In this document: positions 1-64,000 of the stretch, one piece after another
How positions within the stretch are numbered: the first letter of the stretch is position 1
Layout: every line of letters starts with the position of its first letter
Assembly: GCA_016931115.1 (NCBI GenBank)
Contig: JAFGFM010000010.1
Span: 1 to 64,000 of the forward strand
Direction: 5' to 3'
From: Deltaproteobacteria bacterium
GTDB lineage: Bacteria > Desulfobacterota > DSM-4660 > Desulfatiglandales > HGW-15
Length of the DNA stretch: 64,000 nucleotides
The notes under the pieces: generated by a model
What the model saw: the letters and a program-made list of their open reading frames with translations, nothing else
Databases searched by the model: none
Told to the model about the DNA's origin: nothing
Translations under genes and position numbers: made by a program

Positions 1-1
1 C

Positions 2-1111
2 CAGGATGGCAGAATAAAGGTAAGATCCAGAAATATGTCTGTTGACCTCCGCGTCTCGACCCTGCCCACATATTATGGTGAAAAGGCGGTCATAAGGATA
101 TTGAACAAGGATGAAACATCCTTGAAAATCAAAGACCTTGGCTTTAATCCCAGGAGCTATACCACTATCAGGAATTTTATCAACCAGCCCCAGGGGATGA
201 TACTCATCACCGGGCCAACAGGAAGCGGTAAAACCTCTTCCCTGTATGCCTGCATGAGCGAGGTAATATCCGAGGAGATCAATATCATCACGGTCGAAGA
301 CCCTGTTGAGTTTGAACTTCAGGGTATAAACCAGGTGCAGATAAATGAGAAGGTAGGGCTGACATTCCCGAGTGTCCTGAGATCCATTTTAAGGCAGGAC
401 CCAAATGTAATCATGATCGGTGAAATAAGGGATAAGGAGACAGCAGAGATATCCCTTCAGTCGGCCCTTACAGGGCATCTGGTACTCTCCACACTCCATA
501 CGAATGATGCCCCTTCAGCGGTTACAAGGCTGGTTGATATAGGTATGCCACCCTATCTTATTACATCATCTATCCTTGGTGTTGTTGCCCAGCGGCTTGT
601 AAGAAAGATATGTCCCAACTGCAAGGAGGAATATATTCCTGAACAGGATATACTCTCCAGGGTAAGCCTGAACAGGGATAACCTGCCTTTCAAGTTCTAC
701 AGGGGGGCAGGTTGCAGCGCATGCGGCCAGGTCGGCTACAAGGGGAGGACCCTTATAGATGAAGTTATGGTAATGGGGCATAAAATAAGGGAGTTAATAC
801 ATGCATCTGCCTCTGTTGATATAATAAGGGAGGCAGCAATAGCCACCGGTATGACCACCCTGGGTGTAAGCGGCATGAAAAAGGTTGAGGCAGGCATAAC
901 CACCATTGACGAGGTGCTCAAGGCGGTTCAGCAGAAGGAAGAACTCACAACCATATGTCCATCATGCGGAAAGGGTGTAAGCCTTGATTTCAGGGACTGC
1001 CCCTTCTGTAAGCAGATACTTGTCCCCTCATGCGCTTCATGCGGAAGGATCTCACAGCCGGGATGGGTGGTTTGCCCCTATTGCAGGGCCGATCTGACTG
1101 CCGGTCAGTAG
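2..1111 (+). CDS. GspE/PilB-family type II secretion / type IV pilus assembly ATPase, partial (5' end outside window), with C-terminal double zinc ribbon
   Basis: Walker A GPTGSGKTSSLYA, Walker B-like VIMIGEIRDKETAE, CPNC..CSAC metal-binding loop; frame open upstream to the window edge (QDGRIKVRSRN-MSVDLRVSTLPT). Confidence 0.93.
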   Translation, partial: QDGRIKVRSRNMSVDLRVSTLPTYYGEKAVIRILNKDETSLKIKDLGFNPRSYTTIRNFINQPQGMILITGPTGSGKTSSLYACMSEVISEEINIITVEDPVEFELQGINQVQINEKVGLTFPSVLRSILRQDPNVIMIGEIRDKETAEISLQSALTGHLVLSTLHTNDAPSAVTRLVDIGMPPYLITSSILGVVAQRLVRKICPNCKEEYIPEQDILSRVSLNRDNLPFKFYRGAGCSACGQVGYKGRTLIDEVMVMGHKIRELIHASASVDIIREAAIATGMTTLGVSGMKKVEAGITTIDEVLKAVQQKEELTTICPSCGKGVSLDFRDCPFCKQILVPSCASCGRISQPGWVVCPYCRADLTAGQ

Positions 1112-1217
1112 AATAATGGCCTGATTTTTTTGATTAATTTTGTTTTATTTTCATTATTGACTATTCAGTGTATAAAATCTAAATTATATGAAATTTTCAT
1201 CATGAAAAGGCAAACAA

Positions 1218-1817
1218 ATGAAGTGCAAAAACCATCCAAATCGTAATGCTGACAAATTCTGTGCCAGTTGCAACATACCTATATGTGATGACTGCGCTGA
1301 AGAGGTGAAGCCTGGGCAGTATCTGTGCTTTAATTGTGCGATGCTCCAGACAGTATCTGGTGCGGGCGGTTCACTTGTGGAAAAAAAGAAAAAGGCGCTG
1401 GAAAAAGAGCATGAAAAAAAGAAAACAACCTGGGGGCCTTTTCAATATTTTGTACTCCTGTCCTGCATATTTATAAGCGTCATGTGGGTTGTGATACTCT
1501 TTGGCGGTGAAAAGGCGCCAGGGCAGAAGATGGATTACTCTAAAAAGGGAAGGGTATTGCTTTTCATGGTGGATAGTTCAATCAGGCGTTATTACCATTA
1601 TGAAAACAAAGAATACCCTGATGATTTATTTGTATTGGCCCCTAAATATCTTCGCATGGCAAAAGATGACCTGCACTATCTGAATGGGCTTATTTATAAA
1701 AAGGAGCCTGTTACAGGATACACCCTTTCTCTAGCTGAATCTGAGCCTGGAAATATGAATATAATTCTATCTCCTCAGGGTATTAAATATGGGGCAGAAA
1801 AGAGGGGGGTAGAATAA
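1218..1817 (+). CDS. B-box-type zinc-finger-like N-terminus plus transmembrane segment; hypothetical protein linked to pilin
   Basis: CKNHPNRNADKFCASCNIPICDDCAEEVKPGQYLCFNC motif, TM FVLLSCIFISVMWVVILF; 1-nt stop/start overlap with the downstream pilin. Confidence 0.7.
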   Translation: MKCKNHPNRNADKFCASCNIPICDDCAEEVKPGQYLCFNCAMLQTVSGAGGSLVEKKKKALEKEHEKKKTTWGPFQYFVLLSCIFISVMWVVILFGGEKAPGQKMDYSKKGRVLLFMVDSSIRRYYHYENKEYPDDLFVLAPKYLRMAKDDLHYLNGLIYKKEPVTGYTLSLAESEPGNMNIILSPQGIKYGAEKRGVE

Positions 1818-2269
1818 TGACCTTGAATAAAAAAGGTTTCACACTTGTAGAGATGATGGTTGTATTTGCAATCATAGGCATCCTGGCGGCAACCGCCATA
1901 CCTGCCTACAGTGTAATAAGGCAGAGGATATATGGCTCTGAGGCCAAGGTTATGCTCTATCAGATAATAAATGCCCAGATTGCATATTGTCTGGAAAATA
2001 ATAAATATTTTGGAGAAGTAGGGAAACCCCTTACTGTCTATCATGATGGACAGGATTCTAAAGACGCTCAGGAAGAGATTTATAAAAATTTGAATTTGGA
2101 AATCCCTATAGGGCATTTTGTTGATTACGATCTCCGTGTTGATGAAAAAGGTAATTTTATTCTGATAATTAATTCACATGGAGATGAAAATTTTTCTTTA
2201 TTCAACGGTGCATCCCAGATCACCGTTACACTGGATAAAAATGGAGTTGTAGATATACAATATCTGTAA
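1817..2269 (+). CDS. Type IV pilin / pseudopilin with prepilin N-terminus
   Basis: MTLNKKGFTLVEMMVVFAIIGILAATAIPAY prepilin peptidase cleavage/methylation signature. Confidence 0.93.
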   Translation: MTLNKKGFTLVEMMVVFAIIGILAATAIPAYSVIRQRIYGSEAKVMLYQIINAQIAYCLENNKYFGEVGKPLTVYHDGQDSKDAQEEIYKNLNLEIPIGHFVDYDLRVDEKGNFILIINSHGDENFSLFNGASQITVTLDKNGVVDIQYL

Positions 2270-2342
2270 ATATTCAAATATGGGAATAAAATTAACTATA
2301 ATATCAAAATATTAAAGTAAAATTAGACTTAAGCTGACTTAT

Positions 2343-3854
2343 ATGAACCTTGAACCCCTCCTCAATAACCTGATTACAAGCGGTCTTCTCATCACTGATC
2401 CTGATATCCTTAAAAAACAAAAGGTCCTGAATATCTTTCAGGCAGCATTGATTATCATTGCCCCTTCGGCAGGTCTGTTTTTCAGGATATCAACAGGGGA
2501 TAGCCTCCTGTTTTATGCCTCGATTTTCACTGCTGCCCTTATGGCAGCGGGGATGATTCTCTTAAGAAAGAGTAGAAACCTTTTTATCTGCGGCAACTAT
2601 GCCATTTTTATTCTATGGGCATTTATATCCGTCATCTCCTGGAGGACAGGGGCCATTTCCATTGATGGCATAATAAATCCTTCATGGATATTGAATGCAG
2701 GGCTGATACTCCTGTCCATATTCCTCAATGGATACTTTTCAGGAACAGTATGGGCCGCCCTGATATTTGTCCAGACAGGTATAATTATTTTTCTTTTCCG
2801 CAGAGGATACCTTTTTACTAGTATTATTTCTCCTGACATGGCTCCAACCTATTTTATGGGGGTTTATCTGTTATGCCTTCTCTTCATCCTTCTTTTTGCA
2901 TTTTTGTTCGAGAAGGAAAAAAGTGATGCCATGATAAGAGAACAGGGTAAATCACAGACCATAAGGGAATCTAAAAGGTATATGGATGACATATTTGACA
3001 GGTACCCTCTACCGACCTTTGTACTGGATAAAAGGCACAGGGTTATACAGTGGAACAGGGCATGCAGTGAGATATCAGGCCTATCCAGTGAAGATGCCTT
3101 AGGCAAAAAGGTCTGGGAAGGCTTTCATATGAGCGGTCATGAGAGTAGTATGGCCGATATACTGCTTGAAGATATTGATTCTATATCAGGGCTCTTTAAG
3201 GAAGAGGTGGTATCATCTGACAAGGGATGGTTTGAAGTCAATACATTCCTGCCCGGGCTTCAAGGCGGGACAAGGACAATAATAACCGCGGCCCCGATTT
3301 ATGACGAGAATAACGATATAAGGGGTGCAATCCAGACCATACAGGAGATGAAACATATTCAGGTAGAGGGCGGTGTACAGGATTATCTTGATGAGGCATT
3401 CCCAAGGGCGGTCTTTAAGGCGGATATAAAAGGAAAGATTACCTTCTGGAACAGGGCCTGCACAGAGCTGTTTGGGTTTGATCAGGATGAAATGGCAGGA
3501 AAAAGCCCGCTGGATATTGTAGAGAAGAATTACCGGGCCTTATTTAAAAATGTATTTGTAAAGGTTTTTAAGGGTGAATCATTTCCTGATCAGGAATTGA
3601 GTTATGTATCAAAACAGGATAACCCTGTTTATGCTATCGTAAGAATATTCTCCTGCCATAACCCTGAAAAAGGGCAGATGGAATGTGTTTTTATCAACAC
3701 AGATATTACTGCTATAAAGCTAAAATTATTAAAGATGAAACAGCTTGTATCAGAGGGTAAAGAAAAATTTAGGGCACTTTCAGAAGAGCATGACCTTCTC
3801 AGGAAAAACATATCCAATTTTGTCCGGAAAAAAGATAACCCGAAAGCAGAATAG
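2343..3854 (+). CDS. Multi-TM protein with two PAS domains, no recognisable output domain
   Basis: N-terminal hydrophobic helices followed by two PAS-like blocks (DIFDRYPLPTFVLDKRHRVIQWNRACSEISG; AFPRAVFKADIKGKITFWNRACTELFGF). Confidence 0.75.
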   Translation: MNLEPLLNNLITSGLLITDPDILKKQKVLNIFQAALIIIAPSAGLFFRISTGDSLLFYASIFTAALMAAGMILLRKSRNLFICGNYAIFILWAFISVISWRTGAISIDGIINPSWILNAGLILLSIFLNGYFSGTVWAALIFVQTGIIIFLFRRGYLFTSIISPDMAPTYFMGVYLLCLLFILLFAFLFEKEKSDAMIREQGKSQTIRESKRYMDDIFDRYPLPTFVLDKRHRVIQWNRACSEISGLSSEDALGKKVWEGFHMSGHESSMADILLEDIDSISGLFKEEVVSSDKGWFEVNTFLPGLQGGTRTIITAAPIYDENNDIRGAIQTIQEMKHIQVEGGVQDYLDEAFPRAVFKADIKGKITFWNRACTELFGFDQDEMAGKSPLDIVEKNYRALFKNVFVKVFKGESFPDQELSYVSKQDNPVYAIVRIFSCHNPEKGQMECVFINTDITAIKLKLLKMKQLVSEGKEKFRALSEEHDLLRKNISNFVRKKDNPKAE

Positions 3855-3867
3855 ATTCATTTTTTAA

Positions 3868-4227
3868 CTACCAGAGCCAGTCGCCGTTTGAATCCCACCT
3901 GCTGTTGACATTCACACCGAGTTTGGAAAGCATGTGATGGAATAGAAAGCGCCTGTTTCCCCTGAAGTAACCGAGGTCTATATCATACTGGTGGGGTGCA
4001 TATCCTTCCTGAAGCGCCTCTGATAAAGACATGGTTTTTGGCGTCTTACCCATGAGGCATTTGTACCCTCCAAAGATTGAATGGTACAGTCTATCCTCTT
4101 CTGTCACGATTACAACTGTATTATCCGGAGGGCTCTCCTCTACTGTAATAAAAATACTCATAAAAAGCCCGATCATAACAAGGCTTAAAAATATAACCAC
4201 GGCTATTTTATGATATTTTTTCATCAC
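3868..4227 (-). CDS. Hypothetical membrane-anchored protein
   Basis: ORF with N-terminal signal anchor (IAVVIFLSLVMIGLFMSIFI); no overlapping better ORF. Confidence 0.5.
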   Translation of the reverse strand: MMKKYHKIAVVIFLSLVMIGLFMSIFITVEESPPDNTVVIVTEEDRLYHSIFGGYKCLMGKTPKTMSLSEALQEGYAPHQYDIDLGYFRGNRRFLFHHMLSKLGVNVNSRWDSNGDWLW

Positions 4228-4339
4228 CAGAGCTCCTTTACAGGGCCATTATACCGGATAATTTATATTGTTTAAGTGTATTACTATATCCACAACGATA
4301 AAGTCAATCGGCCTTTAGTTGTAATAACAGGAATCCGAG

Positions 4340-4762
4340 TTAATTTTCATCATTTTTTTTATCCGGTTCCGGGAATTTTATAAAAGGAACCCCCTCGTCC
4401 TCTAAAATTTTTTCCTCTTCCCTGGTAGCAGTGCCCCTTATATTTCGTGCCTCTGCTGCGCCATAATGTATTTTAAGTGCCTCTTTTGTGAACTGAGTAC
4501 CAGTGTCTTCAAATTCATTCTGGATATAGTTCACTACCTCCATTGCAAGTTTCTGATAATCAATGGGAAAACTTGGGTTTTTCTGACCGGATCTTGAAGA
4601 GGATTTCATTGCAACAGGGGAAAGTATCCTCTTAATCTTTGTATTTTCACATATGGGGCAGATGATCAGGTGCTCTGAGTCCTGCCTTCCATAGGATTCA
4701 AGATTATCAAACCACCCTTCAAAGGTATGTCCATTTGCGCACATGAGGTCAAATGCTATCAT
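4340..4762 (-). CDS. DUF1178 family protein
   Basis: MIAFDLMCANGHTFEGWFDNLESYGRQ...CPICENTKIKRILSPVA is typical of DUF1178. Confidence 0.85.
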   Translation of the reverse strand: MIAFDLMCANGHTFEGWFDNLESYGRQDSEHLIICPICENTKIKRILSPVAMKSSSRSGQKNPSFPIDYQKLAMEVVNYIQNEFEDTGTQFTKEALKIHYGAAEARNIRGTATREEEKILEDEGVPFIKFPEPDKKNDEN

Positions 4763-4954
4763 ATTTTTATCCTGTTCTGTATATGCAAGGATCTTTTTAT
4801 ATTTACAGATTAACCTGTGTAATAAAATTAATCAATTATGTAAATACACTATCAGATTAGTTCATGATTTGTCCACAGGCTTGTGAAATTATTGAGGTAA
4901 AAAGGTGTTATGGTTAAATATACATCGCCGCAAATACGATAGAATATATTTATA

Positions 4955-5154
4955 CCACGGAGTACACGGAGAGCACGGAGAAAAGTTTTTTATTATATTT
5001 CATTAAATAATTTTTGTTTTTCATAGCGCCCTTTGCGTCTTTGCGGTTCAATAGTAGCCTGTCACTTCAAACATACAAGTTCACGGCCGTCGTCCCCAAG
5101 GCTGTGCCTGGCCAGGGAGGTCACGGAGATTTTATTTAGTGTTCTTGTGGTTAA
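4955..5154. repeat. Dispersed intergenic repeat of the 'CCACGGAGTACACGGAGAGCACGGAG ... GCGCCCTTTGCGTCTTTGCGG' type
   Basis: Iterated (A)CACGGAG units at 4955-4980, 'gcgccctttgcgtctttgcggtt' at 5026-5048, and another 'tcacggagattttatttagtgttcttgtggtt' at 5121-5152. Confidence 0.55.
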
Positions 5155-5257
5155 ACATGAAGATGTATTTCATATGTCATCGAATTTATGTTATAAAAAG
5201 TTCTTAGCAAAAATTGAGCTTATCCATGCTGTTACGGATCCGGAATTATGGTTAGAA

Positions 5258-5977
5258 ATGATTCCGGTTATTTTCTTATTAATAATAGATCAGCAAAGGG
5301 GCATAAAACTGGAGACCTTTTCTAAAGAAAAAGAGATAATTACAAAAAGATTAGCCGATTACGGGATAGAACTGACCTCTCATCAGGTTGATTTGCTGGG
5401 AATCTTTCTTGATACACTTATCGAGTGGAACAGGAAGATCAATCTTGTGGGAATCTCCGACAGGATGAGGATTATAGATGAACTGATACTGGATTCTCTT
5501 ATCCCTGTTCCGCATCTACCCAGTGAGGGTAACCTTGTAGATATTGGAAGCGGCGCAGGGTTCCCTGCCATAATAATCAAGATAGCAAGGCCTGAACTTA
5601 AAATCAGATTGATCGAGGCAAATGGTAAAAAGGTAAGCTTTTTAAGGTATATCATACATATGCTCAAGCTAAAGGATATAGAGCCAAATAACAAACGTAT
5701 TGAAAATATTTCAGATGAAATCAGGGAGTGGGGATGTGACATAGCCACATCAAGGGCCATGACAGGCTTGAGCGATGTTATCAGTCTATCCTGCCCTTTT
5801 TTGAAAAATGGGGGTTTTATTGTCGGTTTTCTAGGTAAAAACAGGGGACAAGAGCTTGCTAACGCCAGGGATTTATTAGAGCGATACAATCTTCAGATAT
5901 ATAAAACAGCTAACTACACCCTGCCGGGGAAGGATTCAGAGAGGACAATTGTAGTTTTACAAAAACAGGGGCGCTGA
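5258..5977 (+). CDS. rsmG: 16S rRNA (guanine(527)-N(7))-methyltransferase RsmG (GidB); start uncertain
   Basis: LVDIGSGAGFPAIIIKIARPELKIRLIEANGKKVSFLRYI, DIATSRAMTGLSDVISLSCPFLKNGG; ORF track start at 5033 lies inside the dispersed repeat. Confidence 0.88.
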   Translation: MIPVIFLLIIDQQRGIKLETFSKEKEIITKRLADYGIELTSHQVDLLGIFLDTLIEWNRKINLVGISDRMRIIDELILDSLIPVPHLPSEGNLVDIGSGAGFPAIIIKIARPELKIRLIEANGKKVSFLRYIIHMLKLKDIEPNNKRIENISDEIREWGCDIATSRAMTGLSDVISLSCPFLKNGGFIVGFLGKNRGQELANARDLLERYNLQIYKTANYTLPGKDSERTIVVLQKQGR

Positions 5978-6204
5978 TAATCAGCGTGTATCCAAAAGCG
6001 ATACAGCCTTTTAAACATGCTACTACATGAGGCACAATTATTCTTTCTGAAGTCAGATGATTTTTACCTCTTCTATCATCACATATCTATTCCCCCGGGA
6101 ATTACAGCTTAAAACCTGGAACTTTACATATGATATCAATTATGTAATACCTTATGCAGACTTTAAATTTCTGAATTTTAATAATTTTTCATTCATTATT
6201 TCGT

Positions 6205-8574
6205 GTGGATAAGGAGAACGCACATTTGCATAGATATATAAAAATCATAATCTGGGTCGTAGCTATCGGAGCGGTATTTGCATCGATAATCGGAGGATCG
6301 TTATGGTATTTCTGGTCAAGCAATCTGCCATATAGTGGAACCCTTGATGAGTATAATCCCCCTGTCATTACTGAGGTATACAGCGCCGAAGGGGAGGTGA
6401 TTGGCAGATTCTGGAAAGAAAAAAGGATAGTTCTCCCCCTTGAGGAGATGCCAAAAAATCTGATCAACGCCTTTGTGGCTGCTGAAGACGGCCAGTTTTT
6501 TAAACACAGTGGCATAGATATTACCGGTATTATAAGGTCAGTTATTAAAAATCAGCTTGCAGGTAGAAAAAAGCAGGGTGCAAGCACCATCACACAGCAG
6601 GTGGCAAGATTACTTCTGTTAAAGAGCCAGGAAAAGAAATACAAGAGAAAGGTGAGGGAGATAATCCTCTCATTTCAGATAGAAAAGAAATATACAAAAG
6701 AGAAAATACTTTTTCTGTACCTGAACGAGATATACCTCGGAAGCGGTGCATATGGTGTTGAATCTGCTGCAAGGACATATTTTAATAAAGGTGTGGCTGA
6801 ACTAAACCTTGCGGAATGCGCCATGCTTGGAGGGCTCTATCAGGCGCCTTCAAAATATTCCCCTATAAACAACTTTGACAAGGCCAAAGTCAGACAGAAA
6901 TATGCACTTAACAGGATGGTCGATGAGGGATTCATAACAGAGGCTGAGAGAAAGGATGCCCTTGAGACACCCATTATCATAAATGAGGAAAAGGAAAACA
7001 CCTTTGAGCGGAGTCCCTATTTTACGGAGCATGTACGAAGGTATCTTGAAAAGAGGTATGGAAGGGATCTTTTGTACAGTGGTGGACTTAAGGTTTATAC
7101 CACAGCAAGCCTTGATCTCCAGCAGAAGGCTGTAAAGGCCCTTGAAAAGGGGCTAAAGGAGCTGGATAAAAGGGAGGGGTACAGGGGGCCAATTGCCACT
7201 GTCACCCCTGATCAGTATGACGTGGTAAAAAAAGAGGCAGATGATATCTTCATGAAGAGCCCGCCCGCAGAAGGTATGACAGTAAAAGGGGTCGTTTCAT
7301 ATATCAATGACGAAACAGGCGAGGCTACTGTATTGGCTGGTAACCTAAAGTGTCTTCTTGCCTTTGAAGGCATGAAATGGGCAAAGGCCTATAAACCGGG
7401 TGGCGGTTATTCACCCCTGCCAAAAAAGATCAGTGATTCAATAAGTCAGGGTGATGTCATCCTGTGCCGACTTGAAAAACCTGGCCAGGCCCCATTTGAC
7501 TGGACGATCCTCCTAGATCAGGAGCCTGTGGTGCAGGGGGCGATTTATACCCTTGAAAATCAGACAGGCAGGGTCAGGGCGATGGTAGGGGGGTACAGTT
7601 TCAGTGAGAGCCAGTATGACAGGGCAAATCAGGCCAGACGACAGCCAGGGTCAGTGTTCAAATCCATTATATATGCGGCAGCACTTGATAATGGCATGAC
7701 CCCTGCCACTGTTATTATTGATACAGCATATGTATCAAGTCTTAATCCGGATGATGAGGTCTGGCGCCCTAAAAATTATAAAGAGGAATTCCTTGGCCCC
7801 ACCCTGTTCAGAAAGGGTCTTATACTTTCAAAGAATGTAATAACAATAAAGATATTGAGGCAGATTGGCATACAGACAGCCATTGATTATGCTCACAGGT
7901 TAGGTATTGAATCTGAACTGGGGTATGATCTCTCGTTAGCGCTCGGTACATCCGGTGTTACCCTTAATGAGATAACCCGTGCCTATTCTGTGTTTGCCAA
8001 TAACGGCATGCTTGTTAACCCTTACTACATCGAAAAGATAGAGGACAGGGAAGGGATAATTTTAGAAGAAAACAACCCGATAATGAGTCAGGCAATACCG
8101 GATGACATCGCCTATATGATGACAGACATATTAAGGGGTGTTGTCATGGAAGGGACAGGCAGGAGGGTAAGGGAACTTAATAGGCCAGCAGCAGGAAAGA
8201 CAGGCACCACCAATGACCTCAAAGATGCATGGTTTGTTGGCTATACCCCTGAACTGGTAACAGGTGTGTGGGTGGGTTATGATTCAAATATCTCTATGGG
8301 AAGGGAAGAGACTGGCTCAAGGGCTGCAAGCCCGATCTGGCTCTATTTTATGTCAGAGGCCTTAAAGGATAAGCCGGTGCAGGATTTTGTTGCGCCACAA
8401 AGTGTTGTATTTGCCAGAATAGACAGGGATACAGGGCTTCTCGCGAGCCCCTACTCAAAGGAGACTGTGTTTCAGAGCTTCAGGAAAGGGACAGAGCCTG
8501 CTGAGTATGCAACAAAACCAGAGGCCGCGAGGGCAGGGAACTTCTCAGAGTTTGATATGGATTTTTCCGATTAA
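6205..8574 (+). CDS. Penicillin-binding protein 1A family (transglycosylase/transpeptidase)
   Basis: AAEDGQFFKHSGIDITGIIRS, QGASTITQQVARLL (GT51); RRQPGSVFKSIIYAAALD, KTGTTNDLKDAWFVGYTPELVTGVWVGYD (transpeptidase). TTG at 6226 with AAGGAG upstream is an alternative start. Confidence 0.95.
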   Translation: MDKENAHLHRYIKIIIWVVAIGAVFASIIGGSLWYFWSSNLPYSGTLDEYNPPVITEVYSAEGEVIGRFWKEKRIVLPLEEMPKNLINAFVAAEDGQFFKHSGIDITGIIRSVIKNQLAGRKKQGASTITQQVARLLLLKSQEKKYKRKVREIILSFQIEKKYTKEKILFLYLNEIYLGSGAYGVESAARTYFNKGVAELNLAECAMLGGLYQAPSKYSPINNFDKAKVRQKYALNRMVDEGFITEAERKDALETPIIINEEKENTFERSPYFTEHVRRYLEKRYGRDLLYSGGLKVYTTASLDLQQKAVKALEKGLKELDKREGYRGPIATVTPDQYDVVKKEADDIFMKSPPAEGMTVKGVVSYINDETGEATVLAGNLKCLLAFEGMKWAKAYKPGGGYSPLPKKISDSISQGDVILCRLEKPGQAPFDWTILLDQEPVVQGAIYTLENQTGRVRAMVGGYSFSESQYDRANQARRQPGSVFKSIIYAAALDNGMTPATVIIDTAYVSSLNPDDEVWRPKNYKEEFLGPTLFRKGLILSKNVITIKILRQIGIQTAIDYAHRLGIESELGYDLSLALGTSGVTLNEITRAYSVFANNGMLVNPYYIEKIEDREGIILEENNPIMSQAIPDDIAYMMTDILRGVVMEGTGRRVRELNRPAAGKTGTTNDLKDAWFVGYTPELVTGVWVGYDSNISMGREETGSRAASPIWLYFMSEALKDKPVQDFVAPQSVVFARIDRDTGLLASPYSKETVFQSFRKGTEPAEYATKPEAARAGNFSEFDMDFSD

Positions 8575-8591
8575 AAAGATGCGGGTGCCGG

Positions 8592-10070
8592 GTGGAACAT
8601 ATTGCAGTTGATATAGGCGCTTCAGGCGGAAGGCTCTTTTCAGGAAAGGTCATCTCAAATGGATCAGGCCCATACAGGCCCGTGAAAAAAATAGAGATTA
8701 GTGATGTCTACAGGTTTGATAATCGCATTATTGAGAGGGACGGGCAGTCACTCTGGGATATAGACCTCCTGTTTCACCATATTGTCAGGGGATTACATGA
8801 GGCATTTGACAGGGGATGCAAAAGGTGTACTGTAGGTATCGATACATGGGGCGTTGATTATGTGCTTATAGATCAAAGCTGTAACAGGGTATCGGATGTG
8901 TTTTCCTACCGTGACAGCCGCACACGTGCAGCCATGGATGCCTTCTTAAATATAATTCCCAGAGAGGTAATATACAGTAAAACAGGTATCCAGTTCTTAA
9001 GGTTCAACACCATATACCAGCTCTATAGCCATGACCAGGAGGTTTTGAAAAAGACGTGGAAGATCATGCTTATCCCGGATTACCTCTATTTCCTGTTTAC
9101 AGGTAAATGCCATAATGAAGTGACCAATGCCTCTACAACACAGCTTTTAAACCTGGATCAAAGGGATTTTGATGGTGATCTTCTTGCAACACTTGGCATC
9201 GAACGAGGCATGTTTGCAGATCTCATAAAGCCCGGCAGATATATTGGCCCGGTTAAACCGGGGCTCATGCAGAAATACAGCCTGCCCGAATGTGAATTTA
9301 TAACTGTTGCGACACATGATACCGGCTCTGCTGTTCTGGGCACACCATTATCAGGGGATAATTCGGTATATCTGAGCTGCGGCACATGGTCACTTATGGG
9401 TGTGGAGAATAACTCACCTGTTAATAGTAATGATGCGTTAAGACATAATTTTACCAATGAATGGGGGGCATCTGGTACATACAGGTTTTTAAAAAATCTA
9501 ACAGGGCTCTGGCTGGTCCAGGGGATGAAACGCGCTCTTCCCAATGGAATAGGCTATGCTGCTCTCATGAAAATGGCAGGAAATAGCAGGGGCTTTAGTT
9601 TTATAATAAACCCAAATGATGAGAGTTTTATGAACCCTCCTGACATGATAGAGACTATAAAGAAATATTGTAAGGAAACAGGTCAGGGTGCGCCTGATTC
9701 AGAGGCAGAGCTTATAAGATGCATTTTGGACAGCCTCTCTCTTTCATACCGACATACCATCGAGGAGATTGAGCATCTGACAGGGCGGAATATCAGTGTA
9801 ATTAATCTTACAGGAGGAGGCGTAAATAATACCCTCCTGTGCAGGCTGACATCGAATGTCACAGGAAAAAGACTTCTCGCAGGGCCAGTGGAGGCAACGA
9901 TTTTGGGCAACCTGATTATGCAGATGATCGCATCGGGTGAGATAGCGGATATATCAGAGGCAAGGGCCATGATAAAGGAATCCTTTGATCCGGTTGAGTA
10001 TCTCCCTCAAAAGATGGCTGATGCAGATGATGCCTTTAAAAGGTACAAGGAAAACATATTGAGAAGGTGA
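8592..10070 (+). CDS. rhaB: Rhamnulokinase
   Basis: FGGY kinase motifs ([60 protein letters not shown]); directly upstream of rhaA. Confidence 0.93.
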
Positions 10071-10080
10071 TGGTGGCTTT

Positions 10081-11334
10081 ATGGCAGGAGCAGAAATCTA
10101 TAAACATGCAGTAGATATCTATGGCGAGACAGGTGTTGATGTTGAGGCGGCCATCAATACCCTTAAAAGGATCAGTATATCAATCCACTGCTGGCAGGGT
10201 GATGATGTCAGGGGATTTATATCAAAGGGTAGAACCCTTTCGGGCGGGATATCGGTCACAGGCAGTTATCCCGGGGCAGCAGGAAATGGTGATGAGCTCA
10301 GGATGGATATTGAGAGAGCCCTGAGATGTATACCCGGTAAACATAAAGTAAATCTCCATGCCATATATGCTGAGACAGATGGTAGCAGGGATATTGATGA
10401 ACTTGAGCCTGCCCATTTTAAGAACTGGGTAAGCTGGGCATCAGAAAATGGACTTGGGCTTGATTTCAACCCCACCTGTTTTTCACACCCCTTGTCAGAA
10501 GATGGGTTTACCCTGAGCCACCATGACAAAAATATAAGGGCATTCTGGATCATGCACTGCATTGCATCAAGAAAGATCGGTGAGTATCTGGGTAAGACCC
10601 TGAAACAGAGATGCATAGTCAATATATGGATACCTGATGGATACAAGGATATTCCCGCAGATAGACTGTCACCCAGAATAAGGTTAAAAGAGGCGCTCGA
10701 CAGGGTCTTTGATGAAAAGATAGACCCTGCATTTGTTTTAGACACCCTTGAAAGTAAACTATTCGGGATAGGCTCTGAAAGTTATGTTGTGGGATCACAT
10801 GAGTTCTACATGGGGTATGCCCTGAAAAATGGGAAGTCGCTCTGCCTTGATACCGGCCACTTCCACCCGACTGAAACAGTCTCAGGAAAAATATCCGCCA
10901 TCTCTCTTTTTTTTAATGAGATGCTTCTGCATGTGAGCCGCCCGGTTCGGTGGGACAGTGATCATGTCGTTATACTTGATGATGAACTCATGGAGATATC
11001 AAATGAGATCGTAAGAAATGATTTACTGGAGAGGGTTCATCTTGGTCTTGATTATTTTGATGCGAGCATAAACCGTATAGCTGCGTGGGTCATAGGTTCA
11101 CGCAATCTCCTTAAAGGCCTGCTTCATGCCCTTACAATGCCCCATGGCATGTTAAAAAAATTTGAACAGGAAAGGGACTATACGGGAAGGCTTGCCCTTC
11201 TTGAGGAGATAAAGACATACCCATTTGCTTTCATATGGGATCATTACTGTGAGGTGATGGGCGTACCTGTACGCGGTGCATGGTTAAAGGAAATCAGGGA
11301 ATATGAAAACAAGGTTCTGCTGAAAAGAGGCTGA
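10081..11334 (+). CDS. rhaA: L-rhamnose isomerase
   Basis: [75 protein letters not shown]; near-complete colinearity with E. coli RhaA as I recall it. Confidence 0.97.
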
Positions 11335-11372
11335 TGATAAGCCTTCAGTTATGAACCGGTAAGGAGTTTAAA

Positions 11373-12209
11373 ATGAGCAGAGCAAAGGTATATGAAGATT
11401 TTGGTAAATCGGTTTTTATTGAAGAGATGCTTGAGGCAGCAAGGCTCATGTCTGAAAGAGGGTGGGCTGAAAGAAACGCCGGCAATATGAGCTGCATCAT
11501 CCCTGGCTCTGATGCTGCCAGGTATTTTGACCCGGATCAGGTAAAAAGGGCTTTCAAGCTTGATCTCAATATAAAAGAGCTTTCAGGCATGTTCTTTCTT
11601 ATTACGGCTACAGGGTCATACTTTAGAAAGCTTAAAATTGACCCGGCTAAAGGGCTGGGCGTTGTAAGGGTATCACTGGACGGTAACAGGCTTGAGCTTT
11701 TATGGGGTTTTGAAAATGGTGCCGCTCCTACAAGCGAGATGCGCATGCATTTTATGGGGCATATAGTACGCCTTAAAAAAGACCCGAATCACAAGGTGAT
11801 CCTCCATACCCATGCAACCAACACGATAGTAATGTCAATTAATGGCGCCCTTGATGAAAAGGCATTTACACGTGCCCTGTGGCGCATGCATTCTGAGTGT
11901 GTTGTTGTATTTCCTGAAGGTGTTGGCCTTGTCCCGTGGATGGTCCCTGGTACGCAGGAAATAAGCGCTGCAACCGCTCAAAAACTTGAAGATTTCAGGC
12001 TTATTATATGGCCTCTGCATGGCATTATAGGCACAGGCTCTTCAATTGATGAGGCAATGGGGCTTATTGAGACGGTTGAAAAGACCGCTGAAATCTATAT
12101 AAAAAGCATGGGGCTTACTGAATTACCTCAATTTTTAACCGATAAGCAGGTGCTTGATACAGCTGCCCGCTTCGATCTAAAACCTAAGCAGGGGATACTG
12201 GAATTATAG
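11373..12209 (+). CDS. rhaD: Rhamnulose-1-phosphate aldolase (class II aldolase)
   Basis: GWAERNAGNMSCI, SEMRMHFMGH, VILHTHATNTIVMS, WPLHGIIGTGSSIDEAMGLIETVEKTAEIY; third gene of rhaBAD. Confidence 0.95.
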   Translation: MSRAKVYEDFGKSVFIEEMLEAARLMSERGWAERNAGNMSCIIPGSDAARYFDPDQVKRAFKLDLNIKELSGMFFLITATGSYFRKLKIDPAKGLGVVRVSLDGNRLELLWGFENGAAPTSEMRMHFMGHIVRLKKDPNHKVILHTHATNTIVMSINGALDEKAFTRALWRMHSECVVVFPEGVGLVPWMVPGTQEISAATAQKLEDFRLIIWPLHGIIGTGSSIDEAMGLIETVEKTAEIYIKSMGLTELPQFLTDKQVLDTAARFDLKPKQGILEL

Positions 12210-12218
12210 TGTAGAGCC

Positions 12219-14045
12219 TTATTCAGGAGGGGTGTATAGAGGCAGCTTGAGGGTGATCACTGTAATATTTTCTTTGTCTGCACTGATATCTATAAAGCCC
12301 TTTAAGAGCCGTATGATCCTGTGGGTGATATAAAAGCCCCTCCCCTTTGCCTCTCCCTCCAGTAATTGCATGCGTATATCCTCAGGTATGGAGCCTGTGT
12401 TTTTCACCTCAATGCAGGCGTAGCCGTTCTCTTCATATGTCTTTATGCCGAGTCTTCCTCCCTGGATGGGTATTGCCTTTGTCGCATTGTTTAAAAGGTT
12501 GTCAATCACCCTTTCAAGAAACAGGGGGTAGCAGTAGATTACAAGGTTCTCATTAAAAGGCCCCTGCTCTAGGGTGATATTCTGTCTGAGCTTTTCCCTT
12601 ATAACCTCCTCGTTTATTTCGAACCTGCGTTTCAGTACCTGTGTGACATTCACCGGCTGTTCTTTACCCACATGGGAGAGACTCATTGCCATCTCCTGCA
12701 TTCGGCTTGTCTCTTCCATCAGTATCTGGACATATTTTGTTATCCTGCTTTCATCTTCCGGGGCGCACTCTTTTTCAAGCAGGCTGTGGAGCCTTCTTGC
12801 AAAACCGGCAGTGGCAATGGCAGGGTTTTTAAAATCATGCAGTATATCGTCGAGACGCTCCATCCTCTGCGCCTTCATCAGCTCCCTTCCAAGAAAAAGG
12901 AATATCTCTATCTCCTCCGGGCTGTACCCCCTTCTCTGGTCAACCGCGTCCACGGTAATAAAATGTGTTACAAAATCGCCTGACCTCATTGGGATATAGA
13001 GGATAGAGTTGATGTTCCTGAGTGATGAAAGACTCTTTGTATTTGGCGATACCAGGCTGCTCCTCTGAGGGTCTGTGACAAGCACATAGGATGATGTAAT
13101 TATTTCATAGGGGGTATCATTTTCAGGATATTTAAGGCCCAGTACCACCTCAAAGGAGGGCTCACTCTCAACAGGGAAGCTCTTGCCTATGCCGTGTAAT
13201 GATAATGAGTCAGGATACCCTGCCTCAAGTACTACATTTTTCATATCATCTGTTACTGAAAAGAGGGCACAGCTCTGAAGGTTGATGATATCTGCAAGTT
13301 CAGGGATCAGCCGGTTAAAGATATCCTTCATCTTGACCCCTTCCAGTTTCCCCATCCTTGTAAATATCTGTTTAAGGATGGTCTCTTTCTTTTCATTCAT
13401 CCTCTGCATGGTAAGTATCTTTTTTCGTGCAATAACAAACCCGAGCCTCTGGGACATGAGTGTTGCCACCTGCGCCTCCAGTGGCGCAAAGATGCGCTCT
13501 TTCTGGGCATAGTAGATCTGGATCACCCCTGTGGTATTTCTTTCGTGTGGGAAGAACCTTGGTATCTCAAAGGGGATTGCCATAAGGGAATTTACCCCTT
13601 TCCTTTCAACAATGGTCTTGTCTGTATAAAGCTTTTCCCTGAGTATGTCAGATACAATAAATGGTTTCCCGGTGGTTATTGCCCTGCCTGCCACGCTGCC
13701 TTCAATCGTTATCTGGCTTGGTCTTGTCTCCTCTTCAGAGGGGTATGAACCATATGAAAGCATCTGGGATGTGCCAGGGTCATATATCCTCACAGATGCC
13801 ATGACCGCATTAAGCGATTCAACGAGCCTTTTTGCAATAAGTTCAAGTATCTCCCTTTCTGACTGACCCGGGTCAATCATTATGATGGAGTCTACAAGAT
13901 TGGTGATCTTTTTTATGAAATCGGGAAGGAGATTTTTAGCGATCCATTCGGTCAGATTAACCCAGAAAAGGTCACCCTCCGGGACCGCCTTAGCCCAGGC
14001 CTGTTTTTTAATCAGCTCTATGTGGCTTTCTGAGATGCCAAACAT
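12219..14045 (-). CDS. GAF-domain sensor histidine kinase
   Basis: GAF-like segments, DHp-like DDILHDFKNPAIATAGFARRL, HATPase NLLNNATKAI. Confidence 0.85.
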   Translation of the reverse strand: MFGISESHIELIKKQAWAKAVPEGDLFWVNLTEWIAKNLLPDFIKKITNLVDSIIMIDPGQSEREILELIAKRLVESLNAVMASVRIYDPGTSQMLSYGSYPSEEETRPSQITIEGSVAGRAITTGKPFIVSDILREKLYTDKTIVERKGVNSLMAIPFEIPRFFPHERNTTGVIQIYYAQKERIFAPLEAQVATLMSQRLGFVIARKKILTMQRMNEKKETILKQIFTRMGKLEGVKMKDIFNRLIPELADIINLQSCALFSVTDDMKNVVLEAGYPDSLSLHGIGKSFPVESEPSFEVVLGLKYPENDTPYEIITSSYVLVTDPQRSSLVSPNTKSLSSLRNINSILYIPMRSGDFVTHFITVDAVDQRRGYSPEEIEIFLFLGRELMKAQRMERLDDILHDFKNPAIATAGFARRLHSLLEKECAPEDESRITKYVQILMEETSRMQEMAMSLSHVGKEQPVNVTQVLKRRFEINEEVIREKLRQNITLEQGPFNENLVIYCYPLFLERVIDNLLNNATKAIPIQGGRLGIKTYEENGYACIEVKNTGSIPEDIRMQLLEGEAKGRGFYITHRIIRLLKGFIDISADKENITVITLKLPLYTPPE

Positions 14046-14083
14046 ATTATGCGCCCCGGTGAGTGTTTTATAATAAATGCATT

Positions 14084-15394
14084 TTATCTTTCCAGGTCAA
14101 TAATGCCCTTATAGATAATATCAAAAAGTTCTTTGATATCTTCCTTTTCCAAACATGAAAATGCTATTCTCAGATCGGTCTTGCCGATGGATATTGTCCC
14201 GACACCGTATTTATCCAGTATATGAACCCTGAGCACCTCAGCGTCAACGGTCTTGAGTTTCAGGCACATGAAGTACCCGGAGTTAAATGGATAAACGTCC
14301 CAGACTTTATCATATTTTTTATCGGAAAGCACTTTTTTAACTTCATTTGCCCTTTCTTTCATGATCCCGAATTTAACTTCGCTTTCCCTGCCAAAGGTTT
14401 CCGAGGCAAGGGATTTTGCAACTATTGTCTGACTCAGGTGCGAGACATTGGATATATTCCCCCTCACATCCCCTGCGGTCTTTCTTTCAAGGGCGTCATA
14501 AAAGAGGACAGTGTCCCCATCTATGGTAGCCCCGTATGTGATAAAACCCACCCTCAGGCCCCATACAAATATCTCCTTTGTTGCCCCGTCAAGCTTGATG
14601 GTAAAAAGCCTCGGGTGTCTCCCGATCAGGTGGCTGAAGATCGATTCCTTCATGACATTGTCTTCAAAAAAGAGGCCGAAATAGGCATCATCAGTTACAG
14701 CTACTACATTTGTGCCCTTTTCTGCTGCTTCAGTCAGTATATCCGATATCTTTATACCCTCTTCATTTGTTATGCTGTAGCCAGTCGGATTATTAGGGAA
14801 GTTAAGCAGTACCATGAGCTTTTTTGCAGTTTTTGCCTGTTCCTCAATGCATTTTTTAAGCCCCTCAGTATTAAACCCTCCCTCGCTGTTAAAGAGGGGG
14901 TATTTAATTATTTTCCCGCCGTTTCTTGTCTCAAAGATCATGCTGTAATTGCCCCAGTTTTTATCCGGGATAATGATTATATCATCTTTATCAACCCACA
15001 TGTCTGCAACAACAGAGAGGCCATGGGTGATTGCATTTGTAACAACAGGAAGGCTGATCTTTTTATCCCTTAGAGGCGGGTTTTTATCAAGGATGTAATC
15101 CTTCCATGCCTTTCTCAGGCCTGCTGTTCCATAAGAGGGGGCATAGGTAAGGGATTCTTCAGGGCTGATGTTGCCTATAATCGACATTACTGATGAGAGG
15201 TACATGGTCTTACCCTTTTCAGTTGCCATGCCAATGGTTGCATTATATTTATGCGCCTTTGCCTTTGCCTCTGCGCTTTGTGTAAGTATCCCTTTCGGGA
15301 AATAGAGAGATTTACCAACATTCGAAAGCATATCAAATATATGCGGATTAGCCTTTTGAATAATTTCATTCAGTTCAATTGCGAGCGGATTCAT
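14084..15394 (-). CDS. PLP-dependent aminotransferase class I/II
   Basis: YAPSYGTAGLRKAWKDYI, LLNFPNNPTGYSI, TDDAYFGLFFED, LDGATKEIFVWGLRVGFITYG. Confidence 0.9.
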   Translation of the reverse strand: MNPLAIELNEIIQKANPHIFDMLSNVGKSLYFPKGILTQSAEAKAKAHKYNATIGMATEKGKTMYLSSVMSIIGNISPEESLTYAPSYGTAGLRKAWKDYILDKNPPLRDKKISLPVVTNAITHGLSVVADMWVDKDDIIIIPDKNWGNYSMIFETRNGGKIIKYPLFNSEGGFNTEGLKKCIEEQAKTAKKLMVLLNFPNNPTGYSITNEEGIKISDILTEAAEKGTNVVAVTDDAYFGLFFEDNVMKESIFSHLIGRHPRLFTIKLDGATKEIFVWGLRVGFITYGATIDGDTVLFYDALERKTAGDVRGNISNVSHLSQTIVAKSLASETFGRESEVKFGIMKERANEVKKVLSDKKYDKVWDVYPFNSGYFMCLKLKTVDAEVLRVHILDKYGVGTISIGKTDLRIAFSCLEKEDIKELFDIIYKGIIDLER

Positions 15395-15683
15395 ATTTTA
15401 CTCCAATAAATTAGTATAACAACAGGTGCTGTAAGAAGACCTTTAACGCCTAACTAGCCGGTGTATAATGAAAATGTCAAGAAAATTCATTTGGTTATTC
15501 GGGACTGAAATAACTTGACTTGGAAATGTACATCTTTATATATTCACACGTAACCTTAACCCTGCCTGTGCGGGTTAAATCAGGGGCATATTTTATATTG
15601 TAAATACAGAAGGTTCAAGAATAGATTTGGTAAAAATTTCATACCATTCTTTTTTTTATCACTAACCACATAAGGAGCTAAAA

Positions 15684-16472
15684 ATGAATTACAATAATAT
15701 CCTTTTCAGCGTTGAAGGCAGTGTCGCAGTAATAAAATTTAACAGGCCACAGGCCCTTAATGCCATTAATCCTGATGTGCTGAAAGATGTAAACGCTGCA
15801 CTGGATGAAATAGTTAAAAATCCTTTAGTCAAGGTGCTTGTATTTACCGGAGAGGGGGATAAAGCATTTGTGGCAGGGGCAGATATTAAACATATGGTAA
15901 CCCTGACCCCTCTTCAGGCAAGGGAGTTTGGCAGGGTAGGACAGGAGCTGCTTTTCCGCATAGAGCAGTTTCCCATGCCTGTAATCGCCTGTGTAAACGG
16001 TTTTGCCCTTGGCGGTGGCTGTGAGATAGCAATGTCATGTGACTTTATATATGCCTCCGAGAAGGCCAGGTTTGGTCAGCCTGAGATAAACCTCGGGGTA
16101 ATACCTGGCTTTGGCGGTACACAGAGGTTAGGCAGGCGCGTGGGTAACAGCATGGCAAAGGAGCTCTGCATGACAGGCGCGATAATCAAGGCGGATGAGG
16201 CAAAGAATATTGGTCTGATTAACAGGGTGTTTCCTGCTGAAACCCTGTGGGAGGAGACCATGAGGACCGCAAATCTTATTGCATCAAAGGGAAAGACAGC
16301 CCTTAAGGGTATCAAAGACTGTATTGACAGGGGTTCTGACATGGATCTGATCAATGGGTGCAGGATGGAATCAGATGCATTTGCTCTTATATTCACAAGC
16401 CCTGACCAGAAAGAGGGTATGTCTGCCTTCCTTGAAAAGAGGACACCGGAATTCAAGGGTGATCTTTATTAA
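15684..16472 (+). CDS. Enoyl-CoA hydratase/isomerase (crotonase family)
   Basis: FNRPQALNAINPDVL, FVAGADIKHM, NGFALGGGCEIAMSCDFIYASEKARFGQPEINLGVIPGFGGTQRL. Confidence 0.96.
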   Translation: MNYNNILFSVEGSVAVIKFNRPQALNAINPDVLKDVNAALDEIVKNPLVKVLVFTGEGDKAFVAGADIKHMVTLTPLQAREFGRVGQELLFRIEQFPMPVIACVNGFALGGGCEIAMSCDFIYASEKARFGQPEINLGVIPGFGGTQRLGRRVGNSMAKELCMTGAIIKADEAKNIGLINRVFPAETLWEETMRTANLIASKGKTALKGIKDCIDRGSDMDLINGCRMESDAFALIFTSPDQKEGMSAFLEKRTPEFKGDLY

Positions 16473-16480
16473 TATTTTAT

Positions 16481-17467
16481 ATGTCTGATATAGCAGAAAA
16501 GGTGCTTTCCGGCGATATCAGGGCAGCAGCCAGGCTCATAAGTGATATCGATAATGGCGTTCATGGGGTTCGTGAGGTGCTGAAAGAGTTGTACCCTCAT
16601 ACGGGCAATGCATATGTCATAGGCATCACAGGCGCCCCGGGCGTTGGGAAAAGCACCCTTGTTGACAGGTTGATAGAAAACTTAAGGAAAAGAGACAAAA
16701 AGGTCGGTGTCATAGCAATCGACCCCACGAGCCCGTTCAGCGGTGGGGCAATATTAGGCGACAGGATCAGGATGCAGCGACACAGCAGTGACAAAGAGGT
16801 CTTCATCAGGTCGCTTGCCACAAGGGGCCATTTTGGCGGCTTAACATTATCCACACGCGGTGCGATTGATGTAATGGATGCAATGGGCAAGGAGTATATC
16901 ATTGTTGAGACCGTGGGCGTTGGTCAGGATGAGGTTGATATAGTCAAAAAGGCCCATACCACTGTGATCGTGCTTATCCCCGGCATGGGTGATGATATAC
17001 AGGCCATCAAGGCCGGGATACTGGAGGCAGGCGATATCTTTGTGATCAATAAGGCTGATAGAGAAGGTACTGAAAGGACCATATCAGATCTTATGGTCAT
17101 GCTGGATATGGGCATGAGTAATGGCGATGAGGTGAAATGGCATCCGCCTGTAATCAGGACAATTGCACCGGAAGGAAAAGGTATAGAAGAGGTTATCTCA
17201 GAGATAGAAAGGCACAGGAGCTTTATAATTCAAAAGAGGGGGGATATTAACCTCAGGAGGACAGAATCAGGGGCAAGGGAAGAGCTCCTTGAAATGATAA
17301 AGGGCCGTATCATGGAAGATGTGATTGGCAGATTTGAAGAGGACGATGCATTTAACAGGGCTGTTGAGTCTATAAGAAGCGGCGGGAGAGACCCTTATAC
17401 TGTTTCAGATGATATTATCCGCAGCCATCTTTTTCGGCTTTACCTACAGGATGATCAGCAGATCTAA
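16481..17467 (+). CDS. meaB: Methylmalonyl-CoA mutase-associated GTPase MeaB
   Basis: GITGAPGVGKSTLVDRLI, AIDPTSPFSGGAILGDRIRM, FIRSLATRGHFGGLT, VETVGVGQDEVDI, VINKADREG. Confidence 0.95.
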   Translation: MSDIAEKVLSGDIRAAARLISDIDNGVHGVREVLKELYPHTGNAYVIGITGAPGVGKSTLVDRLIENLRKRDKKVGVIAIDPTSPFSGGAILGDRIRMQRHSSDKEVFIRSLATRGHFGGLTLSTRGAIDVMDAMGKEYIIVETVGVGQDEVDIVKKAHTTVIVLIPGMGDDIQAIKAGILEAGDIFVINKADREGTERTISDLMVMLDMGMSNGDEVKWHPPVIRTIAPEGKGIEEVISEIERHRSFIIQKRGDINLRRTESGAREELLEMIKGRIMEDVIGRFEEDDAFNRAVESIRSGGRDPYTVSDDIIRSHLFRLYLQDDQQI

Positions 17468-17500
17468 AAACAAAGAAACTAATGATGAATAACAGATAAA

Positions 17501-18412
17501 ATGTATGATTTTTTCAGTCCATACAGGGAGATCATCCCTGATTTTAATAGTTTTATCGATAGCCTCAACAGGCCAGCGCCAATACATTTAAGGGTAAACC
17601 GCATAAAGGCGGAACCTGAAAAAGTTGTTCAGATTCTTGAAGAGCGGGGCATTACTTTAAAACCTATGGGTGATGAGGGGAAAAGGTTTTTTGAGGCCTC
17701 TAACCTTAAATCATCGGGGAATCTGCCGGAATATTTTTCAGGTTATATACATCCCCAGGCACTTTCCTCCTGCCTTGCCTCAATGGTGCTTGCACCTCAC
17801 AGGGAGTGCCTCGTGCTTGACATGTGTTCGGCACCTGGTGGGAAAACCGCCCACATGGCTGATATCATGGGGAACAGCGGTCTGATAATAGCAAACGAGC
17901 TTTACCCCACAAGGCACATACCATTAGGCCATACCCTTACAAGGCTGGGTGTATTGAATGTTATTTACACGGAGTATCAGGCCCAGGAGTTTCCCCTTAA
18001 ACAGCGGTTTGATTTTATTATGGCTGATGTACCATGTTCCGGCGAGGGGAGGATCAGAAAACAGGATGAATCATCAAACAGCTATCCATCAAAACCTCAT
18101 CCAGGCGACAAACTCCTGGATCTGCAGAAAAAGATGATCCTAAGGGGTTTTGATCTCCTTAAAGATGGCGGGACAATGCTTTATTCCACATGCACATATA
18201 ACCCGCTTGAAAATGAAGGGGCAGTCCAGTTCTTGCTTAATAACAGGGATGCTGAACTCCTTCCAATAGATATCACCTTTCCCCATATGAATGGGCTCAC
18301 AGAATTTAATGGTGTTTCCTATGACAGACAACTTTACCGCGCAGCAAGGTTCTACCCTCACCATCTCAACTCGGTGGGATTCTTCATGGCCAGGATTGGC
18401 AAAAGAGGATGA
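17501..18412 (+). CDS. RsmB/NOP family SAM-dependent RNA (cytosine-C5) methyltransferase
   Basis: VLDMCSAPGGKTAHMADIM, FIMADVPCSGEGRIRK, GGTMLYSTCTYNPLENEGAV. Confidence 0.93.
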   Translation: MYDFFSPYREIIPDFNSFIDSLNRPAPIHLRVNRIKAEPEKVVQILEERGITLKPMGDEGKRFFEASNLKSSGNLPEYFSGYIHPQALSSCLASMVLAPHRECLVLDMCSAPGGKTAHMADIMGNSGLIIANELYPTRHIPLGHTLTRLGVLNVIYTEYQAQEFPLKQRFDFIMADVPCSGEGRIRKQDESSNSYPSKPHPGDKLLDLQKKMILRGFDLLKDGGTMLYSTCTYNPLENEGAVQFLLNNRDAELLPIDITFPHMNGLTEFNGVSYDRQLYRAARFYPHHLNSVGFFMARIGKRG

Positions 18413-18434
18413 GAGGATAGGCCTACTCTCATAC

Positions 18435-18842
18435 ATGTATGAAAGGTTTGGCATAAAGAAGGAGCTTTTTGATGATTATCTCATCTTCAGCAAGAAACGG
18501 ACATTCTGGTTTTTAAGAAAGAGCAGGTTTATATCCGAGGTCTCACATCTTAAGATAAAAAGGCTGGGTATAAAGGCATTTCAGGAGGTGGGGAGCTTTA
18601 TGAAGCCCACGACCAGGTTTATACAGTATTTCGGGGTACACGCTACAAAGGCTCTCTTAATAATAGATGAAAAACAGCTCAGGCAGCTCATTGATGGGGA
18701 TTTCCTGCCCTTTAATAATGAGCTTGAAAACGGCTATGTAATTCTATTTTTTAAAGGTGAGGTGCTTGGTCTTGGCCTCCTTATAAAGGGGATGGTGAGG
18801 TCACAGCTTGCATTAGATGAGGTAAGATACCTTACGATTTAA
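18435..18842 (+). CDS. PUA-like RNA-binding protein (COG3270/NOL1-NOP2-fmu accessory type)
   Basis: In-frame ATG at 18435 directly after the methyltransferase; C-terminus NELENGYVILFFKGEVLGLGLLIKGMVRSQLA resembles PUA domains of NSUN-family enzymes; ORF-track start at 18291 overlaps the upstream gene. Confidence 0.65.
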   Translation: MYERFGIKKELFDDYLIFSKKRTFWFLRKSRFISEVSHLKIKRLGIKAFQEVGSFMKPTTRFIQYFGVHATKALLIIDEKQLRQLIDGDFLPFNNELENGYVILFFKGEVLGLGLLIKGMVRSQLALDEVRYLTI

Positions 18843-19021
18843 AGGTTTTATTAGTTTGATATAAAAAATTAATTCCAAAAAAAACCTATTTCCTTGACCT
18901 TTTGAAGCAAAATAGGGCAATATCATCAGACATAATCTTGCTAAATTATATTATAGTTTTTCTAATATTGACCGATTGGTCTACTGAACACAATAATTAA
19001 CCCCTTACAGGGAATATCAAT

Positions 19022-20368
19022 ATGAATACTGCTCTTCTGCTGAAAAGGACCCCGGTTCCATCCGGGAATTTTATAATAAGCTGTAAAAAGAAAGAAGTAC
19101 TAGACGCATACCTTGGCACGTGTGTAGGGATCACACTGGTTGATGAGAAGAGGGATACAGGCGGCCTTATGCACATTTTACTGCCTGAACCGAGCGGTCT
19201 GAGCACTATAGGCAGGGTTGAAAACTACGCCAAAACCGGGCTGCCTGTTTTTATCAAGGCCCTTCGTGACAGGATTGGTGAAAGGGGTAATTTCAGCGCA
19301 ACAATCGCAGGCGGGGCCCTGGTAGGACCTGTCTCTGAACTTGACCTTAGCCTTGACATAGGCGGAAGAACAGCGGAGATAGTTGAAAAGATATTGAAAT
19401 CAGAGAGAATACCTGTTGTTAAGAGTGAAACAGGCGGCCATTTCTGCTGCTGCCTGAGCCTCAATCTTTCAAACTGGGAGAGCTTCATCAAACCCATCAG
19501 TGTACCTGAAGAGAGAAAGAATTTTCCACTAGAATTCCCGACCATGTCTCAGATGGAAGCGGCAATAGCAAAGATAAAGCCCATACCCCAGATTGCCCTT
19601 AAATTAATGAGGATGATACAGGATGACAGCTACAGCATGGGTGATATGGGGATTGAAATAAAAAAAGACCAGATAATAAGCGCGAAGGTGATAAGACTCT
19701 GCAATTCTGCCTATTTCAGGCAGAACGCCAATGTGGACAGCATAGAGCGCGCCCTTGTTGTGCTCGGTGAAAAACGTCTTTTACAGCTCATTGTCTCTGC
19801 ATCCATGGAAGGTTTTTTCAGCAGCAGCAGTGGAGGGTATTCTCTGTGCAAGGGCGGTCTTTTCAAGCATGCGGTGGGCACTGCCCTTATCAGTGAAAAG
19901 CTTGCCTCAGTAAACAGGAAGATATCCACTGATATCGCCTATACGGCGGGGCTTCTCCATGATATAGGCAAGATAGCACTTGATCAGTTTATGGACAATG
20001 CTTATCCCCTGTTTTACCGGAGGACCCAGGAAAGGGATGAGGCCCTTGTTAGTGTTGAAAAGGAGCTTTTTGGTATGGATCATACGACAGCAGGCGGTAA
20101 ACTTGCCGAAATGTGGGGCCTGCCTGAACGCCTGGTTGATGTGATAAAATACCACCACCACCCTGAAAAATCAGAGCATGACCCTGATCTCAGTTATCTG
20201 GTTTATCTGGCAGACCTTCTGATGTCCCGTTTTATTGTAGGCCAGGAGCTGGAAAGGCTCAGTACAGATTCGTTTCACAACTGCCTCGAAAGGGTAGGTA
20301 TTGAACCGGATCAGCTTTCAAAGACCATTGAGGGGCTCTCTGAGATAATTACCAATCTTTCAGTGTAA
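19022..20368 (+). CDS. CheD-like (deamidase fold) N-terminus fused to HDOD domain
   Basis: CheD block AYLGTCVGITLVDEKRDTGGLMHILLPEPSG, TIAGGALVGP, IGGRTAEIVEKIL, ETGGHFCCCL; HDOD block IKPIPQIALKLMRMIQ, RLCNSAYF, ALVVLGEKRLLQL, GLLHDIGKIAL. Confidence 0.88.
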   Translation: MNTALLLKRTPVPSGNFIISCKKKEVLDAYLGTCVGITLVDEKRDTGGLMHILLPEPSGLSTIGRVENYAKTGLPVFIKALRDRIGERGNFSATIAGGALVGPVSELDLSLDIGGRTAEIVEKILKSERIPVVKSETGGHFCCCLSLNLSNWESFIKPISVPEERKNFPLEFPTMSQMEAAIAKIKPIPQIALKLMRMIQDDSYSMGDMGIEIKKDQIISAKVIRLCNSAYFRQNANVDSIERALVVLGEKRLLQLIVSASMEGFFSSSSGGYSLCKGGLFKHAVGTALISEKLASVNRKISTDIAYTAGLLHDIGKIALDQFMDNAYPLFYRRTQERDEALVSVEKELFGMDHTTAGGKLAEMWGLPERLVDVIKYHHHPEKSEHDPDLSYLVYLADLLMSRFIVGQELERLSTDSFHNCLERVGIEPDQLSKTIEGLSEIITNLSV

Positions 20369-20372
20369 TAAA

Positions 20373-21008
20373 TCAAAACCTGTATATTCTAAGAAGGTGA
20401 AAAATTTTTGGCCCGGCAAATAGCTCAGCTGTGGCTATTATCGGATAAGAAAGTATCCTTCCGAATATGTTAAATTTCAGGTAGTGATCAGCGATAAGTA
20501 TACCCAGAAAAACTATCGGTGCATAGCGCCTTATCTTTTGATATCCGGATGCCAGCCCAGAAGGAAGGATATTTTCAAGAACATGAGAACCGTCAAGGGG
20601 TGGTATGGGCAGAAGATTAAAAAGGCCCAGGCCTATATTCAGAAGCAACATATTCACAAGTATAAGGCGATAAATATCTACAGGCATATCATAATACCTT
20701 ATTAAGAGACCTGCAACAAAGGCAGCGGCAAGGTTGGATACTGGTCCGCTAATGGCCATAAGGATTGTATCTTTGCGCCTGTTGGCAAAATAAGCAGTAT
20801 TTACCGGAACAGGTTTTGCCCAGCCGATACCGAATAGGTACATGCATACTGCCCCGATAGGGTCTATGTGCCGTATCGGATTTAGAGTAAGTCTTCCGGA
20901 ATTTTTTGCAGTCGGATCACCAAGCGAAAGTGCAGCCTTTCCGTGAGAATATTCATGTATGGTCACCGCAAAAAGCAGTACTGCTATTCTTATTATTGTG
21001 TCTATCAT
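20373..21008 (-). CDS. Site-2 protease family (M50) membrane metalloprotease
   Basis: AVTIHEYSHGKAALSLGDPTAKNSGRLTLNPIRHIDPIGAV; NLLPIPPLDGSHV. Confidence 0.93.
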   Translation of the reverse strand: MIDTIIRIAVLLFAVTIHEYSHGKAALSLGDPTAKNSGRLTLNPIRHIDPIGAVCMYLFGIGWAKPVPVNTAYFANRRKDTILMAISGPVSNLAAAFVAGLLIRYYDMPVDIYRLILVNMLLLNIGLGLFNLLPIPPLDGSHVLENILPSGLASGYQKIRRYAPIVFLGILIADHYLKFNIFGRILSYPIIATAELFAGPKIFHLLRIYRF

Positions 21009-21136
21009 ATTCGGATTATACCATTAATTTTGAATTATCTTTTTTCCCTTAGGCAAATCTATATAACAAAAAGATTGTTTGCCGCAAGTGACAAAAAAAT
21101 ATAAAATAACAACGCTTTAATAACTAGGAGTAAAAA

Positions 21137-21985
21137 ATGGGTGTAAGAGCTGCTGATCTGGCAGGGAGCTGGTATCCGGCAACAGAGTCCGAATGCCTGA
21201 AGGTGTTTGAAAAATTTGAAAAGGAATCCATCTCACCCCGAGGGGTTGAATGGACCGGGGGTATTGTGCCCCATGCGGGCTGGGTATTTTCCGGGCAGGT
21301 CGCCTATGATGTCATAAAGCATCTAAAAGGGGCTGATTCTCCTGATACCATTATCATATTCGGCAGGCACCTTCATCCGGGAAGCAGTAACTATATAATG
21401 AATGAGGGTTCATGGGATACACCCCTGGGTGAACTTGAAATAGCCTATGATATTGCAGATAAAATAATCTCCGAGTTCAGATTCAATGTGGAGACAAGCG
21501 CAAGATATGCAACTGATAACACGGTTGAGGTGCAACTGCCCATTATCAGGTATATTTTCCCGGGTGTCAGAATACTTCCGGTAGGAGTGCCCCCTGCACC
21601 ACAGTCAATAACAATAGGGGAGCGTATAGCCGAAATAGCCATTGAACTGGGCCATAAGATAAAGGTGCTTGGCTCCACAGACCTTACCCATTATGGCCCG
21701 AATTACGACAATACGGTTATGGGCACAGGCCAGAAGGCCCTTGACTGGGTGAAAAACCATAATGACAGGAAGATGGTGGATCTTATGCTTAAGATGGAGC
21801 CGGAAGCTGTGATAGAGGAATCGCTCAGGGACATGAATGCCTGCTGCGGCGGGGCTGTTTCAGCGGCAATTGCCTCGGTTAAAAAACTCGGCGCAGGGGA
21901 GAGCAGGAAGCTCATCTATACAACGAGCTATGATGTTATGCCCGGTAGCAGTTTTGTAGGCTATGCCGGGGTTGTCTTCAGGTAG
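21137..21985 (+). CDS. amrB: AmmeMemoRadiSam system protein B (MEMO1 family)
   Basis: DLAGSWYPATESECLKVFEKF, GGIVPHAGWVFSGQVAYDVIKHL, VLGSTDLTHYGPNYD, CCGGAVSAAIA. Confidence 0.93.
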   Translation: MGVRAADLAGSWYPATESECLKVFEKFEKESISPRGVEWTGGIVPHAGWVFSGQVAYDVIKHLKGADSPDTIIIFGRHLHPGSSNYIMNEGSWDTPLGELEIAYDIADKIISEFRFNVETSARYATDNTVEVQLPIIRYIFPGVRILPVGVPPAPQSITIGERIAEIAIELGHKIKVLGSTDLTHYGPNYDNTVMGTGQKALDWVKNHNDRKMVDLMLKMEPEAVIEESLRDMNACCGGAVSAAIASVKKLGAGESRKLIYTTSYDVMPGSSFVGYAGVVFR

Positions 21986-21996
21986 CATATTGAAAA

Positions 21997-22032
21997 TATA
22001 ATAAATAGACATCAACATCTATTTTTATTATG
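21997..22032 (+). terminator. Hairpin after amrB
   Basis: ATAATAAATAGA-catcaaca-TCTATTTTTATTAT with short bulge. Confidence 0.4.
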
Positions 22033-22108
22033 TTTCTGCAATAAAAGGATCATTAATAAAAAATAAAGGCATGTTTATGCCTGTAATATTAGACGGATTA
22101 AAGAGGTT

Positions 22109-22855
22109 ATGAATAAAAAAAGAATAAAGACAGAGCTTTTGGTCCATGACCTGAAAAACCCTATTGCGGTCATTGAGGCCAGTGCAGATATGCTTATCCG
22201 TAATGCAGAGAGGGAAAACCCCCTTACTGAAAGGCAGACAAGGGCCCTGGCCAGGGTGTTAAGAAATTCAAGGATAGCCATGTCTCTTGTAAATGATATC
22301 CTTGAGGTCGGGAGATCAGGAGAAGGTATTTTTAATAAAGGCACATACAGGTGTTTTGAATACATTGTATTTCCATTTGTCGAGATATTTGATCTGATTG
22401 ACCCTGAGACTGCTGAAAGGATAAGCCGGATAGAGGGTTATAAGGATTTTGCAGAGATACTTGCTTCACAGGGTGTCAGGCTTGAGATGGATGCAAAACT
22501 GTGGGAAAAAGAGATATTCCTGGATATCAGGAAGGTAAGGCAGATCATAAGAAACCTGCTGAGCAATGCATTCAAATACAGGAAAAAAGAGATTGTCATC
22601 GAAATATCTTTTGATAATGATAACTTTTTTATTTCTATTACAGATGATGGCAAAGGGATAGAAAAGGGCTATCAGGAAAAGGTGTTTGAAAGATATTTTC
22701 AGCTTGGTGATGAAAGGGATCACTGTGTAAGGGGGCATGGCCTGGGGCTTGCCGGCGCGCTTGTCCTTGTTGAGGATATGGGTGGGAGGATGACCCTTGA
22801 AAGTGAAATGAACAGGGGCACTAAATTTTCAGTCAGCCTGCCATCAGGAAAATAA
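22109..22855 (+). CDS. Sensor histidine kinase, soluble
   Basis: LLVHDLKNPIAVIEASADM (H box), LLSNAFKYRKKEI (N box), DDGKGIEKGYQEKVFERYFQLG, GHGLGLAGA. Confidence 0.9.
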   Translation: MNKKRIKTELLVHDLKNPIAVIEASADMLIRNAERENPLTERQTRALARVLRNSRIAMSLVNDILEVGRSGEGIFNKGTYRCFEYIVFPFVEIFDLIDPETAERISRIEGYKDFAEILASQGVRLEMDAKLWEKEIFLDIRKVRQIIRNLLSNAFKYRKKEIVIEISFDNDNFFISITDDGKGIEKGYQEKVFERYFQLGDERDHCVRGHGLGLAGALVLVEDMGGRMTLESEMNRGTKFSVSLPSGK

Positions 22856-22983
22856 TATGGGCCTTATAAGGCGCGCTGATGAGGTCAGCCCCATATATAT
22901 CTTTAACAATCAGGAAAGAGTCAGTGCCATGATTGCAGTATAAAACTGTGCTGGCTGCACAGGGTGCTGCACAAAGGGATTTA

Positions 22984-23754
22984 ATGATGACAGAAGGGAA
23001 GCCTGATCTACTCACTCAAAGGATCAAACAGGCGGCAGAAGTTATAGCCGTGTCCTCACCTGTTATTGCACTTACCGGCGCAGGCATATCTGTTGAGTCC
23101 GGGATACCTGATTTCAGGGGCAAAAACGGGCTCTGGTCAAAATATGACCCTGCCAGGTATGCAACCATAGATGCATTTTTATCTGACCCTGTTGAGGTCT
23201 GGAACATGCTCAGGGAGATGGATGAGCTTGTACTTGCAGCAAAACCCAATCCTGCTCACACAGCTCTTGGTATCCTTGAGAAAAAAGGTTTTCTTCAGCA
23301 TATAATCACTCAGAATATCGATAACCTGCATCAGGCTGGCGGCTCTTTAAATGTCATTGAATACCACGGCAACTGCAGCACCCTCTCATGCCTTTCCTGT
23401 AACAGGCGGTATAGCATGGAGGAAAAGAGGCATGAATATCTTCCGACCTGCGAGTGCGGCAGAATACTGAAGCCCGATATAGTATTCTTTGGTGAAGGTA
23501 TACCTGAAGAGGTTCTTAACCTATCGTTTGATATTGCCAGAAAGGCGCGGGTGCTTTTGATCATAGGCACCTCGGCACAGGTTTCTCCAGCCAACACCAT
23601 CCCTGTAGTGGCATCAAAAAACAATGCAAGGGTTATCGAGATCAATAAAGAAAAGACATGGCTGACAGAGCAGTTGACAGACATCTTCCTGGAAGGTGGC
23701 GCTGGTGATATTGTATCAGGGCTTCTTAAGGAAATTATCAAAACAGGTGCATAA
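22984..23754 (+). CDS. cobB: SIR2-family NAD-dependent protein deacylase
   Basis: ALTGAGISVESGIPDFRGKNGLW, TQNIDNLHQAGG, EYHGNCSTLSCLSC, LLIIGTSAQVSPAN. Confidence 0.93.
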   Translation: MMTEGKPDLLTQRIKQAAEVIAVSSPVIALTGAGISVESGIPDFRGKNGLWSKYDPARYATIDAFLSDPVEVWNMLREMDELVLAAKPNPAHTALGILEKKGFLQHIITQNIDNLHQAGGSLNVIEYHGNCSTLSCLSCNRRYSMEEKRHEYLPTCECGRILKPDIVFFGEGIPEEVLNLSFDIARKARVLLIIGTSAQVSPANTIPVVASKNNARVIEINKEKTWLTEQLTDIFLEGGAGDIVSGLLKEIIKTGA

Positions 23755-23756
23755 TT

Positions 23757-25169
23757 TTGTCCATTGAGATAGAAGAGTCTTTCCTTAAAAAGGCATGCAA
23801 GGAGATGATAGAGACCATATTCCTCTGTCTACCTAACGCCTATAAAGGGACCATATACCGGGTAGGAGATCTCCCTGAATTAAGGGTTGAAGGGATAACC
23901 TCAGGTGTTATTGATGACTACCGTGAAAGGATCGAGTGGGGGCTTGCCGGGGCATCAGATTATAACCCGCCCGGAAAACCCTGGTCTTTATACCGTGATG
24001 AGCCTGATAGACCCCTTGAGGCAATGGGCTGGTGTGTGGAGCGCCAGAAGAGCTGGACATCCGAAGACCCTGAAAATGACTCAAGGAGCGTAAGGCTTCA
24101 GCTTGAATCAGGGGTTAACGAATTTCAGCATATGGAGCCTGTGCTTGTAAGAAAGGCCGATCTCAACCTTGACATGTATTCCTCTGTAATCTATCCGAAA
24201 AATCATTCAGGACATGTGATTTGGTCAGACTCGGATTATGTCGTGGTTGCTGTTGTAAAGATATACTTCAGGCCATATACCATCAGGATGAACAGCCATG
24301 AAACAAGGGTGATAAAAAGGCTTTCACGTTCTCTTGGTACAGAGCTATTAAGTTATCAGCTCAGGCAGGACTCCATGAAGGCGATGCAGGATATTTCAAG
24401 GGACAGGCTGAATGCGTGCAATATTATTGCCGACTCCCTGAGAAATGCAATCACCAAGTCGGGTATGATCTTTACCCTGGCAAAGAAGGAGATTGCCTAT
24501 TTAAGGGAACAGTGGGAGCTGATGATCCTTGAGGCTTGTGGCATGGAGAATCCCCGGAAAAAGGCCATTGAAAAGCTCGACAGGTTCCTTTCAGAATTTT
24601 CTATAAAATATGAGGATGAGACAAGAGAGCTTCATCTTGCTCATGAGAGGCTAATGGAACTATCACTCCCCCCTGCGCAGTATGAAAAATGGCTCAGGAT
24701 GCAGGTAGAGGAAAAGTGGGATGAACTCCTTGGTATATCAGGTGCAGATGATGATCTCAGGGGCAGGGTAAAGAATGCAATTGATGATGTAAAAAATACG
24801 CTCGGATTCGGGTGCAGCCCCGAGTTTACAAACTCATTGAGGAATATGGCTGAAGGGCTTAAAGAAAAATGGGTAAGCCTCATTTATAAAGAGATAGAGG
24901 GCATGAAAGACCCTGCCATTGACCAGCTTGTATCAATCCTGGAAAACCCTGAGGTTAATATCCCGGGCCAGGAAAAATCAAGAAAGGCCCTGTTGCAGCT
25001 TAAGGCCCTGGCAGAGACGATGGGGCAGCTTGAAAGGAATACAAATTTCCTGATTAACCAGGTCCTCATGGCAAATACAGGGAAAGAATCCAGGGGAAGC
25101 CAATACGTTAACAGGGAAAAAAAGGGTCACAAGTCCGTGTCTGTTACTGAGAGTTTTATACCTGTATGA
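23757..25169 (+). CDS. Hypothetical protein (470 aa, TTG start)
   Basis: Long ORF immediately after cobB; no recognised family. Confidence 0.65.
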   Translation: MSIEIEESFLKKACKEMIETIFLCLPNAYKGTIYRVGDLPELRVEGITSGVIDDYRERIEWGLAGASDYNPPGKPWSLYRDEPDRPLEAMGWCVERQKSWTSEDPENDSRSVRLQLESGVNEFQHMEPVLVRKADLNLDMYSSVIYPKNHSGHVIWSDSDYVVVAVVKIYFRPYTIRMNSHETRVIKRLSRSLGTELLSYQLRQDSMKAMQDISRDRLNACNIIADSLRNAITKSGMIFTLAKKEIAYLREQWELMILEACGMENPRKKAIEKLDRFLSEFSIKYEDETRELHLAHERLMELSLPPAQYEKWLRMQVEEKWDELLGISGADDDLRGRVKNAIDDVKNTLGFGCSPEFTNSLRNMAEGLKEKWVSLIYKEIEGMKDPAIDQLVSILENPEVNIPGQEKSRKALLQLKALAETMGQLERNTNFLINQVLMANTGKESRGSQYVNREKKGHKSVSVTESFIPV

Positions 25170-25261
25170 TTTAACATGCTGATTTAAAAGCCTTTCCGGT
25201 CAGATAAAAAAAGTATTGTAAAATCTGGAAATTATATGTTATGAAGAGCCCGTTTTTCAAT

Positions 25262-25338
25262 GCGCCCGTAGCTCAGTTGGATAGAGCAATGGACTTCTAA
25301 TCCATAGGTCGGGGGTTCGAATCTTCCCGGGCGCGCCA
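25262..25338 (+). tRNA. tRNA-Arg(TCT)
   Basis: 77 nt cloverleaf GCGCCCGTAGCTCAGTTGGATAGAGCAATGGACTTCTAATCCATAGGTCGGGGGTTCGAATCTTCCCGGGCGCGCCA; acceptor GCGCCCG/CGGGCGC; anticodon TCT; encoded CCA. Confidence 0.97.
25291..25338 (+). repeat. attL: 48-bp direct repeat inside tRNA-Arg
   Basis: GGACTTCTAATCCATAGGTCGGGGGTTCGAATCTTCCCGGGCGCGCCA, identical to 34580-34627. Confidence 0.95.
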
Positions 25339-25346
25339 GTAAAGAC

Positions 25347-25384
25347 AAGGGTTTCAGCGTTTTGCTTGAACCCTTATTTTTTTG
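25347..25384 (+). terminator. Rho-independent terminator-like hairpin after the tRNA, inside the element
   Basis: AAGGGTT-tcagcgttttgcttg-AACCCTT followed by ATTTTTTT. Confidence 0.6.
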
Positions 25385-25457
25385 ACTGCTACCCTATTGA
25401 TACCCACCAGAAAAATGTACTCATACATAAAAAAGTTTGGAATTGGTTTTAATAGCT

Positions 25458-26174
25458 TTAGGCTTGTCCATATTTTTCTTTTGATATTTCCCTGACTCTT
25501 TTCATAATGCCAAAGGATATACCCTTGAAATAGTCTTTGTTATCTTTTTTTTCTTCTTTGATAAACTCCAATGACTCACTTTTAATTTTTAAAAGAAAAA
25601 ATATTGTTTCATTTTTGATTTGCTCGACTATTTCGATTTCTTCTCGATTATTTAAAGCTTGTGTATTCATGTCATTAATATAATAGTTAAAACTATTCCA
25701 AAGTATCTCTTTATCCTTTTTTAGTGCAAAATCATATCCATCTTTGTAACCAGTGTCTTCATCTACAGAGGCTTGATAATTTATGTCTTTTATAAGTTTA
25801 TCAAAATTGCCATTGCCCCACTTTCTCAACCAGTCATTCGCTTCTTTTTCCCATAACCAGCTTTCGCCCTTCCCAGCGAAATAATGCGCTATTTCATGAG
25901 CAATACAATAAAATAAAAATTCATCAACGATTACCCCCTTTCTTACTGCTTCAATTTTTATTGTTTTATAGTTTAAATAGATAATTGATTTAACAGGTTT
26001 ACTGAAAGTAAATTTCGAACCACATTCGATTTCATCGGAACAAACTACCTGTAACGTTCCATTTCCCACATCGCTTAGAAATTCTTCTTTTTTATCAGGT
26101 AACAGTTTTAACACTTCTTCAATATATGAAAATAGTTTATTTCCGCAATACTCAAATCGTTTTAATCTGTCCAT
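25458..26174 (-). CDS. Cargo protein with HExxH zinc-metallopeptidase-like (ImmA/IrrE-like) core
   Basis: FYCIAHEIAHYFAGKGESWLWEKEANDWLRKWG: HExxH plus downstream ExEAN. Confidence 0.6.
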   Translation of the reverse strand: MDRLKRFEYCGNKLFSYIEEVLKLLPDKKEEFLSDVGNGTLQVVCSDEIECGSKFTFSKPVKSIIYLNYKTIKIEAVRKGVIVDEFLFYCIAHEIAHYFAGKGESWLWEKEANDWLRKWGNGNFDKLIKDINYQASVDEDTGYKDGYDFALKKDKEILWNSFNYYINDMNTQALNNREEIEIVEQIKNETIFFLLKIKSESLEFIKEEKKDNKDYFKGISFGIMKRVREISKEKYGQA

Positions 26175-26299
26175 TTATACAACCCCGCTCTTTAAAAGGT
26201 TATTGGATTCGATTCGTATGAATACTATTTTATTATATTATTCTGCGATTGCTGTAAAGATATGATGATAATTAACAATATCACAGAATATGAAAAGGT

Positions 26300-26521
26300 T
26301 TAATTTGTAGGTATATTCTTAAAAATCAATTCTCGTAAAGCTGAAGGCTCATAGCCAAGGGATTCCGCTATCATATCAAATACAGGATTTTCTTTGTCCT
26401 TTATCCATTTATAGGCAGAGTACGTGTACTCATTATATTTTATATCTCTGATTGCTTGAAGCAAAACAGCCAACCATAAAGACATTTCAGGGCTTAATTG
26501 TTTAACGTGTACTGTTAGCAA
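26300..26521 (-). CDS. Small hypothetical phage/satellite protein
   Basis: 73-aa ORF in element with no competing ORF; composition similar to small phage regulators (weak). Confidence 0.4.
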   Translation of the reverse strand: MLTVHVKQLSPEMSLWLAVLLQAIRDIKYNEYTYSAYKWIKDKENPVFDMIAESLGYEPSALRELIFKNIPTN

Positions 26522-26861
26522 GGGTTTAGCTGTCCTTTGTATGTTGTAAAGTCAATGATATGTTGCCCTTCCTGAAATAAAAACCGCTGTAAATCGATAT
26601 TTAAGTCCTGTATTTGAAACTAACTTATTGAGATAACCAAGGGACGCTGTCACACGTCCCCAGGTCATATACTGACTGCCCTTTTTCCCATGATGCATGA
26701 GAGGATAGCATCAATCAGGCAGTAGGCCAAATCAAGGATTCAATAAAAATCCCCTTTGGCTGCTATGGTTTTTAAGGAGATTGTCGGCACTACATAGCTA
26801 ATCCGGGCTTGTTCTGGAAGGACTTTGAGACTTCCACGGTAAAGCCAAACCGTAAAAACAG

Positions 26862-28355
26862 TTAAACCCCAAGCGTCACGAATGGTGAAACCCTTGTTAC
26901 TCCATCTTCCAGGGTAAGAGGCGCATCCCATAAAGGCTGTCCGTCGTGTCGCTCAATAAGCCTTGCCGTTGTCTCATCATTCTTGAATCCAACATGAATT
27001 GACTTGTCAAATCTCATTCCAGACCGCAGGCCAACACAATACTGGCTGAAATCAGCAAGCAGAATATCGCCACGGCTTCCGGCAGTTTCCATTTTCTCAG
27101 AGAAAATGACCGGCCTCGTCATAATTGTGAATTGACCCGCTGTCTCCTGTAAGACTCGAATATGTGCGCCACCAGTGCCAATTTCGATCACCAGTTGAAG
27201 CAGGGCAGGAACTAAAGAAGGATGAACCACCCAGACCGATTTTAAGAATGAAGCAGGGTGAATACTGCCAACCATTTTTGCAAGGTTCGCATACTGCACA
27301 GGGTCTGTTGCTCTAGTCTGGCCGATTTCAGGTTCAACCTCAATCGTGCAATCAGCATTGAGGATACCCAAAGGCATACCCGCACCAGTTCCCCGGAGAA
27401 ATGCCCGATCCCTATACCAAGCCAGACCTTTACCGCATATCTGAATAATCTGATCTTCACCACCAACTATATCCTCGCAAAGTTCATTTGAAAACTGAAG
27501 TAGGCCAGTAAGTTTTTCCGCCGCAAGTACCAGGGCTCTGACTTTCGGGTTTGCCTGATCAAGTTCTGCAAGCTCAGATTTATAGTACGCACGGAAGCCA
27601 CCGAATAAGGATACAGCATGATTTCCGATTTGCATTGCAGGTATAGTTATCTCATTGGATTTCATCGGCTGCACAAAGGCCCGAGGCATAACGATTTCAT
27701 TCTCAAGTGATACTGAATGAATCATCGATGCTGTTTCAGAGAGAACCGCAAAACCGCCATCACCAGGCACACCCTCGGACATAGAATCCTGTATTTTTAA
27801 GCCAGGATGATGCCTGCCAGAAATCACCGCCTGAAAGAAGGAAATATCCTTATCCTGCCAATCAACACTCTTACCAAAAAGGCTGTCATAGGTTTTTAAA
27901 TCTGAAGGCCCTCTCAGCGCAAGGGGTTTAATGTTTTTCTTTTTGCTGAGAATTGCATAATCCGCCTCAGAACCATTGAGGCCCCTTGTTTCCATCATTG
28001 AAAGTGCCCTTTCAAGAGCGTCAATCTGATCCTGCATCGGGTGCAGTTTATTGTCTATCTTGTCTTTTAGTTCGCCTATTGTGTTTTTTATAAGTTCCAT
28101 ATCCATAATATTTTCTCCATCGCAGTTATTTAACTGCAAAAAATGTTTACAGTTTTCTCCCGAACTTTTGCCGATGCAATTCTTGTTCAGCATCTCACTG
28201 AACTTTGAATTTTTTCGCTGATCTTTTGTGTTTTTAATCGTGCCAACATCCCGCAGGCATAATCTCCGGCCCTCATCAATCAACTTGAACCCTGCTGCAT
28301 CCCGCAGCATGGCCCGTGCATTTATAAAACTTTTAATTGTGGGCTTCACTTTCAC
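26862..28355 (-). CDS. HK97-family phage major capsid protein (likely start at 28106; open to 28355)
   Basis: Coiled-coil delta-like N-terminus MELIKNTIGELKDKIDNKLHPMQDQIDALERAL, then capsid-like body (GDGGFAVLSETASMIHSVSLENEIVMPRAFVQPM..., AFLRGTGAGMPLGIL, ILLADFSQYCVGLRSGMRFDKS). Confidence 0.88.
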   Translation of the reverse strand: MKVKPTIKSFINARAMLRDAAGFKLIDEGRRLCLRDVGTIKNTKDQRKNSKFSEMLNKNCIGKSSGENCKHFLQLNNCDGENIMDMELIKNTIGELKDKIDNKLHPMQDQIDALERALSMMETRGLNGSEADYAILSKKKNIKPLALRGPSDLKTYDSLFGKSVDWQDKDISFFQAVISGRHHPGLKIQDSMSEGVPGDGGFAVLSETASMIHSVSLENEIVMPRAFVQPMKSNEITIPAMQIGNHAVSLFGGFRAYYKSELAELDQANPKVRALVLAAEKLTGLLQFSNELCEDIVGGEDQIIQICGKGLAWYRDRAFLRGTGAGMPLGILNADCTIEVEPEIGQTRATDPVQYANLAKMVGSIHPASFLKSVWVVHPSLVPALLQLVIEIGTGGAHIRVLQETAGQFTIMTRPVIFSEKMETAGSRGDILLADFSQYCVGLRSGMRFDKSIHVGFKNDETTARLIERHDGQPLWDAPLTLEDGVTRVSPFVTLGV

Positions 28356-28620
28356 CCCTAAATTCTTTGTTTTTTTCTATAAATTCCCTGTGTATTTTTG
28401 CGCTTTTCATCAAGCTTTCTAAGCCCTCCGGCATTGTTGCATCTGGATGAAGTTCTATCCAAGCTTCCCAGTATTCATCAAGATGCGCCGCATATGGGAA
28501 ACTGTACGCATGAAAAGTAAACTTAATCTCCCCGGCAAACCATTTTTTTATCCACGGATTAATAGCAACTGATCCGGCTTTAGGCTTTCTGTTTCGATAT
28601 ACCTTTTTACTTAGTGTCAT
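28333..28620 (-). CDS. Hypothetical element protein
   Basis: 95-aa ORF between TerS and capsid, tightly packed. Confidence 0.5.
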   Translation of the reverse strand: MTLSKKVYRNRKPKAGSVAINPWIKKWFAGEIKFTFHAYSFPYAAHLDEYWEAWIELHPDATMPEGLESLMKSAKIHREFIEKNKEFRGESEAHN

Positions 28621-28621
28621 T

Positions 28622-28906
28622 TTAGATTGCTCCAGGGTTTAAGTTTAATGCCTTCAATGCGCTAATGACCTGCTGTCTTGAATCTCGCTCAATCGCACAT
28701 GCAGGATGCGCCTTTTTTTGTCCGAATCTATCACTTAAAACCAGCCCCTCTTTTTTAAGTATCTTTCTTGCCTGTTGGCATCGCTCCCAGGATTCAGCCG
28801 CTGTTAGTAAGAGGGCTTTTCCTGCCTCATCATCAATGCTGTAGTCCATCGCTATCTTTTGATAAAACTTTTTGCCTTCAGCTTTTAGATGTTTTGGTAT
28901 ATCCAT
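28622..28906 (-). CDS. P27-family phage terminase small subunit
   Basis: MDIPKHLKAEGKKFYQKIAMDYSIDDEAGKALLLTAAESWERCQQARKILKKEGLVLSDRFGQKKAHPACAIERDSRQQ is typical of P27 TerS. Confidence 0.88.
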   Translation of the reverse strand: MDIPKHLKAEGKKFYQKIAMDYSIDDEAGKALLLTAAESWERCQQARKILKKEGLVLSDRFGQKKAHPACAIERDSRQQVISALKALNLNPGAI

Positions 28907-29104
28907 TTAAAGCACCTCAAAATATTTTCTGGAAATTTCCGACATTCTCTGTGAATGGGGAATCCCGCGGTTTCTAAAAAGTAAATAGTTGTAGACATTT
29001 GATAGACGCCCTATGTATCTGTTATTATTAAATAATATAATGGTACTATTCAATGGTACTAACCCCGGTCTCAATATATCGGACACACGTTTTAATGTAG
29101 CCAC
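28907..29104 (-). CDS. Small hypothetical element protein
   Basis: 65-aa ORF contiguous with TerS. Confidence 0.3.
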   Translation of the reverse strand: MATLKRVSDILRPGLVPLNSTIILFNNNRYIGRLSNVYNYLLFRNRGIPHSQRMSEISRKYFEVL

Positions 29105-29152
29105 CCGGTTAATTAAAATCTTTTCGGTTTTAAGATTTTATGCCTCCGTGTC

Positions 29153-29386
29153 TCATTGCTTCACCATGTTCATTGATGCCATTGCCTCTAAAGCTCTAGC
29201 AAAGATTTCATCTGCAACCTGTTTCATTTCCTCTATTGCCCCTGCATCTCCACGGCTCATCAATGCTGCAACATTCGCTGATAAGTTTATCATTGTGATA
29301 CTGCACTGCTTGAGCAATGGTTCCATGCTATCAACTGCCTGTTTTAATTGCTCCATGTTTGCATTAACTCTTTCCTGTGTTCCCAT
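29153..29386 (-). CDS. Small helical hypothetical element protein
   Basis: ORF abutting the next gene (29386/29387). Confidence 0.5.
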   Translation of the reverse strand: MGTQERVNANMEQLKQAVDSMEPLLKQCSITMINLSANVAALMSRGDAGAIEEMKQVADEIFARALEAMASMNMVKQ

Positions 29387-29584
29387 TTAGTCCTCACTTT
29401 CCTGAAAGTTCATGCTGTTTACAAGTTGCCTTTGTCTTTGGTCAATGATGCCACTGATTGCCTTGACCAGTATAGTGAAGGACTGGCAGTCACTTTCCCT
29501 GATATATAATCCCAGCTTATTATCAAGCTGCATCAAGCAATCTGCATTCTCTGCCCATACTTTCTTCTGTGTTTCCTTTTCCAT
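29387..29584 (-). CDS. Small hypothetical element protein
   Basis: 65-aa ORF, 1-nt overlap with 29584 gene. Confidence 0.5.
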   Translation of the reverse strand: MEKETQKKVWAENADCLMQLDNKLGLYIRESDCQSFTILVKAISGIIDQRQRQLVNSMNFQESED

Positions 29585-29955
29585 TAGTGATATACAACCG
29601 CCCTTTTAATCATCAGTGATAACCATGCTTCCCGCCATTGACTTAATAAATCCCTGAATGCTGCAAGGTCTCCCTGATTAGCCGCCAGGGTGAATTGCTC
29701 CTCAAGCTCCAAGGTTCTATGTGTGAATCCTTCAGGGATAACCTTCATTTCATAATTACTTGATAGCTTTTCATTGAACTCGAAAATTGTTCTGTCTATT
29801 TCTCTATCAAAGGAATTTTCTGGAATATGCCTACTATGGGCACTGACAAAACTGTCATAAGTATCTTTTGGCAGTTCTGTCAGTTGATCATGTATAGTGT
29901 TTTTGTCTTTTTTATCGCCTTTCAGCATTTCCAAGTATTTCATTTTTGCCCCCAT
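29584..29955 (-). CDS. Hypothetical element protein
   Basis: 123-aa ORF overlapping the 3' end of the replication protein gene, suggesting translational coupling. Confidence 0.5.
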   Translation of the reverse strand: MGAKMKYLEMLKGDKKDKNTIHDQLTELPKDTYDSFVSAHSRHIPENSFDREIDRTIFEFNEKLSSNYEMKVIPEGFTHRTLELEEQFTLAANQGDLAAFRDLLSQWREAWLSLMIKRAVVYH

Positions 29956-32300
29956 ACTATTGGATGAACCTCATATTCCTCTGAAGGTCTGCCACCTGTA
30001 TTCTTTATTTTTTTAGTAAGATATCCAAAGTCCTGAAGTGTTTTTATACCTGCCTTAATATCTTCAATGTCTGATAACCCTGACCATTGAGGTCTTAAAA
30101 TTTGCCTTGTTGTGATAGGTTCCTTAAGACTTCTATTTTTAATCTTGTTTAGAATCCTCTTTGCTGTTTCAACTTCAGGGGCTGTGATACTTCCATATAC
30201 TCGCTTAGCATGTGTTTCTAAATATTCAGACCATGCAAGGGCCATTAAGACAGATTCTTTTCCTACAGGGCCAGTATAACCGTTTGATACATGGGTTATC
30301 AGCGCAATCCCAGGGACTAACTTTCGATACTTTGCTAAATGGGATTCAAGGGCAGGATGTAATTCACCACTTCTTAACTTTGTTTCAAGGTCTTGCCTCC
30401 ATTCTCTGAAAAGCCCTAATCCTTCTTGATCAAATCTTAAATATGGAGTTCCTTCTAACTTCCCATTAAAATCTCTGTCCTGCATGGCATTTTTTTCTGA
30501 AAACACCATACTTGATGTCCTGACAAAACTGTCAAAAGCCATCCGTTTAGCTTCATTGTCCGGCCATCGGTCAACTTCTTTCCATGTTGCGGATGAATCA
30601 GGCCAGATAATTAAATTAAATCTCTGTAACAGTCCATCGTCACTATCACCACCGCTTAGAGTCCCTTTAACATACTGAGATATCCTTCCGGGTTGTGTAC
30701 TACCAAGCATTGATAGACAGACTGCTGGGATATATAAATTCATGCCTCTTGAAATTCGATCAAAAATATATGGTGAATCACCATTCCAACTAGTGAGGTA
30801 AAAGCCCCGTGCTTCACTGTTTTCTGGCTGATCAAGCATTTTTAAAAGGCTGAGAAGCTCATCTCTAAAAACAAGTAAACCATTAGGATTCTGTCTGTGC
30901 AGCTCTCCCAATGCTGCCGCTGTAGTATCATTGACCATATATCTTTTTAATATTGGAGGATCTTCTTGTTGTGAGTTTAACAAGTGTGAAACATCAGCAT
31001 TTGGATTGTCCTTTAATACTGACCGCGCTGCCTTTTCTCCGGCCTCTGCCCTTAATTTATTGATAATCACTGTGTTTTCATATTCCTTACTCTCACGGCT
31101 ATACATTTCCATTGCTTCCGCTGAAAGTCTTTTCAGTGGTGCCAGTGCCGCTTCCATTGCAGGGCTTTTTATAACTCCGGGCCGTCCTATTAATAACCCC
31201 CACATATTAGGGTAAACAGTCCAATCAGTATTTGCCTGTGGTCTGATACCTACTTTCCGCCCGATAATTGACCCAAGCGCAACCATTACCGACACTGCCA
31301 CATATTCAGGGGGGCATTGCATCCTGTCAACAATATCACTTACCCACGGCCTTAAAACTTCAGGCATAAGTGCCATATCGAATGAAGCTACTGGGTGTAG
31401 GCCATCAGGAAGGGGCAAAGGTTCGGGCCATTCATCCTCAACTTTTATTTGTTCCGGCTCCCTTGCACCCTCAAGACACACTTTAACCGTTCCAAGTCCT
31501 TCGGTTTGGTGCAAGTCATTAAAGTCTTTACCCCTGCCTGTTGTAAATAGAGGAAATGCCACCTTTGCACCGATTGACCTCGCTGCCGCTTCTGCTGCTA
31601 TTCTGCCAGTGTTTTTGCCTGTCTTTAAAGCCTTTTCATGATCATCATCACCGGCAATAATTATTTCAGCATTAGGATATTTATCTCTGACTATGTGCGC
31701 CACTGCTTCGAGATTGCCTGCCGAAAAAGTAACAAATACAATTGCCCCTGTAGCCTCATGAACTGATAAGGCTGTTGCTATGCCTTCGGCAATATAGGGC
31801 TTCCCTTCATTCCCCGGAATGATAAAAAAACCGCCCTGCATCCCGCCATCTTTAAAATTATACTTACCACCATCAGGATAAATTCGCTGGTAACTTTGGA
31901 TACCAGCGGTTCCAGATACAGGCACTATCAGAACATTGCCATCGGCCTTTAATCCAGGGCAGGGCTTAACTCCCTTTCGCTTGAGATAAGGATTATCAGG
32001 GCTTGCATCTAGCAGGGATTCGCAAAATTGTTTTGCTTCTATAGTTTTTTGCTTATGCAGTTCAGTTTCAGCATTGATGCGCCTCTGACGGGCTTCTGGT
32101 GTTTCAGTGCCAAAGGTCTTTTTAAGGTCTGTGCGCCGCCAATCACCAAAGGAAGCAGTTTTGCCATCGTGCTTGTACCAACCGGCTTTGTCACCCGGTT
32201 TATCAGAGGTGGAAAATCTATGAAATTTCCCATCTGTGATAATCTCTGGAGGTTGATAACCTTCTTTCCGAATTTCATTTTGCAATTGTATTGCGTCCAA
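29940..32300 (-). CDS. TOPRIM + DUF3987 primase/helicase-like replication protein
   Basis: DGKFHRFSTSDKPGDKAGWYKHDGKTASFGDWR, YIAEGIATALSVHEATG, EIIIAGDDDHEKALKTGKNTGRIAAEAAA (TOPRIM), GLLIGRPGVIKSPAMEAALAPLKRL (DUF3987). Confidence 0.9.
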   Translation of the reverse strand: MDAIQLQNEIRKEGYQPPEIITDGKFHRFSTSDKPGDKAGWYKHDGKTASFGDWRRTDLKKTFGTETPEARQRRINAETELHKQKTIEAKQFCESLLDASPDNPYLKRKGVKPCPGLKADGNVLIVPVSGTAGIQSYQRIYPDGGKYNFKDGGMQGGFFIIPGNEGKPYIAEGIATALSVHEATGAIVFVTFSAGNLEAVAHIVRDKYPNAEIIIAGDDDHEKALKTGKNTGRIAAEAAARSIGAKVAFPLFTTGRGKDFNDLHQTEGLGTVKVCLEGAREPEQIKVEDEWPEPLPLPDGLHPVASFDMALMPEVLRPWVSDIVDRMQCPPEYVAVSVMVALGSIIGRKVGIRPQANTDWTVYPNMWGLLIGRPGVIKSPAMEAALAPLKRLSAEAMEMYSRESKEYENTVIINKLRAEAGEKAARSVLKDNPNADVSHLLNSQQEDPPILKRYMVNDTTAAALGELHRQNPNGLLVFRDELLSLLKMLDQPENSEARGFYLTSWNGDSPYIFDRISRGMNLYIPAVCLSMLGSTQPGRISQYVKGTLSGGDSDDGLLQRFNLIIWPDSSATWKEVDRWPDNEAKRMAFDSFVRTSSMVFSEKNAMQDRDFNGKLEGTPYLRFDQEGLGLFREWRQDLETKLRSGELHPALESHLAKYRKLVPGIALITHVSNGYTGPVGKESVLMALAWSEYLETHAKRVYGSITAPEVETAKRILNKIKNRSLKEPITTRQILRPQWSGLSDIEDIKAGIKTLQDFGYLTKKIKNTGGRPSEEYEVHPIVWGQK

Positions 32301-32314
32301 AATTATGCCCCTTA

Positions 32315-32518
32315 TTATGCTACGCTATCCAGTGTTTGAACCGGATTCCTGAAAAGGTACTCTTCAATATCCGATGCCTTGTAAACTATCTTTCTTGATA
32401 CCTTAAAAAATCTAGGCCCTTTTTTAAGGACTCGCCAATTTGCAAGTGTGCCCTCTGACAAAGTCAATGCTGGATAATTTTCAATTACGTCTTTTGGTGT
32501 TAATATTTTGTTTACCAT
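32315..32518 (-). CDS. AlpA/excisionase-like helix-turn-helix protein
   Basis: LTPKDVIENYPALTLSEGTLANWRVLKKGPRFFKVSRKIVYKASDIEEYL. Confidence 0.8.
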   Translation of the reverse strand: MVNKILTPKDVIENYPALTLSEGTLANWRVLKKGPRFFKVSRKIVYKASDIEEYLFRNPVQTLDSVA

Positions 32519-32639
32519 CTCATATCCCCCGTGATTATTAATTTAGGGATATGATAAATCGTGATAAAAATGATTACAAGTTATTGATTTTTCAGGAAAT
32601 ATGGTAATTCATGAAAAGAGGTAGGATATTGAATAAAAA

Positions 32640-33239
32640 TTATTCCGATGCTTTTATGCGCTTTATCTCTTTTAAAATTTCAATTGCTTCACTCATATCA
32701 TCCGCGGTGCCTGCTACACCAATTCTAGGGAGTCCATCAAGACCATATTCTACAGCATCAGATTCTATTAACTGTTTTGCAATGGCATGCCAGCGTTTTT
32801 GTTGTTTCTTAACAATCCGCCGTACAGTTGATTTACTTTTTCCACATATTTTTGCAACATCTTCAAAGGCGTAATCTTCAGCATCAGGGCTGTAATACTC
32901 ATTCTGAATCACATCCAGGGCAAGTAATCGGTCTGCACAGTTTGTTTGATATTCTGTAAAAGGAGAGCCTTGCCCCCGATCATCTTTGTTTAATTTTAAT
33001 GCCTTCGCAAGAGCAACCGGCCTATCTTTTGGCTTTGGCGGGTTTTGGGCAATTTTAACTATTTCTTTTGCAACATCCGCAAGATATTCGACGATTGCAC
33101 CCGGCACAGTAGTTTTAAACCTGATTGCTGTTAAAAATGTTTCCCATGCGTCCAAAGGATTTTTATTTTCTTTATAGCGGGCAAGTATCTTTTCCACATA
33201 ATACATGGATTCTGGTTTTTTATTATGGGCTATTATCAT
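32640..33239 (-). CDS. Hypothetical HTH-containing element protein
   Basis: AFEDVAKICGKSKSTVRRIVKKQQKRWHAIAKQL helix-turn-helix-like. Confidence 0.55.
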   Translation of the reverse strand: MIIAHNKKPESMYYVEKILARYKENKNPLDAWETFLTAIRFKTTVPGAIVEYLADVAKEIVKIAQNPPKPKDRPVALAKALKLNKDDRGQGSPFTEYQTNCADRLLALDVIQNEYYSPDAEDYAFEDVAKICGKSKSTVRRIVKKQQKRWHAIAKQLIESDAVEYGLDGLPRIGVAGTADDMSEAIEILKEIKRIKASE

Positions 33240-33244
33240 TTTAT

Positions 33245-34396
33245 TTACTCCTTGATCTTTTTTACTTTTTTGCTTTTTTTATTAAAAGCCTCTTCAAGCC
33301 TTGCAGTGGCGGCTCTCTTATGGTCAGGGATAAGGTGTGCATAGCGTTCTGTCATAACCGTGGATTTGTGCCCTAATAGTTCTTTCATAGTTGGCAAGCT
33401 TTCTCCCTGTATAGCAAGCCATGACGCAAAGGTGTGTCTGAAAGTATAAAAAGTTACCATTTGCCGCCGGTCTGTCACCCCATCATTAAAGCCAAGCTCT
33501 TTTATAATTCGGAAAAAACTTTTGCTTATATTTACAATTTTATTTCCGTTTCGATCTGGAAATACAAGGTCTTCTGGTTTTTCAGGTATACGCTCCTGAA
33601 GCATTACCTTTACAGCTCCGGTCATATATGCGTGTCTTGTCGTTTTGTTTTTTGGGTCTGTAATTCTGATAATACCGTTTTGCATGTCTATATCATTTTT
33701 TTTGAGACTGAAAATTTCGTTTGATCTCAAGCCACAATGTAGGGCTAACAGTGAAATATCATGAAGGTCAAGGGTCTGCATAGACTTTAATCTTTCCAGC
33801 AATATGTGTGCCTCTTCATGGCTAAAAAATCGTGTTCTACGGTTCTGTAAAATTGGCATCTTAACACCTTTTACTGGATTACCTCCCTGATAAATGCCCC
33901 ATGATAAAGCTTTATTATAAACCTGCCTGATTATCACTAGACAATGTTTAACCGTTGCAGGTGCAAGCCCTTCTTTAAAAAGCTCCGATTTCATCCTTTC
34001 AAGGTCAAAGGCTGTAATATCATTCATGCGCTTATCTTCAAATCTGGGTTTAATATGATGATTATATCTGCTGATATCACCTGACACCCCTTTATTAACT
34101 TCGGCCCATGTTTTATATTTTTCCCAGGCGTCTTTTAAAAAAGGAGCTTTTTTCTTTTGTTTTGGAAGGTCAATACCATGTCTTGCTGATCGGATACGTT
34201 CGGCCCTGATATCGTTTGCAAGTTTTTCAGAATAGCCCTCAGACACCCATCCGGCTTTTTCCCAAATCTTTTTCCCTTCCAATTTATACGTAATATCAAA
34301 ACAGATATCAGGCTTTCCATTAAGCATCTTTTCTGTTGAAATACGCTTATACACTCCCGGATATTTTGTCCTTTCTCTTACTGCCATTTTGACCAC
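33245..34396 (-). CDS. int: Tyrosine recombinase / phage integrase
   Basis: ALHCGLRSNEIFSLKKNDIDMQ, FYTFRHTFASWLAIQGESLPTMKELLGHKSTVMTERYAHL (R..HxxR..Y). Confidence 0.95.
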   Translation of the reverse strand: MVKMAVRERTKYPGVYKRISTEKMLNGKPDICFDITYKLEGKKIWEKAGWVSEGYSEKLANDIRAERIRSARHGIDLPKQKKKAPFLKDAWEKYKTWAEVNKGVSGDISRYNHHIKPRFEDKRMNDITAFDLERMKSELFKEGLAPATVKHCLVIIRQVYNKALSWGIYQGGNPVKGVKMPILQNRRTRFFSHEEAHILLERLKSMQTLDLHDISLLALHCGLRSNEIFSLKKNDIDMQNGIIRITDPKNKTTRHAYMTGAVKVMLQERIPEKPEDLVFPDRNGNKIVNISKSFFRIIKELGFNDGVTDRRQMVTFYTFRHTFASWLAIQGESLPTMKELLGHKSTVMTERYAHLIPDHKRAATARLEEAFNKKSKKVKKIKE

Positions 34397-34579
34397 CTTT
34401 CTATATCTTTTAAATGTTTCCGTAAGTCAGTAGTGCTACCCTATTGCTACCCTTGAAAATTAAATCTAATTATTTAGCATGATGTAAAATGCTACCTAAT
34501 AAGGGTATAAGTATCTTAATTATTAAAATAAATTATGTCAAGTGATTTTTAGTGAAGTGAGTCAAGATAGATAGGAAAC

Positions 34580-34627
34580 GGACTTCTAATCCATAGGTCG
34601 GGGGTTCGAATCTTCCCGGGCGCGCCA
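34580..34627 (+). repeat. attR: 48-bp tRNA-Arg 3'-end duplication
   Basis: Perfect copy of 25291-25338. Confidence 0.95.
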
Positions 34628-35084
34628 CTTTATTTTTTTAAATCCCCATATGATTATCTACTCGATGAAATAGCGCTTATCCTTATAATTTACCTATATC
34701 TCAGGGTAATGATAAATTATTATCTTGTGCAGTTTTTACGAAAAGAGAACAAGATAATCTATATTTACTTCTGTATTTGCTATTTAACCAAAATATTAAA
34801 TGGTATATCTAAAGTATCGGCATAGGGGAAATTTGTGGCGCTTATGGCTTAAGGTAAAATCTAAATGATAAACCTGGCCTATTCCAGTAAGCCTACATCT
34901 TTAACCTCAAAACAAAAAAGACCTACATAAAGGGAATAAATTTTAAAGTATTATCGGACTAAAACCGATATTTATTTTTATTAGACAGGAAAAATCATAT
35001 TAAGAGATAACGAGGGAAGATATATAGATAAAAAATAATTAGACGTAGTTTATATATAATTTGGCATCTAAGTAATATATTATC

Positions 35085-35113
35085 TTGACTTTTAAATACT
35101 ATTCTATTATATT
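35085..35113 (+). promoter_or_regulatory. Sigma70-type promoter for the H1-like gene
   Basis: TTGACT-N17-TATATT, ~48 nt upstream of ATG at 35161. Confidence 0.6.
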
Positions 35114-35160
35114 ACCCAATACATAAACATTAACAAATATGTCAAATGAAAGGAGACAGT

Positions 35161-35406
35161 ATGGCAACAACTAATCAAATTAACTACAGGTTAGGTCAGG
35201 CAAAGAAAAAGTTAGCAAAGCTTAGCAAAGACATCGTAGCCACAAAAGCCAACGTTAAAAAGTTTGAAGCAGCACTAAAAAAGGCTAAGGCAGAGGAAAA
35301 AACCAAAGCTAAAACTAAAAAGAAAGCAACCAAAGTAATCAAAGCAACTGGCAAGAAAAAAGCCCCTGCGAAAAGGAAAAAAGCAGCCGCTAAAAAGAAA
35401 GACTAA
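35161..35406 (+). CDS. Lys/Ala-rich histone-H1-like protein
   Basis: C-terminal KAKAEEKTKAKTKKKATKVIKATGKKKAPAKRKKAAAKKKD; GGAGACAGT before the ATG. Confidence 0.75.
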   Translation: MATTNQINYRLGQAKKKLAKLSKDIVATKANVKKFEAALKKAKAEEKTKAKTKKKATKVIKATGKKKAPAKRKKAAAKKKD

Positions 35407-35518
35407 TATTCTTTCTATTTGAGTAGAGATACAGGCGGGTCAGTCACGTTCTAATCAGGTATACTTTGTAGGATTTTGATATACCTGTGAGGGTAGAAGC
35501 AGGACTTTGGGGCTTTTT

Positions 35519-35983
35519 CTAAAGTCCCCATGCCTCCAGTTGCTTTATCATTCTGACCCTGTGACTGCCAGGCCAGAAATATCTTTTGCATTTGGGGCAG
35601 AATTTAATTTCCCCGGTATTCTGGTGTATTACAAAATCTGGTATTCTCCCCCGGGCATATTGGCTCTGCACACTGTGCAGAGGGACGTTGCATATTATGC
35701 ATCTCCTGAACCAGTATTTCCTGTCCATGGGGAGAAACCCGGGGTTTTTTAACTCCAGAAGTTGATCCTTTATTTTGTTATGGGTTATCAGGATTAAAGG
35801 ATCAAGTCTGTCTTGCAGTTGACGATTTTTAGTGAGCAGGGTCCTTCCCTCTTTTAATATTTTTTCTATTTCATTATCTTGGTAAAGTGATTGGTAGTGG
35901 GCATCAAACCCCATTATCTTCAACCATTTCGCAAGTGTGCCAAGTGAAGAGTCTATTACAAATCTGGTTTGTTCATTACTCAT
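35519..35983 (-). CDS. Mut7-C RNase domain (DUF82) protein
   Basis: FVIDSSLGTLAKWLKIMGFDAHY, LLTKNRQLQDR, RCIICNVPL, FCPKCKRYFWPGSHRVRM. Confidence 0.9.
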   Translation of the reverse strand: MSNEQTRFVIDSSLGTLAKWLKIMGFDAHYQSLYQDNEIEKILKEGRTLLTKNRQLQDRLDPLILITHNKIKDQLLELKNPGFLPMDRKYWFRRCIICNVPLHSVQSQYARGRIPDFVIHQNTGEIKFCPKCKRYFWPGSHRVRMIKQLEAWGL

Positions 35984-36123
35984 TGTTTTCCCCTGTTAAC
36001 AGCCTACCTGAATGGGTGTTATTATATTTGACAATCGGGCATGTGTAAATAATTTGACTGGGTGTCATGGTTATTATAGATTCCAAAGACTCAAACATAA
36101 CATAAAAAAACAGGATATTTTAA

Positions 36124-37380
36124 ATGCAGAAGATAATGATAGAGGGAGGCCATCCCTTAAAGGGAAAGGTTAATATAAGCGGGGCTAAAAACGCGGCATT
36201 ACCTGTTATTTCCTCCTGCCTGCTTACTGGAGGGTGGCATAAGATATATAATGTCCCGGATTTGAGGGACATCCAGACGATAAAAAAAATAATGGAGGGT
36301 ATGGGTGTGACATTCCGGGAAGAGGGGGATGCCTTACTCATCAATAGTGAAAATCTAAACAAATATGAGGCGCCATATGATCTGGTCAGGACAATGAGGG
36401 CCTCTATTCTGCTCCTTGGCCCCCTGGTTGCACGATTTGGGATGGCAAGGATATCTCTTCCAGGCGGGTGTGCAATTGGTGCAAGACCCGTTAATCTGCA
36501 TCTAAAGGCCCTTTCATCTATGGGTGTGGATATGTTTCTTGAAAACGGGTATATCAACGCTAGGACAGACGGCATAAAGGGTGCGGAGATATTTTTTGAT
36601 ATACCTACTGTAACCGGAACCGAAAATATTATGATGGCTGCGGTAAAGGCCAAGGGCGAGACCATTATAAATAATGCGGCAAAGGAGCCTGAGATATCTG
36701 ACCTTGCCCATATTTTAAGAAAAATGGGAGCTGACATAGAGGGAGAAGGCACAGATACTATCATTATAAGGGGAAAAGATGAATTGCATCCCGCTGAACA
36801 CGAAGTGATCCCTGACCGCATTGAGGCCGGGACCTTTATGATCGCCGCTACTATGGCAAAGGGAGATATAGAGATTGCAGGTTGCAGACGTGAAGACCTT
36901 TATTCGGTAATAGAAAAGGTACGCGCTGTCGGCGCTGTCGTTGATATCAATGAAAATGGAGTATCTATAAAAGGCCCGGATATAATAGAGGGTGTTGATA
37001 TTAAGACGATGCCTTTTCCGGGCTTTCCGACAGATCTTCAGGCTCAGTTTATGGCCATGATGAGTATTGCAAAGGGATCAAGCGTTATCACTGAGACCAT
37101 ATTTGAAAACAGGTTCATCCATGTAAGCGAATTAAAAAGAATGGGCGCTGACATCACCATAAATGGTAATCAGGCAATAGTGAGGGGAAGAAAACGCCTG
37201 CTTTCCGCACCGGTAATGGCAACAGACCTCCGGGCAAGCGCATCCCTCGTGCTTGCAGGTCTTGTGGCTGAAGATGGTTTAACAGAGATAAGCAGGATCT
37301 ACCATCTTGACCGGGGGTATGAAAAAATGGAGGAAAAGTTCAGGCTGCTCGGCGCAAATATCTGGAGAGAAGTAAACTGA
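36124..37380 (+). CDS. murA: UDP-N-acetylglucosamine 1-carboxyvinyltransferase
   Basis: LKGKVNISGAKNAALPVISSCLLT, SLPGGCAIGARPVNLHLKAL (catalytic Cys), FPTDLQAQFMAM, DLRASASLVLAGL. Confidence 0.97.
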   Translation: MQKIMIEGGHPLKGKVNISGAKNAALPVISSCLLTGGWHKIYNVPDLRDIQTIKKIMEGMGVTFREEGDALLINSENLNKYEAPYDLVRTMRASILLLGPLVARFGMARISLPGGCAIGARPVNLHLKALSSMGVDMFLENGYINARTDGIKGAEIFFDIPTVTGTENIMMAAVKAKGETIINNAAKEPEISDLAHILRKMGADIEGEGTDTIIIRGKDELHPAEHEVIPDRIEAGTFMIAATMAKGDIEIAGCRREDLYSVIEKVRAVGAVVDINENGVSIKGPDIIEGVDIKTMPFPGFPTDLQAQFMAMMSIAKGSSVITETIFENRFIHVSELKRMGADITINGNQAIVRGRKRLLSAPVMATDLRASASLVLAGLVAEDGLTEISRIYHLDRGYEKMEEKFRLLGANIWREVN

Positions 37381-37381
37381 G

Positions 37382-39814
37382 ATGTTCGATAGACCCCTTG
37401 TACCAACATTTATATGTTTTGCAGGGGGGATCCTGGCTGGCCGCTACATTTCATTTTTCAATGATCGGCTGCTTATTATCCCTTTATTAATTATACTTTT
37501 GCTTTTCCTGCCTTTTTTAAGCCAAAAAAAACTTAAATCATTTATAATTCCAATATGTTTCTTTCTTACAGGGCTGTTTATCGTATCATGCAGGGATACC
37601 AGTGTAGAACTTGTCAGCCTTGCCGAAGGTAAAAAAATAATCCTTGAAGGGACAGTCATCAGCCCTGTAAAACAGAATGGCAAGTCAGAACGCTTTGAGC
37701 TGAAATCAGAAAGACTCTTTCTTGATGAAAAAATAATCTATGTCAATGAAAAGGTTCAAGTCTCTGTTTATAATAACCCGGTGGTCTACACTATAGGTAC
37801 ACGTATACGATTCCCGTCACACCTTAAACCATTCATGAATTTCAAAAACCCCGGGGCTTATGATTATGAGTTATCCATGCAGATCAAGGGCATTTCATGC
37901 AATGCGTCTGTCTCTGACGGGAGATATATTGTCCCAGTGGGAAGAGGTGACCCAGGTTTTTTTACGGAAAAACTGGAATATATAAGACAACCCTTTCGAG
38001 ATGTCCTGAACAGCACATTATCTGAAAAAAACAATGCATTATACAGTGCCCTTCTTCTCGGCGAAACAGAGGGTATAGGTGATGATTTAAGAGAATATTT
38101 TAACCTTACAGGCCTTGGTCATGTACTTGCTGTATCAGGATTACATGTCGGTATGATAGCATGCATATCCTTTTTTATTTTCAGGCAGATCCTCTCTCTC
38201 TCATATAAGCTGGCCATAAGGCATAACATTAAAAAGATCACCGCCCTCGCCACCTGTCTACCTGTAATTGGCTATACCGCCCTGAGCGGGTTTCAGGTAT
38301 CCGGGCAGAGGGCAATGATAATGGCCCTAGCCTATCTTTTTTCCATTATTATGGACAGGGAGAGTGATATCTGGTCAACCCTTTTCTTTTCGGCCTTTAT
38401 TATACTTGCTGTTGATCCCCTTGCCATAGAGAGCATATCCTTTCAACTGACCTTCCTGGCGGTGGTGGGGATAGTATGGCTGACACCCTTTATTCAAAAA
38501 ATATTTCCGGATATTTCAGGGAAGTTAAAAAATTACCCGTATATGAAAAAGTGTTATTTTTATTTTACAGGTATTATTTCTGTGAGTCTTGCTGCCAATA
38601 TTTTTCTGTTGCCGGTTACAGTATATTATTTTAACAGGATATCCTTTGTATCGATTTTGGCAAACCTTCTTGTTATACCTCTTATGGGGTTCATCATTTT
38701 ACCATCAGGCATGCTTGCACTTCTTACACTCTTTGTTTCAGAGGATGCTTCTCGCTTAATCCTTTTTATAGGCTCATATGCTCTGGATATAATGATGTAT
38801 TTAATAGAGTATCTTGCCAGTCTCCCATGGGCCTGTTTCTGGATGGTTATTCCCAGTATGTTTGAGATACTCCTCTTCTATTGCCTTCTGTTTTGTATTG
38901 TCTTTTTCAGGAAAGGCAGGATGATAAAATACAGCATGAGTGCTGTCCTTCTGCTGTTTCTTCTGGATATCTCGTACTGGGTTTATGATACAGGGTTGAA
39001 CAAAAATTTGAGGGTGTTTTTTCTGGATGTAGGCCAGGGGAATTCAGCCCTTATACAGTTTCCAGGGAGAAAAAGGATGATTATTGACGGCGGGGGTTTT
39101 CAGGGAGAGACCTTTGACACAGGTAAGAGTATTGTCGCCCCATTTCTTTTAAGGAAAAAAATCCTCCATATTGATTATGTTGTCCTTTCACATCCTCATC
39201 CTGACCATATGAAAGGCCTCAAATTCATAGCATCTGTATTTGATCCTGCTGAATTCTGGCATAATGGTGAAGATTCTGAAGACGATGATTATAAAGATCT
39301 GATTGATATAATAAAAACCAGGGGTATCAAGATCCTTACTCCTGATGACTTGGCTAAGGGGATGTATGTTTCAGGTGTAAAGATAGAGGTGTTTTATCCT
39401 TTTTCAGGTGAAAAAAGGTCACAAAATCTTTATGCGAGCAGTCACACCATAAATGACCAGTCCATTGTGGTGAGATTGAGTTATGCGGGGAGATCTGTTC
39501 TGTTTCCAGGCGATATTGAAATGAAGTCCGAGGCCATTCTCGTTAATAAATATGGGAATAGATTAAAAAGTGATACACTGCTGGTTCCACACCATGGCAG
39601 CAGATATTCCAGTTCAAAACCATTTCTTGAAACGGTAAGCCCGGAAGTATGTATCATATCTTCAACGAAGGGGAACAGGTTTGGCTTTCCCCATGCTGAG
39701 GCCCTGGAGAGATTGAACAGCGCAGGGGCGAGGATATTCAGGATAGATCAGGGTGGTACTGTTGAAGTCAAGATCGGTGAAGGTTTTTTTCATGCAGGAT
39801 ACAGTCTTGATTGA
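37382..39814 (+). CDS. comEC: DNA internalization-related competence protein ComEC/Rec2
   Basis: HVLAVSGLHVGMIA, TALSGFQVSGQRAMIMAL, MBL domain FLDVGQGNSALIQFPGRKRMIIDGGG, LSHPHPDHMKGL. Confidence 0.93.
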   Translation: MFDRPLVPTFICFAGGILAGRYISFFNDRLLIIPLLIILLLFLPFLSQKKLKSFIIPICFFLTGLFIVSCRDTSVELVSLAEGKKIILEGTVISPVKQNGKSERFELKSERLFLDEKIIYVNEKVQVSVYNNPVVYTIGTRIRFPSHLKPFMNFKNPGAYDYELSMQIKGISCNASVSDGRYIVPVGRGDPGFFTEKLEYIRQPFRDVLNSTLSEKNNALYSALLLGETEGIGDDLREYFNLTGLGHVLAVSGLHVGMIACISFFIFRQILSLSYKLAIRHNIKKITALATCLPVIGYTALSGFQVSGQRAMIMALAYLFSIIMDRESDIWSTLFFSAFIILAVDPLAIESISFQLTFLAVVGIVWLTPFIQKIFPDISGKLKNYPYMKKCYFYFTGIISVSLAANIFLLPVTVYYFNRISFVSILANLLVIPLMGFIILPSGMLALLTLFVSEDASRLILFIGSYALDIMMYLIEYLASLPWACFWMVIPSMFEILLFYCLLFCIVFFRKGRMIKYSMSAVLLLFLLDISYWVYDTGLNKNLRVFFLDVGQGNSALIQFPGRKRMIIDGGGFQGETFDTGKSIVAPFLLRKKILHIDYVVLSHPHPDHMKGLKFIASVFDPAEFWHNGEDSEDDDYKDLIDIIKTRGIKILTPDDLAKGMYVSGVKIEVFYPFSGEKRSQNLYASSHTINDQSIVVRLSYAGRSVLFPGDIEMKSEAILVNKYGNRLKSDTLLVPHHGSRYSSSKPFLETVSPEVCIISSTKGNRFGFPHAEALERLNSAGARIFRIDQGGTVEVKIGEGFFHAGYSLD

Positions 39815-39892
39815 CTGATCATAGTACACGGATTTCTTTTTTGACTCCGGGCAATATCTGAAATATAATCAGACCCTAAACAGGGGAAAGAT

Positions 39893-40195
39893 ATGGAAGA
39901 GGAAGAATATCAGAAAAAACATACAAATCTGAAGATACTCAAAAGTGTCCAGGATTATCTGAAAACCGATACCACATCATCAGGGTCTGTTTTCCCTGTG
40001 AAGATACCTGATGAGCTCTTTTTACAGGTTCTCAGGCTTGATGGGCCAGAAGGTCTGGATCGCATTGTGCATTATATCTTTAAACTTGGGCTTTCCCTCT
40101 GGAATGAAAGGTTGTTTGACAGGGAATTTGGTTCTCCTGCTGCCCTGAACGAATTTATTGATATTATGAAAAGCCGGACAAAACAAGACAAGTAA
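39893..40195 (+). CDS. Hypothetical protein
   Basis: 100-aa ORF downstream of comEC with purine-rich upstream region. Confidence 0.5.
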   Translation: MEEEEYQKKHTNLKILKSVQDYLKTDTTSSGSVFPVKIPDELFLQVLRLDGPEGLDRIVHYIFKLGLSLWNERLFDREFGSPAALNEFIDIMKSRTKQDK

Positions 40196-40201
40196 TCTTT
40201 T

Positions 40202-40480
40202 TCATTCAATGCAATATAAAGGCTCCTGAATATGGGTGCCCCTGCATCTGGGGCACTTGCCCGGAGAATGGATTGTTGATCTTTCCCTGAAGACAAAACC
40301 ACAGCCAAGACATTCTGCAGGTGTGATTATAAACCGCTGGGGATATCTAACACTTTTTCTTACATGTTGGAGGTGGTCCAGTGCCTCCCGCATGGATAGG
40401 TGCAGCTTTGAGGAGATTTCCTGGATTGTGCATGTTTTTTCTGACAGGAGTTCAATTATTTCTTGTCTTTTTGTCGGCAT
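40202..40480 (-). CDS. HTH + Zn-ribbon predicted transcriptional regulator (COG3357-like)
   Basis: EIIELLSEKTCTIQEISSKLHLSMREALDHLQHV; CLGCGFVFRE..GKCPRCRGTHI. Confidence 0.75.
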   Translation of the reverse strand: MPTKRQEIIELLSEKTCTIQEISSKLHLSMREALDHLQHVRKSVRYPQRFIITPAECLGCGFVFRERSTIHSPGKCPRCRGTHIQEPLYCIE

Positions 40481-40612
40481 CAGCAGATTTTTTTTGCAAA
40501 AGATTGATATATAACTATTATCGGGTGTTATGCTAACTTTATTGGTGCATCAATTCAAGTTAATGTATATGATTTTCATTTTAAAAAATAAAGGTAAAAA
40601 GAGGTGATATTG

Positions 40613-41311
40613 ATGGCCGGAAGGGTATTAATTATTGAAGATGATGCAAAGATAAGAATGCTCTTAAAGGAATATCTTGAAGGAAATGGTTTTGAGGTTA
40701 TTACACTCTCTGATGGCAATAATGCATTGGACTTTATTAATGCCGAATCTCCTGACATCGTGATCCTTGATATTATGCTGCCAGGGAAAAACGGTCTTGA
40801 AGTACTTAAGGAGATACGCCAGAAAAACAGCATCCCGGTTGTTATGCTTACAGCAAAGGGTGAAGATGCAGATCGTATAGTAGGCCTTGAGCTGGGGGCA
40901 GATGATTATCTGCCAAAGCCATTTAATCCCAGAGAGCTACTTGCGCGCATGAGGGCGGTCATGAGGCGTACTTTTCAGGATAGAGATACAGAGACTGACC
41001 CGGATAGCCTGATTATTGCAGGGGGTATTGTCCTGAACAGGGCAAATCAGACCGCTATGCTTGAGGAAGAAGAGATTGAACTGTCTTCAACTGAATACAA
41101 GATTCTTGAGGTTTTGATGACCAATACCAACGTGATATTGAACAGGGATCAGATTATGAATTATGCAAGGGGAAGGGATTTTATGGCCTTTGACAGGAGT
41201 ATTGATGTCCATATCAGCAAGCTCAGGTCAAAACTTGAGAAAAACTCCGGGTCGCCCAGAAGAATAAAAACCATCTGGGGATCCGGTTATATGTTTGTGG
41301 ATCAAAAATGA
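40613..41311 (+). CDS. OmpR/PhoB-family response regulator
   Basis: VLIIEDDAKIRMLL, DIVILDIMLPGKNG, VVMLTAKGE, winged-helix SIDVHISKLRSKLE..KTIWGSGYMF. Confidence 0.95.
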   Translation: MAGRVLIIEDDAKIRMLLKEYLEGNGFEVITLSDGNNALDFINAESPDIVILDIMLPGKNGLEVLKEIRQKNSIPVVMLTAKGEDADRIVGLELGADDYLPKPFNPRELLARMRAVMRRTFQDRDTETDPDSLIIAGGIVLNRANQTAMLEEEEIELSSTEYKILEVLMTNTNVILNRDQIMNYARGRDFMAFDRSIDVHISKLRSKLEKNSGSPRRIKTIWGSGYMFVDQK

Positions 41312-42723
41312 GACCTCCAAAATTATATATAAAGTTCTTTCTCTCCTTTACCTTTATGCTGATAATTACGCTGCTGATGATTTACGGGCTGCACATGAAA
41401 ACAGAGGTAAGGGCAAGGAATCGTTATATCAGAGAGCAGGTCAGGCTTTATACAATTGAAAGGGTAATCCTTTTAACTGAATTGATTGGGGAAAAAATCA
41501 GGTCTGAATCGTATGATATACCGGATAAAATTATAAATGATGATATGCAGGCCTTTTTAAACAATCTTGCAAAGCTTAACACAGCGAAAATATGGCTCAC
41601 AAGTAATAATAACCTGCTGTTAAAGTCCTTTGAGGGTGAAATACCGGCTGGCCTGTCATCCCTTACGGATGAGAACAGATTTGTAAGCGATGATATAACA
41701 CTTTATCATGGGTTTAATTCGACCCGTGATATTTATGTGATATCTTCTGTAAAGACTTCTGCCAGTGTAAATATGCTTTTCCATGTAATATTTGGTGAAA
41801 GGCGGGGCGGAGAAAGAGAGGGAACAGGTTTTATATTTGGTCTGGCAGGGATAGGGATTATTATACCGATCCTTGTAATTCCCATCTCAAGGTTTATTAC
41901 GGAAAGGGTAAAGGAACTCAAACAGTCAGCCCTGCGCATTGCTTCAGGCGACCTGGCACACAGGATAGATATCAAGGGTCGTGATGAGATAGGGGAACTC
42001 GGTGCCGCATTCAATCAGATGGCAGACAAGGTCGAAAGGATGATAGTTGGAGGAAAGGACTTAACCGCCCTTGTCTCCCATGAACTCAGGACGCCACTTA
42101 CAAGGATCAGGATAGCGGAGGAAATATTACGGGAAAAGCTGGAAAATGAGAAGCCGGAAATATATTTAAGACATTTAAATGATATCAGCGAAGATGTCGA
42201 ATTTCTTAATAAATTGATCGGAAGGATACTTGAACTTTCAAAAATAGATATGCTTGGGGCGCGGTTTGAGATGCAACCATTTGATATCAGACAATTAATC
42301 CTTGATCTGATCCAGCAGCTCAAACCTATTGTTGACCGGAAACACCTCTATGTGTATACTGATTTCTCATTGATCAACGGGTTTATTGGAAACAGAAATG
42401 CATTAAGTACTGCCTTTTTAAATATACTTGATAATGCAGTGAAATATACTGCCCCTGATGGCCGGATTTATGCATCGCTTTTCCAGGAAGATAAAAGAGT
42501 GGTGCTGAGTGTTGTGAACACCTATAAAAAACTCGATGAAGAGGATTTACTCAGGATTTTTGAACCATTTCAGCGGGCTGGGGATTCTGATACATCAGGT
42601 TCAGGGCTGGGCCTGGCCATTACTCAAAAGATTGTAGAAAGACATGGTGGTCTTGTAAGGGCATATAATTCAGACAGGGGTTTTGAAATCAGGATAACGC
42701 TGCCTGTACATTGTCATCAGTAA
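41308..42723 (+). CDS. HAMP-domain sensor histidine kinase
   Basis: LVSHELRTPLTRIRIAEEIL, ILDNAVKYTAPDG, GSGLGLAITQKIVERHGG; ATGA overlap with regulator. Confidence 0.95.
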   Translation: MRPPKLYIKFFLSFTFMLIITLLMIYGLHMKTEVRARNRYIREQVRLYTIERVILLTELIGEKIRSESYDIPDKIINDDMQAFLNNLAKLNTAKIWLTSNNNLLLKSFEGEIPAGLSSLTDENRFVSDDITLYHGFNSTRDIYVISSVKTSASVNMLFHVIFGERRGGEREGTGFIFGLAGIGIIIPILVIPISRFITERVKELKQSALRIASGDLAHRIDIKGRDEIGELGAAFNQMADKVERMIVGGKDLTALVSHELRTPLTRIRIAEEILREKLENEKPEIYLRHLNDISEDVEFLNKLIGRILELSKIDMLGARFEMQPFDIRQLILDLIQQLKPIVDRKHLYVYTDFSLINGFIGNRNALSTAFLNILDNAVKYTAPDGRIYASLFQEDKRVVLSVVNTYKKLDEEDLLRIFEPFQRAGDSDTSGSGLGLAITQKIVERHGGLVRAYNSDRGFEIRITLPVHCHQ

Positions 42724-42783
42724 AAATGTCCGGTGCACCTGGTTGCCCGATTGGTAAATGATTAAATAATTTGAATAAAAAAC

Positions 42784-42812
42784 TTGACATATTATGGTTG
42801 TTGATTTAATAA
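42784..42812 (+). promoter_or_regulatory. Sigma70-like promoter upstream of rplM
   Basis: TTGACA-N17-TAATAA. Confidence 0.5.
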
Positions 42813-42849
42813 ATTCGTTTTTTGAATTTACATTCAGGATAGATAAAAA

Positions 42850-43278
42850 ATGAAGACATATGTTGCCAAAGAACAGGAAATAGAAAAGAAATGGTACCTT
42901 GTAGATGCACAGGACATGATACTTGGTCGTCTGGCCAGTCAGATTGCCTCGCGTCTTCGGGGAAAACACAAGCCGATTTTTACTCCCCATGCTGATACCG
43001 GTGATTTTGTAGTTGTCATCAATGCCGAGAAGGTCTCTCTTACAGGCAATAAATGGGATAATAAAATATATTATCATCACTCCGGGTATATGGGAGGGCT
43101 CAAGCAGATCTCTGCCAAAAAACTAATTGAAAAGAAACCTGATCAGGTTCTTTATATGGCTGTAAAAAGGATGCTCCCAAAGAACAGCCTGGGAAGGCGA
43201 CAGTTAAAAAAGCTTAAAATATATGCAGGTTCTGAACATCCACATGTTGCCCAGAATCCTCAATTGTTAAAGATGTAG
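42850..43278 (+). CDS. rplM: 50S ribosomal protein L13
   Basis: [50 protein letters not shown]. Confidence 0.98.
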
Positions 43279-43287
43279 GAGGTCTTA

Positions 43288-43680
43288 ATGGCTCAAGACT
43301 TATGGCATGCCGTTGGTAAAAGAAAGACTTCGATCGCCCGTGTATGGTTAAGGCCGGGTAGCGGAGTTATTACAGTAAATGATATGGCTCTGGATAAATA
43401 TATCACAAGAGAGTCAGGTGTTGAGGTAGTAAAACAGCCCCTTGAAATTACCGAGACGATCAACAAATATGATATAAATGTGAATGTAAAAGGTGGCGGG
43501 GTCATCGGGCAGGCAGGGGCTATCAGGCATGGCATCAGCAGAGTTCTGGTAACCATCAACCCTGAGTTTCGCCCGGCCCTGAAAAAGGCCGAACTGCTTA
43601 CAAGGGATCCGAGAATGAAGGAAAGGAAAAAATACGGTCAGCGCGGAGCAAGGGCCCGTTACCAGTATTCAAAACGTTAA
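43288..43680 (+). CDS. rpsI: 30S ribosomal protein S9
   Basis: GKRKTSIARVWLRPGSGVITVN, GQAGAIRHGISRVL, RDPRMKERKKYGQRGARARYQYSKR. Confidence 0.98.
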   Translation: MAQDLWHAVGKRKTSIARVWLRPGSGVITVNDMALDKYITRESGVEVVKQPLEITETINKYDINVNVKGGGVIGQAGAIRHGISRVLVTINPEFRPALKKAELLTRDPRMKERKKYGQRGARARYQYSKR

Positions 43681-43728
43681 TACGTTTTCCTGCCTCATTA
43701 TTCATATTTTATTCTGATTGGTAACCTT

Positions 43729-43759
43729 AAAAAGGAAGCTGGTATGGCTTCCTTTTTTT
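43729..43759 (+). terminator. Rho-independent terminator after rpsI
   Basis: AAAAAGGAAGC-tggtatg-GCTTCCTTTTTTT. Confidence 0.8.
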
Positions 43760-43782
43760 ATTTACTGTTACTGGAAATCAGC

Positions 43783-44532
43783 GTGGGCGAAGAAAAAAAC
43801 ATAAGAATTATCCTTCAGTATGAGGGGTGCAATTACCATGGCTGGCAGCGTCAGAAGAATGGCGTCTCAATCCAGGGGGTCATAGAGGAAAAGCTTGCTC
43901 GGATATTCGGAAGACAAATAACCCTTCACGGGTCGGGCAGAACCGATGCAGGGGTGCATGCATTATATCAGGTTGCAAATTTTTTTTCAGACACATCAAT
44001 CCCGCCAGAGTCAATTAAAAATGCCCTCAATTCACTTCTTCCTGATGATATATATGTAAAAAAGGCTGAATATACCGTGCCTGAATTCCACTCAAGGTAC
44101 AGTGTAAAAAGAAAGACCTATGAATACAGGATATTGAACACTAAAGAAAGAGAGATTTTTTTAAGAAGATATATATGGCATTTAAAAGGGACTCTTGATT
44201 TTATTGCGATGAGAAAATGTCTTGCCATGATAATAGGGGTTCACGATTTTTCATCCTTCAGATCATCGGGGAGCTCCAATATCAATCCTGTAAGGGAGAT
44301 GTTCAGGGCTGAGCTTTCAGAAAGAGATCAGGATGGAACCATCAGATTGACTTTCGAGGCCAGTGGGTTTTTAAGACATATGGTAAGAAACCTTGTTGGT
44401 ACAATTGTTGATGCAGGGAAGGGGAAAATTACAGATGTCGAATTTAAAGAAATCCTGGATGCGCATGACAGGAAGAGGGCAGGGGCAAGGGCCCCGGCCC
44501 AGGGGTTATTTTTAAAAATGGTAGAGTATTAG
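43783..44532 (+). CDS. truA: tRNA pseudouridine(38-40) synthase
   Basis: LQYEGCNYHGWQRQKNGVSIQGVIEEKL, GSGRTDAGVHALYQVANF, FLRHMVRNLVGTIVDAGKGK; GTG start at 43783 preferred over ORF-track 43744. Confidence 0.95.
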   Translation: MGEEKNIRIILQYEGCNYHGWQRQKNGVSIQGVIEEKLARIFGRQITLHGSGRTDAGVHALYQVANFFSDTSIPPESIKNALNSLLPDDIYVKKAEYTVPEFHSRYSVKRKTYEYRILNTKEREIFLRRYIWHLKGTLDFIAMRKCLAMIIGVHDFSSFRSSGSSNINPVREMFRAELSERDQDGTIRLTFEASGFLRHMVRNLVGTIVDAGKGKITDVEFKEILDAHDRKRAGARAPAQGLFLKMVEY

Positions 44533-44543
44533 GCCTTTTATTT

Positions 44544-45554
44544 TCAATCCCATACACCCGGGATATATGACTTGCACCTTGGGCAGTGGCCATTTTTCAT
44601 GTTATTGAAGTTTACTGTAAAACCGTACCGGTCTATCAGCAGATTACCACAATTGTGGCAGCATGTCTTTTCACCTTCATCCCCCGGCATATTACCTGTA
44701 TAAACATACCTGAGCCCGGCGCTGTAACCTATCTGTTTTGCCCTTACAAGGGTGTCATAGGGCGTGGGCGGTATGTTATTCATCCTGTAAGAAGGATGGA
44801 ATTTGCTTATATGCCATGGGATATCAGCATTCTGGGCCTTGATAAACTCAGCAAGTTTTGTAAGCTCTTCCTCTGAATCATTTAATCCGGGTATCAGTAA
44901 TGTTGTTATCTCTATCCATATCCCCATTTTTGCCATTCTTTTTATGGTGTTAAGTACCGGTTCAAGCCTTGCGCCGCATTGCTTCCTGTAGAAATCATCA
45001 CTAAATGCCTTAAGGTCAATGTTTGCACCATTAAGGTATCCTGAGAGCTCATCAAGACATTTTTCAGTCATATATCCATTTGTAATAAATACATTTTTCA
45101 GACCCTTTGAAGTGGCGATAACCGCGGTTTCTTTTGCAAGTTCAAAGAAAATTGTAGGTTCCGTATATGTATATGCAATCGTCTCTGCATTTATCTTCAG
45201 TGCCTCATTGACTATATCTTCTGGTGAGATCCTTTCACCTGATAATACCTTGCTGTTAACCGGCATCTGTGAGATATCGCTGTTCTGGCAGAAGCTGCAT
45301 CTCAGGTTGCATCCCGGGGTTGCTATGGAGTAGGAACCACTCCCGGGAAGAAAATGGAATAACGGCTTTTTTTCAATAGGATCAAGATGCCGTGTAATAA
45401 CCCTGTCATAAACCAGTGTATAGAGAACCCCGCCTTTATTTTCCCTGACCCCGCATATACCTTTCGAATTATCAGGGATATGGCAATTATGATTACATAA
45501 ATTACATATGACTTTATTATCTGAAATCTTTTCATAAAGTAGCGCCTCTTTCAT
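44544..45554 (-). CDS. amrS: AmmeMemoRadiSam system radical SAM enzyme
   Basis: CNLCNHNCHIPDNSKGICGVRENKGGVLYTLVY, TPGCNLRCSFCQNSDIS, AYTYTEPTIFFE, C-terminal CHNCGNLLIDRYGF. Confidence 0.95.
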   Translation of the reverse strand: MKEALLYEKISDNKVICNLCNHNCHIPDNSKGICGVRENKGGVLYTLVYDRVITRHLDPIEKKPLFHFLPGSGSYSIATPGCNLRCSFCQNSDISQMPVNSKVLSGERISPEDIVNEALKINAETIAYTYTEPTIFFELAKETAVIATSKGLKNVFITNGYMTEKCLDELSGYLNGANIDLKAFSDDFYRKQCGARLEPVLNTIKRMAKMGIWIEITTLLIPGLNDSEEELTKLAEFIKAQNADIPWHISKFHPSYRMNNIPPTPYDTLVRAKQIGYSAGLRYVYTGNMPGDEGEKTCCHNCGNLLIDRYGFTVNFNNMKNGHCPRCKSYIPGVWD

Positions 45555-45574
45555 TATTTTAGTACCTCCATCTT

Positions 45575-46339
45575 TTATTTACTGTGACTGATATGTACCC
45601 CTTCTATTACAGGCCTTTCTGCCCCTTTGATCTTTTCCTTTAAAAAAAGGTTATCGGTTTTATATCGATAGTTTAATGTTACATAGATACCGATCAGATA
45701 ACCAAATGGCAGATAACTGATACCGGATATCAGGGGTTTAACGGTTTTCCTGAAAGAGCCCGCAAACAGAGGCAGGCTTTTCCATCGTATCTGGACCGGG
45801 CCATAAACCCTGCTCAGCGCTCTTTTTATCTCCCATATACTGTAGGTCTTTATCCCTGAAAACAGGCCTTTTCTGAAGATACCTCTTATCTTCTCCCAGC
45901 GAATATAACAGGAGATGCTGTTGAAAAAGAGAATAAATACACCCCTTTTGGCAACTCTGCCCGCCTCCTCCAGTACCGGAAGCGGATCATCCAGAAACTC
46001 AAGGGTGTTTATAAGAAAGGCAAGATCAAATTCATTATCTTCATATGGAAGATCCTCTGCATAGGCCTTTTTCAGTTCACACCTGTCACCAAGCCGATTT
46101 TTTGCAAGGTTAAGCATATAGGGTGATGCATCTACGCCTGTGAGGTCCATGCCGTGTCTGCCTGCAACATAAAGATGGTTCCCTGATCCACAGCCAATAT
46201 CAATAACCCTTTCATGCTTGAAGGGTCTGAGGGTTTCAGATATCATATGCTCAAGAAAAAAATCCATGTGAAGACCTTTAGGTGAGCTGCACCATTCTTC
46301 ATAGGCCTTTGCGAGTTGGATATCAAAAATAATTCCCAT
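45575..46339 (-). CDS. Class I SAM-dependent methyltransferase
   Basis: VIDIGCGSGNHLYVAGRHGMDLTGVDASPYML, EDLPYEDNEFDLAFLINTLEFLDDPLPVLEEAGRV. Confidence 0.9.
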   Translation of the reverse strand: MGIIFDIQLAKAYEEWCSSPKGLHMDFFLEHMISETLRPFKHERVIDIGCGSGNHLYVAGRHGMDLTGVDASPYMLNLAKNRLGDRCELKKAYAEDLPYEDNEFDLAFLINTLEFLDDPLPVLEEAGRVAKRGVFILFFNSISCYIRWEKIRGIFRKGLFSGIKTYSIWEIKRALSRVYGPVQIRWKSLPLFAGSFRKTVKPLISGISYLPFGYLIGIYVTLNYRYKTDNLFLKEKIKGAERPVIEGVHISHSK

Positions 46340-46465
46340 ATGTGAAACCTGAAGATGTCAAAACATGTTTATCTGTTTACCGGCTGGGTAAAGGGTCAAT
46401 CCAATTAAACAGATGAAGATTAACCAAAATATGCAGGCAAGTCAAATATTGTTATGCAGATAACC

Positions 46466-48157
46466 CTAGCCATTAATCATCCTTATCCTTTCAAAGGCAG
46501 GCTTAAACTCTTTCCACATTTGAAGGCCTATCCTGTTCTGGGTATCCTTAATCTCATCAAGTGTCTCTTTTTCAGTAAGGGGGTTAATAAGAACGGCACG
46601 CAGTACCACTATATTCTGGGGACGATAGATTGTTGATTCAAGGGTTGTTCTTGAAACAAATGTAGTATCGTCTTTTCTTAAGGCCCTGTGAAGCTTTATA
46701 TTCAGGCTATTGATCAGCCGGTTGGTTTTTTGTATCCTGGTTTCTGTCTTTTTTTCTTTTTTTCCGCTTTGTGTCCTGCTTTTTTTCCAGATCACTATCT
46801 GGTTTTGTACCTGTTCAGGTATGAAACGGTAATTCAGTATGAAAAGATCAGGGTTGTTCAGGGTTTCAAAATTGCCGCACGAGTCAAGTATCTCTTTAAA
46901 ATAATCTGTTGAATTCCTCGCATGCCTGAAAAGCAGGCCGTATCCCTTGCTGCCTATAATCTTAAGCGAGGCCCAGGGTTTCAGGCATGCAAAAGGCCGT
47001 GATCCTTCAAGCGTAAATCTGCCTGTATCAACAGAGTTTTTTCTTATTATATATCTTGAGGAGTGCTTGATATAACCCAGGTCCTTTTCGCTTTTAAAAA
47101 TGGCAAGCCCCATACTTGCAGGACAATATAGGAGTTTATGAGAGTCAAAGGCCACAGAGTCGGCTTTTTCTATACCTTTAAAAACCGGCCTGTATTCATC
47201 TGCGAGCAGGGCGGGCCCTCCCCAGCTTGCATCAACATGGAAATGGGTGGATGATTCCTGTGATATCTCTGCCAGGGCTTCCAGGTCATCGATGTTTCCG
47301 GTTTCAGTGGTGCCGGCAATGCCTATTATAGATATGATTTTTGTACGGTCCTTACCCTTGCTTTTATTGAATTTCTTTACCCTGAGCAGCAGCTTTTTAA
47401 TGTCTATGCGGTTATTCATATCAACAGGGATGTTTATTACATTTGATTCACCTATCCCAAGGATATTGGCCGCCTTTGTTATAGAATAATGTCCCCTCGT
47501 TGATACGAGGATTACCCCCCTGGAATAACCATAATGCCTGAGTGCACTCACTGCACCCGCTACCCTGAAACCGGGGAAATCACCATCTGGAGGAAATGCC
47601 TTTTCTCTTGCAACCATAAGGGCTGTTACATTTGAAAGGGTGCCATCAGATGTTACATTGCCCAGGGATACCTTTGGGTTATGAATGTTTTTTTCATAAA
47701 AATTCGGTTTTTTATTAAAGATAAGGTTATGCACCCACGCCACAAGTTCCCTTTCCACAAAGCTTGAGGCCCTTGCTGTTTCAATCTTTACCTGGTTCTG
47801 GTTCAAAGCTGCAATGATCATCTCAAGCAGTATCATGAAATATGGGACGGCGCTTGTCATATGCCCGATATAATATGGATTGCCCACCTTTACAGAGTGG
47901 TCTATTACCTTTAATTTTATCTCGGAGAGGACATCTTTTATCAGTAGCGGGCTGTCAGGGATAGAGGTCTCACTAAAAATATTACTGAGGTCAGGTAGCG
48001 TTGCACTGCTGTGTATGCCACCTTTTTCCTGGAAAAAATCATGTATGAGTTCGAGCAGTTCATGGCCGAATTCAACGAACTTGTCAGGAGATTCCGGCAT
48101 GATGAAAAGCTTTTTAAGGTAATCAATGTTTGTTTTTATTTTTCTAATCTGATCCAT
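46466..48157 (-). CDS. Group II PLP-dependent decarboxylase (PanP/glutamate decarboxylase-like)
   Basis: GNVTSDGTLSNVTALMVAREKAFP, HFHVDASWGGPALLADEY, ADSVAFDSHKLLYCPASMGL. Confidence 0.85.
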   Translation of the reverse strand: MDQIRKIKTNIDYLKKLFIMPESPDKFVEFGHELLELIHDFFQEKGGIHSSATLPDLSNIFSETSIPDSPLLIKDVLSEIKLKVIDHSVKVGNPYYIGHMTSAVPYFMILLEMIIAALNQNQVKIETARASSFVERELVAWVHNLIFNKKPNFYEKNIHNPKVSLGNVTSDGTLSNVTALMVAREKAFPPDGDFPGFRVAGAVSALRHYGYSRGVILVSTRGHYSITKAANILGIGESNVINIPVDMNNRIDIKKLLLRVKKFNKSKGKDRTKIISIIGIAGTTETGNIDDLEALAEISQESSTHFHVDASWGGPALLADEYRPVFKGIEKADSVAFDSHKLLYCPASMGLAIFKSEKDLGYIKHSSRYIIRKNSVDTGRFTLEGSRPFACLKPWASLKIIGSKGYGLLFRHARNSTDYFKEILDSCGNFETLNNPDLFILNYRFIPEQVQNQIVIWKKSRTQSGKKEKKTETRIQKTNRLINSLNIKLHRALRKDDTTFVSRTTLESTIYRPQNIVVLRAVLINPLTEKETLDEIKDTQNRIGLQMWKEFKPAFERIRMING

Positions 48158-48226
48158 CTCTTTCTATATCCGTTATACTGCACTTGCCTTATTAGAAAAT
48201 GACACCTTTCATATGCCTGAAAGATA

Positions 48227-49828
48227 CTATTTCTGCAGTTCTTTTATATCCTCAAGTAGATAGGCCAGACGGTCAAGGGTCTCTTCACTAAGGTCATCTT
48301 CATTTTTCTTAAGGTGCTTTTTAAGGCTGTTTAATTCATTTTCAATATCAATAATACTGTTATGTGCCGGTTTAAAATAATCCTTGCGTGCCTCAGGAAC
48401 GGTGATCTTTTCACTTATCATTTCCCTTGGCTTGAGGATCAGTCTCTCCCTGTAAGAAGGGATATGGACCTCAAAACCAAAGTTGCTTCTCATCTTATCT
48501 GCAAATATCTCACTTGAACTCTGCTCCCCATGAATAACAAAAACCCTTGGTTTTGATTCCCTGAAATTACCTACCCAGTCAAGAAGATCATTCTGATCTG
48601 CATGGGCGGAAAAACCGCCTATGGTAAATACCTTTGCATTAACGTCGACACTCTCTCCGAATATCTTGACTGATCTGGCCCCGTCGACTATTTTCCTCCC
48701 GGTTGTTCCTTCAGCCTGATAACCTACTATAACAATGCTCGCCCCCTTTCTCCAGAGATTATGCTTGAGGTGGTGTTTGATCCTGCCCGCTGTACACATC
48801 CCGTTTCCGGCTATAACTATTGCAGATCCCGGAGAATTATTTATCGCCATTGATTCTTTTGTTGCGGAGGTAAAACGTAGATTCTGCATGTCAAAGGGAT
48901 CAAACCCCTCCTTGACTATGGCCATTGCCTCATCATCATAGTATTTCCTGTTCTTTCGGAATATCTGTGTAGCTTTAATGGCAAGGGGGCTGTCAAGATA
49001 TATGGGTATATGCGGAAGTTCGCCATTCCGTTGGAACTCGCCAAGGATATAAATTATTTCCTGTGTTCTTTCTACTGCGAAGGCAGGTATTATTACCTTT
49101 TCATTATTGGTCACCGCATGTTTGATTGCTACCAGAAGTTCTGCTTTGCTATCGTTAAAAGAGCGGTGCAACCTGTTTCCATAGGTGGATTCTATAAATA
49201 GATAATCAGCAGCAAAGATTTCAAAGGGGTCTTTTACTATCAACTGGTTTTGTTTTCCAATATCCCCGGAGAAGACGATCTTAATCTCCCCGCCATTTGT
49301 TTCCAGCCATAGTTCAAGTATGGAAGAGCCTAAAATATGTCCGGCATTTCTCAGCCTGGCCTTGATCCCCGGTTCCACCTGGATAATGTTATCCCTTTCA
49401 ACAGGAGAAAAAAGTCGTATGGCATCTTCTGCATCTTTTGTAATATACAGGGGCTCGATTCCAGACCTTGATTGTCTTTTATTTTTTTTGGTCTGCCATT
49501 CTGCATCCATTTCCTGGATATGGGCTGAATCCAGGAGCATTATTTCACATAATTCTGCTGTGGGTGGAGATGTAATTATCCTTCCTGAAAAGCCATCTTT
49601 TACAAGTTTGGGTATTCTACCGCTGTGATCTATATGCGCATGTGTCAGAAAGAGGGTGCTGATATCTTTTGGGTTAAAACCCCAGTCAGCCCAGTTACGG
49701 AGCTCCATCTTTTTATTGCCCTGAAATAGACCGCAGTCGACAAGTATTTTTTTACCCTCTGCGCTTTCCACCAGAAAACTGGAACCTGTTACTCCACCGG
49801 CACCGCCCATACAAGAAATCCTGATCAT
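48227..49828 (-). CDS. MBL-fold / beta-CASP RNA-processing hydrolase
   Basis: LFLTHAHIDHSGRIPKLVKDGF, IVFSGDIGKQNQLIVKDP, VIIPAFAVERTQEIIYIL, IGGFSAHADQNDLLDWV. Confidence 0.94.
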   Translation of the reverse strand: MIRISCMGGAGGVTGSSFLVESAEGKKILVDCGLFQGNKKMELRNWADWGFNPKDISTLFLTHAHIDHSGRIPKLVKDGFSGRIITSPPTAELCEIMLLDSAHIQEMDAEWQTKKNKRQSRSGIEPLYITKDAEDAIRLFSPVERDNIIQVEPGIKARLRNAGHILGSSILELWLETNGGEIKIVFSGDIGKQNQLIVKDPFEIFAADYLFIESTYGNRLHRSFNDSKAELLVAIKHAVTNNEKVIIPAFAVERTQEIIYILGEFQRNGELPHIPIYLDSPLAIKATQIFRKNRKYYDDEAMAIVKEGFDPFDMQNLRFTSATKESMAINNSPGSAIVIAGNGMCTAGRIKHHLKHNLWRKGASIVIVGYQAEGTTGRKIVDGARSVKIFGESVDVNAKVFTIGGFSAHADQNDLLDWVGNFRESKPRVFVIHGEQSSSEIFADKMRSNFGFEVHIPSYRERLILKPREMISEKITVPEARKDYFKPAHNSIIDIENELNSLKKHLKKNEDDLSEETLDRLAYLLEDIKELQK

Positions 49829-49897
49829 TATTCTTTCCTTTCTTTAATGTGTTAATCTGATTTTATACCAGTATTGAGACCGATTTTTTAACCCGGT

Positions 49898-50965
49898 TCA
49901 TGAGATGACCGGGTAACGGAATTCAATCCCCTGGTAATTCCTCAAAATTATCTGGTCTCCCTTTATTGCCTTTACATATTCGGGTAATACAGGTATTTTC
50001 CCGCCTCCATAGGGGAGATCAATCACAAACCTCGGCACCCCTATACCTGAGATATTTCCTTGAAGCCCGGCCATTATCTCTATACCTTTAGTAAGAGGGG
50101 TCCAGAAATGGGATGTCCCCTTAACCAGATCCGCCTGAAACAGATAATACGGCTTTACACGAATTGCAAGAAGTCTTCTCATCAGCTCTGAAATAGTTAC
50201 AATATCATCATTGATCCCCTTGAGAAGCACAGTCTGACAACCCAGTGGTATCCCTGCGTCTGCAATCATCTTGCAGGCCATGGATGATTCAGGAGTAATC
50301 TCCGCAGGGTGATTGAAATGGGTATTAATATAAAGGGGGTGATGTTTTTTAAAAATATTAAGCAGTTCCGGGGTTATCCTCTGCGGAAGGGTACATGGCA
50401 CCCTTGAACCAATCCGGATGATCTCCACATGGTCAATGGCCTTTACCTTTGACAGGATACTGTCAAGCCTTTCATCTGAAAGCAGCAGAGGATCACCCCC
50501 TGATAAAAGCACATCCCTTATGGTTTTTGTTTTTTCTATGTATCTTAATCCTTCCTTTATTGATTCTTCTGTTACCATAGAGGGGTGGCCGACCTTTCTT
50601 TTTCTGTTGCAGAACCTGCAATACATTGCACATCTCCCTGATATCAGAAAAAGCACCCTGTCAGGATATTTATGTGTCAGTCCAGGCACAGGGGAGAGAT
50701 TTTCCTCATCAAGGGGGTCTATATAGCCTTTATGAGATTCGATCTCTCTTATGTCCGGTATGGCCTGTTTCATTAAACGGTTATCTGATCTGATCAGATT
50801 AAAATAGTAGGGGTTGATAAGCATCGGGTATATTTTTACTACCTGATCAATATCAGGGCTGTTAAACCCTTCCATATTCGGCAATTCGTCAGATCTTTTT
50901 ATGCTTTTGGCAAGTAAATCTTCCCACAACACTGCTGGATCTTTTCTTTTAAAAATAATCTCCAA
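49898..50965 (-). CDS. KamA-family radical SAM protein (lysine 2,3-aminomutase-like)
   Basis: RVLFLISGRCAMYCRFCNRKRKVG, DVLLSGGDPLLLSDERLD, IRIGSRVPCTLPQRI, FNHPAEITPE. Confidence 0.92.
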   Translation of the reverse strand: MEIIFKRKDPAVLWEDLLAKSIKRSDELPNMEGFNSPDIDQVVKIYPMLINPYYFNLIRSDNRLMKQAIPDIREIESHKGYIDPLDEENLSPVPGLTHKYPDRVLFLISGRCAMYCRFCNRKRKVGHPSMVTEESIKEGLRYIEKTKTIRDVLLSGGDPLLLSDERLDSILSKVKAIDHVEIIRIGSRVPCTLPQRITPELLNIFKKHHPLYINTHFNHPAEITPESSMACKMIADAGIPLGCQTVLLKGINDDIVTISELMRRLLAIRVKPYYLFQADLVKGTSHFWTPLTKGIEIMAGLQGNISGIGVPRFVIDLPYGGGKIPVLPEYVKAIKGDQIILRNYQGIEFRYPVIS

Positions 50966-50988
50966 TCTTTTACCTGAAATGCCTCTAG

Positions 50989-52347
50989 CTAAAACAGTAT
51001 ATCCATTAAATCCAGTACAGAATTTATGCTGTACATTTTAATGTTATGGGGGGCTCTGCAACCCTCGAAATTACTCTTTGACAGGATACATTTTTTAAAT
51101 CCCATTTTTTCAGCCTCTTTTATCCTGGTTTCTGGCTGGATAACCCCTCTTACCTCACCGGCAAGACCTACTTCACCGAATACAATCATCTCCGGGTCAA
51201 CTGGCCTGTTCAGGAAACTGGAGATCATAGCTGCTACAATACCCAGGTCAGCAGCTGGTTCATCTACCTTAAGGCCGCCAGCCACATTTACAAATATATC
51301 CTGATCCCCCATTTCAATACCCATTCTTTTTGCAATGACAGCAACCAATAGTGAGATACGATTGTGATCTACACCGATCGCTGTTCTTCTTGGCATCCCG
51401 AAAGGGCTGGGGCAAACCAGAGCCTGTATCTCCAGCAGCAGAGGGCGGGTGCCTTCAAGGCATGGGATTACAATTGATCCTGAGGCGTTTTCAGGCCGTT
51501 CTTCAAGGAATATTCTTGAAGGGTTTCCAACCTGGGCTAGACCTGTCTCATTCATCTCAAATACACCAATTTCATTGGTTGAGCCGTAACGGTTTTTTAT
51601 GGCCCTTATTATCCTGAATGTATGGCTTGCGTCTCCCTCAAAATAGAGCACTGTATCTACAAGATGTTCCAGTATTTTGGGGCCTGCTATTGAGCCCTCC
51701 TTTGTAATATGCCCGATCAGTATGGTAGGGATGCCCTTTTCCTTTGCCCATCTGAGTATCTTGCCAGATACCTCGCGAATCTGCCCCACACTCCCCGGTG
51801 CAGATGGCAGTGTATCTGTGTATGTTGTCTGTATGGAGTCCACAACAAGCAGGTCTGTTTTAATATCCCTGATCCTTTCAAAAAGTTCCTCTATTCGTGT
51901 GCCTGTAACTATAAAAATATTTTCTGAATTTATTGAAAGCCTCTGTGCCCTGAGTTTTATCTGCTGTGCAGATTCCTCCCCTGATAAATATATGGTATTC
52001 AGGTTTTGAAGGGAGAGTTTACCCGCCACCTGCAGAATTAGTGTTGACTTCCCTATGCCCGGTTCTCCTCCTAAAAGTAAAAGAGAACCGGGGACAATGC
52101 CGCCGCCTATTGCCCTGTCAAATTCATCCAGGCCGGTTTTAATCTTGCTGTCAGGGTTAAACTCAATACTGCTTATCTCCTGAGGTGCGCTCATGGTAAG
52201 TTGTAACAGGCCGGTTTTCCCGGGATCATGAAACAACTCCTCAACAATGCTATCCCACTGGTTACAGTCCGGGCATTTTCCAAGCCATTTTGGTGTCTGG
52301 TACCCGCAGTTCTGGCATATATATATAATTTTGGGGTTTTTTGCCAT
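50989..52347 (-). CDS. radA: DNA repair protein RadA
   Basis: YICQNCGYQTPKWLGKCPDCNQWDSIVEE, LLLLGGEPGIGKSTLILQVAG, KNRYGSTNEIGVFEM, VNVAGGLKVDEPAADLGI. Confidence 0.97.
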   Translation of the reverse strand: MAKNPKIIYICQNCGYQTPKWLGKCPDCNQWDSIVEELFHDPGKTGLLQLTMSAPQEISSIEFNPDSKIKTGLDEFDRAIGGGIVPGSLLLLGGEPGIGKSTLILQVAGKLSLQNLNTIYLSGEESAQQIKLRAQRLSINSENIFIVTGTRIEELFERIRDIKTDLLVVDSIQTTYTDTLPSAPGSVGQIREVSGKILRWAKEKGIPTILIGHITKEGSIAGPKILEHLVDTVLYFEGDASHTFRIIRAIKNRYGSTNEIGVFEMNETGLAQVGNPSRIFLEERPENASGSIVIPCLEGTRPLLLEIQALVCPSPFGMPRRTAIGVDHNRISLLVAVIAKRMGIEMGDQDIFVNVAGGLKVDEPAADLGIVAAMISSFLNRPVDPEMIVFGEVGLAGEVRGVIQPETRIKEAEKMGFKKCILSKSNFEGCRAPHNIKMYSINSVLDLMDILF

Positions 52348-52368
52348 GAGTATGCCTGAAATATCCTG

Positions 52369-52893
52369 CTATTTAAACTTTATTTCCGCCCCCTGGGTTT
52401 TTGAGAGCTCTACCAATTCGGTTCGCCATTTTTCTATTCCTGTGCGACCCTCTTCAAGTTTTCTATTACCCTGCTCTATTATTCTCTGATCCCTGTTTTC
52501 AAGCCCTAACATAATTGTCTGAAATCCTTCCATGGTAGATTCTGCTGCTTTAATATAGAAAGAATGTACCTGTTTAACCTCAAGTGTTTCGGGCCTTATC
52601 TCTCTGAGGCCGGTTAAAAACCTCTTATAGGTAGGGATAATATAATCTTTCAGGGCATCAAGAAGCTTTTGGTCGGTAGTTGAATTTTCACCTGTAACTG
52701 ATCCATAAGTCTCAAGTGATTTTTGTTCAAGCTCGGCAATGGCAATCAGCCCCTGATTTACATAGTTTACAATATCGCTGGCAGCAGGACCGGAAACCAG
52801 TTTGCCACCGGTATTATTTTGTCCTGATGCACAACTAAAGAATGTGATCATAAAAATAACAAAGGTGAGAAATATACATGTTAAGTATTTCAT
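52369..52893 (-). CDS. Hypothetical lipoprotein
   Basis: Signal peptide with lipobox-like ITFFSCAS. Confidence 0.6.
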   Translation of the reverse strand: MKYLTCIFLTFVIFMITFFSCASGQNNTGGKLVSGPAASDIVNYVNQGLIAIAELEQKSLETYGSVTGENSTTDQKLLDALKDYIIPTYKRFLTGLREIRPETLEVKQVHSFYIKAAESTMEGFQTIMLGLENRDQRIIEQGNRKLEEGRTGIEKWRTELVELSKTQGAEIKFK

Positions 52894-53101
52894 ATTTTAT
52901 CCTCATTTGAATTGAATTAATATTTTTCATTTGCTGTAAAGGTAATATTAATATTATGGAAATATCAAGTTAAATATCAGGGCATTGGTCTAACTTTTTT
53001 GTTGATTTTGTCTGTATTATGCTTTATAAGATACAACTATCTTCTTATTAGTGATTTCATTTACAATAAATAAGGGAAAAAAAGACAGTTTTAAAAAAAG
53101 C

Positions 53102-53130
53102 TTGACTCTGTTTTATTATTGTTATTTAAT
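53102..53130 (+). promoter_or_regulatory. Sigma70-like promoter for the GfcA-like gene
   Basis: TTGACT-N17-TTTAAT about 50 nt upstream of ATG 53181. Confidence 0.5.
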
Positions 53131-53180
53131 CCTGTCTTCATGAATGGGAGGGGCTAAACATTAACCTAGGAGGGTTTAAG

Positions 53181-53438
53181 ATGAAAAGAAGTTTTTCATG
53201 GAAGATTGTTGTTAGTATTTTGTCATTGGCGTTAATTCTGGTACCGGTAACTTCATCTGTTTCCTTTGCCCAGGCTGAATCAGGCGCTGCAGCAGCTGGC
53301 TCAGCTGGCGCAGGCGGGGCAGCTGGACTCAGCACAGCCGCTATTGTTGGTATCTCTGCAGCAGTAGTTGCAGTTGGTGTTGCAGTAGCAGCAGCTATCG
53401 ACGATGATGACACCGCTGCGGCTCACCACCACCCATAA
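53181..53438 (+). CDS. Small secreted Ala/Gly-rich protein, GfcA-like architecture
   Basis: Signal peptide ...SVSFAQA, then SGAAAAGSAGAGGAAGLSTAAIVGISAAVVAVGVAVAAAIDDDDTAAAHHHP; AGGAGGG RBS upstream; adjacent to SLBB exporter. Confidence 0.7.
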   Translation: MKRSFSWKIVVSILSLALILVPVTSSVSFAQAESGAAAAGSAGAGGAAGLSTAAIVGISAAVVAVGVAVAAAIDDDDTAAAHHHP

Positions 53439-53460
53439 TTATTCACAACAAATGTTTTTT

Positions 53461-53497
53461 AGGGGACCTGCATTCCAGGCCCCCTGAATTTTTTTAT
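53461..53497 (+). terminator. Terminator after the small secreted protein gene
   Basis: AGGGGaCCTGcattcCAGGcCCCCT followed by gaaTTTTTTT. Confidence 0.7.
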
Positions 53498-53704
53498 CCT
53501 TTTCTAATAACAATGAATTTGTTTTATGGATTAGTGTTATCTTCTCACTTTTAGAATCCTTTGTTTCTCTTTAATTATCAATATTTGTTAATGCCTTTGT
53601 GTTTAGTTCTTGATAAAAGGATAGTTGTAATATATAAACCCGATGATGCTTTGTAAATAACATCTGGCCGGTTTTTTCAATATATTAATATTACTCAAAA
53701 ATGT

Positions 53705-56560
53705 ATGAAAGGTGTTTTAATGATGATCTCTTTTTCATGCCGAAATTGCTTTAAGCTTTTTACATATTTTTTTTTGATATCTTTTATGTTTTCCCCAAAA
53801 CTATCTTTTGCCCAGACTTCAGGGTCTCTAATAGAACAGAAAATTAAGGAAAAAACAGGTGTTACCTCAATAAGTACCATTGGTGCAGATATTAACGATT
53901 ATGGATATAAAAGATCATTAAGCGATTCGATTAAAGATGAGATAATCAGTGGCCTCAATGCAGAAGAGCTACAAATGTTATTTGAAAAGCTTGATGATGC
54001 AGACAGGCAGGATCTGTTTAGCCATATTTCTTCATCACAGAAAAGGGTTGTTTTCGTTACACTTACCGATAATGAAAAACAAAAGATATTCCAGACCCTC
54101 GGTGATAAAGATAAAATTGATCTTTTTGGTATGATTGAGGACAAGGAGAGGATAATTATCCTGAGCAACCTTGGATACATGGAAAAATCCAGGCTCATAA
54201 ACAGCCTTTCCATCTCTGAAAAAAAGATATGGCTGGAAAAATACCCTGAATTAGCCTCTTTGATTGAATTAAAAGGGGAGGAGTTTATACCGGAAGGGGC
54301 TGAAAAAGGTGTTTCAAGGCTTGAAGAGATCTTTTCGGGTCAATTTCCTTCAAGTATTAATAAGGAGATTCGCCAGTTTGGATATGATTTTTTTATGCAA
54401 AAATCATCCTTTTCTCCTGAAAAAAATGTGCCAGTGAGCAGTGAATATTCTATCGGTCCTGGGGATTCATTTACCATTAACCTATGGGGAAATGTAGAGG
54501 AAGCACATTATGCAACTGTATCAAGGGATGGCACCATTACCCTCCCCAGGCTGGGAACCCTTTCAGTCAGCGGATTGACATTTTCTGAACTAAAAGAGTT
54601 TCTATGTAACAGATTCAAAGAGTATTATCCTGACTTTAAAATGAACATAGCAATGGATGCCCTCAAATCCATTGACATATTCATGGTCGGTGAGTTGAAC
54701 AACCCTGGCACTTACAGCATTAGTTCTCTATCCTCTGTTGTATCAGCTCTGTATGCCTCTGGCGGTCCCAATAAAAACGGCACACTGCGAAATATTAGCA
54801 TTCTGAATAATGGTGAACTTATAAAAAAAATCGATCTTTATGATTTTTTCATTAGTGGTGCAAAAGGTGATGATATTACCCTTAAACAGGGTTATACAGT
54901 ATTTGTACCTGTTATCGGCCCGACAGTAGCTGTTGCAGGACATGTCAAGAGGCCTGCCATTTATGAGATAAAAGAGGGGCAGACACTGGATCAGATAATA
55001 GACTTTGCAGGGGGGCTGCTTCCCACAAGTCATCTTCAGAATATAATTGTTGAGAGAATTGTGGGGCAAAAGGGGAGGGTAGTGGTCAGTTTTGATATCG
55101 ATCCCTCAAATGATAAAACAGCCCAGAATCTGAAAACAGTATTGAAAGATGGTGATCTGGTAAAAATATACCCTGTACATAAAAATATCGAAAAGGTGGT
55201 ATACCTTGAGGGTAATGTTAAATATCCCAATGAATATGAGTTAAAGGAAGGGATGAAATTAAAGGATATTATACCCTCATACGATTACCTGTTACCGGAG
55301 TCATATCTTCCTCAGGCTGAAATATTAAGGCTGGTCCCCCCGAATCTCCACCCTGAAGTAAGGCCATTTGATCTTGGAAAGATGCTGGATGGAGACGAGA
55401 GTGAGAATCTTGAACTTAACGACAGAGACAGGATCATAATCTACAACGCATGGGAAAAACAGAATATTCCAGAGGTATCTATAAGTGGAGCAGTGAGAAA
55501 TCCGGGTATCTTTAGATTATACAAAGATATGACAGTCAAGGACCTGATTTTTGCTGCGGGTAATGCAACTAAAGATGCCTATCTGGAAAAGGGCGAGCTT
55601 ACGCGTGTGCTTTCAGGTGATTCAGGTGCAGATATTGTCAAGATCGATTTTTCACCTAAAAGGGCAACAGAGGGTTATCCTGAAGATAATATCACCCTTC
55701 AGGAAGATGATAAGGTTTTTATTAGAGAGATCCCCAACTATAAAACTTCGCTTGAAAAAAAGGTGTATCTTGAAGGGGAGTTCAGATTCCCTGGCGAATA
55801 CAGCTTTAATGAGGGTGAAACCATCTCATCTGTAATAGAAAGGGCGGGCGGTCTGACCGAAGATGCATATCCATATGGCGCTTTTTTTACCCGTGAATCA
55901 GTAAAAGAGATGCAGACAGAGAGGAAAAGAGAATACATAGAGAAGCTTGAGCAGGATATCTTTACTATCAGCGCCTATTCTGCTGAAACAGCGCTTGATG
56001 CATCACAGGCCAGTGTTGCCATGCAGACACTTAATGCAAAAAGAGAGATGCTCGAAAGACTGAAACAGGCTGAGCCGACCGGGCGTATGATAATCGATAT
56101 TGCTGAAGCATTACTTATACCATCAGGTGATAATGATCTTGAGTTAAGGGCCGGTGACAGGATTGTTGTAGGGAAAAGACCCGATTCTGTCTTTGTCATA
56201 GGAGAGGTATATAATCCGAATGCAATAATATGTAAGACCCGTAATGATGTGGGTGATTATCTTAATCTTGTCGGAGGAATTACAGGTAATGCAGATAAGA
56301 AACAGCTTTATATTGTAAGGGCAGATGGCACTGTAATAAGTAAAAAACAGGAGAAATTCGGATTGTTTAACTGGGACAGTTCATCACACAGATGGGGATT
56401 TGGCTCCTTTAATAGCATTGAAATGAAACCAGGAGATACCATAATTGTCCCCAAAAAGGTTATGAAATATGGCTGGCTTAAGCTTTTTAAGGATACTTCA
56501 AATATTCTCTATCAATTGGCTGTAGCAGCAGGAGTGCTTAATGATATAATAGATGATTAA
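53705..56560 (+). CDS. SLBB-domain polysaccharide export protein (Wza/GfcE-like) with N-terminal 12-aa repeats
   Basis: EYSIGPGDSFTINLWGNVEEAHYATVSRDGTITLPRLGTLSVSGLTFSEL (Poly_export) plus repeated SLBB units (VAGHVKRPAIYEIKEGQTLDQIIDFAGG; LEGNVKYPNEYELKEGMKLKDII; ISGAVRNPGIFRLYKDMTVKDLIFAAG; LEGEFRFPGEYSFNEGETISSVIERAGG). Confidence 0.93.
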   Translation: MKGVLMMISFSCRNCFKLFTYFFLISFMFSPKLSFAQTSGSLIEQKIKEKTGVTSISTIGADINDYGYKRSLSDSIKDEIISGLNAEELQMLFEKLDDADRQDLFSHISSSQKRVVFVTLTDNEKQKIFQTLGDKDKIDLFGMIEDKERIIILSNLGYMEKSRLINSLSISEKKIWLEKYPELASLIELKGEEFIPEGAEKGVSRLEEIFSGQFPSSINKEIRQFGYDFFMQKSSFSPEKNVPVSSEYSIGPGDSFTINLWGNVEEAHYATVSRDGTITLPRLGTLSVSGLTFSELKEFLCNRFKEYYPDFKMNIAMDALKSIDIFMVGELNNPGTYSISSLSSVVSALYASGGPNKNGTLRNISILNNGELIKKIDLYDFFISGAKGDDITLKQGYTVFVPVIGPTVAVAGHVKRPAIYEIKEGQTLDQIIDFAGGLLPTSHLQNIIVERIVGQKGRVVVSFDIDPSNDKTAQNLKTVLKDGDLVKIYPVHKNIEKVVYLEGNVKYPNEYELKEGMKLKDIIPSYDYLLPESYLPQAEILRLVPPNLHPEVRPFDLGKMLDGDESENLELNDRDRIIIYNAWEKQNIPEVSISGAVRNPGIFRLYKDMTVKDLIFAAGNATKDAYLEKGELTRVLSGDSGADIVKIDFSPKRATEGYPEDNITLQEDDKVFIREIPNYKTSLEKKVYLEGEFRFPGEYSFNEGETISSVIERAGGLTEDAYPYGAFFTRESVKEMQTERKREYIEKLEQDIFTISAYSAETALDASQASVAMQTLNAKREMLERLKQAEPTGRMIIDIAEALLIPSGDNDLELRAGDRIVVGKRPDSVFVIGEVYNPNAIICKTRNDVGDYLNLVGGITGNADKKQLYIVRADGTVISKKQEKFGLFNWDSSSHRWGFGSFNSIEMKPGDTIIVPKKVMKYGWLKLFKDTSNILYQLAVAAGVLNDIIDD

Positions 56561-56594
56561 GTAAAATGCACTGAGTTTTTTATTGATTTACTGA

Positions 56595-56628
56595 CAGGCA
56601 TCACTGAAAAAGTGATGCCTGTTTTTTT
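56595..56628 (+). terminator. Rho-independent terminator after SLBB gene
   Basis: CAGGCATCACT-gaaaa-AGTGATGCCTG-TTTTTTT. Confidence 0.85.
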
Positions 56629-56638
56629 AACACTTATG

Positions 56639-59134
56639 TTATCCGCATTTTGAATAACCGCATGAATGGCATGTCATACAGCCCTCTTCAAAACTGATTG
56701 TCTGTCCGCATTCAGGGCATTTTTCACCCATAAAGGTATTTGAAGAGTTAGATGGCGCGCCTGTTTTTATTTTGCCATTCATGTATCTGTTTTTAAGTAC
56801 CCGTCCTATGGCATCAGGAATAGAAAGCACAAGCCCATCCTTCTGGAAGATCGGGTATTCACCGCCTATCCCCTCTATCTGTTTTACAATCTTTTCTACC
56901 TCTACGCCGGATCTGAGTGCAAGCGAAACTAGACGACCTATAGCCTCTGTCTTGGCTGTGGTTGATCTGCCTGATTTACCAATCGTTGCAAAAACCTCAA
57001 ATGGTTTACCATCCATTTCTGTAACAGTAACATACAGGTTCCCCATACCTGTCATCATCTTTGATGTAAAGCCCTCAAGGGTCTCAGGCCGTTCCTTGAT
57101 ATCAGCAAGACTTGCGGCACTTTTTACCTTTTCTTTATCGCTGAAACTCAATACCTGATTTTCTTTGCTCCCGTCTCTGTAGATGGTAACACCTTTGCAC
57201 CCAAGCTCGTAGGCGGTGTTATATACCTTTCTCACATCCTCAACAGTGGCATCCATAGACAGGTTAACTGTTTTTGAGACAGCATTGTCTGTATGTTTTT
57301 GGAATGCCGCCTGCATTCTGATATGCCATTCAGGGGTAACATCATGGGCTGTTACAAATATTTCTCTTACATCCTTGGGGATCTGCTTTAGCCCATGAAT
57401 AGAACCCCTTTTAGCGATAGTATCCATAAGTTCGGCGCTGTAAAAACCCCTTTCCTTGGCGACTGTTTCAAAATAGGGGTTAACCTCTGTCAGGATGCTG
57501 TTATCCATTACTCTCCTTACAAAGCTTAAGGCAAATAGAGGTTCGATGCCGCTGGAACATCCTGCAAGTATGCTCAGTGTGCCTGTTGGGGCAATTGTGG
57601 TAGCAGTTGCATTCCTGTATTTTTTATTTTCCTGGTCTTTGAATATGCTGTAATTGAAATTTTCAAATACCCCACGCTCCTCGGCTAGAAATTTTGATGC
57701 CTCATGAGATTCCTTCTGTATATAACTCATAACCTCTTCAGCAGTTTCAAGCGCCCTCTCAGAGTTGTACGGGATTTTCAACTGATAAAGCATGTCTGCA
57801 AAACCCATAATGCCAAGCCCTATCTTCCTGTTACCCTTCACCATTGCGTCTATGTCCGGCAGGGGATACTTTGACATGTCAATAGTGTTATCCAGGAATC
57901 TCACGCTCCACCAGATCAGCTCCTTCAGACCTTCATAGTCAATTTTAGGCGCTTCCTGATTCTCGATTACATACTTTGCAAGGTTGATGGAACCAAGATT
58001 ACATGCCTCCATGGGGAGGAGAGGTTGCTCGCCACATGGGTTGGTGCTCTCAATTTCACCGAGTTCAGGGGTAGGGTTGTCCCGGTTAATCCTATCAAGA
58101 AAGATAATCCCCGGGTCCCCGTTCTGCCATGCCTGTGTTAAAAGTGCATTATAAACCTCTGTGCTGCTCATTTCCCCTGCTTTGCGTCTATCCCTCGGAT
58201 CTATAAGGTCATAATTTTCACCTTTTTTCAGCGCCTGCATGAATTTATCAGTAACACCTACCGAGATATTGAAGTTGTTTAATTCCCTGTTATCCCTTTT
58301 GCAGTATATGAATTCCATGATATCAGGGTGATCAACCCTCAATATCCCCATATTGGCGCCCCTTCGAGTACCGCCCTGTTTGACCTGTTCTGTTGCAGTA
58401 TTGAATATCCTCATAAAGGATATGGGGCCAGAAGCTACACCGCCAGTTGTTCCAACCCTGCTGCTTGTGGGCCTGAGTCTGGAAAATGAAAATCCTGTGC
58501 CGCCTCCTGATTTATGTATCAGTGCGGCGTTTTTTAATGAATCAAATATGGCATCCATGCTGTCTTCTACAGGAAGCACGAAGCATGCAGCAAGCTGACC
58601 CAGGTGCCTGCCTGCATTCATAAGGGTGGGCGAGTTTGGGAGAAATCTGAATTCAGTCATCATGCGGTAAAAATTTTCCTCAACCTTTTCAATAGAAGCT
58701 TCATTCCCATATTTTTTTTCAGCGAGGGCTATATGATGCGCCACCCTTTTGAACAGTTGTTCGGGTGTTTCGACCACATTTCCATTGCTGTCCTTTTTCA
58801 GGTATCTGGTTTTTAAAACAGTATAGGCATTTTCAGATAGGTTAATCTTCTCTTTAAGAAAAAATGAGCCTTCCAGTTTTATGGGCGTATTTTTCTTAAG
58901 GCCATATTCAAGCAGTTTAGCCTCGACAATCTCTTCCAGGAGGGGAATGGTTATGGTCTTCAGGTCCATCTGGTGGATCTCTTCCCTTAGTGCCCTGCTT
59001 ATATCCATTGCACATGAACTGTCTATTGAACTCTCCCTTATCAGCATATCTGAAAAGAGGTTATCATCCCATCTGTAAGCTGCAAGATCAAAAGTACCAT
59101 CTTTTGTAACAAGGAATTTACTCTGCTGACCCAT
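56639..59134 (-). CDS. nrdJ: Vitamin B12-dependent ribonucleotide reductase
   Basis: AACFVLPVEDSMDAIFDSLKNAALIHKSGGGTGFSFSRLRP, NPCGEQPLLPMEACNLGSINLAKY, ATTIAPTGTLSILAGCSSGIEPLFALSF, C-terminal CPECGQTISFEEGCMTCHSCGYSKC. Confidence 0.95.
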   Translation of the reverse strand: MGQQSKFLVTKDGTFDLAAYRWDDNLFSDMLIRESSIDSSCAMDISRALREEIHQMDLKTITIPLLEEIVEAKLLEYGLKKNTPIKLEGSFFLKEKINLSENAYTVLKTRYLKKDSNGNVVETPEQLFKRVAHHIALAEKKYGNEASIEKVEENFYRMMTEFRFLPNSPTLMNAGRHLGQLAACFVLPVEDSMDAIFDSLKNAALIHKSGGGTGFSFSRLRPTSSRVGTTGGVASGPISFMRIFNTATEQVKQGGTRRGANMGILRVDHPDIMEFIYCKRDNRELNNFNISVGVTDKFMQALKKGENYDLIDPRDRRKAGEMSSTEVYNALLTQAWQNGDPGIIFLDRINRDNPTPELGEIESTNPCGEQPLLPMEACNLGSINLAKYVIENQEAPKIDYEGLKELIWWSVRFLDNTIDMSKYPLPDIDAMVKGNRKIGLGIMGFADMLYQLKIPYNSERALETAEEVMSYIQKESHEASKFLAEERGVFENFNYSIFKDQENKKYRNATATTIAPTGTLSILAGCSSGIEPLFALSFVRRVMDNSILTEVNPYFETVAKERGFYSAELMDTIAKRGSIHGLKQIPKDVREIFVTAHDVTPEWHIRMQAAFQKHTDNAVSKTVNLSMDATVEDVRKVYNTAYELGCKGVTIYRDGSKENQVLSFSDKEKVKSAASLADIKERPETLEGFTSKMMTGMGNLYVTVTEMDGKPFEVFATIGKSGRSTTAKTEAIGRLVSLALRSGVEVEKIVKQIEGIGGEYPIFQKDGLVLSIPDAIGRVLKNRYMNGKIKTGAPSNSSNTFMGEKCPECGQTISFEEGCMTCHSCGYSKCG

Positions 59135-59500
59135 ATACCACCCTCCATAAAATAAATTGACGGCCTATATCTTATATTATTTATAACAATATATCATTTT
59201 CCCTGTGATGAAAAAGAAATGAAAAATCAATTGCTAAAACAATAATAGAGAGCCAGATTATCAGCTCTTCGGTCACGTTTTATACAGATGATTTCAATTA
59301 TTTATATACCCGTATATTGAATGAATAGCATTCTAGGGCACAATATATAGTATGTCAATAAATTCTTCCGGGTTTTATTAAAAAAAGAGATAATTTATAA
59401 GGGGTGCATATCAGTTGTTTCCTGTGATTCTTTTTAATTGTTTTTCATTTACAGCTTGAAGATATGACAAGGAAAGTAAGGAATATTATCTCCATATGAA

Positions 59501-59516
59501 TGGCACAAAAAATGCA
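59501..59516 (+). promoter_or_regulatory. Sigma54-like -24/-12 element
   Basis: TGGCAC-AAAAA-ATGCA (consensus TGGCAC-N5-TTGCA, one mismatch). Confidence 0.45.
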
Positions 59517-59911
59517 TATTGATGCATTGTCTGAAAAAATCTACTGATATTAAATATATTTCAATTATATTATCAAAAATTAGTACTATTATTAATGAAA
59601 TAAACAGCATTTCAAGTATTAATAATTAAATTAGAATTGTTTGTATTGTTTAACGCATACTAACATAAAAAGACAATACTTGTTGTTCGGTTTTACCGGT
59701 TTATTTGAAATAACATTTTACCTGTAAAATGAGTGATTTATTCGATTTACCTGTTTTGATTGAAAAAACAGAGATACCGGTTGTTAGAAAATTGTCGCTT
59801 ATTGCAGCGATTATTGACGATTTACAGGTTGATCAAATGACCTAAACCAGTTTTGGAAAGATGCGTAACAGGGGTGTTAATCATATTTCATTAACAAGGA
59901 GTGAACGGAAA

Positions 59912-62062
59912 ATGAGAGATATCAGCATTAAATGGCAATTATTGGCGATCTGTATTTTCCTGGTATCTGTACCAGTGATAATTCTGGGTGTAATGAGTTA
60001 TCAGAACACAAAGGCTGAAACTTACGATCAGATAGAAAACCGCCTGAAACAACAGGCCTTACAGGTTAAGCTGCTGGTGAAAAATGTCTATCTTGAGATA
60101 TTAGATAACAGCAAAAAGGCGGATGAGATTGCCAGAAAGACAGTCTATTCTCAGGCTGAGGCCATATCACGGTTTCTCATGGATTGGGATGGCCCTGTCA
60201 ATAAACTTGATAGCATCATATCTTCTATAAAGGTAGGTGAAACCGGATATATCTGGGTAACTGACTATAACGGAAATATGCTGGTTAACAGGGATAAAGA
60301 GAGTATAGGAAAAAATTTTATGGATACCAGAGACGCGGAGGGGAGTCTGTTTTTCCAAGAGGCAATATCCAAGGCAAGAAATCTGTCTCAAAGCCAGGTC
60401 GCATATCAGGTTTACCCATGGAAAAATGCAGGAGAGGAAAAGGCACGGAATAAAATAGCTGCCCTGTTGCATGATGTTCCTCGTAAACGTGTCATGGGAA
60501 TAAGCGTATATTTTGATGAGATAATAGATGCAAATTATGCTGAAAAGAAGATTGATGAACTCAAAAAACAGCTTGCAGAAATAGTTATCGGTAAGACAGG
60601 ATATATATTTATACTCGATGAAGCCGGTAAATATGTGCTTTCGTACAAACGTGAACGCGATGGGGAGAATATCTGGAATACAAAGGATTCAAATGGAGCC
60701 CATTTTATCCAGGAGATAGTAACCAGGGGATTAGCTCTTGATGCAAATGATACTGCCACCACCTATTACCCCTGGCAGAACAAAGGTGAGTCAGGCATAC
60801 GTATGAAGCTTGCGAGCTATGCCTTTTTCCCTGAATGGAAATGGATCATATCGCCATCAGCCTACCAGGATGACTTTCTTGACGGTCTGAAAAAGATACA
60901 GTCTTTAACCATTATTATTTGTATAGTTGCTATTATTCTTGGCTCTATAATAGCCTATGCATTTACTCACTTTATGACCAGGAAGTTTATCAATCTTGTT
61001 AAAATTATGCAGAGGATATCAGAGGGAGACCTCACGGTTAATGCTGAAAAGGATACAGGAAAGAATGAGATCGGGATGATGAACAGTGCAATGGTTCAAA
61101 TGGTGGATAAACTTCGAAGTGTGGTTACAGATGTGAAGGCTGCTGCGGCCAATGTTGCATCGGGAAGTGTTCAGATGAGTTCAAGCAGTGAAGAAATGTC
61201 AGAGGGTGCTACTGAACAGGCCTCTTCAGCAGAGGAGGCATCCGCATCTGTTGAAGAGATGACAGCAAATATTAGGCAGAATGCAGATAATGCGCAGCAG
61301 ACGGAAAACATAGCCATGAAGTCATCTTCCGATGCCAAGGAGGGCGGAAAGGCAGTGAATGAAACATTAAAGGCCATGAAGGAGATAGCTGAGAAGATCA
61401 CCATTATAGAAGAGATTGCTCGTTCCACCGACCTCCTTGCACTGAATGCAGCAATTGAGGCGGCAAGGGCAGGTGAACATGGTAAGGGCTTTGCTGTCGT
61501 TGCCTCAGAGGTCAGGAAACTTGCGGAACGAAGTAAAAAGGCAGCAGGAGAGATAAGCAAATTGTCATCGTCGAGTGTTTCGGTTGCTGAAAGCGCGGGA
61601 GAGATGCTGGCAAAACTTGTCCCCAATATTCAGAAGACCGCCGAACTTGTACAGGAAATCAGCGCTGCAAGCAATGAGCAGGCCACAGGAGCTGAGCAGA
61701 TAAATCAATCGATACAGCAGCTGGATCAGGTTATACAGCATAATGCATCAATCTCTGAAGAGTTGAATGCAACAGCCGAAGAGCTTGCTTCTCAGGCAGA
61801 ACAGCTCCAGGCAACTATAGGTTTTTTCAAGATATCATTTGAGGGAGATTTGTCTGATGAAAAAAAAGCTGTAAAAATGATCAGGGAGGGGATGCCAAAG
61901 GAAAAATCCAGATATAAAAGGATCATTAAAAAACTGGTTCATGATACTGAGCCGGAAAATGATGTGAAAAAAGATACTGTGAAAAAAAAGTCGGTGATAT
62001 TAGATATGAGCAGTGATGAAAAGGCTTTCGATGAATATGATAAAGAGTTCAGTAAATACTAG
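59912..62062 (+). CDS. Methyl-accepting chemotaxis protein with tandem Cache_2-like sensor domains
   Basis: Two Cache-like blocks ([42 protein letters not shown]), HAMP, and [41 protein letters not shown]. Confidence 0.95.
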
Positions 62063-62120
62063 AGAAGCGGCGGGATATCAGGTTACTTTAGAATATTAAC
62101 AGTATGGCGAGTATATTAAA

Positions 62121-62639
62121 ATGGATGATCTAAATATGGAAGTAAGCACAGAGTTTCTCTCTTTTCAACTCGCTGACGAATTGTTCGCTATTGAGGTCAG
62201 CAAGGTAAGAGAGGTCCTCGAATATACAATTATCACAAGGGTCCCTGGATCAAAAGACTTTATGGAGGGAGTGATCAATGTCAGGGGAAGCGTTGTTCCT
62301 GTGATGGATCTGAAAAAGAAATTAAATATCTCTGAGTCAGATACAGGTATCAATACGCGTATTGTAATAATGGAGCTGATCCTGAATGATGAAAAGGTGG
62401 TCGCAGGTTTTATCGCAGACTCGGTCAGGGAGGTGATGTCTCTATCTCCGGGGCAGATTCAGGCTCCTCCCAAATTAGGGAGTAAGTTGAGAATCGATTA
62501 TTCAAAGGGCATTCTTGAGCAGGATGATACCCTGGTAATAATCCTTGATATAGAGCGCATTATTACAGGTGATAACGCAGTTCATATAACGATGGATACT
62601 GAAAGATATACAGTATCTGATGAGGTCCCCGCACCTTGA
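62121..62639 (+). CDS. cheW: Chemotaxis protein CheW
   Basis: FLSFQLADELFAIEVSKVREVLEY, ITRVPGSKDFMEGVINVRGSVVPVMDLKKKL. Confidence 0.95.
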   Translation: MDDLNMEVSTEFLSFQLADELFAIEVSKVREVLEYTIITRVPGSKDFMEGVINVRGSVVPVMDLKKKLNISESDTGINTRIVIMELILNDEKVVAGFIADSVREVMSLSPGQIQAPPKLGSKLRIDYSKGILEQDDTLVIILDIERIITGDNAVHITMDTERYTVSDEVPAP

Positions 62640-62732
62640 AGATATCAGGCCCCAGGGCAGGCTTGACTCAAATTTTTTGATGATTATTTTATTGCCGCAT
62701 GAGTCAAAAAATAAATTTAAGGGGGTGATCTT

Positions 62733-63167
62733 ATGAACAGCTTATTAAGTTTAATTCCAGGAACTGGTCTTGCGCCCAACAGGAAACTGTTTGATCGCTT
62801 CTTTGATGACTGGGGTCTGGAAACGGTTTTTAGTGAAGACAAAGAATGGGTACCGGCCTTTGATATTGCTGAGAATGAAAAGGATTATGCGGTTACAGCG
62901 GAGCTTCCCGGCATTGATATAAAAGATGTTGATATTACACTGTCCGAAGGTATCCTTACTGTTAAGGGGGAAAAGAGACAGGAAAAGGAGGAGACCTCTG
63001 AAGGGTTTCACAGGATTGAAAGGCGTTATGGCTCTTTTAACAGGAGCTTCAGGATCCCTGGCAAGGTAGAGGCTGATAAAATTGATGCAACCTATAAGGA
63101 TGGTGTATTAAAGGTTGTGCTTCCAAAGGCAGAAGGAACAGAAACAAAAAAGATTGAGATAAAATAA
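62733..63167 (+). CDS. Hsp20/alpha-crystallin family small heat shock protein
   Basis: WVPAFDIAENEKDYAVTAELPGIDIKDVDITLSEGILTVKGEKRQEKEE, YGSFNRSFRIPGKVEADKIDATYKDGVLKVVLPK. Confidence 0.96.
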   Translation: MNSLLSLIPGTGLAPNRKLFDRFFDDWGLETVFSEDKEWVPAFDIAENEKDYAVTAELPGIDIKDVDITLSEGILTVKGEKRQEKEETSEGFHRIERRYGSFNRSFRIPGKVEADKIDATYKDGVLKVVLPKAEGTETKKIEIK

Positions 63168-63189
63168 CACATTGACTGATTTGAAAAAG

Positions 63190-63225
63190 AAAGAGGGTAT
63201 CACCAACGGGTGATACCCTCTTTTT
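63190..63225. terminator. Bidirectional terminator between hsp20 and the 88-aa ORF
   Basis: AAAGAGGGTATCACC-aacg-GGTGATACCCTCTTTTT, perfect stem. Confidence 0.9.
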
Positions 63226-63245
63226 ATCCCTCTCCGAAACCTCAT

Positions 63246-63512
63246 CTAAACAACAACATCTATGGGTTTTGGTTTTGCACCGGCATTATCATCACGGTCC
63301 GGTTCACCATATTTATTGTATAAAGTACCTGTATCAAAGCGTCGTGTGTCAGGGTTTTTTTCTGTGATCTTATCCCTGTTATTATTGAGCTTCGCCTCTT
63401 CGCTGCCTCCTGATTTCTCAACAGGTTTTATCTTGTCAGGCCCATCTTTTTTCCTGACCTTAAACTCCCCTTCACCGGGATTGTTTATTACTACAGAGGA
63501 ATCTATAATCAT
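63246..63512 (-). CDS. Orphan 88-aa hydrophilic protein downstream of c-di-GMP riboswitch
   Basis: Strong SD on minus strand (AAGGAGGTGGCATATG) and 5' riboswitch; no recognised domain. Confidence 0.65.
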   Translation of the reverse strand: MIIDSSVVINNPGEGEFKVRKKDGPDKIKPVEKSGGSEEAKLNNNRDKITEKNPDTRRFDTGTLYNKYGEPDRDDNAGAKPKPIDVVV

Positions 63513-63593
63513 ATGCCACCTCCTTATATAAGGAACCTTTCTTTGAGGGAGCGCTGCTGTATATCAAATCCTCACCTTAAAACCTGTCTGGTG

Positions 63594-63623
63594 AAAAAAG
63601 CCCGTTCCATTTTAATATGAACG
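63594..63623 (-). terminator. Putative expression-platform terminator of the riboswitch
   Basis: Minus strand CGTTCatattaaaatgGAACGGGCTTTTTT. Confidence 0.45.
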
Positions 63624-63636
63624 ATATTGTTTTCAC

Positions 63637-63735
63637 CTTACTTTGCAACCCCGCTGTCATATCCCATTGTTTTATGGGACTTAGACCGGAAGTTTTGCGC
63701 CCTCTCCTTTCAGAGAGTTTGCCCTCAAGTCTTAT
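63637..63735 (-). ncRNA. Cyclic-di-GMP-I (GEMM-I) riboswitch aptamer
   Basis: Minus strand ...GAGGGCAAACTCTCTGAAAGGAGAGGGCGCAAAACTTCCGGTCTAAGTCCCATAAAACAATGGGATATGACAGCGGGGTTGC... matches GEMM-I signatures: GGGCAAAC, GAAA-capped hairpin, GCAAA, CCGGYCTAA, AGCGGGGTT. Confidence 0.88.
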
Positions 63736-63909
63736 CCAATCTTATGATCGGCATCCTGATCTGGAAACTTAAAGGTTTTTTACATTTTTTTTAAATCAGG
63801 AAAAACAAGGTGTTAAGGGCATGGTATCCCAGACCTTTCCTGTTGACTAGCCTAAATTCATGGACTAAAGTTGCACTGTAACCAATCAATCTTTTAAAAG
63901 GAGATAACC

Positions 63910-64000
63910 ATGAAGTTGCCTGAATATATCACAAAGGAAGAGGTTAAAAGGGTTTGCAAAGAACTGAAGATATCAGACTGGACAGAGAAGAAGGAGGCGA
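63910..64000 (+). CDS. Partial hypothetical CDS running off the window
   Basis: AGGAGATAACC-ATG; MKLPEYITKEEVKRVCKELKISDWTEKKEA, open to the window edge. Confidence 0.6.
   Translation, partial: MKLPEYITKEEVKRVCKELKISDWTEKKEA

Follow-up and report, generated by a model that had tools for sequence, protein, structure and literature searches.

Capsid-forming PICIs (cf-PICIs) are satellites that encode TerS, TerL, HNH, major capsid protein (MCP), protease, portal and connectors all by themselves (PMC10690885). A far smaller investment is made by SaPIbov5, whose Ccm protein, a single satellite-encoded MCP homologue, redirects the shell of the helper; the delta domain of Ccm is cleaved, and SaPIbov5 has no identified protease of its own (PMC8569155). 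The PICMIs of Vibrionaceae are built on a core of integrase, AlpA-type HTH and DUF3987 primase, are inserted at fis and lack both TerS and MCP (PMC10803314), while putative satellites of Escherichia coli carry an MCP and a tape measure without terminase, protease or adaptors (PMC10448857). VEIMEs and tycheposons, as they are cited in PMC10803314 and PMC11389934, are environmental elements proposed to be satellites, many of them packaged.

Here we describe an island in a 64,000-nucleotide stretch of DNA from a member of the Desulfobacterota (the window), which we read, with a probability of about 0.86, as an integrated and probably mobile phage satellite that supplies a shell protein and a packaging-specificity subunit of its own, leaving everything else to a helper. 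Site-specific integration with an integrase and att repeats, together with the lack of an autonomous virion gene set, would place it among integrated satellites in the broad sense. It also unites in one island the canonical PICI set of integrase, AlpA-type regulator (a sub-cut-off match), replication gene and packaging/interference module. Canonical PICIs encode no structural protein of the virion other than redirectors of the capsid; the island has an MCP, which might act either as such a redirector or as the shell. With cf-PICIs it shares an MCP and TerS of its own, an integrase, an AlpA-like gene and an MCP fold matching EcCI2 (PDB 9gyi); it differs in having no TerL, HNH, protease or portal (PMC10690885). 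Because these four are absent, an element that on its gene content seems to work like a cf-PICI is not a member of that family as published. An earlier note on this DNA had recognized PICI or cf-PICI logic, of which the helper-dependent satellite holds good (exact boundaries, empty site, gene content, relatives) and the cf-PICI does not, by definition.

We regard SaPIbov5 Ccm, which that note overlooked, as the closest mechanistic precedent: in each system the single MCP homologue has the HK97 fold and a delta-like region at its N terminus, and no protease belonging to the satellite has been identified (PMC8569155). The likeness is one of fold and gene content, the window element residing in another host phylum and carrying a TerS. 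The PICMI combination of integrase, AlpA-type HTH (HTH_17, sub-threshold) and DUF3987/DUF5906 primase is likewise present, but in tRNA-Arg rather than fis and with TerS and MCP added. The E. coli elements resemble it by gene content alone, as MCP-bearing islands, and differ in lacking alpA and terminase genes; a tape-measure gene also occurs in three relatives of the window element (L040, L097 and L098). The likeness to VEIMEs and tycheposons is one of description only, as environmental proposed satellites.

The integrated element and its genes

The inserted unit occupies 25339-34627 (9,289 bp) between 51-nt direct repeats derived from the 3' end of tRNA-Arg(tct) (Table 1). In a same-genus genome (G001, locus L261) the two flanks join without the element exactly at 25338|34628, the left one matching up to 25338 (90.6% over 2,247 bp) and the right one beginning to match within the att core (87.9% over 5,326 bp). 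The element is therefore a real insertion. The tRNA-Arg target named in the earlier note is thus borne out by the ARAGORN call and by this empty site in a related genome; its 48-bp repeats exist too, but fall inside the longer 51-nt core. It was also right to place the host outside the Enterobacteria and Firmicutes, the phylum being shared with Deltaproteobacteria/Thermodesulfobacteriota genomes. The motif of a candidate integrase arm-type site recurs at 34434, 34445 and 34490, and 4 of the 11 copies of TGCTACC in the 64 kb (both strands) lie near the element ends. No packaging site was found for the element.

Table 1. Features of the element and its insertion site (window coordinates)
Feature	Position	Strand	Basis or remark
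tRNA-Arg(tct), integration target, stays intact; last 51 nt form the attL core	25262..25338	+	ARAGORN and repeats
att core, left copy, 51 nt	25288..25338	.	repeat comparison; empty site in L261
Candidate integrase arm-type site TGCTACCCTATTGATACCC	25387..25405	.	19-nt repeat; putative role
Cargo ORF, 238 aa, HExxH-type motif	25458..26174	-	ORF; no family match
Small ORF, 73 aa	26300..26521	-	L103 and L030 have weak relatives close to satellite MCP genes
Major capsid protein, HK97 fold, 414 aa from likely start	26862..28106 (frame open to 28355)	-	PF05065 2e-32, phrog_10
95-aa ORF between TerS and MCP	28333..28620	-	ORF call
P27-type terminase small subunit, short, 94 aa	28622..28906	-	PF05119 8e-8, phrog_83 2e-9
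Small ORF, 77 aa	29153..29386	-	ORF call
Small ORF, 65 aa	29387..29584	-	ORF call
123-aa ORF	29584..29955	-	comes after the replication gene of related elements
Toprim + DUF3987 primase/helicase, 786 aa, TTG start	29940..32300	-	Pfam/PHROGs
AlpA-like HTH, probable excisionase/activator	32315..32518	-	HTH_17 0.0036, phrog_66 0.024
199-aa HTH protein	32640..33239	-	weak HTH matches
Tyrosine integrase, 383 aa	33245..34396	-	PF00589 9e-25
att core, right copy, 50/51 identical (98%) to left copy	34577..34627	.	repeat comparison; L261

All credible genes lie on the minus strand, in the order integrase, HTH, AlpA-like, Toprim/DUF3987, small ORFs, TerS, 95-aa ORF, MCP and cargo, and the gene order and strand bias described in the earlier note are confirmed. 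What that note called cargo is a single ORF with an HExxH motif, for which Pfam, PHROGs and PADLOC gave no family, and PADLOC recognized no defence system in the cargo or the small ORFs. The integrase is 52% identical to that of L025, whose alpA-like gene matches the AlpA-like HTH at 47% over 47 aa; the HTH_17 match of the latter is below the family cut-off. The replication protein (Toprim_3 2e-13, DUF3987 6e-81) is 54% identical over 509 aa to its counterpart in L032, and relatives of the 123-aa ORF adjoin the primase in L034 (3e-30) and L033 (3e-7). No Pfam or PHROGs family was assigned to the 95-aa ORF, nor did it have a relative among the loci compared; sub-threshold Pfam and PHROGs names on small ORFs were regarded as noise.

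Translation of the MCP probably starts at the ATG at 28106, behind a GGAG motif, which gives 414 aa, rather than at the GTG at 28355 (497 aa). An AlphaFold2 model (pLDDT 82) matches HK97-fold capsids, EcCI2 included, and predicts a complete subunit with an N-terminal helical region resembling a delta domain. TerS, which has relatives in other satellites, lacks the basic N-terminal segment of the sampled phage P27 TerS proteins, and because it is also short, its DNA recognition may differ from theirs.

Absent virion genes and the helper

Pfam, PHROGs and local profiles revealed neither a TerL, portal or protease gene nor one for a connector or tail in the element; the earlier note had likewise identified no large terminase, portal, protease or tail gene. 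Pfam and PHROGs were read down to E=1 (PHROGs for all but the 199-aa HTH protein and the integrase), and local TerL, portal, protease and tail profiles were run against all six frames (ORFs of at least 25 aa). The best TerL and portal scores were below 1 bit, and the small ORFs gave nothing credible for portal or protease. HNH was tested and is absent; head-tail connectors, which are small and divergent, gave no profile match, and several small ORFs have no assignment. The only faint tail score, 13 bits for a tape-measure profile on a helical 77-aa ORF (29156-29386), was not taken as a tail gene. From an MCP and a TerS standing without other head, motor or tail genes we infer the need of a helper phage, from which the missing functions are almost certainly borrowed. 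No resident helper was found in genomes G000 or G001, and since both lack a PF04860 portal and a PF03354 TerL, a helper, if any, would come from outside, have been lost or have a different type of head.

A satellite lineage of capsid proteins

Searching viral_contigs with the single MCP protein returned no relative, and a class-level capsid search only a distant prophage capsid (L039); relatives were then found with alignments A1 and A2 as queries. The nearest MCPs, L040 (62%, tblastn), L041 and L181 (57% each), L042 (52%), L097 (51%) and L182 (49%), all sit in small elements in which neither TerL nor portal could be detected. They belong to other genera and phyla, and several are islands with att repeats of their own; most relatives are metagenome assemblies, some on incomplete contigs. 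Five such elements are complete by their att repeats, namely the window element, L040 (9,679 bp, tRNA-Lys), L043 (9,133 bp, tRNA-Val), L098 (8,685 bp, tRNA-Ala) and L182 (6,641 bp, tRNA-Pro), and the L097 contig, about 8.5 kb long, appears to be circular. The same replicon type, with another TerS and no detected MCP, recurs in two loci, L032 and L036, the latter an element of this class that measures 9.1 kb and sits in tRNA-His. The element has relatives of matching architecture, and the nearest of them, which might have shown a full set of structural genes, lack it too.

In the MCP tree one branch parts 18 satellite from 32 phage MCPs (support 100/100, 200/200 bootstrap trees), and a wider tree of 106 rows recovers a 19-row set (SH-aLRT 97), so that these MCPs form a satellite-only lineage, strongly different from the sampled phage MCPs. 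Five cf-PICI-like islands (L026, L044, L113, L117 and L135) belong to the clade, their MCPs forming one tight subclade nested among the mini-satellites. L135, an HNH-TerL-MCP-portal contig with no integrase, had been labeled a phage; the label was dropped because L135 falls within that subclade. Four further mini-satellites (L029, L030, L083 and L085) fall outside the clade, which would reflect separate acquisitions of phage MCPs or, for the long branches, poor placement.

Within the satellite model, the composition of the shell can be weighed against this tree. The protein might, like Ccm, replace helper subunits at the pentons of a small mixed shell; the precedent of a satellite that lacks a protease and has one MCP homologue, whose delta domain is cleaved (PMC8569155), suits an element with one MCP gene and neither portal nor protease. 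However, L026, L044 and L113 use this MCP type as sole shell protein beside their own portal, TerL and protease, the clade is strongly unlike the sampled phage MCPs, and Ccm is made beside a helper capsid protein that it must fit, whereas no helper MCP is known here. Because the same-lineage islands pair this sole shell gene with their own portal and protease, we think that a shell wholly of satellite MCP is probable and a mixed one rather unlikely.

A question of ancestry, compatible with the satellite reading, is whether the element is a cf-PICI that lost all but TerS and MCP from an HNH-TerS-TerL-protease/MCP-portal set. The shared clade would agree with such a loss, as would L182, which retains a protease-MCP fusion and TerS with no TerL or portal detected; but since the cf-PICI-like subclade is nested among mini-satellites, it is no less likely that this subclade gained TerL and portal, and we consider reduction a doubtful account. 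It is very improbable that the island is a domesticated defence locus whose MCP and TerS spoil incoming phages rather than serve its own transfer: capsid-remodelling satellites can lower helper yield (PMC12409344) and the cargo has no family match, but the island has kept its att sites along with the integrase, AlpA-like and replication genes, and PADLOC finds no system. Least credible of all is a decayed HK97-like prophage stripped of TerL, portal, protease and tail, for although TerS and MCP belong to the late genes of phages and the 13-bit tape-measure score a sole possible trace, open ORFs stand in order between exact att sites with a known empty site, the TerL-portal-protease-MCP-tail module or its remains is missing from element and close relatives alike, the closest MCP relatives in other genera and phyla all sit in similarly reduced islands without TerL or portal, and the replicon type recurs in TerS-bearing islands without detected MCP.

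Proposed life cycle and implications

For a helper-dependent satellite, we would expect the following course after integration. Infection by a helper, or its induction, would trigger the AlpA-like and HTH regulators, and the integrase, with the AlpA-like factor, would excise a circle through the 51-bp att sites for replication by the Toprim/DUF3987 protein. Satellite TerS would direct helper TerL to package satellite DNA, and satellite MCP would form the whole shell, or only its pentons as Ccm does in SaPIbov5. The shell would start on a helper portal, be matured by a helper protease and be closed by helper connectors and tail. Possibly, and we put this forward tentatively, the element represents a widespread, undescribed satellite group with its own MCP lineage that seizes helper head assembly through TerS and MCP alone, in some members with a tape-measure protein for tail length, and yields chimeric virions in which a satellite shell sits on a foreign portal and is matured by a foreign protease.

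Known satellites remodel the helper shell or encode a whole head; the window element and its relatives, with a single gene for the shell and another for packaging choice, would stand in between. Their phylogeny supplies natural intermediates (MCP alone, TerS with MCP, TerS with protease/MCP, and full head), by which one may ask what number of parts allows a satellite to take over a head and whether its shell can form on a foreign portal. On this reading, the known range of capsid-bearing satellites would also take in uncultured Desulfobacterota, Ignavibacteriota and Acidobacteriota, among other groups.

Element and integration site

The earlier note had proposed a PICI-like satellite in tRNA-Arg with its own capsid and small terminase (TerS) genes, and the element is borne out. 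A repeat search showed that the last 51 nt of tRNA-Arg(tct) recur as a direct repeat at the far end of the element (50/51 identical). G001, a genome of the same genus, has the empty site: its two flanks, 90.6% and 87.9% identical to those of the window, are contiguous across one intact tRNA-Arg (L261). Of 11 TGCTACC motifs in 64 kb, four lie just within the element, one at its left end and three at its right; these copies, placed as expected for arm-type sites of a tyrosine integrase, are candidates for that role.

Every credible gene lies on the minus strand, from right to left: integrase, a 199-aa HTH protein, an AlpA-like HTH (a weak match, under the Pfam cut-off), a Toprim/DUF3987 replication protein, three small ORFs, TerS, a 95-aa ORF, the major capsid protein (MCP), a 73-aa ORF and a 238-aa HExxH ORF. 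AlphaFold2 modelled the MCP confidently as an HK97 fold (pLDDT 82): residues 2-41 form a long helix at the N terminus, followed by a low-confidence stretch and the shell domain. Foldseek matched the model to HK97-fold capsids, including that of the E. coli cf-PICI EcCI2 (9gyi). As in the note, no gene for a large terminase (TerL), portal, protease or tail was identified, nor any connector gene, in profile searches of the ORFs (Pfam and PHROGs, with matches as weak as E = 1 considered) and of all six frames (local profiles).

Coordinates of features in the window and in loci (L numbers) fetched from other genomes
Locus	Feature	Coordinates
Window	tRNA-Arg(tct)	25262-25338
Window	Direct repeats	25288-25338, 34577-34627
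Window	Inserted unit, 9,289 bp	25339-34627
Window	Likely MCP start, preceded by GGAG	28106
Window	TerS	28622-28906
L042	TerS	8265-8576
L090	TerS	4246-4566
L088	TerS	3865-4203
L075	TerS	4025-4384
L040	Tape-measure gene	11212-13236
L097	Tape-measure gene	3029-4591
L098	Tape-measure gene	2842-4755
L090	MCP split between two frames, through gene breakage or an assembly error	5886-7344
L182	Smallest capsid-bearing satellite in this analysis	46-6734
L183	Apparent tandem copies	1-9764
L184	Apparent tandem copies	1-12329
L036	9.1-kb island at tRNA-His	6313-15536

Relatives and capsid phylogeny

Searches with capsid alignments yielded 137 loci, then 64 further, annotated by profiles whose seeds came from the satellites and from four phages with annotation. 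Three arrangements emerged: phages with TerL-portal-protease-MCP; islands resembling capsid-forming PICIs (cf-PICIs), with HNH-(TerS)-TerL-protease/MCP fusion-portal and an integrase, such as L026 (48-nt repeats in tRNA-Arg, spaced 10.35 kb) and L044, which adjoins tRNA-Lys; and mini-satellites with integrase and MCP, most of which have TerS immediately before the MCP gene or separated from it by one or two small genes, in the position of phage TerL-portal-protease. The window element and all its nearest relatives (L040, 62% MCP identity; L041 and L181, 57%; L042, 52%; L097, 51%; L182, 49%) are mini-satellites in which no TerL or portal was detected. Among the mini-satellites, locus annotation recognised no integrase in L097 and no TerS in L040, L041 and L043.

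Other complete mini-satellites, bounded by att repeats, occupy tRNA-Lys (L040, 9,679 bp), tRNA-Val (L043, 9,133 bp), tRNA-Ala (L098, 8,685 bp) and tRNA-Pro (L182, 6,641 bp), and the L097 contig terminates in a 134-nt direct repeat, as for a circular molecule of ~8.5 kb. Their replication genes vary (Toprim/DUF3987, CHC2 + AAA_25, D5_N/DUF5906, DUF3854/DUF3631, BT4734-like + AAA_25). The three tape-measure genes (520-674 aa) suggest that tail length is controlled as well as the head. L183 and L184 carry ~90% identical repeats ~7.5 kb apart with satellite-clade MCPs, and look like tandem satellite copies.

In a 106-row MCP tree, 12 mini-satellites, five cf-PICI-like islands, L183 and L135 form one set (SH-aLRT 97). 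A 50-row tree, with the longest branches left out, separated 18 satellite MCPs from 32 phage MCPs (20 nearest by BLAST, 12 random) with support 100/100 and in 200/200 bootstrap trees; given midpoint rooting, the satellite MCPs are, exactly, one side of a branch. L029, L030, L083 and L085 fall outside the main clade; L029 (=L075) and L030 (=L088) are different TerS-MCP islands of one genome (G433). Within the satellite set, the MCPs of cf-PICI-like islands group tightly together, surrounded by those of mini-satellites, which fits either loss of TerL and portal by mini-satellites or their gain by the cf-PICI-like subclade. L182, with TerS, integrase and a head-protease/MCP fusion and neither TerL nor portal detected in locus annotation, is a possible intermediate.

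Apparent module exchange

For the replication gene, L032 has a counterpart at 54% identity and L036 a related one; both are same-class islands with other TerS families and no MCP detected, and L036 has 119-nt repeats, a Toprim/DUF3987 primase, an AlpA-like gene and a phrog_309 TerS. The closest integrase is that of L025 (52%), and the nearest matches to the short TerS are in L030, L029 and L042, two of the three with MCPs outside the clade. Satellites thus appear to swap modules for TerS, MCP, replication and integration with one another, which argues against a decayed prophage. Most phage P27 TerS sampled begin with a GRKPxPTxLKxLEGNPGKR-like N-terminal segment that is missing from the five tabulated satellite TerS proteins (94-120 aa).

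Novelty, helper and mechanism

Satellites that have an MCP but lack terminase and protease are on record for E. coli (PMC10448857), and since these and single-MCP redirectors are known, the element is a variant, not a new category. No description of the satellite MCP lineage across phyla, or of the recurrent TerS-MCP arrangement, was found in the literature compared (VEIME, tycheposon and original cf-PICI reports lay outside it).

A search for a resident helper found neither PF04860 portal nor PF03354 TerL in G000 and G001, implying an external helper or one with another head type. There are two direct precedents: the SaPIbov5 MCP homologue Ccm occupies the pentons of its helper's shell (PMC8569155), and cf-PICIs build the entire head (PMC10690885). 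The gene set of the window element lies between the two. We favour a mechanism in which the satellite MCP would be the sole shell protein, assembled on helper portal and protease, while the satellite TerS would steer helper TerL.
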